From assembly GCA_009694265.1 (NCBI GenBank), contig SHVM01000011.1:1-38759 (forward strand): a stretch of DNA of 38,759 nucleotides, given 5' to 3'. The notes beneath the pieces were generated by a model. The model searched no databases. It worked only from the letters and a program-made list of their open reading frames with translations, and was not told the origin of the DNA. The position numbers and the translations under genes were made by a program. Shown here piece by piece: positions 1 through 38,759 of this stretch. Positions within the stretch are counted from its first letter, which is position 1; each line of letters begins with the position of its first letter. Origin of the DNA: Pseudolabrys sp. (GTDB taxonomy: Bacteria; Pseudomonadota; Alphaproteobacteria; Rhizobiales; Xanthobacteraceae).

Positions 1-235
1 TTCTTTCAGGCTGTAGAATATTTCTCCGTTCAGCAGTTCATCGCGTAGTTCTGCTGCGATATCTCTGCGGCCCGGCAGGCCTCTGGGGTAGATTTGCCCT
101 GGGCCATCGACACTTCAATCTGGCGAAGCAGCGTCACAATCTGCTCCGCGCCGAACCTCTTCTTCGGCATGACCAAGCTCCTTTCCAAGCTATTCTCTCA
201 CATCGCTTGGTCCAAAAAAGCCAGGTCAGGTCAAA
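1..235 (-). mobile_element. Remnant of an IS3-family insertion sequence, internally deleted, running off the left edge
   Basis: Read on the minus strand, a tip near 235 starting TGACCTGACCTGG leads into an IS3-type OrfA start (MPKKRFGAEQIVTLLRQ). After about 39 codons the frame changes and the DNA continues as the C-terminal part of OrfB (LRDELLNGEIFYSLKE), a region that in intact elements lies several hundred bases further on. Most of orfA and orfB is therefore missing. The element cannot encode a working transposase. Its other end is outside the window, so the full inverted repeat and target duplication cannot be checked. Confidence 0.75.
30..170 (-). pseudogene. Truncated IS3-family transposase OrfA fragment
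   Basis: A 46-codon frame starts at an ATG (168-170) behind a GGAGC-like purine stretch and ends at a TGA (30-32). The first 39 or so residues match the helix-turn-helix start of IS3 OrfA proteins (MPKKRFGAEQIV, then SMAQGKSTPEACR). The last residues are out of register with the OrfB C-terminal coding that the same DNA carries in another frame. It is a deletion-junction product and probably has no function. Intact OrfA would be about twice as long. Confidence 0.7.
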
Positions 236-2627
236 AACCGAAATCAGTGTCAGATGAGATTTTCGGTACACACACCTGCTGAAGAGCCGACCATACCCGT
301 TGTGGCGTCATCGGCAGGTCCAGATGCGAAACTCCGCGAACCGCAAGGGCATCCAGCACGGCATTGACTGCCGATGGCAGCGAGCCGGCTACACCGGACT
401 CACCCGCGCCTTTGGCGCCAAGCGGATTGGTCCTGCACGGAACGGTATGAAGTTGCACAGCCATGGGCGGCAGGTCACCGGCGCGCGGCATCACGTAATC
501 CATGAATGAGGCGGTCAGCAACTGGCCGTCGTCGCCGTAAACCACTTGCTCACCGAGCACCTGGCCAATACCTTGCGCAATGCCGCCGTGGATCTGCCCC
601 TCCACGATCGTTTCGTGCAACACATTGCCCACGTCATCGACTGCGGTATAGGCGACGACGTCGATGACGCCGGTCTCCGGGTCTATCTCGACCTCGCAGA
701 TATGGCATCCGTTCGGAAAGCTCATCTGCGGGGACACAAACTTAGCGACGTTGTCGAGTCCCCCCGCCAAGTCCTCCGGCGTTCCTGGCTCGCGCATGCG
801 GGCCGCAAGATCGAGGATCGAGACCATACGGTCGGTTCCGGCGACCCGAAAAAATCCGTCGGCGAACTCTATGTCCTTGGCGTCAGCCTCGAGGGCATGC
901 GCCGCGCCGCGCCGGCCTTTCTCGATGGCTTGGTCGCAGGCGATGGTCGTGGCGCTGCCCGCCATCATGATTGAGCGCGAGGCGACGCTCGGCGTTCCGG
1001 CCGGCACCTCATCGCTGTCGCCCTCGACCAGTCGCACAGCCTGCGGGTCGATGCCGAGCCGTCGCGCCACCAGCGGCACGAACGTGGACAAATGGCCCTG
1101 GCCCATCGCCTGCGCGCCGGTGCGCAACGCTACCTTGCCGTCCGCCTCGAACCGCAGGTCGACCGTCTCGTCGAGAATGCCGCCAGCCACTTCGAGAAAG
1201 CAGCCGATGCCGATGCCGCGTAGCTTGCCGTTCCGCTGCGAGGTCCTGCGGCGCTTGGAAAAGCCCTTCCAGTCCGAGAGTTCTTGTGCCATTTCCAGAA
1301 TCCGCCGGAATTCGCCGCTGTCGTAGATCGGCCCGTTCGGAGTCTTGTAGGGCATCGCTGACGCCGGAATGAGATTGCGCCGGCGTAGTGTCGCTCGATC
1401 GATATCCATCGCCTTCGCTGCCTTGTCGATCAGGCGTTCGATCAGATAGATCGCCTCCGGCCGACCGGCCCCGCGATACGGTCCGAGCGGCGCCGCATTG
1501 GTCAGCACCATCTTCACGCCGAGGTGGATCGCTGGAATGACGTAGACGCTGGAGAGACAGTTCTTGGTATTGGTGGTCGAGAAGATCGCGGCGAACATCG
1601 TGGTGTAGGCACCGATCCCAACACAGGTGCGCGCACGCAAGCCGAGAAATTTTCCACTGGCGTCCAGCGCAAGCTCGGCCTCCAGCACGCCGTCGCGTCC
1701 ATGGGTGTCGGTGAGAAAGCTCTCAAGCCGGGTCGCACACCATTTCACCGGCCGCCTAACGCGGCGCGCTGCATAGAGCAAGGCAGCGTAGTCGGAATAG
1801 GCCTGGACCTTCATGCCAAAGCCACCGCCCACGTCGTGCGTGAGGATACGGATCTGGCTCGCCGGAATCTTGAAGACACCTTCGGCAAGGACTTTTCGGA
1901 CCACGGCCACGCCTTGCGTCGGTGCGATCAGCGTGTAGCGCCCGCTTTGAGCGTCGAAGCTCGCGATAGCGGCGCGCGGCTCCATCGCGCTCGGCGCCAA
2001 GCGCGTGTCGATCAGGCGTACCCGCTCGACATGCGCAGCGCGCGCGAAGGCGGCATCGACCGCCGCCACATCGCCGTCCTCCCAGTCAAGCGCAATATTG
2101 CCAGGCGCGCTCCGCCAGATTGGTGGCGCATCCTGCGCCATTGCGCGTTCCACGTCCGGCGCAGCGACGAGCGGATCGAACTCGAACTCGACCATTTCGG
2201 CGGCGTCGCGCGCCTGATCCGCCGTCTCCGCGACCACGACGGCGATCGCTTCACCGACGTACCGCACGCGCTCTGTGACGAGCACAGGCATTGTGGCCTG
2301 GAACATCGGCTTGCCGTCGCGGCCATTCAAAGAAGCCACCGGGGGGATATCGCCTATATTGTCTGCCGCGAGATCGTAACCTGTGATTGCGGCGATGACG
2401 CCCGGCATCTTCATCGCCGACGCGGTGTCTACCTTACGGATGACGGCATGCGCGACGGTCGCTCGCACGAACGCGGCGTGCGCCTGGCCAGATATGTCCA
2501 GATCGTCGGTGAATCGTCCGCGGCCAGTGAGCAGGGGCGCGTCCTCGCTGCGGACGGTGCAATATCCGCTGCCAAATCGAAGGCCTGCTCCGTCAGATTG
2601 TTGTGTTTCGCTTCGTTGCGCGCTCAT
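231..2627 (-). CDS. Xanthine dehydrogenase-family molybdopterin-binding large subunit (CoxL-like, form II)
   Basis: About 798 residues, the usual size for large subunits of the CO dehydrogenase/xanthine dehydrogenase family, which bind the Mo-cytosine-dinucleotide cofactor and hydroxylate a substrate carbon using water. Visible marks are the N-terminal LLTGRGRFTDD, the GGGFGMK loop, PYRGAGRPEA (the form II variant of the CoxL active-site loop, not the AYRCSFR of true CO dehydrogenases), and the C-terminal GAKGAGESG with the catalytic Glu. The ATG at 2627 was chosen because GGGAGGA lies about 12 bases upstream; the frame stays open 36 codons further, but that part does not look like family sequence. 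The medium FAD and small Fe-S subunits expected beside it are not in the window. The TGA stop coincides with the tip of the IS remnant, so the last few residues may be altered. The substrate is unknown. Confidence 0.88.
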   Translation of the reverse strand: MSAQRSETQQSDGAGLRFGSGYCTVRSEDAPLLTGRGRFTDDLDISGQAHAAFVRATVAHAVIRKVDTASAMKMPGVIAAITGYDLAADNIGDIPPVASLNGRDGKPMFQATMPVLVTERVRYVGEAIAVVVAETADQARDAAEMVEFEFDPLVAAPDVERAMAQDAPPIWRSAPGNIALDWEDGDVAAVDAAFARAAHVERVRLIDTRLAPSAMEPRAAIASFDAQSGRYTLIAPTQGVAVVRKVLAEGVFKIPASQIRILTHDVGGGFGMKVQAYSDYAALLYAARRVRRPVKWCATRLESFLTDTHGRDGVLEAELALDASGKFLGLRARTCVGIGAYTTMFAAIFSTTNTKNCLSSVYVIPAIHLGVKMVLTNAAPLGPYRGAGRPEAIYLIERLIDKAAKAMDIDRATLRRRNLIPASAMPYKTPNGPIYDSGEFRRILEMAQELSDWKGFSKRRRTSQRNGKLRGIGIGCFLEVAGGILDETVDLRFEADGKVALRTGAQAMGQGHLSTFVPLVARRLGIDPQAVRLVEGDSDEVPAGTPSVASRSIMMAGSATTIACDQAIEKGRRGAAHALEADAKDIEFADGFFRVAGTDRMVSILDLAARMREPGTPEDLAGGLDNVAKFVSPQMSFPNGCHICEVEIDPETGVIDVVAYTAVDDVGNVLHETIVEGQIHGGIAQGIGQVLGEQVVYGDDGQLLTASFMDYVMPRAGDLPPMAVQLHTVPCRTNPLGAKGAGESGVAGSLPSAVNAVLDALAVRGVSHLDLPMTPQRVWSALQQVCVPKISSDTDFGF

Positions 2628-2735
2628 GGGTGTCTCGGTCCTCCCGCGAATGTCGGACGCATTCCACCGGCAGTATATGTAGTAACGTGCGCGACGCCCA
2701 TGCAAATACAGCCCTACTCCATTGGCCGGCTCCAT

Positions 2736-2763
2736 TTGGCAAACCCCGAACCTGTGCTAACAT
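2736..2763 (+). promoter_or_regulatory. Possible sigma70-type promoter of the liv-amidase operon
   Basis: TTGGCA at 2736-2741 and TAACAT at 2758-2763 are 16 bases apart and lie about 75 bases before the livK start, within the 209-base divergent gap. Both boxes are only partial matches to consensus and no transcription data support them. Confidence 0.3.
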
Positions 2764-2836
2764 CGAGACAATCCTGCAGCGTTACGGCCACCGCGCATGC
2801 GGACAGTGAAATAGTGAGAGGCCTTAGGGAGGATCT

Positions 2837-4078
2837 ATGAGCAACGCAATTCCGCGTCGAAATCTCATCTGCGCAGTTGGCGCCGCGTTGATCGCGACCG
2901 CCTTCGGCACGATATCGTTTGCGCAGCAGACCGGACCAATCAAGATAGGTTTGCTAGTGCCACTCACCGGCCCACTCGCGGCGCCGGGAATCGACATGGT
3001 CGACGGCTTCAAACTGTATTGGGACCAAGTCGGCAACATGGCTGGCGGACGCAAGGTCGAGTATGTGATTGCGGATACGACCTGTAATCCCGACCAGGCA
3101 CTCACGCAGGCGCGCCGCATGGTGCACCAGGAGAAAGTGCATATCATGATTGGCCCGCTCTGCGGACATGAAGGTCCGGCCGTGGCGCAGGTCAGTAAAG
3201 AAACCGGCGTGCCGCTGGTGATGGATACCGCAGGCGCCGACACCGTCACCAAGTGGGACCGCACCCCAACAGTGGTGCGCACTGCGGTGTCCGCGAGCCA
3301 GATCGGCCATCCGTTCGGCGACTATCTCTACAAGGAGCTCGGCGCGCGCAACGTCACGTTCATCGGCCAGGACTACACCTGGGGCCACGAAGTGACGCTG
3401 GGCATCGTGCAGACCTACAAGGAACTCGGTGGCAAGGTGGCGAAGATCATCTGGAATCCGATTGGCACCAAGGACTACGGTCCTACCGTCGCCTCGATCG
3501 CGCCGGATTCCGACGCCGTGGTCGCAGTCGTGGTCGGCGCCGACCGCATCCGCCTGTTCGAGGCCTGGTTCGGCTTCGGCATGGACAAAAAGTTCAAGAT
3601 CTACGGCGGTTACTGGATGCACCAGGACGCGTTGCCGCAGATGGATGACCGCGCTATCGGCATGATCGGCAATTCGCTGCATTATGCTGCCGGTCTCGAC
3701 ACACCGGCCAACAAGGCATTCGTCGACGCATTCGCCCAGAAGCACAAGCGGTTGCCATCGTGGTTCTCCGAATCGGCCTACACCGCGAGCCTGTGGACGC
3801 GCACTGCGATCGAAGCGATCAAGGGCAACGTCGAGGACAAGGACGCGTTCCTCAAGGCGATGCGCAGCGCGACGATCAAGGCGCCGCGCGGCACGCTCAA
3901 GATGGACAAGTACGACAACCCGATCCAGAACGTCTACGTCACGCGCATCCAGAAGATCAATCATCCGGCGATTGGATCGGTACTGACCAACATTCCGATC
4001 AAAACCTATGAGAACGTCTCGCAGTTCTGGACCTGGACACCGGAGGAGTTTCTCAAGCGCGGCCCTTACAAGCGCTAA
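2837..4078 (+). CDS. ABC transporter periplasmic substrate-binding protein (LivK/amide-binding type)
   Basis: A 413-residue type I periplasmic binding protein (Peripla_BP_6 group). The first 30 or so residues form a signal peptide (basic NAIPRRN, then a hydrophobic stretch ending near SFAQQ). The mature protein begins with the family start IKIGLLVPLTGPLA. GGAGG sits 6 bases before the ATG. It heads a five-gene importer operon. Proteins of this group bind branched-chain amino acids, urea, short amides or aromatic acids. The amidase at the end of the operon makes an amide a reasonable ligand, but that is inference from context. Confidence 0.9.
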   Translation: MSNAIPRRNLICAVGAALIATAFGTISFAQQTGPIKIGLLVPLTGPLAAPGIDMVDGFKLYWDQVGNMAGGRKVEYVIADTTCNPDQALTQARRMVHQEKVHIMIGPLCGHEGPAVAQVSKETGVPLVMDTAGADTVTKWDRTPTVVRTAVSASQIGHPFGDYLYKELGARNVTFIGQDYTWGHEVTLGIVQTYKELGGKVAKIIWNPIGTKDYGPTVASIAPDSDAVVAVVVGADRIRLFEAWFGFGMDKKFKIYGGYWMHQDALPQMDDRAIGMIGNSLHYAAGLDTPANKAFVDAFAQKHKRLPSWFSESAYTASLWTRTAIEAIKGNVEDKDAFLKAMRSATIKAPRGTLKMDKYDNPIQNVYVTRIQKINHPAIGSVLTNIPIKTYENVSQFWTWTPEEFLKRGPYKR

Positions 4079-4097
4079 GTCACACGCATTGATCACC

Positions 4098-4119
4098 GGC
4101 GGCGCCTCGCGGCGCCGCC
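4098..4119 (+). other. Intercistronic hairpin after the binding-protein gene
   Basis: GGCGGCGCC, loop TCGC, GGCGCCGCC: a perfect 9-bp stem starting 20 bases after the livK stop and about 50 before livH. No T-run follows, so it is more likely an mRNA 3'-end stabiliser or partial attenuator that keeps binding protein above permease than a full terminator. Confidence 0.55.
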
Positions 4120-4168
4120 GCCCGCATGGCGCGGTCATCTTCGCGGCAGCCAGCGAATTGTCCATCTC

Positions 4169-5029
4169 ATGCACAGCGGCATTCTTCAGGCGATCAACGG
4201 CGTTTCCTTCGCCGCGCTTTTGTTCCTGCTGGCGAGCGGCTTCACGCTCAGTTTCGGGCTGATGCGGGTCGTGAATATGGCACACGGCGCCTATTATCTT
4301 TTTGGCGGCTACATCGGCCTCACCATCACCCGCCACACCGGCAGCTTCGCACTCGGCGTACTGGGCGGGGGGCTCGCGGTCATCCCGCTCGGCTATCTGA
4401 TCGACCGCTTTCTGATCCGCCGCACAGGCGAGAACCATTTGGCACAGGTGCTGCTGACCGTCGGCATTGCCTTTGTTCTGGGAGATGTGGCGCTGAAAAT
4501 CTGGGGCGGCGACAGCCTCAAGGTGCCGACGCCGATCGAGCTGCGTGGCGCAATCGAGCTGCCGGGCGGCATCATCTATCCTACTTACCGTTTCGCGCTC
4601 ATCGCGTTCGGTGTGTTCGTCGGGCTGTCGTTGTGGCTGCTCTACCGCAAGACCCAGATCGGCGCCGTGGTGCGCGCCGGGGTCGACGATCGCGAGATCG
4701 TGAGCGCGATCGGCATCAACATCGACCGGCTGTTCGTTCTGGTGTCCGCTTTGGCGTCATTTCTAGCCGGAATGGCTGGCGTCGTGGGCGGAGCATTCCT
4801 CACGCTCTATCCAGGCGCGGAATGGGAAATTCTGGTCTACGCGCTGGTGGTCGTGATCTTCGGCGGGCTGGGAAGCCTGGAAGGCGCGATGATCGGCGCC
4901 TTGATCGTCGGCCTTCTCGACGCCTACGGCCGTTGGCTGCTGCCAGAATTCTCCTATTTCGTTCTTTTCGGACCGATGGCGATCCTACTCTTATTCCGCC
5001 CGCGCGGCATCTTCGGCAGGGAAGGATGA
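4169..5029 (+). CDS. livH: Branched-chain amino acid-type ABC transporter permease (LivH)
   Basis: A 286-residue inner-membrane permease of the LivH family, rich in hydrophobic segments from the first residues (LQAINGVSFAALLFLLASGF). Family marks are FGLMRVVNMAHGAYYLFGGY near residue 30 and the cytoplasmic loop RAGVDDREIVSAIGIN near residue 170, which contacts the ATPase. The ATG at 4169 gives the standard LivH length, although no clear ribosome-binding site precedes it. The stop overlaps the livM start as ATGA, so the two permeases are translationally coupled. Confidence 0.92.
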   Translation: MHSGILQAINGVSFAALLFLLASGFTLSFGLMRVVNMAHGAYYLFGGYIGLTITRHTGSFALGVLGGGLAVIPLGYLIDRFLIRRTGENHLAQVLLTVGIAFVLGDVALKIWGGDSLKVPTPIELRGAIELPGGIIYPTYRFALIAFGVFVGLSLWLLYRKTQIGAVVRAGVDDREIVSAIGINIDRLFVLVSALASFLAGMAGVVGGAFLTLYPGAEWEILVYALVVVIFGGLGSLEGAMIGALIVGLLDAYGRWLLPEFSYFVLFGPMAILLLFRPRGIFGREG

Positions 5030-5979
5030 ACGTGCGTTCCTACGGGGTCATCATGGCGCTGATCGCGCTCGCCTCGGCGCTGGCTGCGCCGCTTGTCGCC
5101 GGCCCCTTCTGGATGACGTTGATCACCCAGATTTACATCTACGGCCTGCTCGCGCTCTCGGTCGATCTTCTGCTCGGGCATGCCGGCCTCTACTCGCTCT
5201 GCCAAGCGTCGTTCTTTGCCGTGGCTGCCTATACTACCGCAATCCTCCAGGTCCGTTACGGGTATCCGACGATAGTGGCGGCGCCGGCTGGGCTCATTGC
5301 CGGAACACTGCTCGCAGTCCTTTACGGCTCCGCAGTGCGCACCCGCGGGGTCTACTTTATTCTCATCACGATCGCGCTCGGGTACATCATTTGGGGCGCG
5401 ATGTACCGCTGGGCATCATTCACCGGGGGTGACAACGGCATCACCAACGTGCCGCCGCCGTCGGTCGCGGGCTTCAGCATTGCCTCGCAGACCGCGTATT
5501 ATTATTTCGTGCTCGCCGTCGTGATACTGTGCGCATTCGGTTATCGCATTCTCATCCGCTCGCCATTCGGGTTGTCGCTGCGCGGCATCAAGGGGAGCGA
5601 GAGCCGGATGCAAAGCCTCGGCTATCGCACCACCATGCATCTTTACGCGGCGTTCGTGATTTCAGGCCTAATCGCGAGCCTCGCCGGCGTGCTCTACGTC
5701 TACTACAACCGCTTCATCAATCCGGTCGCAGCCTCGTTCCAGATTTCCGTCGAGGTTTCACTCATGGCGATTGTCGGCGGCTCCGGCACCATCGTCGGCC
5801 CGTTCATCGGCGCTGGAATATTTCTCGGCCTGCGCAACTGGGTCAGCAGCTTCTTCGAACTGCACACCGCGGTGATGGGAGCTGTGTTCATCGCGACGGT
5901 ACTCTGGGCGCCGAGCGGCATCGTGGGCTTGGTCGAGCGCTGGCGCACCCACGTGGGCAAGCCGAAAGACCAACAATGA
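5026..5979 (+). CDS. livM: Branched-chain amino acid-type ABC transporter permease (LivM)
   Basis: A 317-residue permease, partner of LivH. Visible LivM features are LLALSVDLLLGHAGLYSLCQ near residue 40, the SPFGLSLRGIKGSESRMQSLGY loop near residue 180, and the C-terminal MAIVGGSGTIVGPFIGAGIF. The ATG at 5026 overlaps the livH TGA by one codon frame (ATGA) and gives the family length. The same frame is open far upstream across livH, but that stretch is the shadow of livH. Its own stop overlaps the livG start in the same ATGA way. Confidence 0.92.
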   Translation: MNVRSYGVIMALIALASALAAPLVAGPFWMTLITQIYIYGLLALSVDLLLGHAGLYSLCQASFFAVAAYTTAILQVRYGYPTIVAAPAGLIAGTLLAVLYGSAVRTRGVYFILITIALGYIIWGAMYRWASFTGGDNGITNVPPPSVAGFSIASQTAYYYFVLAVVILCAFGYRILIRSPFGLSLRGIKGSESRMQSLGYRTTMHLYAAFVISGLIASLAGVLYVYYNRFINPVAASFQISVEVSLMAIVGGSGTIVGPFIGAGIFLGLRNWVSSFFELHTAVMGAVFIATVLWAPSGIVGLVERWRTHVGKPKDQQ

Positions 5980-6719
5980 CCGCAGCCGTCGCCATCGACA
6001 GCCTCGCCAAGGTGTTCGGCGGCCTGCGGGCGGTCGACGGAGTTTCGTTGGAAGTCGCGCCCGGCGAGCGACGTGCGCTGATCGGACCGAACGGCGCCGG
6101 CAAGACGACACTGTTCCATTGCATTACCGGCACACTTCCGCCCTCGTCCGGCTCGGTGCGGCTGTTCGGAACCGACGTCACCTATCTGCCGGAGCACCAG
6201 CGCACCAAGCTCGGCATGAGCCGCACGTTCCAGATCACCAATGTGTTCACTGACCTGTCGCTGGCCGAGAACCTCGCGCTCGCGATCGTCGGCACCGACC
6301 GGCGTAAGTGGGTCTGGAACCGGCCGCTGAGTGCCTTTCCTGTGGTCCACGAACAGGCACTGGCGGGGCTCGAAGCCGTCGGCCTGGCGGACCGCGCCGA
6401 CGATCCAGTGAAACTTCTCTCCTACGGCGAGCGCCGCCAGCTCGAGTTGGCGCTCGCACTAAACACCCACCCCAAAGTGCTGTTCCTCGACGAGCCCTGC
6501 GCGGGGCTCTCGCCGAGCGAGCGGCAGCGCATATTCAAGATGATCCGCGCGTTGCCGCGCGAGATCACATTGGTGATAATCGAGCACGACATGGACGTTG
6601 CGCTCGGCCTAGCCGATCGCGTCACCGTGATGAACCGCGGGCGAGTGATGGTGGAGGGCACGCCAGACGAGGTGCAGTCCAATCACGAAGTCCGCGACGT
6701 GTATTTCGGCCATGTCTAG
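5976..6719 (+). CDS. livG: ABC transporter ATP-binding protein (LivG)
   Basis: A 247-residue ATPase. Walker A GPNGAGKT is at residues 37-44, the signature LSYGERRQLE begins at 148, Walker B VLFLDEP is near 168 and the switch His is at 204. The FGGLRAVDGVSL opening and the LSYGE rather than LSGGQ signature are typical of LivG. The start ATG overlaps the livM stop (ATGA). With LivF it forms the nucleotide-binding pair that powers the LivHM channel. Confidence 0.93.
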   Translation: MTAAVAIDSLAKVFGGLRAVDGVSLEVAPGERRALIGPNGAGKTTLFHCITGTLPPSSGSVRLFGTDVTYLPEHQRTKLGMSRTFQITNVFTDLSLAENLALAIVGTDRRKWVWNRPLSAFPVVHEQALAGLEAVGLADRADDPVKLLSYGERRQLELALALNTHPKVLFLDEPCAGLSPSERQRIFKMIRALPREITLVIIEHDMDVALGLADRVTVMNRGRVMVEGTPDEVQSNHEVRDVYFGHV

Positions 6720-7500
6720 CGCCACCCCATCCAGCACGACGATGTCGGTACCCTTGCTCAGGGTCGCCGACATCCACACCTACTACGGGGACAGCTATGT
6801 CCTGCAGGGCGTCAGCTTGACGTTGCAAAAGGGGCAGATTGCCGCCATCCTCGGCCGCAACGGCATGGGCAAGACGACACTGATCCGCTCGGTGGCCGGG
6901 CTGACGCCACCGCGGGCCGGCGAGATCACCTATAGGGACATGTCGCTGCGAGGCAAACAGCCCTACGCCATCGCCCAGGCTGGCATTTCGATTGTGCCGC
7001 AGGGCCGCCGGATTTTTCGTTCGCTCAGCGTGCGCGAGAATCTGCTGCTGCCGACGAGCGTTCTGGCCCGCTCGTCGAAGGGCCGGAACGGCGACGAACC
7101 TGGCCAGCGCTGGGACTTCGACGAAGTGCTCAAGGAATTCCCTCAACTCGCCGAGCGCATCAACCATTTAGGCGGTTCGCTCAGCGGCGGCGAGCAGCAG
7201 ATGCTGGCGATCGGCCGCGCGCTGATGGCCAATCCCGAGCTGATACTGATGGACGAGCCGTCGGAGGGCCTGTCGCCGCGGCTGGTGCTGCAGGTGCAGG
7301 CGATCATGCGGCGGCTGCGGGCGCGCGGCCACGCCATTCTACTGGTAGAGCAGAACCTTGAACTCGCGCTCTCGGTGGCTGACGAGGTTTATGTCATTTC
7401 GGCCGGGCAATTCGTGTTTCAGGGGGCCCCAGCCGGTCTCGCGAACGCGGCGCAGGTCCTCGATCAGCATCTCGGAGTTTCGGGCGCGAAGATGGTCTAA
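6712..7500 (+). CDS. livF: ABC transporter ATP-binding protein (LivF)
   Basis: A 262-residue ATPase whose start lies 8 bases inside livG. Walker A is GRNGMGKT (48-55), the form seen in LivF proteins; LSGGEQQML and LILMDEP follow. An alternative start at 6742 (MSVPLLRV) would remove a 10-residue Ser/Thr-rich lead and fits typical LivF length slightly better. It ends 19 bases before the amidase, so it is almost certainly cotranscribed with it. Confidence 0.92.
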   Translation: MSSATPSSTTMSVPLLRVADIHTYYGDSYVLQGVSLTLQKGQIAAILGRNGMGKTTLIRSVAGLTPPRAGEITYRDMSLRGKQPYAIAQAGISIVPQGRRIFRSLSVRENLLLPTSVLARSSKGRNGDEPGQRWDFDEVLKEFPQLAERINHLGGSLSGGEQQMLAIGRALMANPELILMDEPSEGLSPRLVLQVQAIMRRLRARGHAILLVEQNLELALSVADEVYVISAGQFVFQGAPAGLANAAQVLDQHLGVSGAKMV

Positions 7501-7519
7501 ACTAAGGAGTACGATTGCC

Positions 7520-8449
7520 ATGGCATCGCACACGCTTGAACCGACGCCTGCCACTGTCCACTGGGGATATCTGGACGCGAAAATTCCGCCTCGCCTGACG
7601 ATCAATTCCGGTGACACGGTGACGATCGACACCGTCTCGGGCGGCCCCGCCGACGTCGGCGACACCTCGATCATGCTGCCGCACCATCGCGAGATCTGCG
7701 AAAAGCTCAAACCCTCGCCGGGGCCACACATCCTGACCGGGCCGGTCGCGGTCCGCGGCGCGGAGCCGGGCGATACGCTCGAAGTCCGCATAAAAGCGAT
7801 GCAGCTCACGGTGGACTGGGGCTGGAACCTGATCCGTCCGCTACGTGGCACGCTGCCAGAGGACTATCCGGAATTCCGCTGTCGCATCATTCCAATCAAC
7901 CGCAAGGCGATGACCTGTAAACTGCAATGGGGCACAACCGTTCCTCTGAGCCCGTTCTTCGGAATCATGGCGGTGGCACCGCCGCCGAACTACGGACCCT
8001 GCACGTCAGTCGAGCCGCGCGAATTCGGCGGCAACCTGGACTGCAAAGAGTTCGTGGTTGGCACCTCGCTATATCTGCCGGTTTTCGTGCCGGGCGCGAA
8101 CTTCTCCTGCGGCGACGGGCATGCGGTGCAGGGTGACGGCGAAGTTTGCCTGACTGCGTTGGAAACCTGCCTCACCGGCACGTTCGAGTTTGTAGTGCAC
8201 AAAAAGAAGCTCAACATGCCGCGCGCGGTCACGCCTACGCATTACCTCACTATGGGTCTCGATCCGGATCTTGACGACGCGGCCAAGCAGGCGCTGCGCA
8301 ACATGATCTGCTGGCTGGTCGAGATGAAGGGTTGGAGCTCCGAGGAGGCCTACGTGTTCTGCAGCCTCGCCTGCGACCTGCGCGTGACGCAACTGGTCGA
8401 CGGCAATAAGGGCATCCATGCCATGGTCGACCGGAAGCTCGTACAATAA
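7520..8449 (+). CDS. Acetamidase/formamidase family protein
   Basis: A 309-residue member of the FmdA/AmdA family (PF03069), which hydrolyses short amides such as formamide or acetamide to the acid and ammonia. Supporting stretches are TINSGDTVTIDTVSGGP near residue 28, the HILTGPVAVRGAEPGD segment near 75, PREFGGNLDCKEF near 165 and the FSCGDGHAVQGDGEV segment near 195, which carries the family's Asp/His/Glu region. AAGGAG lies 10 bases before the ATG at 7520. It is the last gene of the liv operon, which suggests the importer brings in its amide. The shorter (about 300-residue) branch of this family is poorly characterised, so the exact substrate is open. Confidence 0.88.
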   Translation: MASHTLEPTPATVHWGYLDAKIPPRLTINSGDTVTIDTVSGGPADVGDTSIMLPHHREICEKLKPSPGPHILTGPVAVRGAEPGDTLEVRIKAMQLTVDWGWNLIRPLRGTLPEDYPEFRCRIIPINRKAMTCKLQWGTTVPLSPFFGIMAVAPPPNYGPCTSVEPREFGGNLDCKEFVVGTSLYLPVFVPGANFSCGDGHAVQGDGEVCLTALETCLTGTFEFVVHKKKLNMPRAVTPTHYLTMGLDPDLDDAAKQALRNMICWLVEMKGWSSEEAYVFCSLACDLRVTQLVDGNKGIHAMVDRKLVQ

Positions 8450-8887
8450 AAAAGCGATATGGTGGGCCCGGGAGGCGTGCCCTCGGCTTGCAATTTCAGC
8501 AGCTTAGTTTGTCCAACCGCTCCAAATGCGCAGTTCGGACCCAAAAGACATTTTCTGGAATTGTCCAACCTTATGCCAGTGCGGTGGTCATCCACGCGTC
8601 AATTCAAACCCATGCCTTGAATGGTCGCTTTTGGACCAAAGCGGACAAAGGTCGGCCCGGAGATTGAAAAGCTCCGCAGCGAATGATCCGGAGCGAACAT
8701 TTGGCATCCGCATCAATTCGGTAAGCCCAGCCTTCGGAGATTGTCGGCCATACGCTCAAGTGTCGGCTCCGAGAAAACCATCGCTTGCTTAAACTTGGAG
8801 ACCGTTAGATCCGGATAGCTGCGCATTGGCCTGCACCCGGTTCCGAAGACACCGAGTTAGGTGTTTTGATGGGACCGGAGGTGCGTC
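8450..8887. other. Gene-free scar region with degenerate repeat motifs
   Basis: No convincing gene lies here. The stretch holds CGCTTTTGGACCAAAGCG at 8626-8643, a near-palindrome, and a related degenerate piece CGGACCCAAAAGACAT at 8536-8551. These resemble the CTTTGGGCCAAAGCGGACA-like motifs often seen in alphaproteobacterial intergenic repeats. Composition is lower in GC and codon periodicity is absent. The region is continuous with the dead transposase fragment that follows, so it is probably a decayed insertion site. Confidence 0.45.
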
Positions 8888-9013
8888 ATGGAGAGGCGGA
8901 AGTTTACGCGAGAGTTCAAGCTTGAGGTTGTGCGTCTGATCACGGAACGCGGCGTTTCGTATGCCTAGGCCACGCAAGACCTGGGTGTTCATCCGACGCA
9001 ATTTTGCGAGTGA
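8888..9013 (+). pseudogene. Dead IS3-family transposase OrfA fragment with in-frame stop
   Basis: The ATG at 8888 opens MERRKFTREFKLEVVRLI, the standard start of an IS3-family OrfA, behind GGAGG-like bases. A TAG at 8966-8968 interrupts it at codon 27 (GVSYA stop ATQDLGVHPTQF), and a second stop follows at 9011-9013, after which similarity ends. It differs in sequence from the IS3 remnant at the left edge, so at least two different elements have decayed here. Confidence 0.8.
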
Positions 9014-9078
9014 ATCGCAACAATATCACACGCATTTCTATCCGCTGCGGCAGAACACCTGCTATTCCCTTCGATTAT

Positions 9079-9090
9079 TATGTATACATA
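9079..9090. promoter_or_regulatory. Candidate GntR-type operator upstream of the TTT transporter operon
   Basis: TATGTATACATA is a perfect 12-base palindrome, 147 bases before tctC and in an AT-rich stretch that also fits a promoter. The core ATGTATAC (9080-9087) recurs at 12451-12458 just before the gntR gene. GntR/FCD proteins often bind short palindromes of this kind. Confidence 0.5.
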
Positions 9091-9236
9091 GCCCACTATT
9101 TTAGGGAAAATTACCCGACTGCACAGTGGCCCTCAGCAGGTAGAATGTGGGGCCACCGTTTAAAATCCGCTGTGATTCTGAAGCCGCCAAAAAAAGCGGC
9201 ACGGACAACTAACAAGAAATAAGGGAGGAGATAAAA

Positions 9237-10247
9237 ATGAAACGATCCAGCAAACACTTCCTATTGGGTGCCGTGGCCGCGATTTCGGCCGCGACCTATT
9301 TTATGCCCACGCCGGCGACGGCCGCGTGGGAGCCGACCCGTCCGGTGGAATTCATCATTCCGGCCGGAACCGGCGGCGGCGCCGATCAGATGGCGCGCAC
9401 GATCCAAGGCATCGTCACCAAGCATAACCTGATGAAGCAGCCGATGGTGGTGATCAACAAGTCGGGCGGCGCCGGCGGCGAGGGCTTCCTCGACGTCAAA
9501 GGGTCGAAGGGCAACCCGCACAAGATCATCATCACGCTGTCGAATCTGTTCACGACACCGATGGCGACCGGCATTCCATTTAACTGGAAAGATCTCACGC
9601 CGGTCGCAATGCTGGCGCTCGACGAATTCAATCTTTGGGTCAACACCGACAAACCATTCAAGACCGCTAAAGAATTCATCGATGCCGCGAAGACCGCGAA
9701 TGGCACCTTCAAGATGGCCGGCACCGGCTCCAAGCAGGAAGACCAGATCATCACCGAAGCGATCCAGAAGGCTACCGGCGCGAAATTCATCTATATCCCG
9801 GAGCGCGGCGGCGGCGCGGTCGCCGTGCAGCTCGTCGGCAATCACGTCGAATCGACCGTCAACAATCCGATCGAGGCCGTGGCTCATTGGAAAGGTGGAA
9901 AGCTACGTCCGCTATGTTTCTTCGACAGCAAGCGGGTCACCTACAAGGAAGTCGTCGCCGAAGGAAAATCCTGGGCCGACATTCCGACCTGCAAGGAGCA
10001 GGGGCTGGATATCGTGTATCTCATGCTGCGCGGCATCTTCATGTCGCCCGGCGCGACCAAGGAGCAGGTCGATTTTTACGTCGGTTTGTTCCGCAAGGTG
10101 CGTGATACGCCGGAATGGAAAAAGCTCATGGAGGACGGCGCCTTCAATACGACCTTCATGACCGGTGACGCCTTCACAAAGTGGGTGGCAGCGGAAGAAA
10201 AGCGCCACGAAGAGCTGATGAAGGCTGCGGGCTTTATGGCCAAATAA
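9237..10247 (+). CDS. tctC: Tripartite tricarboxylate transporter substrate-binding protein (TctC/Bug)
   Basis: A 336-residue periplasmic binding protein of the Bug/TctC family. The signal peptide is KRSSKHFLLGAVAAISAATY with likely cleavage after ATAA (near 29). The mature start WEPTRPVEFIIPAGTGGGAD is the family's ligand-loop signature. A strong AGGGAGGAG ribosome site precedes the ATG. It is followed by the two membrane subunits, so this is a complete TTT system. Members bind carboxylates. The adjacent oxalate genes suggest a small dicarboxylate, but the ligand cannot be read from the sequence. Confidence 0.92.
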   Translation: MKRSSKHFLLGAVAAISAATYFMPTPATAAWEPTRPVEFIIPAGTGGGADQMARTIQGIVTKHNLMKQPMVVINKSGGAGGEGFLDVKGSKGNPHKIIITLSNLFTTPMATGIPFNWKDLTPVAMLALDEFNLWVNTDKPFKTAKEFIDAAKTANGTFKMAGTGSKQEDQIITEAIQKATGAKFIYIPERGGGAVAVQLVGNHVESTVNNPIEAVAHWKGGKLRPLCFFDSKRVTYKEVVAEGKSWADIPTCKEQGLDIVYLMLRGIFMSPGATKEQVDFYVGLFRKVRDTPEWKKLMEDGAFNTTFMTGDAFTKWVAAEEKRHEELMKAAGFMAK

Positions 10248-10264
10248 ACACGATTGCGCGAAAC

Positions 10265-10292
10265 GCCGCCGGCGGAGCGATCTGCCGGCGGC
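10265..10292 (+). other. Intercistronic hairpin between tctC and tctB
   Basis: GCCGCCGGC, a 10-base loop, GCCGGCGGC: a perfect 9-bp GC stem 17 bases after the tctC stop. There is no T-run. As with the hairpin after livK, it could protect the binding-protein message and lower expression of the membrane genes. Confidence 0.55.
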
Positions 10293-10319
10293 CGCTTTCT
10301 GCCGTCTCGGGAGTAAACA

Positions 10320-10826
10320 ATGGCTAAGAAATCGAAAGGCGCCGCCGTCGGCGGGCCGGCGCACCGGTCCGTGGAGGCGGGTGTAGCGATCTTTGCGGTG
10401 GTGCTTGCTCTGATCACGATAGGTGGCGCCCTTGCCGTCGGTATCGATTGGGGTGCGGAAGGGCCGAAGGCCGGCTTTTTTCCTTTCTATGTCGGCTTGT
10501 TCATTCTCGGATCGAGTTTAATCAATCTGTGGCACGCCTTGCGGGATAACCCGAGCGACAAGCTGTTTGCCGAGTGGATTCAGTTGCGCCAAGTCATGTC
10601 GGTCGTTATTCCGACCACGATCTATGTTTTTCTGATCTCTTGGATCGGGATCTACATCGCCTCCCTGCTGCTCATCGCGCTGTTCATGCGCTGGCTCGGC
10701 AAATATGGCTGGGGTTATGTGGTGGCAGTCGCAGCCGGCACCCCGCTTGTGATTTTCATTGTGTTCGAGAAATGGTTCCTTGTGCCGCTGCCAAAGGGCC
10801 CGCTCGAGGAATTTTTAGGGCTGTAA
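10320..10826 (+). CDS. tctB: Tripartite tricarboxylate transporter small membrane subunit (TctB)
   Basis: A 168-residue protein with about four hydrophobic segments: VEAGVAIFAVVLALITIGGA near 20, GFFPFYVGLFILGSSLINLW near 55, a third near 100 and a fourth near 135. The G(P)KAGFFPFY motif after the first membrane segment is typical of TctB. GGGAG lies 8 bases before the ATG. Its position between binding protein and TctA is the canonical gene order. Confidence 0.88.
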   Translation: MAKKSKGAAVGGPAHRSVEAGVAIFAVVLALITIGGALAVGIDWGAEGPKAGFFPFYVGLFILGSSLINLWHALRDNPSDKLFAEWIQLRQVMSVVIPTTIYVFLISWIGIYIASLLLIALFMRWLGKYGWGYVVAVAAGTPLVIFIVFEKWFLVPLPKGPLEEFLGL

Positions 10827-10886
10827 ATCCAAACGATCAGAGTAACGGGAAATCGGGCGCGTCGCCGCCGCTAGGGTAGAAAGAAC

Positions 10887-12401
10887 ATGGAAGAACTCGC
10901 TAATCTGTTTCATGGCTTCGCGGTCGTGTTGCAGCCGTTCAATATCCTGGTGATGGTCATCGGCATCCTGCTGGGCGTCATCATCGGCGTGCTACCGGGC
11001 CTGGGCGGAGCGAACGGGGTCGCGATCCTGCTGCCGCTGACCTTCTCGATGTCGCCGACATCGGCCATCATCATGCTGTCCTGCATTTATTGGGGCGCAC
11101 TGTTCGGCGGCGCAATCACATCGGTCCTGTTCAATATTCCAGGCGAACCTTGGTCGGTCGCAACGACTTTCGACGGCTATCCGATGGCGCAACAGGGCAA
11201 GGCGGGAGAGGCGCTCACCGCCGCATTCACGTCGTCATTCGTCGGTGCGCTGTTTGCCGTGATCATGATCACGCTGGTGGCGCCGCTGGTCGCCAAGTTT
11301 GCGCTGGAATTTGGTCCGGCGGAAAAATTCGGCGTCTACTTCCTCGCCTTCTGCAGTTTTGTCGGCATGAGCAAGGAGCCTCCGGCGAAGACCGTCGCTT
11401 CGATGATGATTGGATTTGCGCTCGGCGCGGTCGGGCTCGATCAGATGACCGGACAATTGCGTCTCACCTTCGGCATCACCGAACTACTCATCGGCTTCGA
11501 TTTCCTGATCGCCGTTATCGGGTTGTTCGGCATCGGTGAGATATTGCTGACGATGGAAGAAGGCTTGAGCTTCAAAGGCCGTTCCGCGATGATCAATCTG
11601 CGCGTGGTGATCCAGACCTGGAAAGAACTGCCGCGCTATTGGATGACATCGTTGCGCTCGTGCCTGATCGGATGCTGGATGGGCGTCACCCCCGCGGGCG
11701 CCACACCCGCATCCTTCATGAGTTATGGCATCGCCAAGCGCGTTTCGAAGAGGGGCCATAATTTCGGCAATGGCGAGATCGAAGGCGTGGTCGCGCCAGA
11801 AACCGCGGCGCACGCGGCCGGCACCTCGGCGCTGCTGCCAATGCTTGCGCTTGGCGTGCCCGGCTCGCCGACCGCCGCCGTGCTGCTCGGAGGCCTTCTG
11901 ATCTGGGGATTGCAGCCCGGCCCGATGCTGTTCATCGAGCAGAAGGACTTTGTCTGGGGACTGATCGCCAGCATGTATCTCGGCAACGTCGTCGGACTTA
12001 TTATAGTTCTGACCTGCGTGCCGCTGTTCGCCGCGATCTTGCGGATTCCTTTCAGCATCATCGCGCCGATCATTCTCGTGCTGTGCGCCATTGGCGCTTA
12101 TTCCGTGCACAACAGCACCTTTGACGTGGTGATGATGCTGGTCTTTGGCGTCGCCGGCTATCTGCTGAAGAAGTGTAATTACCCGCTGGCGCCGTTGGTC
12201 CTGGCGATCGTGCTCGGCGACAAGGCGGAGGAGTCGTTCCGCCAATCGCTGCTTGCTTCGCAGGGAAGCCTCAGTATTTTCTGGTCGAACGGCCTGGTCG
12301 GCACGATCATGGCGCTTGGTTTGATTGCGCTGTTCTGGCCGATGATCCAGGCCGGCTGGAGCATGCTGATGCCCGTAAAGAAAGGCACGCGGCAAGAGTG
12401 A
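10887..12401 (+). CDS. tctA: Tripartite tricarboxylate transporter large permease (TctA)
   Basis: A 504-residue permease with about twelve membrane segments. The N-terminal GVIIGVLPGLGGANGVAILL is the conserved TctA motif, and LLPMLALGVPGSPTAAVLLG near residue 315 is the matching motif of the second half, which reflects the internal duplication of the family. A 60-base gap separates it from tctB. It forms the channel of the sodium- or proton-driven importer. Confidence 0.93.
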   Translation: MEELANLFHGFAVVLQPFNILVMVIGILLGVIIGVLPGLGGANGVAILLPLTFSMSPTSAIIMLSCIYWGALFGGAITSVLFNIPGEPWSVATTFDGYPMAQQGKAGEALTAAFTSSFVGALFAVIMITLVAPLVAKFALEFGPAEKFGVYFLAFCSFVGMSKEPPAKTVASMMIGFALGAVGLDQMTGQLRLTFGITELLIGFDFLIAVIGLFGIGEILLTMEEGLSFKGRSAMINLRVVIQTWKELPRYWMTSLRSCLIGCWMGVTPAGATPASFMSYGIAKRVSKRGHNFGNGEIEGVVAPETAAHAAGTSALLPMLALGVPGSPTAAVLLGGLLIWGLQPGPMLFIEQKDFVWGLIASMYLGNVVGLIIVLTCVPLFAAILRIPFSIIAPIILVLCAIGAYSVHNSTFDVVMMLVFGVAGYLLKKCNYPLAPLVLAIVLGDKAEESFRQSLLASQGSLSIFWSNGLVGTIMALGLIALFWPMIQAGWSMLMPVKKGTRQE

Positions 12402-12443
12402 TAATAACAAGGAACACAAGTCGGTTGCGTGTCGTACCCCTTC

Positions 12444-12460
12444 TGGCATAATGTATACCA
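12444..12460. promoter_or_regulatory. Candidate operator of the GntR regulator
   Basis: TGGCATAATGTATACCA is an inverted repeat (TGGCATA / TATACCA, one mismatch around ATG) directly before the gntR ATG at 12464. It shares ATGTATAC with the palindrome upstream of tctC. Its place next to the start codon fits negative autoregulation. Confidence 0.5.
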
Positions 12461-12463
12461 GTC

Positions 12464-13225
12464 ATGAGTAGCCGCGTCAGCAACCCACGTAGCGTCAATG
12501 TGCGTACCCGCGGAGCTAGTTCCGCGCCCGCCCGCGCTGCGCTTTCGCAACCCTCGCTCAAGCCGATCGACACCACCCCCAGTTTTAAGCACAAGGCCTA
12601 TGCGGCCTTGAAGAATGCCATCGTGGCGATGGACATCTATCGCAGCCGCGACGACATCCGCCTGGATGAGCGCAAACTGGCGCAGGACTTCGGCATCAGC
12701 CGCACGCCGGTGCGCGAGGCGATGGCGCAGCTCGAGAGCGAAGGCTTCGTGCGTCTGGTGCCGCGTCGCGGCATCTACGTGGTGCGCAAGACCAAGCGCG
12801 AGGTGATCGAGATGATCACCGCCTGGGCGGCGCTGGAAAGCATGGCGGCGCGCTTGATCACACAGAATGCGAGCGAGTCGGAAATCGCCGGTTTGCGCCG
12901 CATGTTCACCACCTTCGAGAATGGCAAGCTGCACGCCCATCTCGACGAGTATTCCGACGTCAATATCGAATTCCACCAGAGCATCATCAAACTCAGTCAC
13001 AACCGGGCGCTGATCGACCTGGCGGAGAATCTGTTCACCCACATGCGCATGATCCGGCGCAAGACCATCGTCGAGCAGGATCGCGCGGACCGTTCGATCC
13101 GCGATCACATGAACATCATCGAAGCTTTGGAAGCGCGCGCCACGGATCGCGCGGAAGAACTGGTGCGCGACCATGCACTCGGCCTGGCCGACCATGTGGC
13201 GCGCTTTGCCGACTACTTGGATTAA
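12464..13225 (+). CDS. GntR-family transcriptional regulator with FCD ligand domain
   Basis: A 253-residue regulator. An extended N-terminal segment (about 40 residues, Arg/Ser/Ala-rich) precedes the winged helix-turn-helix (near 43-110: ERKLAQDFGISRTPVREAMAQ, then EGFVRLVPRRGIYVV). The rest is the all-helical FCD domain, which in this family binds a carboxylate via a metal held by His residues; EFHQSI near residue 168 and the final DHALGLADH fit such ligands. It sits between the TTT transporter and the oxalate genes and probably represses one or both until a carboxylate effector binds. An alternative start would be hard to choose because no strong ribosome site is visible. Confidence 0.9.
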   Translation: MSSRVSNPRSVNVRTRGASSAPARAALSQPSLKPIDTTPSFKHKAYAALKNAIVAMDIYRSRDDIRLDERKLAQDFGISRTPVREAMAQLESEGFVRLVPRRGIYVVRKTKREVIEMITAWAALESMAARLITQNASESEIAGLRRMFTTFENGKLHAHLDEYSDVNIEFHQSIIKLSHNRALIDLAENLFTHMRMIRRKTIVEQDRADRSIRDHMNIIEALEARATDRAEELVRDHALGLADHVARFADYLD

Positions 13226-13287
13226 TCGGACTTCAACGACACCGCGGGGAAAAACGCGTGCGTTTGTAAAGATTACGGGAGAACACA

Positions 13288-15021
13288 ATGGCTGACACAG
13301 CAACAAAACCGATGCCCGCAGCCGAAGCAGAGCAGGAGCTGACGGATGGCTTTCACCTGGTCATCGATGCGCTCAAGCTCAACGGCCTCAACACGATCTA
13401 CGGCGTGCCTGGCATCCCGATCACGGACTTTGGCCGCATGGCACAGGCGGAAGGCATCCGCGTCATCTCGTTCCGGCACGAGCAGAACGCCGGTTATGCG
13501 GCTTCGATCGCCGGCTTCCTGACCAAGAAGCCCGGCGTCTGCCTCACGGTGTCGGCGCCCGGCTTTCTCAACGGCCTGACCGCGCTCGCCCACGCGACAA
13601 CCAACTGCTTCCCGATGATCCTGATCTCGGGCTCGTCCGAGCGCGAGATCGTCGATCTGCAGCAGGGCGACTACGAAGAGATGGACCAACTCGCCATCGC
13701 CAAGCCGCTGTGCAAGGCGGCATTCCGCGTGCTGCACGCCGCCGACATCGGCATCGGCGTGGCGCGCGCGATCCGCGCCGCGGTGTCAGGCCGTCCCGGC
13801 GGCGTCTATCTCGACCTGCCGGCCAAGCTGTTCGGACAGGTGATGGATGCGGAGGCTGGAAAGAAGTCACTTGTAAAAGTGATCGACGCGGCGCCGGCCC
13901 AGATTCCGGCGCCCGAGGCGGTCAAGCGCGCCCTCGCTGTGCTCAAGAGCGCCAAGCGGCCCCTGATCATTCTCGGTAAAGGCGCGGCCTATGCGCAAGC
14001 CGATGACGCGATCCGCACGCTGGTCGAGAAGAGCGGCATTCCCTTCCTGCCGATGAGCATGGCCAAGGGCCTCTTGCCTGACACGCATCCGCAATGCGCA
14101 GGCGCGGCGCGCTCGACGGTGCTGAAAGACAGCGACGTCGTCATGTTGATCGGCGCGCGTCTCAACTGGCTTCTGTCGCACGGCAAGGGCAAGAGCTGGG
14201 GCGATGCGCCGAAGAAGTTCATCCAGATCGACATCGAGCCGAAGGAAATGGACTCGAACGTCGAAATCGCCGCGCCGGTAGTTGGCGACATCGGTTCATG
14301 CGTCTCGGCGCTTCTGCAGGGCATGGGTGGCAACTGGTCGGCTCCGCCGGGCGATTGGACCGCCGCTGTCACCAATAAGCGCGAAGAGAACGTTGCCAAG
14401 ATGGCACCGCGGCTAATGAACAACAACTCGCCGATGGACTATCACGGCGCGCTCGGCGTGCTGCGTACCATCGTCAAGGAGAGGCCGGACGCCATCCTCG
14501 TCAACGAAGGCGCCAACACGCTCGATCTCGCGCGCGGCATCATCGACATGTATCAGCCGCGCAAGCGCCTGGACGTCGGCACCTGGGGCATCATGGGCAT
14601 CGGCATGGGCTATTCCATCGGCGCGGCCATCGAAACCGGCAAGCCCGTACTCGCGGTGGAAGGCGACAGTGCTTTCGGCTTCTCCGGCATGGAGGTCGAA
14701 ACGATCTGCCGATACAAGTTGCCGGTCTGCATCGTCATCTTCAACAACGACGGTATTTATCGCGGTACCGACGTCAATTCCGTAAGTTCGGATCCGGCGC
14801 CGACGGTGTTCGTGAAGGGTTCGCGCTACGACAAGATGATGGAGGGTTTCGGCGGCGTCGGCGTTAACGTGACGTCCCCGGATGAGTTAAAGCGCGCCGT
14901 CAACGCGGCCATGGATTCCGGCAAGCCGACGCTCATCAACGCGGTGCTCGATCCGGCGGCCGGCAGCGAGAGCGGCCGCATCGGCAATCTCAACCCGCAA
15001 AGCAAGCTGAAGAAGAAATAG
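13288..15021 (+). CDS. oxc: Oxalyl-CoA decarboxylase
   Basis: A 577-residue thiamine-diphosphate enzyme that converts oxalyl-CoA to formyl-CoA and CO2 in the cytoplasm. It follows the Oxalobacter Oxc sequence closely as remembered: [17 protein letters not shown] at the start, [14 protein letters not shown] with the cofactor-activating Glu at 65, [19 protein letters not shown] with the active-site Tyr, and the ThDP/Mg motif GDS (459-461) ending at FNN about 28 residues later. The family is about 565-580 residues long. GGGAG precedes the ATG. It starts 62 bases after gntR and is followed directly by frc, the classic oxalate pair. Confidence 0.96.
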
Positions 15022-15037
15022 AGCAGAACTCGCAACA

Positions 15038-15055
15038 CGCAGCGCTCGGGACAAG
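15038..15055. repeat. Half copy of the palindromic repeat seen at 16526-16647
   Basis: CGCAGCGCTCGGGACAAG differs at one base from CGCAGCGCCCGGGACAAG at 16632-16649. It lies in the oxc-frc gap, just upstream of frc, as the full element lies just upstream of the formyltransferase gene. Confidence 0.6.
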
Positions 15056-15083
15056 GGATAGAGATAGTTTGAGGAGACGGCAA

Positions 15084-16517
15084 ATGGCAAAGAAGAAACG
15101 AACGAAAGCTAAGCAAGCCAAGACAAAACGCCCGGCAAAGAAGTTCCGCAAGGTCGTGAAGCTGTCCTCGGCGAAAAAACCAAAGAAGGGCAACGGCGCG
15201 AGTCTGCCGAAAATGTCGAGCAAGCCGTTTGGCAAAGACGGCAAGGCGCTCACCGGCGTGCGCATTCTCGATTTCACCCATGTGCAATCGGGCCCGACTT
15301 GCACACAACTCTTGGCCTGGCTCGGCGCCGACTGCATCAAAGTCGAACGCCCGGGCGCCGGCGACATCACCCGCGGCCAGCTGGTCGACGTGAAGGGGGC
15401 GGACTCGCTCTACTTCACCATGCTCAACCACAACAAGCGCTCGATCACCATCGACTCCAAGCACCCGCAGGGCATGCGCGTGCTGGAAGCGCTGGTGAAA
15501 ACCTGCGACGTGCTGGTGGAGAATTTCGCGCCCGGCGCGCTCGATCGCATGGGGCTGACCTGGGAGCGCATCCACAAGCTCAATCCGCGCATGATCGTCG
15601 CCTCGGTCAAGGGCTTCGGCCCCGGTCCCTACGAGGACTGCAAGGTCTACGAGAACGTCGCGCAATGCGCCGGCGGCTCTGCCTCGACCACCGGTTTCCG
15701 CGAAGGCCCGCCGCTGGTGACCGGCGCGCAGATTGGTGACTCGGGAACCGGCCTACATCTCGCGCTCGGTATCGTCTCGGCGCTCTATCAGCGCAACCGC
15801 ACCGGCCGCGGCCAGAAGGTGCTCACTGCCATGCAGGACGGCGTGCTCAATCTCTGCCGCGTCAAGCTGCGCGATCAGCAGCGCATCGAGAAAGGTCCGC
15901 TCACCGAATACAGCCAACATAGCGAGGGCGTGCCGTTCGGCGTCTCGGTGCCGCGCGCCGGCAACGACTCCGGCGGCGGCCAGCCCGGCTGGATTCTCAA
16001 ATGCAAGGGCTGGGAGAGCGATCCCGACGCCTACATCTATTTCATCACCCAGGCGCCGGTCTGGCAGGCGATCTGCGACCTGATCGGGGAACCTACCTGG
16101 AAGACCGATCCGGAATACGCCACGCCGCGGGCGCGGCTGCCGAAGCTGAAGGCCATCTTCGCGCGTATCGAGCAGTGGACCATGACCAAGACCAAGTTTG
16201 AGGTCATGAAACTCTGCAACCATGTCGACATTCCAGTTGGCCCGATCCTGTCGATGAAGGAAATCGCCGAGGAGCCATCGCTGCGCAAAACCGGCACGGT
16301 GGTCGAAGTCGATCATCCGACCCGCGGCAAATATCTGACCGTCGGCAACCCGATCAAGATGTCGGACTCGATTTCCGAGGTGAAGCGTTCGCCGCTCTTG
16401 GGCGAGCACACCGACGAGATTTTGATCGATGTGCTCGGCTTCAAGGCCAACGAGGTTGCCGAGATCAAAAACTCCGGCGCATTGAGCGCGCCGAAGAAGG
16501 AAGAGAAGGCGGCGTAA
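15084..16517 (+). CDS. frc: Formyl-CoA:oxalate CoA-transferase with lysine-rich N-terminal tail
   Basis: A class III CoA-transferase that moves CoA from formyl-CoA to oxalate, giving oxalyl-CoA and formate. The catalytic Asp is at 219 in [10 protein letters not shown], the glycine loop SGGGQPGW is near 296, and [15 protein letters not shown] and [10 protein letters not shown] are typical of Frc. The enzyme core starts near residue 55 ([14 protein letters not shown]), while Oxalobacter Frc begins almost there. The first 43 residues are an extra tail with 16 Lys and 3 Arg. The ATG at 15084 is chosen because GAGGAG lies 7 bases before it; a TTG at 15069 and an ATG at 15213 are less likely, and the latter has no ribosome site. 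Confidence 0.94.
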
Positions 16518-16525
16518 AAGCTTCG

Positions 16526-16647
16526 TGTCCCGGACGCGGTGCAGCGCGCTTGCGATGCACCGTAGATCCGGGACCGTCGCGCATACGGAGATTGTTACGG
16601 TCCCAGTTCTGCAGCGCACCGCTTCGCGCTGCGCAGCGCCCGGGACA
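16526..16647. repeat. Two-unit palindromic intergenic repeat element
   Basis: Outer ends TGTCCCGG (16526-16533) and CCGGGACA (16640-16647) are exact inverted copies. The left unit also pairs GTCCCGGA with TCCGGGAC and CGGTGCA with TGCACCG. GGGACCGT pairs with ACGGTCCC across the middle. The sequence fills nearly the whole frc-formyltransferase gap and looks like the dispersed palindromic repeats of Bradyrhizobium-type genomes. The mRNA would fold into two strong stems inside the operon. Confidence 0.75.
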
Positions 16648-16673
16648 AGTAAGAAAGTACGGGGAGAAGTTCG

Positions 16674-17603
16674 ATGCGTATCGTGGTCCACGGCCAGCAG
16701 GCCTTCGGCAAGGCCGTGCTGGAAGCGCTGATCAAGCGCGGCGAGGATGTGGTCGCCGTCTACGTCGCGCCGGAAAAAGAAGGCGCTAAGGCCGATCCGC
16801 TAAAGGAAGCAGCATTAGCCGCAAAGCTGCCGGTGTTTCAGCCCGATTCCTACAAGAAGCCGGAAGTGCTGGCCGAGTTCAAGGCGCTCAAGCCCGACCT
16901 GCAGGTGATGGCTTTCGTGACGCTGTTCGTGCCGGAGGAATTTCTCAATGCGCCGGCCAAGGGTTCGATCCAGTATCACCCGTCATTGCTGCCGGCCTAT
17001 CGCGGCGCTAGCGCCATCAACTGGCCGATCATCAAGGGCGAAAAGGAAACCGGCCTGTCGATCTTCTGGCCCGATAACGGCCTCGATACCGGCGACGTGC
17101 TGCTGCAAAAGAAGACGCCGATCAGCAGCAGCGACACGCTCGGCACCATCTATTTCGACCGCCTGTTCCCGATGGGCGTCGAGGCCATGATGGAATCGGT
17201 CGAGCTGGTGAAAGCCGGCAAGGCGCCGCGCATCAAGCAGGACGAATCGAAGGCCACATATGAAGGCCGCTGCGGACCCGGCAACGCCAAGATCGACTGG
17301 GGCAAGCCGTGGGAGCAGATCGACCGGCTCATCCGCGGCTGCAATCCGGCGCCCGGCGCCTGGTGCATGCTCGACGGCAAGACGGTCAAGATTTTCGACG
17401 CCAAGCCGCTGCCGGCCAAAGACCCGAAGGGCATCGCCGGCAAGCTCGGCGAGGTGGTCGCGGTCGAAGCCGACGGCTTCATCGTCGTCTGCGCCGACGG
17501 CCGCTTCAAGGTCACCCGCGTTCAACCCGCCGACGGCAAGAAGATCGATGCCGGCGAATTCATCGCTACCGCCAAGCTCGCCGTCGGGGCGAGATTCACC
17601 TGA
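16674..17603 (+). CDS. 10-formyltetrahydrofolate hydrolase-like formyltransferase (ALDH1L N-domain type)
   Basis: A 309-residue formyltransferase-fold protein. It resembles the N-terminal hydrolase domain of animal 10-formyl-THF dehydrogenase more than bacterial Fmt: [20 protein letters not shown], then [28 protein letters not shown], and a GAW near 262. The catalytic His is at 102 and Asp at 138, both four residues short of the numbering (106/142) known for the animal domain. The C-terminal domain is the small Fmt-C-like barrel; no carrier or aldehyde dehydrogenase domain follows. GGGGAGAAG precedes the ATG. Placed between frc and fhs, it probably hydrolyses or transfers the formyl group of 10-formyl-THF. 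A tRNA-Met formyltransferase role seems less likely. Confidence 0.82.
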
Positions 17604-17634
17604 TCCTCATTTCCAAATAACGGACCCGCCCCCC

Positions 17635-19332
17635 ATGCCTGCCTCGCAGCATCAATCGCCGAAATCCGACATCGAAATCTCGCAGACCGCCACCAAGCGG
17701 CGCATTCTTGACATAGCTAAGGAAAAACTCGGCATCGCGCCGGAAAATCTCGATCCCTATGGCCACTACAAGGCCAAGGTGTCGATGGATTTCGTCAAGT
17801 CGCTCAAGGACAAGAAGAACGGCAAGCTGATCCTGGTGACGGCGATTTCGCCGACGCCGACCGGCGAGGGCAAGACCACAACCACGGTGGGCTTGACGGA
17901 CGCGCTTAATTTCATCGGCAAGAAAGCCATGCTGTGCCTGCGCGAGCCGTCGCTCGGGCCGTCATTCGGCATGAAGGGTGGCGCGGCCGGCGGCGGCTAC
18001 GCCCAGGTGATTCCGATGGAGGACATCAACCTCCATTTCACCGGCGACTTCCACGCCATCACCTCGGCGCATAATCTGCTCTCCGCGCTGGTCGACAATC
18101 ACATCTATTGGGGCAATGCGCTCGGCATCGATTCGCGCCGCGTGGTCTGGCGCCGCGTCATGGACATGAACGACCGTGCGCTGCGCGAGATCGTCTGCTC
18201 GCTCGGCGGCGTCGCCAACGGCTACCCGCGCGAGGCCGGCTTTGACATCACGGTAGCGTCCGAAGTCATGGCGATCTTCTGTCTCGCCAAAAACCTCGAC
18301 GACCTGAAGGAGCGGCTCGGCAATATCATCGTCGCCTATACCCGCGACCGCAAACCGGTGCGCGCCAAGGACATCAAGGCGCATGGCGCCATGACCGCGC
18401 TGCTGAAGGAAGCGATCGCGCCCAATCTGGTGCAGACGCTGGAAGGCACGCCGGCCTTCATTCACGGCGGCCCCTTCGCCAATATCGCGCATGGCTGCAA
18501 CTCGGTGGTCGCCACCTCCACCGCGCTCAAATTGGCCGACTACGTAGTGACCGAAGCCGGCTTCGGCGCCGATCTGGGTGCCGAGAAATTTCTCGACATC
18601 AAATGCCGCAAGGCCGGCCTGGAGCCATCCTGTGTCGTCATCGTCGCGACCATCCGCGCCCTGAAGATGCATGGCGGCGTCAAGAAGGAAGATCTCAAGA
18701 AAGAGGATTTGAAGGCGCTGGCGGCCGGCATGGCCAACCTGCAGCGCCATGTCGAGAACGTGAAAAAGTTCGGCCTGCCGGCGGTGATCTCGATCAACCG
18801 CTTCTCGGCCGACAGCGACGCGGAAATCGCGCTGGTCAAGGAAAAGTGCAAGGCGCTCGGTGTCGAAGCCGTGATGGCCGATCATTGGGCCTTGGGCGGC
18901 GAGGGCGCCGCCGATGTTGCCAAGGTGGTGGTCAAGACCATCGACGAAAGCAAAGGCAAGCTCAAGCTGCTCTATCCCGACGACATGCCGCTGTTTGAAA
19001 AAATCAGGACCATCGCCAAGGAAATCTACCGCGCCGACGATGCCACCGCCGACAAGTCGGTCAAGGATCAGCTCAAGACCTGGGAAGAGATGGGCTTCGG
19101 CAAGCTGCCGGTCTGCATCGCCAAGACGCAGTATTCGTTCTCGACCAATCCCGATTCCAAGGGCGCGCCGACCGGATTCTCGATTCCGGTGCGCGAGGTT
19201 CGCCTCTCGGCCGGCGCCGAATTCGTGGTGGCGATCTGCGGTGAGATCATGACCATGCCGGGCCTGCCCAAGGTACCGTCGGCCGACTCAATCGACGTCG
19301 GCGCCGACGGCAAGATCGTCGGGCTGTTCTAA
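17635..19332 (+). CDS. fhs: Formate-tetrahydrofolate ligase
   Basis: A 565-residue cytoplasmic ligase that makes 10-formyl-THF from formate, THF and ATP. The P-loop PTPTGEGKT is at residues 73-81, with [20 protein letters not shown] and [17 protein letters not shown] following; the length is normal for the family (about 555-560). The start is the ATG at 17635, since MPASQHQ leads into the usual SDIEISQ start; the frame is open far upstream, but only as a shadow of the previous gene. No purine-rich ribosome site is visible before this ATG, so translation may be coupled to the gene above, 31 bases away. Confidence 0.95.
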
Positions 19333-19360
19333 TCCCTCAACTATCAAACGAGGACTGACC

Positions 19361-20047
19361 ATGATTAAATTTTACTATAGCGGCGCGCCCAATCCGATGA
19401 AGGTGGCGCTCATGCTCGAAGAGACCGGGCTGCCCTATGAGCCGATCCCGGTCGATACCCGCAAGGGCGACCAGCACAAGCCAGAATTCCTGGCGATCAA
19501 TCCGAACGCCAAGGTGCCGGCGATCGTGGACGGCGACGCCACCGTGTTCGACTCAAACGCCATCCTGCTTTATCTCGGCGAGAAGACCGGAAAATTCATG
19601 CCCGCCAACACGCCGAAGGCGCGCGGCGAGCTGCTGTCCTGGCTGATGTTCGTTGCCTCCGGTGTCGGCCCGTTCTCCGGCCAGTCGGTGCACTTCCGCA
19701 ATTACGCGCCGGAAAAAAACGAATACGCCATCAATCGCTACGTCTACGAAGCGACGCGCCATTTCGGCATTCTCGACGCGCGCCTCGCCAAGCAGAAATT
19801 CATGCTGGGCGATGCCTATTCGATCGTCGATATGGCGGTCTGGGGCTGGGCGCGGCTGATGCCGACCGTGCTCGGCGAAGCCGCTTGGGCCAAGTTCCCC
19901 AATTTGAAGCGGATGGTGGACGAAGTCAGCGCCCGCCCGGCGGCGGCGCGCGCGATCGCGGTCAAGGACAAACACAAGTTCAAGACCGAGTTCGATGACG
20001 AAGCCCGCCGTAACATGTTCCGGCATCAGACGGAAAAAGTGGCCTAG
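19361..20047 (+). CDS. Glutathione S-transferase family protein
   Basis: A 228-residue two-domain GST. The thioredoxin-fold half starts IKFYYSGAPNPMKVALMLEE, with the cis-Pro loop AKVPAIVD near residue 50 and the glutathione-gamma-Glu motif DSNAILLYL near 65. The helical half carries GDAYSIVDMAVWGW near 147. This resembles the YfcG/YghU-like bacterial branch, often disulfide reductases rather than classical transferases. GAGGA precedes the ATG. Its place between fhs and the formate dehydrogenase genes suggests cotranscription, but its role in the pathway is unknown. Confidence 0.88.
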   Translation: MIKFYYSGAPNPMKVALMLEETGLPYEPIPVDTRKGDQHKPEFLAINPNAKVPAIVDGDATVFDSNAILLYLGEKTGKFMPANTPKARGELLSWLMFVASGVGPFSGQSVHFRNYAPEKNEYAINRYVYEATRHFGILDARLAKQKFMLGDAYSIVDMAVWGWARLMPTVLGEAAWAKFPNLKRMVDEVSARPAAARAIAVKDKHKFKTEFDDEARRNMFRHQTEKVA

Positions 20048-20114
20048 ATTTCGGGCGCCAGGCTTGCGTCTCCGCCGGCGGGCGGATCGCGGGCTTGTTC
20101 TAATCCCCTGCATG

Positions 20115-20133
20115 CCTCCCCTTACAGGGGAGG
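20115..20133 (+). other. Short perfect hairpin in the leader of the formate dehydrogenase genes
   Basis: CCTCCCCT, loop TAC, AGGGGAGG: an 8-bp stem with a 3-base loop. It lies between the GST stop and the dehydrogenase start, and its right arm overlaps the only purine-rich ribosome-site-like stretch (AGGGGAGGGAGAAG). It could mask that site. It also belongs by look to the CCTCTCCC...GGGAGAGG class of intergenic palindromes. Confidence 0.5.
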
Positions 20134-20146
20134 GAGAAGATAAACG

Positions 20147-20161
20147 ATGAGCGGCGTATAA
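20147..20161 (+). other. Possible four-codon leader ORF before the formate dehydrogenase genes
   Basis: ATG AGC GGC GTA TAA lies 8 bases after GGGAGAAG, and its stop ends 5 bases before the ATG of the dehydrogenase beta subunit, which itself has no ribosome site. Reinitiation after this tiny frame is possible. It may equally be chance. Confidence 0.3.
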
Positions 20162-20166
20162 AAATT

Positions 20167-21858
20167 ATGGATGACAAGCCGACCACCAAGCGGCGAAGGC
20201 CGCCGCGCACGCCAAAAGGCCGTCAGGTCGACCCAGGCGCGCTCACGGATGTGCAGGCGCTGCTGACCGACCGCCCGCGCCGGCGCGATCTGCTGATCGA
20301 ACATCTGCATTTGATCCAGGATCATTACGGGTGTCTCGCCGCCGCGCATCTCGCAGCACTCGCGCAAGAGATGAAAATGGCGCTCACGGAAGTCTACGAG
20401 GTCGCCACTTTCTATGCGCATTTCGATGTGGTGAAGGACGGCCCGTCGCCGCCCGCGATGACCGTGCGCGTCTGCGACTCGCTGTCTTGCGCCATGGCCG
20501 GCGCCGAGAAGCTGCTGGCGGCGCTGCCGGGCAAATTAGGCAAGGATGTGCGCGTGGTGCGCGCGCCCTGCATGGGCGCTTGCGATCGCGCGCCGGTCGT
20601 CGCCGTCGGCCATATGCAGACGTTTCAGGCGAGTGCCGACAAGGTCGCAGCCGCGGTGAAGGCTCGCCCGCATCCGCACGCCTGGCACGCAAGCGCCGAT
20701 TTCGCCGCCTACCAGAAATCCGGCGGCTATAAGCTTTTGAAGGATTGTCTGTCGGGCAAGCGCACGCGCGACGAGCTGATCAAGATCGTCAGCGACGCCG
20801 GCCTGCGCGGGCTAGGCGGCGCCGGTTTCCCCACCGGCCGCAAATGGTCGCTGGTGTGCGCCGAACCGGCACCGCGCCTGTTCGCGGTCAATGCCGACGA
20901 GGGCGAGCCCGGCACTTTCAAGGACCGTTATTATCTCGAACAAGATCCGCACCGCTTTCTGGAAGGCATGCTGATTGCGGCTTACGTCGTCGAGGCGGCG
21001 GACACCTATCTCTATATCCGCGACGAATATCCCGAACTACGGCTAATGCTCGCCGAGGAGATCGCCAAACTCGAGAAGGCGGGTCTGTCGCCGCACACCA
21101 AAGTGCATCTGCGGCGCGGCGCCGGCGCTTACATCTGCGGCGAAGAATCGGCGATGATCGAGTCGATCGAAGGCAAGCGCGGGCTGCCGCGCCATCGCCC
21201 GCCTTACGTCGCGCAAGTCGGCCTGTTCGGCCGCCCGACACTCGAGCAAAACGTCGAAACGCTGTTCTGGATTCGCGACATCGTCGAGAAGGGCGCGGAC
21301 TGGATGACGTCGCAGGGCCGCCGTGAGCGCAAGGGCTTTCGCAGCTTCTCGGTGTCGGGCCGCGTGAAAAAGCCGGGCGTGGTGCTCGCTCCCGCCGGCG
21401 TCACCGCGCGCGAACTGATCGAGGAATTCTGCGGCGGCATGGTGGACGGCGAAAAATTCAAGGGCTACCTGCCGGGCGGCGCCTCCGGCGGCATCCTGCC
21501 GGCCTCGATGGCCGACGAGCCGCTCGATTTCGGAACGCTGGAAAAATACGGCTGTTTCGTGGGCTCGCACGCGGTTGTCATTTTGTCGGACAAGGACGAT
21601 ATGAAGGCGGTCGCGCTCAATCTGATGAAATTCTTCGAGGACGAGTCCTGCGGCCAATGCACGCCCTGCCGGGTGGGCAGCGAAAAGGCCGCTAAATTAA
21701 TGGCTAAAGGCCCGTGGGACGTTAACCTGCTCACCGAACTGTCCACCGCCATGCGCGATGCCTCGATTTGCGGGCTCGGCCAGGCGGCGCCGAATCCGCT
21801 ATTATGCGTGCTGAAATATTTCCCCGATGAACTGAAAAAGCCGCTGGGAACCTGGTGA
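20167..21858 (+). CDS. NAD-dependent formate dehydrogenase beta subunit (NuoE-NuoF fusion, FDH1 type)
   Basis: A 563-residue fused diaphorase subunit that passes electrons from formate to NAD+. The NuoE-like part (about 20-170) has the 2Fe-2S cysteines C103, C108, C135 and C139. The NuoF-like part has the FMN/NADH glycine motif GLRGLGGAGFPTGRKWS near 235, VNADEGEPGTFKDR near 265, GAGAYICGEE near 340 and the 4Fe-4S motif ESCGQCTPC near 495. PKGRQVDP and RDLLIEHLHLIQDHYG near the start match my memory of the beta subunit of Methylobacterium extorquens FDH1, a tungsten enzyme. The alpha gene follows 3 bases after the stop. No clear ribosome site lies directly before the ATG. Confidence 0.93.
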   Translation: MDDKPTTKRRRPPRTPKGRQVDPGALTDVQALLTDRPRRRDLLIEHLHLIQDHYGCLAAAHLAALAQEMKMALTEVYEVATFYAHFDVVKDGPSPPAMTVRVCDSLSCAMAGAEKLLAALPGKLGKDVRVVRAPCMGACDRAPVVAVGHMQTFQASADKVAAAVKARPHPHAWHASADFAAYQKSGGYKLLKDCLSGKRTRDELIKIVSDAGLRGLGGAGFPTGRKWSLVCAEPAPRLFAVNADEGEPGTFKDRYYLEQDPHRFLEGMLIAAYVVEAADTYLYIRDEYPELRLMLAEEIAKLEKAGLSPHTKVHLRRGAGAYICGEESAMIESIEGKRGLPRHRPPYVAQVGLFGRPTLEQNVETLFWIRDIVEKGADWMTSQGRRERKGFRSFSVSGRVKKPGVVLAPAGVTARELIEEFCGGMVDGEKFKGYLPGGASGGILPASMADEPLDFGTLEKYGCFVGSHAVVILSDKDDMKAVALNLMKFFEDESCGQCTPCRVGSEKAAKLMAKGPWDVNLLTELSTAMRDASICGLGQAAPNPLLCVLKYFPDELKKPLGTW

Positions 21859-21861
21859 CAT

Positions 21862-24645
21862 ATGGCCGATAGCAAAGCGACTTTCACCATCGACGACCGC
21901 GAGATCGACATCCGCGAAGGCGAGTCGATCTTCCGCGCCGCGCGCCGGCTCGACATCAAGCTGCCGCATCTGTGCTACACGCCCAAGCCCGGCTATCGCG
22001 CCGACGGCAATTGCCGCGTCTGCATGGTCGAGATCGAGGGCGAGCGCGTGCTGGCGGCCAGCTGCCTGCGCACGCCCTCACCCGGCATGAAGGTCAAAAC
22101 CCAGACCGACCGCGCCAAGACCGCGCGCAAGATGGTCGCCGAATTGCTGCTGACCGACCAGCCGGCCATCGAAATCGCGCACGATCCGGAATCAGAATTC
22201 TGGAAAGTCGCCAAGCGCCAGAACATCAGTGCCGGCCGCTTCCCCAAGCGCGAGGCACGCGCGGTGCCTCCGCCCGACCGCAGCCACCCGGCCATGGCGG
22301 TCAATCTCGATGCCTGCATTCACTGCAACCTGTGTGTGCGCGCCTGCCGCGAAGTGCAGGTCAACGACGTCATCGGCATGGCGGGGCGCGGCCATTTTGA
22401 GAAGATCGTGTTCGATTTCGACGACCCGATGGGCAATTCCACCTGCGTCGCCTGCGGCGAATGCGTCCAGGCCTGCCCAACCGGCGCGCTGATGCCGGCG
22501 ACCGTGGTCGACGAGAAAAACGTGCGCACCGGTTTCCCCGACCGCGAAGTCAACAGCGTGTGCCCCTATTGCGGCGTTGGCTGCCAGCTCACCTACAAGA
22601 TCAAGGACGACAAACTGCTCTATGTGACTGGCCGCGACGGCCCGGCTAACCAGAACCGGCTTTGTGTGAAAGGCCGCTTCGGCTTCGACTATGTCAGCAA
22701 CCCGCAGCGCCTGATGAAGCCGCTGATGCGCAAGGACGGCGTGGCGAAAGCCGCCGACGATCTGGTCGATCCGGCCAACCCGTTCACGCATTTCCGCGAA
22801 GCGACCTGGGAAGAGGCGATGGAGCGCGCCGCGTCCGGCTTGAAGAAAATCCGCGACCGCGACAGCCCGCGCGCGCTTGCTGGATTTGGATCGGCCAAAG
22901 GCTCGAACGAAGAGGCCTATCTGTTCCAGAAGCTGGTGCGCACCGGCTTTGGCTCCAACAATGTCGATCACTGCACGCGGCTCTGTCACGCCTCGTCGGT
23001 GGCGGCGCTGTTGGAAGGCGTCGGCTCGGCGGCGGTGACCGCGACCTTTAACGAGTGCAAGAATTCCGATTTCATCATCGTGATCGGCGCCAATCCGACC
23101 GAGAACCACCCGGTCGCCGCCACCTTCTTCAAGCAAGCGGCCAAGCGCGGCGCCAAGCTCGTGGTCATGGATCCGCGCGGGCAGGCGCTCAAGCGCCATT
23201 CCTGGAAGATGATGCAGTTCAAGAACGGCACCGACGTCGCCATGCTCAACGCCATGCTCAACGTCATCATCGGCGAGAAGCTTTACGACCAGCAATATGT
23301 GCAGACCTATGTCGAAGGCTTCGACCAGCTGGCCCAGCACGTGAAGGATTTCACGCCCGAGGAGATGGATCCGATCTGCGGCATTCCCGCCGATACGTTG
23401 CGCGAGGTGGCGCGCGCATACGCCCGCGCCGAAAGCGCCATCATCTTCTGGGGCATGGGCGTCTCGCAACACACCCACGGCACCGATAATGCGCGCTGTC
23501 TGATCGCACTGTCGCTGATCTGCGGCCAGGTCGGCCGTCCCGGCACCGGCCTGCATCCGCTGCGCGGCCAAAACAATGTGCAGGGCGCCTCCGACGCCGG
23601 TCTCATTCCGATGTTCTTCCCGGATTACAAGTCGGTGGAGAGCCCGGAGATGATCGCCAAATATGAGAAGGCATGGGGCAAGAAACTCGATCCCAAACGC
23701 GGCAAGACCGTGGTCGAGATCATGGACGCGGTGCACGCCGGCGAGATAAAGGGCATGTACATCATGGGTGAAAATCCGGCGATGTCGGACCCCGATTTGA
23801 ACCACGCGCGCGCCGCCCTCGCGCATCTCGAGTGTCTGGTGGTGCAGGACATCTTCCTCACCGAGACCTGCTCCTATGCCGACGTGATCCTGCCGGCCTC
23901 GGCCTGGCCGGAAAAAGACGGCACCGTCACCAACACCAATCGACAGGTGCAGATGGGCCGCAAGGCGCTGCCGCTGCCGGGCGAGACGCGCCAGGACCTG
24001 TGGATCATCCAGGATCTCGCGCAGCGCATGGGCGAGAAATGGAACTACAAGCACGCCAGCGAAGTGTTCGAGGAGATGGCGCGGCTGATGCCGGCGCTCG
24101 ACAACATCACCTGGGATCGCGTGGAGCGTGAGGACCACGTCACCTATCCGACGGACGCACTGGATCAGCCCGGCCACGATGTGGTGTTCGACAAGGGCTT
24201 CCCGCGGCCGAACGGCATGGGCAAACTGGTGGCTGCGAAACTCACGCCGCCGGACGAGTCGCCGGACCACGACTACCCGTTCATCCTCACCACCGGCCGC
24301 CAGCTTGAGCATTGGCACACCGGCGCCATGACGCGGCGCGCTTCCGTGCTCGACGCGCTGGAGCCCTCCGCCTGCGCCTCGGTGTCGCGCGGCACGCTTA
24401 CGAGCCTCGGGCTCAAGCCCGGCGACAAGCTGCGCGTCACCACGCGGCGCGGCGAGGTCGAACTGGCATCGCGCCAGGACGACGCCATTCCGGATGGCGT
24501 GATCTTCATCCCGTTCGCCTTCGTGGAAGCGGCGGCCAATATCCTGACCAACCCGGCGCTCGACCCGTTCGGCAAGATTCCGGAATTCAAATTCTGCGCG
24601 GCGAAGGTGGAAGCGGCCGGGTCGCGGCAACAGGCGGCGGAGTAG
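21862..24645 (+). CDS. Formate dehydrogenase alpha subunit (molybdo/tungstopterin catalytic subunit)
   Basis: A 927-residue catalytic subunit oxidising formate to CO2. In order: NuoG-like 2Fe-2S domain (C38, C51, C54, C68), two 4Fe-4S ferredoxin motifs (CIHCNLC at 152 onward, CVACGEC at 195 onward), a 4Fe-4S motif CPYCGVGC at 234-241 with C268, then the bis-MGD domains. The metal ligand is Cys375 in HCTRLCHASSV, so this is the Cys, not the selenocysteine, form. The C-terminal dinucleotide-binding domain includes TTGRQLEHWHTGAMTRR. With the fused beta subunit it makes a soluble two-subunit enzyme of the Methylobacterium FDH1 kind. Whether Mo or W is used cannot be read from the sequence. Confidence 0.94.
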   Translation: MADSKATFTIDDREIDIREGESIFRAARRLDIKLPHLCYTPKPGYRADGNCRVCMVEIEGERVLAASCLRTPSPGMKVKTQTDRAKTARKMVAELLLTDQPAIEIAHDPESEFWKVAKRQNISAGRFPKREARAVPPPDRSHPAMAVNLDACIHCNLCVRACREVQVNDVIGMAGRGHFEKIVFDFDDPMGNSTCVACGECVQACPTGALMPATVVDEKNVRTGFPDREVNSVCPYCGVGCQLTYKIKDDKLLYVTGRDGPANQNRLCVKGRFGFDYVSNPQRLMKPLMRKDGVAKAADDLVDPANPFTHFREATWEEAMERAASGLKKIRDRDSPRALAGFGSAKGSNEEAYLFQKLVRTGFGSNNVDHCTRLCHASSVAALLEGVGSAAVTATFNECKNSDFIIVIGANPTENHPVAATFFKQAAKRGAKLVVMDPRGQALKRHSWKMMQFKNGTDVAMLNAMLNVIIGEKLYDQQYVQTYVEGFDQLAQHVKDFTPEEMDPICGIPADTLREVARAYARAESAIIFWGMGVSQHTHGTDNARCLIALSLICGQVGRPGTGLHPLRGQNNVQGASDAGLIPMFFPDYKSVESPEMIAKYEKAWGKKLDPKRGKTVVEIMDAVHAGEIKGMYIMGENPAMSDPDLNHARAALAHLECLVVQDIFLTETCSYADVILPASAWPEKDGTVTNTNRQVQMGRKALPLPGETRQDLWIIQDLAQRMGEKWNYKHASEVFEEMARLMPALDNITWDRVEREDHVTYPTDALDQPGHDVVFDKGFPRPNGMGKLVAAKLTPPDESPDHDYPFILTTGRQLEHWHTGAMTRRASVLDALEPSACASVSRGTLTSLGLKPGDKLRVTTRRGEVELASRQDDAIPDGVIFIPFAFVEAAANILTNPALDPFGKIPEFKFCAAKVEAAGSRQQAAE

Positions 24646-24646
24646 G

Positions 24647-24685
24647 CTTTCTTCCCCTCTCCCGCAAGGGGAGAGGGGAAGAAAG
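24647..24685. terminator. Perfect 17-bp hairpin after the formate dehydrogenase operon
   Basis: CTTTCTTCCCCTCTCCC (24647-24663), loop GCAAG, then its exact complement (24669-24685). It begins right after the alpha-subunit stop and ends 19 bases before the convergent minus-strand gene's stop, so it could end transcription from both sides. It has no long T-run. The CCTCTCCCGCAAGGGGAGAGG core also looks like a widespread alphaproteobacterial intergenic palindrome. Confidence 0.6.
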
Positions 24686-24703
24686 AGCGCGGCTGGTTTT
24701 GCA

Positions 24704-25051
24704 CTAATGCACCGTCCGCACGTTCTCGCCGACCACCCTTAACTCAATCCCCCCGATCAAGTCCGCCCGCGCCGCCTCGGCGGTGTGTAGTTCCGTGTCC
24801 ATCTGCGTCCAGGTGGTCGAATTCGATCCCAGCAGCACAACGCCGCCGAGTACGGCCGTTGTTGCCGCGACAAAGGCGGTCGGATTAAACGGAAAGATCC
24901 GAATCAGAGCGAGCGCGAACCAGACGCTGCCTGCCGCGATGGCTATCTTGGCGCCCACGGCGATCTTGCCGCAGCGCTCGATCGACTCGCTCAAGCGCTC
25001 GATGCGGTCTTCGAGCAGCGCAATCTGATCGCTGACATCGCCGTCATCCAT
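24704..25051 (-). CDS. Hypothetical small membrane protein
   Basis: A 115-residue protein of unknown function. An N-terminal charged heptad-like stretch (DQIALLEDRIERLSESIERCG, split by its rhythm of Leu/Ile) suggests a short coiled coil. Two hydrophobic segments follow (near 31-50 and 57-76), and a hydrophilic C-terminus ends LRVVGENVRTVH. It runs against the formate dehydrogenase operon and lies 10 bases after a DUF3297 gene on the same strand, so the two may be cotranscribed. I do not recognise a named family. Confidence 0.65.
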   Translation of the reverse strand: MDDGDVSDQIALLEDRIERLSESIERCGKIAVGAKIAIAAGSVWFALALIRIFPFNPTAFVAATTAVLGGVVLLGSNSTTWTQMDTELHTAEAARADLIGGIELRVVGENVRTVH

Positions 25052-25061
25052 CGGGGCCGCC

Positions 25062-25325
25062 TCAACCCGGCTTCTTGTTCTTGAAATAGGGCTCGACCGC
25101 GCCGGTGAGCTTGATGGTCAGCGGATTGCCGTAGCGATCCGTGGCCTTGCCGGCGGCGACGCGCACCCAGCCTTCGCTCACGCAATATTCCTCGACATTG
25201 GTCTTCTCGACGCCCTTGAAGCGGATGCCGACATCGCGCTCCAGCGCCTCGGCGTTGAAATAGGGACTGCGCGGATCGTTGCACAGACGGTCGGGCGGGG
25301 CGTCGTCGGGTGCGGGCTTGGGCAT
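25062..25325 (-). CDS. DUF3297 family protein
   Basis: An 87-residue small soluble protein. DRLCNDPRSPYFNAEALERD, then VGIRFKGVEKTNVEEYCVSEGW, then AAGKATDRYGNPLTIKL follow the DUF3297 pattern, a family common in Proteobacteria with no known function. The ATG at 25325 (MPKPAP) is preferred over a GTG at 25340, although neither has a clear ribosome site. Confidence 0.8.
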   Translation of the reverse strand: MPKPAPDDAPPDRLCNDPRSPYFNAEALERDVGIRFKGVEKTNVEEYCVSEGWVRVAAGKATDRYGNPLTIKLTGAVEPYFKNKKPG

Positions 25326-25413
25326 AGCGGCTTGTCTCACGAGGCCAAGGGATCGGGCAAGCCCTCAGGCAAGCGATGGCAGCGGAGATTTTGCGTGCTA
25401 TCTCTAACGCCGT

Positions 25414-26802
25414 ATGAATGCACAATCGCATGACATCATCGTGGTCGGTCAGGGCGCCGCGGGGCTCGCCGCAGCGCTGGCGGCGGCGCAAGCAGCGCGC
25501 GGCATTCGCGTCACGCTGGTGGACAAGGCGTCCGAACAAGAGGCCGGCGGCAACACGCGCTGGTCGCCGTCTTATATGCGCATGGCCTCGCCCGACCGCG
25601 TCGAGCCGAGCTTCGTGCACGACATGCTCACCGCCACGCAACATCAGGGCGACGAAGCCTATTTCGCCCGCCTCGCCAAGGAAGCGCCGGCGACGGTGAA
25701 GTGGATCGCCGCCCAAGGCGTCACCTTCATTCAGCCGGTCTATTATCTCGCCAAAGGCCCGCCGCGCATTCAGCCGGAGGGTGGCGGTCCGGCCGTGGTG
25801 AAGCAGCTCGCGCTCGCCGCCAAAGCGGCCGGCGTTATTTTCCGTTACAATTGCGCGGCACAAGCGCTCACCAGCGAGCGCGGCCGCGTCACCGGCCTGG
25901 TCGTGACGCATGATGGCGTGCAGGAAACGCTTGAAGCCTCGGCCGTAATTCTTTGCAGCGGTGGCTTCGAGGGCGACGGCGCCGCGATGCGCGAACACTT
26001 CGGCGAGGGCGCGCAGACCATGCGGCTGATATCGCCCGGCGGAAAATTCAACACCGGCGACGGCATCAAAATGGCCGTCGCGCTCGGTGCCGCGCTTAGT
26101 GGCGATTGGAACGGCATGCATGCCGAGCCGGTCGACGCACGTTCGAAGAATTCCGCGCCGGTCGTGCTGGTCTATCCCTATGGCATTGTGGTCGACAAGC
26201 ACGGCCAGCGTTTTTTCGACGAGGGCTACGGCCTCGTGCACGAGACCTGGGAATGGTTTGCGCGCGGCATGCATTTCAAGGTGCCCGGCAGCATCGCCTT
26301 TGCCATTCTCGACAGCCGCCTGCTTGCGATCCAAGGCTATGAGCGCGCCATTCGCTCCGAGGTGCCGCCGGTGAGCGCCGGCACGCTTGCAGAGCTTGCT
26401 AAACTTATTGGCGTCGATGCCGATAAGCTTGCCGCCACGGTGGCGGTCTACAACGCGGCCTGCACCGGCGACCCGAACACATTCGACGCCACGCGCTGCG
26501 ATGGGCTTGCCGCCAGTCACACGCTTCAACCGCCGAAATCGAATTGGGCCCGCACGATTCAAGAGCCGCCGTTTTTGGCCTATCCGCTGGTCGGCGCGGT
26601 TGCCTATACCTTTGGCGGCCTGGCGACAGACGCCTCCGCCCGCGTGCTGCGCGACGGCTTAGCGATCCCCGGCCTTTATGCCGCCGGCGAAATCACCGGG
26701 CATTTCTATGCGACCGCCCCCAACGCGGTTTCGGTCCTGCGCGCCTTCGTATTCGGGCGGATTGCGGGCTTGGAAGCGGTTTCGTTTTTGCAGGGGTTGT
26801 AG
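25414..26802 (+). CDS. FAD-dependent oxidoreductase, TcuA/fumarate reductase flavoprotein-like
   Basis: A 462-residue flavoprotein of the succinate dehydrogenase/fumarate reductase group. The FAD dinucleotide fold is at the very start (DIIVVGQGAAGLAAALAAA, Gly motif near 12-17), followed by an acidic-Lys end (VTLVDKA). The middle has AVILCSGGFEGD near 180, and the C-terminus has GLYAAGEITGHFYATAPNAV, typical for closing the FAD site. The closest named relative by look is tricarballylate dehydrogenase TcuA. A TTT carboxylate importer elsewhere in the window is compatible with tricarboxylate use, but they are not adjacent. The gene stands alone, divergent from DUF3297. Confidence 0.8.
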   Translation: MNAQSHDIIVVGQGAAGLAAALAAAQAARGIRVTLVDKASEQEAGGNTRWSPSYMRMASPDRVEPSFVHDMLTATQHQGDEAYFARLAKEAPATVKWIAAQGVTFIQPVYYLAKGPPRIQPEGGGPAVVKQLALAAKAAGVIFRYNCAAQALTSERGRVTGLVVTHDGVQETLEASAVILCSGGFEGDGAAMREHFGEGAQTMRLISPGGKFNTGDGIKMAVALGAALSGDWNGMHAEPVDARSKNSAPVVLVYPYGIVVDKHGQRFFDEGYGLVHETWEWFARGMHFKVPGSIAFAILDSRLLAIQGYERAIRSEVPPVSAGTLAELAKLIGVDADKLAATVAVYNAACTGDPNTFDATRCDGLAASHTLQPPKSNWARTIQEPPFLAYPLVGAVAYTFGGLATDASARVLRDGLAIPGLYAAGEITGHFYATAPNAVSVLRAFVFGRIAGLEAVSFLQGL

Positions 26803-26899
26803 CGGGCCGCCCCGATCCCGCCGCTTTTGCGGGCTGATGATGTCGGCGGACTTCGGTGCTAAACTCAGCTTAGGCATGAACCAGAGAGCGAGCAGGGCC

Positions 26900-27304
26900 A
26901 TGAGATATACCCCGCATATACTAAGTCTGGCCGTTCTGTTGGGCGCGGCAACGGGCGCACTGGCAAAGCCAGCTTTTGTGGCTTCGACCGTCAACCTGCG
27001 CGCCGCACCCGGCACCACCAGCGAGATTGTCGCTAAAATTCCCGGCGGCAGTCTGATCGACGCCGGCGAATGCACCGGCGGTTGGTGCGCGGTCACTTTT
27101 CAGGACAAAAGCGGCTTTGCCATTCAGAGCGCGCTCGACATGAGCGGCCGCGTGCCGCAGCCTCGCGCCGCGCGGGCGCCGGTTTATGTCTATGAGCCGG
27201 AGGAGGTTATCGTCGGCCCGCCGGTCTATTACGAACCGCGGCCTTATTACTATGGTTACGGTCCGTATTACCGCCGCGGCTGGGGCCGTCACTACCGCTG
27301 GTAA
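26900..27304 (+). CDS. Secreted SH3-domain protein with Tyr-rich tail
   Basis: About 134 residues. A signal peptide (RYTPHILSLAVLLGAATGAL, cleavage after ALA near 22) precedes a bacterial SH3 domain (STVNLRAAPGTTSEIVAKIP, GGWCAVTF, GFAIQSAL). The tail after about residue 95 is rich in Tyr, Pro and Arg (YYEPRPYYYGYGPYYRRGWG). Such SH3b proteins usually act in the periplasm or at the cell wall. The ATG at 26900 with AGCAGGG before it is preferred, because it gives a clean signal peptide; one at 26876 is in frame. Confidence 0.75.
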   Translation: MRYTPHILSLAVLLGAATGALAKPAFVASTVNLRAAPGTTSEIVAKIPGGSLIDAGECTGGWCAVTFQDKSGFAIQSALDMSGRVPQPRAARAPVYVYEPEEVIVGPPVYYEPRPYYYGYGPYYRRGWGRHYRW

Positions 27305-27305
27305 A

Positions 27306-27482
27306 TCATTTCGGTTGGCTGTCCGGCATCAGCATCATGAACGCGAATAGCGTGCCGATATAGGCGAGCACGCCGGCCGGTATGGCGATGTATAATTGCG
27401 TGCCGAGGCCCTGTCCGAGCCCGTACAACACGGCGGCGCCGACGACTACCGCGACAAACCTGCCGATGCGGTGCCTGTTCAT
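27306..27482 (-). CDS. Small two-helix membrane protein (58 residues)
   Basis: A frame from ATG at 27482 to TGA at 27306 encodes a protein starting MNRHRIGRFVAVVVGAAVLY and ending MMLMPDSQPK. It has two hydrophobic segments (about 9-23 and 30-52) with a basic N-terminus, as expected for a small inner-membrane protein. It ends one base beyond the convergent SH3 gene. No strong ribosome site is visible. I do not recognise a family; coding is supported mainly by the clean membrane topology and compact fit between neighbours. Confidence 0.5.
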   Translation of the reverse strand: MNRHRIGRFVAVVVGAAVLYGLGQGLGTQLYIAIPAGVLAYIGTLFAFMMLMPDSQPK

Positions 27483-27499
27483 TCGCGCATACTTTGCTT

Positions 27500-27548
27500 G
27501 CGCATGATCTTATCCGAAAACCGGTTCCCACTTTTCGGGATCATGCGC
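27500..27548. repeat. Palindromic intergenic repeat (REP-like), copy 1
   Basis: GCGCATGATC (27500-27509) and GATCATGCGC (27539-27548) are exact inverted copies, and inside them CCGAAAA pairs with TTTTCGG around CCGGTTCCCAC. This is the well-known dispersed palindrome type of Bradyrhizobium/Mesorhizobium-like genomes. A second, longer variant lies at 30784-30856. It ends one base before the TAG of the minus-strand gene at 27550. Confidence 0.85.
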
Positions 27549-27549
27549 G

Positions 27550-27801
27550 CTAGCGTTTGGTTTTGGAATTATCGGTGCCGCGCATGTTCGACCACGGATC
27601 GTTCGCGCGGGTCTCGGTCGTTTCCTTACGCGTCCGATCGAGCGTCGATTTATATTGCCGGTCGATCGCCTCGGCGTCTCTTTTCTTCTGCTCTTCCTCG
27701 AGTTGCATAGGGCTCGCCTCCTTCTTCACTTGGGCATAGACAGGGCCGGTAAGGCATCCCGCCATGACCGCTCCGACGATTAACGATCGCATGATTGCCA
27801 T
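27550..27801 (-). CDS. Small secreted hypothetical protein
   Basis: An 83-residue protein with an N-terminal signal sequence (IMRSLIVGAVMAGCLTGPVY, likely cleavage after VYA, residue 23), then a strongly charged helix (LEEEQKKRDAEAIDRQYKST) and the end NDPWSNMRGTDNSKTKR. Short periplasmic proteins with a DPW-N-R ending occur in Bradyrhizobium-like genomes, but no function is known to me. An upstream ATG at 27840 would place 13 residues before the signal peptide and is less likely. The TAG stop abuts the palindromic repeat. Confidence 0.6.
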   Translation of the reverse strand: MAIMRSLIVGAVMAGCLTGPVYAQVKKEASPMQLEEEQKKRDAEAIDRQYKSTLDRTRKETTETRANDPWSNMRGTDNSKTKR

Positions 27802-27972
27802 GATTGCTACCCGATTTTTCGCAAGGCATAAGTCTACCACGCCACTATTGCGCGCTCAATGCGGCGGAATTTTTGCCAATAGGATCGCCAATATTGATAT
27901 AAATCGGGTCGCGTCGTAGGTCAGAAAGCCGCCATCGCAAGCCACGAAAGGCTTGTCGCGAAAGGTCAATGA

Positions 27973-28968
27973 ATGTCGCTTGCTCACGACCATAGGCCGC
28001 AGCCCGGCTCAATCCCGCCGCGCCACGACTGGACGCGTGAGCAGGTGCGGGCGCTGTTCGCTCTGCCGTTTCCGGAATTGATGTTTCGCGCGGCGGTAAC
28101 GCACCGGGAGCATTTCGACCCCGCCGAAGTGCAGATCTCGACCCTGCTGTCGATCAAGACCGGCGGCTGCCCGGAGGATTGCGCCTATTGCCCGCAGGCC
28201 GCGCGCTACGACACCGGGGTTGCGGCCGAGAAACTCATGAGCCTCGACGCGGTGTTGACCGAAGCGCGTGCGGCCAAGGCCGGCGGCGCCTCGCGCTTCT
28301 GCATGGGCGCGGCCTGGCGTTCGCCCAAGGACCGCGAACTCGACAATGTCTGCGCCATGGTCGAGGGCGTGAAGGCGCTGGGTCTCGAGACCTGCGCCAC
28401 GCTCGGCATGCTGACGGGCGATCAGGCAGCGCGGCTTAAAGCCTCCGGCCTCGATTATTACAACCACAACCTCGATACCTCGCCGGAATATTACGGCGCC
28501 ATCATCACCACCCGCACCTATGGCGACCGCCTCGATACGCTCGAACACGTGCGGGCGGCCGGCATCAATGTCTGCTGCGGCGGCATTGTCGGGATGGGCG
28601 AGGGGCTGGAGGACCGCGTCGGCATGATCACGACATTGGCCGGGCTGCCGGTGCATCCGGAAAGCGTTCCGATCAATATGCTGGTGCAGGTGGAAGGCAC
28701 GCCGCTTGCTACCGCTGCGAAAAATGCGGCCAAGCTCGATCCGCTCGATTTCGTGCGCACCATCGCGGTCGCGCGCATCTGCATGCCGGCATCCATGGTG
28801 CGGCTCTCAGCCGGCCGCGAGGACATGAGCGAGGAGACGCAGGCGCTGTGTTTTCTCGCCGGCGCCAATTCAATCTTCTATGGGCCCAAGCTGCTCACCA
28901 CGCCAAACCCCGGCCGCGATAGCGACATGGCGCTGTTGGATAAGCTCGGCCTGCGGCCCCTCACGTAA
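27973..28968 (+). CDS. bioB: Biotin synthase
   Basis: A 331-residue radical-SAM enzyme that inserts sulfur into dethiobiotin, the last step of biotin synthesis. The 4Fe-4S motif CPEDCAYC has cysteines at 66, 70 and 73; [13 protein letters not shown] near 110 and the [10 protein letters not shown] segment near 200 are BioB hallmarks, and AGREDMSEE carries the conserved Arg of the 2Fe-2S site. AAAGG lies a few bases before the start. No other bio genes are nearby, so bioB stands alone, convergent with crcB. Confidence 0.96.
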
Positions 28969-29335
28969 AATTGCGCACCAGCGCGAAGCCGGCGAACAGT
29001 CCCGCAATCGACAGTGCTACCGAAGCGGCGACATAGAGCGCCGCCATGCCGACTTCGCCCCGCTCATAAAGCAGGGCGGCGTCGAGCGAGAATGCCGAAA
29101 ATGTCGTGTAGCCGCCGAGGATGCCGGTGGTGAGAAACAGCCGCCAGTGCTGCGAGGCGTCGCCCTTGAAGGCGAAATAGGCGGCGATCAGACCCATGAT
29201 GAACGAGCCGCTGACATTGATGAGCAGCGTGCCGTAGGGAAACGCATGTCCAAGCAGACGCGCCGCGCCGATATTAACGCCGTGGCGGAGCGCAGCTCCT
29301 ACACCGCCGCCGAGAAACACGATGAGATAGCCCAT
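28961..29335 (-). CDS. crcB: CrcB/Fluc fluoride ion channel
   Basis: A 124-residue, four-helix membrane protein of the Fluc family, which exports fluoride as a dual-topology dimer. [10 protein letters not shown] near residue 9, [14 protein letters not shown] near 35 with the conserved Asn, and GGYTTFSAF near 75 with the central-ion Thr and the Phe-box are all present. Its 3' end overlaps bioB by 8 bases, tail to tail. No fluoride riboswitch was found in front of it. Confidence 0.95.
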
Positions 29336-29446
29336 TGCGGAGAAAGTAACCGGCGGTGGCGGGCATGGTCAACAAGACGCTGGCTTGAAAGCTGTGCGCT
29401 ATCCGCGCAGGATGCCGTCCCTTAACCGTCAGCCGGCGATCTACCA

Positions 29447-30010
29447 TTGTCTTCAGATCCCGCCCCGCAACGCCGCCGCCGGCGCGCATTCGACTGGTCG
29501 ACGGCGGCGATCGCCGCGATCTCGCTAGGCGCCGCGGCCATGGTCTATTGGCGGGGCGGCCGCGACCATTTCCTCGCCATTCTGGTAAACGACCTTTCGC
29601 TGTTCGGCGAGATGGCCCCTAAGGTTCTGGCGGGTTGCCTGATCGGCGCCTTTGTCACGCTGCTGCTGCCGCGCGAGCAGGTGGCGCGCTGGGTCGGGCA
29701 TGAATCCGGTTTCACCGGTCTGCTGATCGCGGCAGCCTTCGGTTTCATAATGCCCGGCGGCCCCATCACGATTTTTCCGGTGGCCGGCGCTTTTCTTGTG
29801 ATGGGGGCCGATGCCGGCGCGGTGGTCACCTTCATCGTGAGCTGGTCGCTGATCGGCTATACGCGCGCACTGGTCTGGGAGTTGCCGTTCTTCGGCACCG
29901 AATTTGTGATTTGGCGCATCGTTGAGGCATTGCCGCTGCCGATCATCGCAGGGCTGCTGGCGCGGATCGCGGTGCGGGCCGGCTTCGCACGGGAGCAAAA
30001 AAGTCCGTGA
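29447..30010 (+). CDS. Permease half-protein A (PF03773-like)
   Basis: About 187 residues with roughly four or five hydrophobic segments. The core WVGHESGFTGLLIAAAFGF, then MPGGPITIFPV, resembles the predicted-permease/ArsP group (PF03773), in which one polypeptide of about 350 residues holds two such repeats. Here the second repeat is the next gene. The start is uncertain: TTG at 29447 gives an Arg-rich lead (QRRRRRAF), and the first ATG in frame is at 29540. It overlaps the next gene by 4 bases. Confidence 0.75.
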   Translation: MSSDPAPQRRRRRAFDWSTAAIAAISLGAAAMVYWRGGRDHFLAILVNDLSLFGEMAPKVLAGCLIGAFVTLLLPREQVARWVGHESGFTGLLIAAAFGFIMPGGPITIFPVAGAFLVMGADAGAVVTFIVSWSLIGYTRALVWELPFFGTEFVIWRIVEALPLPIIAGLLARIAVRAGFAREQKSP

Positions 30011-30501
30011 CCTTAGCCATCAACATCCTGCTTTGGCTTGCGGTCGCCGCCCTGGCGCTGCTCGCCGCGTCGCGTGGCCGCGTGTTGCTCAATGACGGCC
30101 TGCGCAATGGTGCCACCGAATTTATTCTCCTGTTGCCGCGCATCAGCATCGGCGTCGTCGGTTCCGGCTATATCGCCGATGTGCTGCCGAACGCCCTGGT
30201 GGCGCAGTGGTTCGGCCCGGAATCGGGATTTACCGGCGTCCTGCTCGCCACGCTTGGCGGTGCGCTGACGCCGGGCGGGCCGGTGGTCGGTTTTTCCATC
30301 GGCGCCACCGCGCTCAAAAGCGGCGCCGGCGCGCCGCAGGTGATCGCTTATTCCACCGCCTGGGCGCTCTATGCGATCCACCGGCTGGTGATATGGGAAA
30401 TGCCGCTGATGCCGGCGCGCATCGTCTGGCTGCGCGCGGCGGTGTCGCTGCCGTTGCCTTTCATTGCGGCGGTGCTGGCGATGATGCTGGGGCGACCGTG
30501 A
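30007..30501 (+). CDS. Permease half-protein B (PF03773-like)
   Basis: A 164-residue membrane protein starting with GTG in a GTGA overlap with half A. WFGPESGFTGVLLATLGGA, TPGGPVVGF and the end LPLPFIAAVLAMM line up residue for residue with the same parts of half A, so the two are homologous halves. The two together have the length of a normal fused permease and presumably form a heterodimer in the inner membrane. The substrate is unknown. Confidence 0.75.
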   Translation: MTLAINILLWLAVAALALLAASRGRVLLNDGLRNGATEFILLLPRISIGVVGSGYIADVLPNALVAQWFGPESGFTGVLLATLGGALTPGGPVVGFSIGATALKSGAGAPQVIAYSTAWALYAIHRLVIWEMPLMPARIVWLRAAVSLPLPFIAAVLAMMLGRP

Positions 30502-30508
30502 CGTTTCG

Positions 30509-30760
30509 CTACTGTTTCATCAGGCCGCAATACCGGCTGGTGCCGCTGTCCCAGCGGCCGGTTCGCATGCAAATCGATTGACTGAGGTGACAGGTGGCCA
30601 CGCATTTCGAAGCGACCGCGCGATTGATATTTTTCTCGCAATTGGAAATACAGGTTTTTCGCTCGCCGCTGCAACGCATGGGCTGAGCGAGCGCGGCTTG
30701 GGCGCCGAACAGATAGAATCCGGCACAGGCTGCAATCGCGAAAGTGATTTAGTATTTCAT
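30509..30760 (-). pseudogene. Cys-rich secreted small protein with a stop at codon 4
   Basis: From ATG 30760 to TAG 30509 one frame of 84 codons reads M-K-Y-stop, then ITFAIAACAGFYLFGAQ (signal-like, ending AALAQ) and a mature part with seven cysteines (MRCSGERKTCISNCEKN and onward to RYCGLMKQ). Only the TAA at 30749-30751 breaks it. Since the signal and mature parts are otherwise intact, it is either a recent nonsense pseudogene, a sequencing error, or a gene using an unusual start after the TAA. No good ATG, GTG or TTG lies between the TAA and the signal core. Confidence 0.55.
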
Positions 30761-30783
30761 GGTTCTTTTTTCTTTACTTGCTT

Positions 30784-30856
30784 GCGCATGAGCTTTTCCC
30801 GAAAACCGATGCCCATCCCCGATCAAGTCGAGGACATGCTTTTCGGGATCATGCGC
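30784..30856. repeat. Palindromic intergenic repeat (REP-like), copy 2
   Basis: The left arm GCGCATGA...CCCGAAAA and right arm TTTTCGGGATCATGCGC match copy 1 at 27500-27548, and both copies are preceded by GCTT. The centre differs and includes a CCCCGATCAAGTCGAGG piece. On the minus strand the element begins exactly at the TAG stop of the sugar kinase gene. Confidence 0.8.
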
Positions 30857-31782
30857 TAATGCACCGCCGCCCCCATGCGCGGCACGATCGCGCCGCGATG
30901 GCGGATGACTTGTCCGGCGAGCTTGTGCGCGGCCGTGGCGGCTTCCATGGGGTTGCGCCCGAAAAGCCGGGCGGCGAGATAGCCGGCATTGAAACCGTCG
31001 CCGGCCGCGGTCGGATCGACCGGCACCACCACTTCCGGCACCGGCACGGCGTCGCGCTCGCCTGGGCTGGCGACCAGCGCGCTGTTCGGCCCGTTCTTGA
31101 CGACGATTTCATTGATGCCGAACGCCTGCAGCCGTTCGATGGTTGCCTCAGGACTTGGATCGCCCCACAGCACCGCCTCGTCGTCATAGGCTGGCAGCGC
31201 GATATCGACGCGCTTGAGCGCCTCGGCAAACACCGTGCGGGTGCGGGTGAGGTCGCCGTGCCATGCCCGCGGGCGGAAATTTCCGTCGAAGGCGATTTTA
31301 GCGCCGCTGCCGCGCGCGAGTTCGACCGCGGCCAGGAAACGCCCAAGCCCGGCATTGGAATAGAGCGAGAGCGTGATGCCGGAGAAATAGATCAGCCGCG
31401 CACCCAGCAGGCTTTCCGCGATGCGGCTCCATTGCGGCAGTTCGAACAGCTCGCCAGCCGGCGCCGCATCGCGCCAGTAATGCGTGCGGCGTTCGCCTTT
31501 CATGTCCGCGTCGGCCAGCGCCAGCGCGGGCAGCCGACCGGGCGCACGCAGGATCAGATCGGTATCGATGCCTTCCGCTTTTGCCAGCGAGACGATCGTG
31601 TCGGAAAACGGGTCGTCGCCAAGGGCGCTCGCGAAGGCCACGGGCACGCCGGCGCGTGCCAGATAGATCGCGGTGTTGAAGGTATCGCCGGCGCTCGCCA
31701 GCGCGAAGCGGCCGTCGCCGCCGCGGGCGAGTTCCACAATCGCCTCGCCGATGCAGATGGCGCGTTTGGCAGATTCTCTCAT
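30856..31782 (-). CDS. PfkB-family sugar kinase, 2-dehydro-3-deoxygluconokinase-like
   Basis: A 308-residue ribokinase-fold kinase. AGDTFNTAIYLARAG near residue 31 and FDGNFRPRAW at 165-174 resemble KdgK, which phosphorylates 2-keto-3-deoxygluconate; PTAAGDGFNAG carries the catalytic Asp at 262. Length fits the family. It is divergent from a TRAP transporter operon with 223 bases between them, so a shared control of sugar-acid uptake and use is possible. Other PfkB substrates cannot be excluded. The stop codon lies at the edge of the palindromic repeat. Confidence 0.82.
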   Translation of the reverse strand: MRESAKRAICIGEAIVELARGGDGRFALASAGDTFNTAIYLARAGVPVAFASALGDDPFSDTIVSLAKAEGIDTDLILRAPGRLPALALADADMKGERRTHYWRDAAPAGELFELPQWSRIAESLLGARLIYFSGITLSLYSNAGLGRFLAAVELARGSGAKIAFDGNFRPRAWHGDLTRTRTVFAEALKRVDIALPAYDDEAVLWGDPSPEATIERLQAFGINEIVVKNGPNSALVASPGERDAVPVPEVVVPVDPTAAGDGFNAGYLAARLFGRNPMEAATAAHKLAGQVIRHRGAIVPRMGAAVH

Positions 31783-32005
31783 GACCGTCTGCCTATCACG
31801 GACCGGTGGGAAACGTCACCGGGTCGGTCCTGGGCGGCGTTTTCCCTCAAAATTTCACACATTTTGCATGGCCGCCAATCGTGTTAGGCTCAACAGGGGG
31901 CGGAGAGTTCACGCATAGCTTCTTGAACGGCGGCTGGAATGAATTCCGGCCCATAACATTTTTTGCTCCGCTGGCCGCATTGCGGCCGGCGCTGCGGGGG
32001 AAACG

Positions 32006-34210
32006 ATGGCTGAGGAATTAAAGGCCGATTCGGGGATTTCCGCGGAAGCCCTGCGCAAGGCCGAAGAATACGTTGCGCAAGAAGAAGGCGCCGGCAACCG
32101 GCTCACCGGCTGGACGGGCATCGTCGTGACGGCGATCGCCGTCGCCATGACGCTGTTCCATCTTTACGCCGCCTACGACATCGTGCCGACGATAGCGCTG
32201 CGTTATACCCACGTCGCCTTCGTGCTGCTGTTGAGCTTCCTGCTGTTCCCGGTCGCCGATCGTTTCCGCAATCGCATTATGTGGTTCGACGTGATCCCGC
32301 CGCTGCTCGGGATCGTGGTCATTGTCTATGCGATCATGCAAGGCGACGATTTCACCGACCGCGCCGCGGTGCCGGAAAAATGGGACGTCATTCTCGGCGC
32401 CATCTTCATCGTGCTGGTGCTGGAGGCGGCACGGCGCACGACCGGCTGGATCATGCCCTTCGTCGCGGTGTGCTTCATCCTGTATGCCTATTTCGGACCG
32501 AGCCTGCCGCCGCCGTGGACGCATCGCGGCTACGACCTCGCGCGCCTGGTCGGCCATCTGTTCATCACGCTGGAAGGCATTTTCGGTGTCCCGGTCGACG
32601 TGTCCGCGACTTTGATCATCATGTTCACGATCTACGGCGCCATCCTGTTTCACTCCGGCGCCGGTAAATTCTTCATCGACTTCTCGCTTGGCGTCATGGG
32701 CAACAAACCGTCGAGCGCCGGCCGCGCCGTGGTGACCTCGTCGTTTCTGCTCGGCGGGCCGTCGGGCTCGGGCGTCGCCACCACCGTGATGATCGGTACG
32801 GTGGCGTGGCCGATGCTCAAGAAGGCCGGCTTTGAGCCGAACGCTGGCGGCGGCTTGCTGGCCGCCGGCGGACTTGGCGCCATCATCTCGCCGCCGGTGT
32901 TGGGCGCCGCCGCGTTTCTGATCGCCGAGTTTCTCAAGATCAGCTATCTCGACGTGATCTGGATGGCGACCATCCCGACCTTGCTCTACTACCTCTCGCT
33001 GCTGTTCATGGTCGAGCTCGACTCGCTGCGTTTCGGCGCCCACGAGGTGGTGTTCAAGGCCGAGATGACCGTCTGGGAGATGACGAAGCGTTATGGCTTC
33101 CATTTCGTCTCGCTGGTCGCGGTCGTTATCTTCATGGTGATCGGATATTCGCCGATGCTCTCGGTGTTCTATTCGACCGTGCTGGCCTTCGGGATGAGCG
33201 CGCTCGCGCCCGAGACAACGCTCGGTCCGCGAAATGTTCTGATGCCGCTGTTGGTGATCGGCTTCGTCGCCGCCGCGCTGTTCTCGATCCCGCCAATCGG
33301 GACGTCGGCCTTCGCGGCATTGTTCGAAGCCTACTTCCCGATGCTAATTCTGATGTTGATCGCCGTTCTGGCCATTGTCGGCCTGACCGCCGCCGGCCAG
33401 AAAATCGTGCCGTCGTCGAAAAAGCTCACGGCCGCCATGGCCGACGGCTCGATTGGCGTGCTCAGCGCGGCGACCACCTGCGCCGCCGCCGGCATCATCG
33501 TCGGCATCGTCACGCTCACCGGATTGGGGCTGAAATTCTCATCGATCGTGATTGACTATGCCGGAGGAAGTCTTCTTCTTACTGCGATCTACACTTGTTT
33601 GATCGTCTGGGTGATCGGCCTCGCGGTTCCGGTGACGGCGTCCTACATCATCTGCGCGGTGATCGCGGCGCCGGCCTTGACCAAGCTCGGCGTGCCGGAT
33701 TTCGCAGCGCATATGTTTATCTTCTATTATGCGGTGCTCTCGGAAGTGTCGCCGCCGACCGCGCTGTCGCCCTTCGCGGCGGCGGCGATCACCGGCGGCG
33801 ATCCTTACGTAACGACGATGCAGGCGTGGAAATACACGTTGCCGGCGTTCTTGGTGCCATTCGTCTTCGTGCTCGATCCGCAGGGTATCGGCTTGCTGAT
33901 GAAGATCCCGAAGGACGGCTCGATCTACGATATTATCTGGGTCACGCTGAAGACCGGGATCGGCCTGGGCGCGCTCGCCGCGGCGGCGCAGAACTGGGCG
34001 CTGCGCAAAAATACCCACATCGAACGCGCTTTGTGGCTGTTGTCCGGACTTCTGCTGGTGTTCCCAAGCCTGCTCGAGGGCATGGCGGAGGCCATCACCG
34101 GCCTCGACGTGCCGCATCCGGCGCCGTTCGGGCTGGTCTTGGGGGCGGCTATTTTGCTAAAACAGAGGTTCGTTCCACTTAAGCCGGCGGCTGAAACAAA
34201 CCGGCAATAA
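32006..34210 (+). CDS. TRAP transporter permease, fused small and large subunits (TAXI type)
   Basis: A 734-residue fused DctQ-DctM-like permease. After a charged 35-residue start, the first hydrophobic helices (about 38-160) form the small-subunit part. The large-subunit part has TLIIMFTIYGAILFHSGAGK, then SGSGVATTVMIGTVAWP and GGLLAAGGLGAIISPPVLGA near 290, typical of TRAP-TAXI fusions, and EVSPPTALSPFAAAAITGGD near 580. GGGGGAA precedes the ATG. It is followed 21 bases later by its binding protein. The substrate is unknown; TAXI systems take up small organic acids or amino acids such as glutamate. Confidence 0.92.
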   Translation: MAEELKADSGISAEALRKAEEYVAQEEGAGNRLTGWTGIVVTAIAVAMTLFHLYAAYDIVPTIALRYTHVAFVLLLSFLLFPVADRFRNRIMWFDVIPPLLGIVVIVYAIMQGDDFTDRAAVPEKWDVILGAIFIVLVLEAARRTTGWIMPFVAVCFILYAYFGPSLPPPWTHRGYDLARLVGHLFITLEGIFGVPVDVSATLIIMFTIYGAILFHSGAGKFFIDFSLGVMGNKPSSAGRAVVTSSFLLGGPSGSGVATTVMIGTVAWPMLKKAGFEPNAGGGLLAAGGLGAIISPPVLGAAAFLIAEFLKISYLDVIWMATIPTLLYYLSLLFMVELDSLRFGAHEVVFKAEMTVWEMTKRYGFHFVSLVAVVIFMVIGYSPMLSVFYSTVLAFGMSALAPETTLGPRNVLMPLLVIGFVAAALFSIPPIGTSAFAALFEAYFPMLILMLIAVLAIVGLTAAGQKIVPSSKKLTAAMADGSIGVLSAATTCAAAGIIVGIVTLTGLGLKFSSIVIDYAGGSLLLTAIYTCLIVWVIGLAVPVTASYIICAVIAAPALTKLGVPDFAAHMFIFYYAVLSEVSPPTALSPFAAAAITGGDPYVTTMQAWKYTLPAFLVPFVFVLDPQGIGLLMKIPKDGSIYDIIWVTLKTGIGLGALAAAAQNWALRKNTHIERALWLLSGLLLVFPSLLEGMAEAITGLDVPHPAPFGLVLGAAILLKQRFVPLKPAAETNRQ

Positions 34211-34231
34211 CCAAATATAACGGAGGACGCG

Positions 34232-35221
34232 ATGTTGAACAGGCTATCCAAAGGACACGTGCGAAAAGAACTGGTGGCATTGGCATTGGTGATCGGCGGC
34301 GTGCTGGTCACCGGCGCGGGAATCGCCCAGCAGCGCGCGATCTCGATCGCCACTGGCGGAACCGGCGGTGTTTACTATCCGCTTGGCGGCGGCCTCGCCA
34401 ATGTGCTCTCGAAAACCATTCCCGGCTTGCAGGCGACGGCGGAAGTCACCGGCGGCTCGGTCGACAATCTCAAACTGATCAATTCCGGCGGCAGCGAGCT
34501 TGCTTTCGTCATGGTCGATGCCGCGCTTGACGCCTACAAGGGTCAGGACAAGTTCAAAGGCACCGAAGTGCCGGTGCGCACCTTGATGGTGCTTTATCCT
34601 AACCAGATGCACGTGGTGACCATCGAAGGCACCGGCATCGAAAAGATGGCGGACCTCAAGGGCAAGCGCATCTCCACCGGCTCGGGCGGCAGCGCCACCG
34701 AAGTGATGGCGTTCCGCGTCATTGAGGCGGCCGGTCTCGACAAGGACAAGGACATGAAGCGTGAACGGCTCGGCGTCGCCGAGTCCACCAACGCGCTGAA
34801 AGATCGTAAGATCGACGCGTATTTCTGGGTCGGCGGCCTGCCGACCGCGGCGGTGACCGATCTCGCCGCCACCCCCGGCGTCAAGATCAAGCTGATCGAC
34901 CACGCCGACCTCGCCGGCGCAATGAACAAGAAGTACGGCGATCTCTATGCCGGCAGCACCATCAAGTCCGGCACCTATCCGGGGCAGACTACCGATAACA
35001 AGAACACCGTGGTGTGGAACATCCTCGTCTCCAACGCCAAGATGACCGATCAGGAGGCCTACAACATCGTCAAGACCGTCTTCGACAAGAAGGCGGATCT
35101 GGTCGCGGTTCATGGCGAAGCCAAGAACTTCCTGATGTCAAATCAGGTCAAGTCCTATTCGCCGATCCCGTGGCATCCGGGCGCGGTGAAATACATGAAC
35201 GAACACGGCGCGAAGATGTAG
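34232..35221 (+). CDS. TAXI-family TRAP transporter solute-binding protein
   Basis: A 329-residue periplasmic binding protein. The signal peptide ends near residue 28 (GAGIAQQ). The mature start ISIATGGTGGVYYPLGGGLA is the TAXI hallmark. TGSGGSATEVMAFRVIEAAG near 150 and the C-terminal IPWHPGAVKYMNEHG are also typical. GGAGG lies 7 bases before the ATG. It is the last gene of the TRAP operon and is followed by a clear terminator. Confidence 0.92.
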   Translation: MLNRLSKGHVRKELVALALVIGGVLVTGAGIAQQRAISIATGGTGGVYYPLGGGLANVLSKTIPGLQATAEVTGGSVDNLKLINSGGSELAFVMVDAALDAYKGQDKFKGTEVPVRTLMVLYPNQMHVVTIEGTGIEKMADLKGKRISTGSGGSATEVMAFRVIEAAGLDKDKDMKRERLGVAESTNALKDRKIDAYFWVGGLPTAAVTDLAATPGVKIKLIDHADLAGAMNKKYGDLYAGSTIKSGTYPGQTTDNKNTVVWNILVSNAKMTDQEAYNIVKTVFDKKADLVAVHGEAKNFLMSNQVKSYSPIPWHPGAVKYMNEHGAKM

Positions 35222-35244
35222 CCTTGTTTGCATCGGCATTTGTG

Positions 35245-35274
35245 ACGGCCCCGCTTCGGCGGGGCCGTTTGCAT
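35245..35274 (+). terminator. Rho-independent terminator of the TRAP-TAXI operon
   Basis: ACGGCCCCGC, loop TTCG, GCGGGGCCGT (35245-35268), followed by TTGCATTTT. The TTCG tetraloop and 10-bp GC stem make this the best terminator in the window. It sits between the TAXI gene and the convergent zinc permease gene and could serve both. Confidence 0.85.
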
Positions 35275-35279
35275 TTTGG

Positions 35280-36089
35280 CTAGTGCGCGTGCCGCGGCTG
35301 CGTCCGCCATGACGACGCCACGAGGCAGGCGAAATAGCCGAGCGCGCTGAGCATGGTGATGCAGAAGCTGACCGGCCAGTCGGAGTAATAGGCGATGGTG
35401 ATGCCAAGCCAGGCCTCCGCCAGCGCCAGTAACGCCGACATGATGAGCCCGCTGCGCAAGCCGGTGGTGACGCGCTGCGCGGCGGCGGGTGGGCCTACCA
35501 TCAGCGTGAACACCAGTAGCACGCCGACGATCTGCGCGCATTCCGACACCGCGAGCGCGACGATCGCCAGGAAGGCGGTCGACACGAAGCGCAGCGGCAC
35601 GCCCTTGGCCTCGGCCAGTTCCGGCTGCAAACTCGCAAAGATCAACGGACGCATGATGGCGGCGAGCGCGGCCAATGTAATGGCGCCGAGCACAGCCAGC
35701 GTTGCGATCATCTGGTGATCGACGGCCAGCACATTACCGAACAGCAGCGCGGTCGCCTGCGTGGCAAACGACGTATGGTAATGCAGGAACAAGAGGCCGA
35801 AGCCAAGCGCCAGCGCCAGCACGACGCCGATGGCGACGTCGCGGTTGCTGATGCGCTCGCTCAACGCGCCCATCGCGATGCCGGCGGCTAGCGTAAATCC
35901 AAGCAGGCCCCACAGCGGCGCCAGTCCGATCAAGCCGGCGCCGGTCGCACCGGCAAAACCGATATGCGACAGCGCATGGCCGGCAAAGGTCTGCCCGCGC
36001 ATTACCAGGAAGAAGCCGACAATGCCGGACACCACCGCCACGATGCCGGCGGCGGCGAAAGCATTGTTCATGAATTCATAGGCGAACAT
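35280..36089 (-). CDS. znuB: Zinc-type ABC transporter permease
   Basis: A 269-residue permease of the ABC-3 family (ZnuB/TroC). FFLVMRGQTFAGHALSHIGFAG near residue 30, MGALSERISNRDVAIGVVLALALGFG near 80 and AQIVGVLLVFTLMVGPPAAA near 190 are family segments. The start at 36089 is chosen because it follows the ATPase stop by one base (TGACATG) and gives normal length; a longer start at 36167 would run inside the His-rich ATPase tail. It is the third gene of the znuA-znuC-znuB operon. Confidence 0.9.
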   Translation of the reverse strand: MFAYEFMNNAFAAAGIVAVVSGIVGFFLVMRGQTFAGHALSHIGFAGATGAGLIGLAPLWGLLGFTLAAGIAMGALSERISNRDVAIGVVLALALGFGLLFLHYHTSFATQATALLFGNVLAVDHQMIATLAVLGAITLAALAAIMRPLIFASLQPELAEAKGVPLRFVSTAFLAIVALAVSECAQIVGVLLVFTLMVGPPAAAQRVTTGLRSGLIMSALLALAEAWLGITIAYYSDWPVSFCITMLSALGYFACLVASSWRTQPRHAH

Positions 36090-36090
36090 G

Positions 36091-36921
36091 TCAGTGATGA
36101 TGCCCATGCCCATGATCGTGACCGGCGTGATCGTGCATGTGATCGGCGCGCTCGACATCGCTGCCATGCGACATGACGAAGATGTGGCCGCCGGCGCGCA
36201 CCACTTCGATCTCGGTGCCGTAGAGCTTTGAGAGCACCGGCGCGGTCACCACTTCCTCGACGGTGCCGAGCACCGCTTGACCGTTGCCGAGATAGAGCAC
36301 GCGATCGATGGCGCCGAGCAACTGGTTGAGTTCGTGCGCGCTGAACAGCACGGTGATCTTGCGTTCGCGGCAGACCTGTTTGACGACATTGATTGCCACC
36401 TCCTGGTGGCGCGCGTCGAGGCTGATCAGCGGCTCGTCGAGCAGGAGAAGCTTAGGATTGCCCATCAGCGACTGCGCCAGCAACAGGCGCTGACGCTCGC
36501 CGCCCGACATGTCAGACAGCGGGCGATTGGCCAGTTCACGCGCGCCGACCGCGTCGAGCGTTTGCTCGATCATGCCGGCGTCCTGGCGCGAAAGCTGCGG
36601 CAGGCCCCAGCGTTCGCCATTGAGCGACGAGCCGATGAAATCGAGGCCGCGCACGCGCAAGTCGGGCAGCACGGTGCGCAATTGCGGCAGATAGCCGATG
36701 GTGCGGTCGCCGCATTCCGGCGTGCGCCCGAACACGCGCAGCGTTCCGGCGCTCGGCGGCAGCAGGCCGAGAATGGAGCGCATCAGCGTGGTCTTGCCGG
36801 CGCCATTGGGCCCGAGCACGCCGATGAATTCACCGGTTTGAATCGCAAAGCTCACATTCGCCAAGACGGTATGGGTGCCGATCTTGATGGTGGCGTGGTC
36901 GAGTTCGACGACGGCGGTCAT
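36091..36921 (-). CDS. znuC: Zinc-type ABC transporter ATP-binding protein with His-rich tail
   Basis: A 276-residue ATPase. Walker A GPNGAGKT is at 37-44, the signature LSDMSGGERQRLLLAQ near 140, Walker B KLLLLDEPLISLD near 160, and HELNQ carries the switch His. The C-terminus has an extra tail ADHMHDHAGHDHGHGHHH (259-276) with nine His and several Asp, able to bind zinc in the cytoplasm. Its start overlaps the znuA stop (ATGA) and its end touches znuB. It powers metal uptake. Confidence 0.92.
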   Translation of the reverse strand: MTAVVELDHATIKIGTHTVLANVSFAIQTGEFIGVLGPNGAGKTTLMRSILGLLPPSAGTLRVFGRTPECGDRTIGYLPQLRTVLPDLRVRGLDFIGSSLNGERWGLPQLSRQDAGMIEQTLDAVGARELANRPLSDMSGGERQRLLLAQSLMGNPKLLLLDEPLISLDARHQEVAINVVKQVCRERKITVLFSAHELNQLLGAIDRVLYLGNGQAVLGTVEEVVTAPVLSKLYGTEIEVVRAGGHIFVMSHGSDVERADHMHDHAGHDHGHGHHH

Positions 36922-37796
36922 GAAGAGGGCCCGCTCAGCGCCTTGTCGAGCGCGTCGAGCTGCCCGAGCATCCAGTCCTGGAACGAGACATTCGTCGGCT
37001 GCGTCTCGGTCACGCCGACCACAGGCACCTTCGCTGCCTTGGCGATATCGAGCAGCCGCAGCGTCAGCTTCGCCGACACTTGGGCATTGTAGAGCAGTAC
37101 CTTGACCTTGTGCTGTTTGAGATCGGTCTCGAACGCCGCGATGTCGCGCGCGCTCGGTTCGGTATCGTTCTGCATCGCGAGCTGGAAACGCTGGTTGCGC
37201 ATGGTCAGTCCGAGCGCCTCGGCCATCGGGCCGAACACCGGCTCGGTGGCGGTAACCGCTTGGCTATTGTGCTTGGTTTTGATAAGCGCTACGCGCTGCC
37301 CGATACGATCGAGCGAGGCCAGCGTCGCCGCCAGCCGGCTCGCATAGCCGCTCGCATGCGCCGCATCGGCCTTGCTGAAAGCGGTCGCCAATGCCTTGGC
37401 GACCGCCGGCATGGTCGCGGGCGCGTACCACAGATGCGGATTGTCGCCGGCTTTCGCGCCAACGAGTAGTGCGGCGTTGATGACGCTGCGGTTTGGCCGC
37501 GGCGCGGCGGCCAGAAGCTTCTCCATCCACGGATCGTAATGGGCGCCGTTGAGGATCACGATGCGCGCGTCCGCGATCTGGCGCACCACGCCGGGCGTGG
37601 TTTCGAACAGATGCGGGTCCTGCTCGGGATTGTTCATGATGCTGACGACCGTGACCCGGTCGCCGCCGATCTGGCGGGCGATGTCGCCATAGAAATTCTC
37701 CGCCGCCACCACGGCGAGCTTGTCGTCAGCGGCGCGGGCGGGCTGCCCGCAGGCGAGGGCAAGCAGCAGGGCGAGAGTGAGTGAGGCGACCTTCAT
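36918..37796 (-). CDS. znuA: Zinc/manganese-type ABC transporter substrate-binding protein
   Basis: A 292-residue cluster A-I binding protein (TroA/ZnuA group) with a signal peptide (KVASLTLALLLALACGQPAR, cut after ARA near 22). AAENFYGDIARQIGG, EQDPHLFETTPG with H62 and NPHLWYAP with H121 supply two metal ligands. The third canonical His is absent: the matching stretch is VTATEPVFGPMAEALGL with E185. The His-rich loop of many ZnuA proteins is also missing. The ATG at 37796 leaves a clean signal peptide; an upstream start at 37889 would cross the candidate Zur box. Confidence 0.9.
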   Translation of the reverse strand: MKVASLTLALLLALACGQPARAADDKLAVVAAENFYGDIARQIGGDRVTVVSIMNNPEQDPHLFETTPGVVRQIADARIVILNGAHYDPWMEKLLAAAPRPNRSVINAALLVGAKAGDNPHLWYAPATMPAVAKALATAFSKADAAHASGYASRLAATLASLDRIGQRVALIKTKHNSQAVTATEPVFGPMAEALGLTMRNQRFQLAMQNDTEPSARDIAAFETDLKQHKVKVLLYNAQVSAKLTLRLLDIAKAAKVPVVGVTETQPTNVSFQDWMLGQLDALDKALSGPSS

Positions 37797-37831
37797 GGCT
37801 GGGAAACCCTGATTTAGCGCGGCGAACCATA

Positions 37832-37848
37832 ATGTAACAATATAACAT
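37832..37848 (-). promoter_or_regulatory. Candidate Zur box upstream of znuA
   Basis: ATGTAACAATATAACAT is an imperfect palindrome (two mismatched pairs around a central A) in an AT-rich stretch 36 bases before the znuA start. It resembles the alphaproteobacterial Zur operator type GTTATANTATAAC. It lies between znuA and a divergent TctC-type gene, so it could affect both. Confidence 0.6.
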
Positions 37849-37974
37849 ATCAGATGGCAAGACCAAGGCCTAACACCAGGGCCTGGCAAGGACTCAACGC
37901 CGCGCCGTCATTGAACTACCATCCAAGGCAACGAAGGCCGGTCAACGAGCCTTCAGCCGATGGGAGAAGCGCAC

Positions 37975-38759
37975 GTGAGGAAGACACTTCAGACAATCGC
38001 AGCGATGGTTTTCAGCGCGCTGGCGCTGCTCGGCCTGCTGGCTGGCCCGGCTTACGCCGCCTGGCCCGAACGCACCGTCACCATCGTCGTGCCGTTTCCG
38101 CCCGGCGGGCCCAACGATCTGCTCGGCCGGCTGCTGGCGGCGGAGCTGGCGCCGAAACTGGGTCAGAGCGTCATTGTCGAGAATCGCGCCGGCGCGGTCG
38201 GCAATATCGGGCTCACTTACGGCGCGCGCGCCACGCCCGACGGCTACACGCTGGTGGTCGTCACCGGCGTGGCGCTGATCAATCCGAGCGTTCAGAATGT
38301 CGCCTACGATCCGCTCAAGGATTTCGCGCCCGTCGCCTATCTTGGCGCCGCGCCTAACGCCATCATCACGCGGCCGGCCTCGGGCATTACCAGCATCGCC
38401 GACCTGATTGCGAAGGCGAAGAAGGATCCAGGCAAGATCACCTATGCCTCGCCCGGCGTCGGCAGCGTCTCGCATCTGGCGGTCGAGCTGTTGAAGCTGC
38501 GCGCCGGCATCGAAATGACGCATGTGCCGTTCCAGGGCGCCGCGCCCTCGTTGCAGGCGGCGCTCGCCGGCACCACCGACATCGCCGCGGTCAGCATCGC
38601 CGGATTGATCGGCCACATCAACGCCGGCACGCTGAAGGCTTTGGCGCAGACCGGCGCCGAGAAATGGCACGACATGCGAGACGTGCCGACCATGGTGGAG
38701 GCCGGCGTTCCCAATGCGGTGGTGGAAACCTCACAGATGATTCTGGCGCCGGCCGGCAC
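37975..38759 (+). CDS. TctC/Bug-family periplasmic binding protein, cut by the window end
   Basis: A frame from GTG 37975 runs to the last base without a stop (261 complete codons). It begins with a signal peptide (MRKTLQTIAAMVFSALALLG and on, cleavage near PAYAA, residue 29), then WPERTVTIVVPFPPGGPNDL, the Bug-family ligand loop, ENRAGAVGNIG near 76, and ITYASPGVGSVSHLAVELLK near 158. GGGAG lies about 9 bases before the GTG. It is divergent from znuA. About 50-60 residues of the usual 320 are missing at the right edge. No TctA or TctB is visible, so it may be an orphan binding protein, as is frequent in this family. Confidence 0.88.
   Translation, partial: MRKTLQTIAAMVFSALALLGLLAGPAYAAWPERTVTIVVPFPPGGPNDLLGRLLAAELAPKLGQSVIVENRAGAVGNIGLTYGARATPDGYTLVVVTGVALINPSVQNVAYDPLKDFAPVAYLGAAPNAIITRPASGITSIADLIAKAKKDPGKITYASPGVGSVSHLAVELLKLRAGIEMTHVPFQGAAPSLQAALAGTTDIAAVSIAGLIGHINAGTLKALAQTGAEKWHDMRDVPTMVEAGVPNAVVETSQMILAPAG

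Follow-up and report, generated by a model that had tools for sequence, protein, structure and literature searches.

We analysed a 38,759-nucleotide stretch of Pseudolabrys sp. DNA (the window), in which genes for the metabolism of oxalate, formate and one-carbon (C1) units form a genuine operon. All of its genes lie on the plus strand with open reading frames. The first is oxc, encoding oxalyl-CoA decarboxylase (13288..15021; TIGR03254, 1035 bits against a cut-off of 739), followed by frc for formyl-CoA:oxalate CoA-transferase (15084..16517; TIGR03253, 704 bits, cut-off 504). The third encodes FmtL, a 309-residue stand-alone formyltransferase of the 10-formyl-tetrahydrofolate dehydrogenase (FTHFDH) hydrolase type (16674..17603; PF00551 and PF02911). 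It precedes fhs, encoding formate--tetrahydrofolate (THF) ligase (17635..19332; PRK13505, 936 bits, cut-off 652), a gene for a glutathione S-transferase (GST)-like protein (19361..20047), and fdhB (20167..21858; PF01257, PF01512 and PF10589) and fdhA (21862..24645; TIGR01591, 740 bits, cut-off 666), encoding the diaphorase part and the alpha part of formate dehydrogenase. Successive gaps from oxc to fdhA measure 62, 156, 31, 28, 119 and 3 bp. In front stand, also on the plus strand, tctC-tctB-tctA for a tripartite tricarboxylate-type transporter (9237..12401; PF03401, PF07331 and PF01970), whose substrate would be oxalate, and a gene for a GntR-FCD family regulator (12464..13225; PF00392 and PF07729), which ends 62 bp before oxc and whose product likely regulates the operon. 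The open reading frames of the closely spaced, single-strand gene set described in the sequence-only reading were thus confirmed at or near the places given there.

Several features of the locus deserve description. The N-terminus of Frc is extended and lysine-rich. Two nested imperfect inverted repeats (16526..16647, no strand assigned) lie inside the 156-bp gap between frc and FmtL. A 690-codon reading frame starting at 17260 is an over-extended call of fhs that overlaps FmtL, and no second formate--THF ligase was found in the genome. The GST-like protein contains GST domains and scores below every curated cut-off. FdhB is a NuoE-NuoF fusion, the N-terminus of FdhA is NuoG-like, and the fdhA frame has no in-frame stop and therefore no selenocysteine codon. 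Directly 3' of the fdhA stop, a perfect 17-bp hairpin (24647..24685, no strand assigned) is a possible end of the transcript. A promoter scan of the locus returned zero promoter-like matches, and terminator-like matches at the locus were no more numerous than in shuffled sequence. A search of the source genome with PF02550 gave no match. With Oxc and Frc above their curated cut-offs and encoded by adjacent genes on the same strand, the locus resembles the oxc-frc operons of CoA-dependent oxalate degradation, such as yfdXWUVE of E. coli, but adds FmtL, fhs and fdhBA. Conversely, the E. coli operon has a YfdE-like CoA-transferase, whereas the window operon has none; when such a gene was sought in the collected loci as a test of cycle priming, it was found in the E. 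coli control only, whether or not FmtL was present.

To judge conservation within the genus, we examined 23 genomes. A full FmtL was present in 18 of them (81-89% identity), one had a fragment at a contig end, and four had none. Long regions could be compared for 17 of the 18. In all 17, frc and fhs flank FmtL; oxc was seen in 16, a complete tctCBA ahead of oxc in 14, fdhB in 13 and GST in 12, with some of the absences falling at contig ends. Judged from these genomes, the genes cluster more than chance would allow. In several genomes, fhs and fdhB are separated by other genes; oxc-frc-FmtL-fhs is therefore the better conserved part, and the compact fhs-GST-fdhBA half the less conserved one. 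The sequence-only reading had also stated that it knew of no described operon with this exact combination. This stands for the papers searched, which contain none, but the oxc-frc-FmtL-fhs core is widespread and present in public records, one of which annotates FmtL as fmt_2.

We found that the sequence-only reading of the 16674 product as hydrolase-like was correct. In sequence and fold, FmtL is best placed as a stand-alone relative of the FTHFDH hydrolase domain, not as a tRNA formyltransferase. Its closest solved relative is the FTHFDH (ALDH1L1) hydrolase domain 2bw0 (E 5.9e-65), Foldseek matched it to the FTHFDH hydrolase domain 4qpd (E 3.3e-36), and homology and fold both extend over the whole domain. 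Its only matched domains are PF00551 and PF02911, with no ACT, carrier, aldehyde dehydrogenase or enoyl-CoA-hydratase-like domain. FmtL differs from FTHFDH in standing alone, without a carrier or aldehyde dehydrogenase domain, as well as in adjoining Frc. His106, Ser108 and Asp142 are kept in every FmtL row of the alignment and also in four true Fmt rows, so that they are not diagnostic; Tyr200 of FTHFDH is kept in FmtL as well. Position 104 differs: FTHFDH has Ile there, most FmtL rows have Gln, seven Cys and one Leu. According to one study, changing Ile104 of FTHFDH to Asn leaves less than 10% of hydrolase activity, and hydrolysis by the domain in vitro depends on a thiol (PMC4388273). In FTHFDH, the domain hands the formyl group to phosphopantetheine.

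Other members of the family were compared in the same way. Fmt shares both Pfam domains and the fold with FmtL but is separate from it in the tree, with Asn at position 104 in place of Gln or Cys. We rejected FmtL as a methionyl-tRNA formyltransferase: it scores 175.8 bits against the TIGR00460 cut-off of 201.5, residue 104 differs, and a separate, true-Fmt-like gene of the source genome clusters with true Fmt. PurU has the Formyl_trans_N domain in common with FmtL, possibly the same reaction, and a complementary distribution in our class-wide draw; it has an ACT domain, however, whereas FmtL has Formyl_trans_C and no ACT match. As FmtL also reaches only 19.9 bits against the TIGR00655 cut-off of 286, membership in the PurU family was rejected and the PurU reaction kept as a rival. 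The N-terminal domain of HypX (HoxX) has the same fold (6j0p, E 6.9e-20) at about 21% identity, and HypX carries a second, enoyl-CoA-hydratase-like domain that FmtL lacks. This fold in HypX has been proposed to produce formyl-CoA from 10-formyl-THF, a transfer to CoA for which its authors themselves state that direct evidence was lacking (PMC6802093).

We next turned to the company that FmtL keeps. A class-wide draw comprised 386 genomes, 32 with FmtL and 354 without, in counts that ignore descent. Frc is the steadiest partner of FmtL: it was present in 27/32 FmtL genomes and 9/354 others (p 7e-29), co-occurred in 19 of 20 FmtL genera, and was missing above the cut-off from five of the 32. From 36 class-wide matches, G059, G111, G215 and G300 (E 3e-62 to 9e-61) had been left out; three of these four (L194-L196) show 35-36% identity and fall with true Fmt in the tree, and G111 was left out on score and genus alone. 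Among 135 collected loci, frc lies directly upstream of FmtL on the same strand in 118. This locus set, reduced from 139 by removing the same four matches where present, and L002, is redundant, since identical DNA recurs in some of its contigs (L063 and L037, for instance). Frc-linked members made up 10 of the 11 rows of the search alignment. Where FmtL is solitary, it adjoins unrelated genes, and 9 of 14 genomes with FmtL away from Frc still carry Frc elsewhere. Plasmid records gave five matches at E 1e-40: one with 46% identity, recognisable as FmtL from its neighbouring genes, and four with 32-34%. No relatives were found in viral contigs.

The other partners can be replaced or missing. In place of Oxc, a ThDP-dependent, 2-hydroxyacyl-CoA-lyase-like enzyme occurs in 5 of 80 named loci and in 6 of 17 Frc-linked class-wide loci; it scores below the lyase-model cut-off and is likely another maker of formyl-CoA. 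Since Oxc is swapped while Frc and FmtL stay, the compound shared by these loci would be formyl-CoA. Fhs was found in 30/32 FmtL genomes and 152/354 others of the class-wide draw. Nevertheless, Fhs is missing from beside FmtL at nine Frc-linked loci whose downstream DNA exceeds 4 kb, and in G544, G583, G650 and G726, from another lineage, Frc-FmtL is present and Fhs was not found in the genome. Fhs was thus rejected as a fixed partner of FmtL. Together, these results show that the genomic tie of FmtL to formyl-CoA enzymes outlasts both the loss of linked Fhs and the exchange of Oxc, even though Frc is not nearby at 14 of the 31 FmtL loci examined across the class.

These observations suggest a route for oxalate carbon, in which the Frc, Oxc, Fdh and Fhs steps follow from well-defined families. 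TctCBA would import oxalate. Frc would move CoA from formyl-CoA to oxalate, freeing formate, and Oxc would decarboxylate oxalyl-CoA back to formyl-CoA. The formate would either be oxidized to CO2 by FdhAB or be loaded with ATP onto THF by Fhs. Computation defines the family, fold and catalytic residues of FmtL and its pairing with Frc; from there we infer its reaction, the part of CoA as acceptor or donor, and the direction. We put at close to even chances that FmtL is a formyl-CoA:tetrahydrofolate N10-formyltransferase, moving formyl between the CoA thiol and THF and so tying the CoA-bound and folate-bound C1 pools together. It might make 10-formyl-THF from formyl-CoA without ATP or, together with Fhs, turn formate into formyl-CoA and start or refill the CoA cycle. 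No description of such a transfer activity was found in the papers searched.

The main rival, which we consider rather unlikely, is that FmtL is a 10-formyl-THF deformylase, an FTHFDH-hydrolase-type substitute for PurU that frees THF and passes folate-bound formyl as formate to FdhAB. With Fhs, it would determine how large the C1 pool is; this is the load-and-release cycle that the sequence-only reading had offered first. The characterised domain nearest to FmtL is named a hydrolase, and in the class-wide draw PurU occurs in 0/32 FmtL genomes and 98/354 others, or, among Frc genomes, in 0/27 with FmtL and 6/9 without. This avoidance is tempered on several sides. PurU and Fhs avoid each other generally (PurU in 24/182 Fhs genomes, 74/204 others), and within Fhs genomes the avoidance between FmtL and PurU is weaker (0/30 vs 24/152, p 0.016). 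G406, counted among the six as Frc without FmtL, matches the PurU model weakly and under the cut-off, and part of an FmtL lies next to its Frc where a contig ends; G544 carries PurU plus FmtL beside Frc, without Fhs. A deformylase would also waste ATP against the Fhs of its own operon and would have to act without PurU's ACT domain. The cycle is further weakened by the way FmtL tracks Frc where Fhs is unlinked or not found. The same tracking, with the chemistry described for homologous domains in PMC6802093 and PMC4388273 and the loss of Ile104, speaks for the second option of the sequence-only reading, direct transfer from formyl-CoA to THF, and the avoidance of PurU speaks for deformylation. 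On balance, direct transfer appears the favoured reading of the sequence data.

Two further rivals were considered. It is improbable that the formyl acceptor is something else, an amino-sugar, tRNA or carrier protein for example, and that FmtL adjoins Frc for other reasons: relatives do formylate Met-tRNA or amino-sugars, and the unrelated neighbours of solitary FmtL genes would fit, but FmtL co-occurs with Frc even where unlinked, and the true-Fmt role has its own candidate gene in the genome. A folate-independent formyl-CoA hydrolase or scavenger, merely limiting formyl-CoA build-up, would suit the way FmtL stays with Frc whether Oxc or a lyase-like enzyme accompanies them, but FmtL retains the catalytic and folate-site residues of a folate-using family, no member of which is known to work without folate; we hold this to be very improbable.

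Returning to direct transfer, we tentatively propose, at somewhat less than even chances, that FmtL is a direct thioester/folate C1 bridge and the constant part of a portable formyl-CoA module, Frc-FmtL, to which Oxc or a 2-hydroxyacyl-CoA-lyase-like enzyme is added. Through it, some bacteria may supply their C1 metabolism with carbon of oxalate or 2-hydroxy acids and need no formate--THF ligase. If so, the annotation of FmtL as a methionyl-tRNA formyltransferase would be corrected, and the enzyme could be used in synthetic formyl-CoA pathways. Beyond serving as CoA donor of the oxalate cycle, formyl-CoA would then be a branch point into folate metabolism, and an oxalate degrader lacking Fhs could draw its C1 units from oxalate.

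The window is contig C51 of an assembly of 2.49 Mb that is 91% complete. On its + strand, tctCBA and a GntR-FCD regulator gene are followed by oxc, frc, FmtL (16674-17603), fhs, a GST gene, fdhB, and fdhA, with a perfect hairpin directly 3' of fdhA. Gaps of 3 to 156 bp separate the genes of 13288-24645, which agrees with the short gaps on one strand described in the sequence-only reading. Two imperfect inverted repeats, one nested in the other, occupy the frc-FmtL gap (16526-16647) and may be a mobile intergenic repeat. Ahead of the family match, Frc carries a lysine-rich N-terminal extension (15084-15240) some 50 residues long, and the true start may be the later ATG at 15213. Ahead of tctCBA, 2837-8449 holds an ABC importer of the amide/branched-chain type and then a formamidase-family gene (PF03069), a possible second formate source; downstream of the operon, 25414-26802 encodes a tricarballylate-dehydrogenase-like flavoprotein (TcuA score 341 bits, cut-off 369). 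The genome has a single fhs copy and three Formyl_trans_N genes: FmtL, a gene on contig C101 that clusters with true Fmt, and the top scorer of the three, on contig C91, whose size points to PurN. No PurU was found in this genome.

FmtL scored below the cut-off of the Fmt model, and its nearest solved relatives were hydrolase domains of 10-formyl-THF dehydrogenase (FTHFDH; E 5.9e-65; best Fmt 2.8e-47). An AlphaFold2 model built from a 37-row alignment (mean pLDDT 95.5) also placed the FTHFDH hydrolase domain 4qpd first by E-value in Foldseek (3.3e-36). Fmt followed closely at 1.5e-34, with a TM-score slightly above that of 4qpd, and HypX stood lower in the list; the fold by itself therefore cannot separate FTHFDH-type, Fmt, and HypX proteins. 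A tree of 44 rows separated FmtL and human FTHFDH, the latter a long branch, from four true Fmt with support of 100/100. His106, Ser108, Asp142, and Tyr200 were conserved in every row examined, true Fmt included; Arg114 was conserved with a single exception. At position 104, most FmtL have Gln, seven rows Cys, and one Leu; human FTHFDH has Ile there and all four Fmt have Asn. Its closest named relatives include ones labelled Hyphomicrobiales, Xanthobacteraceae, and Pseudolabrys, which suggests that the window comes from an alphaproteobacterium of this sort.

Full FmtL occurred in 18 of 23 same-genus genomes, with a fragment in one more, and frc and fhs flanked it in all 17 long same-genus regions. 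In one such genome (L035, 12481-13008), genes including an inorganic-pyrophosphatase-like one, named by eye, lie in the fhs-fdhB gap. Among named loci, frc adjoined FmtL in 78 of 80, a sample biased to close kin because it comprises the best 80 of 591 relatives. One exception (L070) is interrupted by a contig end; in the other (L126, 5259-8433), FmtL has a gamma-glutamyltransferase gene on one side and, on the other, the first part of a serine-hydroxymethyltransferase-like gene, where the contig ends. Across 386 genomes of the class, we found FmtL in 32 (36 matches minus four true-Fmt-like), Frc in 36, PurU in 98, and Fhs in 182. FmtL and Frc occurred together in 27 genomes (p 7e-29), and Frc was present in 19 of 20 FmtL genera; the p-values for co-occurrence ignore descent, an effect that counting by genus reduces without eliminating it, and the search alignment was enriched for Frc-linked members (10 of 11 rows). 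Of the 31 class-wide FmtL loci read outside the window, Frc was adjacent in 17 and not in 14, and nine of the 14 genomes with unlinked FmtL carry Frc elsewhere. By eye, one of two solitary FmtL genes (L193, 9443-10363; L228, 9337-10308) sits next to biotin-synthesis-like genes and the other between accA-like and tilS-like genes.

Fhs was present in 30 of 32 FmtL genomes and 152 of 354 others in the class-wide draw, but FmtL also occurs where it was not found. No fhs was seen nearby in nine loci with linked Frc whose downstream sequence runs to more than 4 kb. A phylum-wide search added eight FmtL genomes, with Frc adjacent in seven and not found within about 10 kb in the eighth (G713). Fhs was found in three of the eight, and not in G713 or in four genomes of one genus, rated 100% complete (G544, G583, G650, and G726), all of which have Frc-FmtL and FolD. 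Regions read over 20 kb in G544 and G726 show the order oxc-frc-frc-FmtL; frc and FmtL share a single base in G544.

Oxc itself is replaceable: another ThDP enzyme adjoined Frc in 5 of the 80 named loci (again the best 80 of 591) and in 6 of 17 Frc-linked class-wide loci. Against the Oxc model (cut-off 739) three such proteins reached 216-225 bits, against the 2-hydroxyacyl-CoA lyase model (cut-off 600) 338-352 bits, and the nearest solved structures of one were actinobacterial 2-hydroxyacyl-CoA lyases (E 4e-77). As formyl-CoA is described as a product of such lyases (PMC7176365), we infer that the lyase-like enzymes beside Frc form it too. Because these loci are dispersed over the FmtL tree, Oxc was probably exchanged more than once. 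Frc with a lyase-like ThDP enzyme, often with FmtL, was seen in L093 (6383-8140), L117 (6775-8520), L053 (11264-12991), L171, L174, L176, L191, L192, L198, and others; the pair occurs without FmtL nearby in L202, L203, L205, and L210-L213, and is present on Cupriavidus metallidurans and Phyllobacterium replicons.

Hydrolysis by the FTHFDH hydrolase domain in vitro required millimolar mercaptoethanol (PMC4388273), and the formyl acceptor described for whole FTHFDH is a phosphopantetheine thiol (PMC6802093); for HypX, of the same fold, transfer from 10-formyl-THF to CoA is proposed by authors who state that direct results are lacking (PMC6802093). CoA shares the phosphopantetheine arm with FTHFDH. 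Given this thiol-using fold, that shared arm, and the position of a stand-alone domain directly behind frc, FmtL is best read as an enzyme that would swap the formyl group between CoA and THF, a reading by analogy to which we assign about an even chance. The five of 32 class-wide FmtL genomes without Frc count against it. FmtL could instead be a 10-formyl-THF deformylase, which we consider rather unlikely. Such an activity would produce the observed avoidance of PurU, which occurred in 0 of 32 FmtL genomes versus 98 of 354 others, and among Frc genomes in 6 of 9 without FmtL versus 0 of 27 with it. However, one of those six (G406) has an FmtL fragment beside Frc at a contig end and a PurU match below cut-off, and G544 holds both FmtL and PurU (327.7 bits, cut-off 286). 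Moreover, PurU and Fhs avoid each other generally (24 of 182 versus 74 of 204), and restricting the comparison to Fhs genomes leaves the FmtL-PurU avoidance at p 0.016.

The operon is a variant of the known oxc-frc operon. The sequence-only reading knew of no described operon with this combination; indeed, we found no description of it, or of a formyl-CoA:THF formyltransferase, in the literature searched, outside which most subscription papers fell, but the oxc-frc-FmtL-fhs core already stands on a named plasmid (record CP031587.1), where FmtL is labelled a methionyl-tRNA formyltransferase. The start of the Frc cycle is a recognised problem, assigned in E. coli to the acetyl-CoA:oxalate CoA-transferase YfdE (PMC3720670). 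No YfdE-like gene was found in the collected loci, with or without FmtL alike, so its absence is no test of a role for FmtL in starting the cycle. The likely activity of FmtL would be new. Of the two directions of formyl exchange between CoA and THF, the one that loads THF from formyl-CoA is probably downhill. Since Frc needs formyl-CoA as its CoA donor, each formyl-CoA drawn off by FmtL would, by our stoichiometry, cost one turn of the Frc cycle, a price that favours a biosynthetic side flow or a refill of the cycle over a main energy route.
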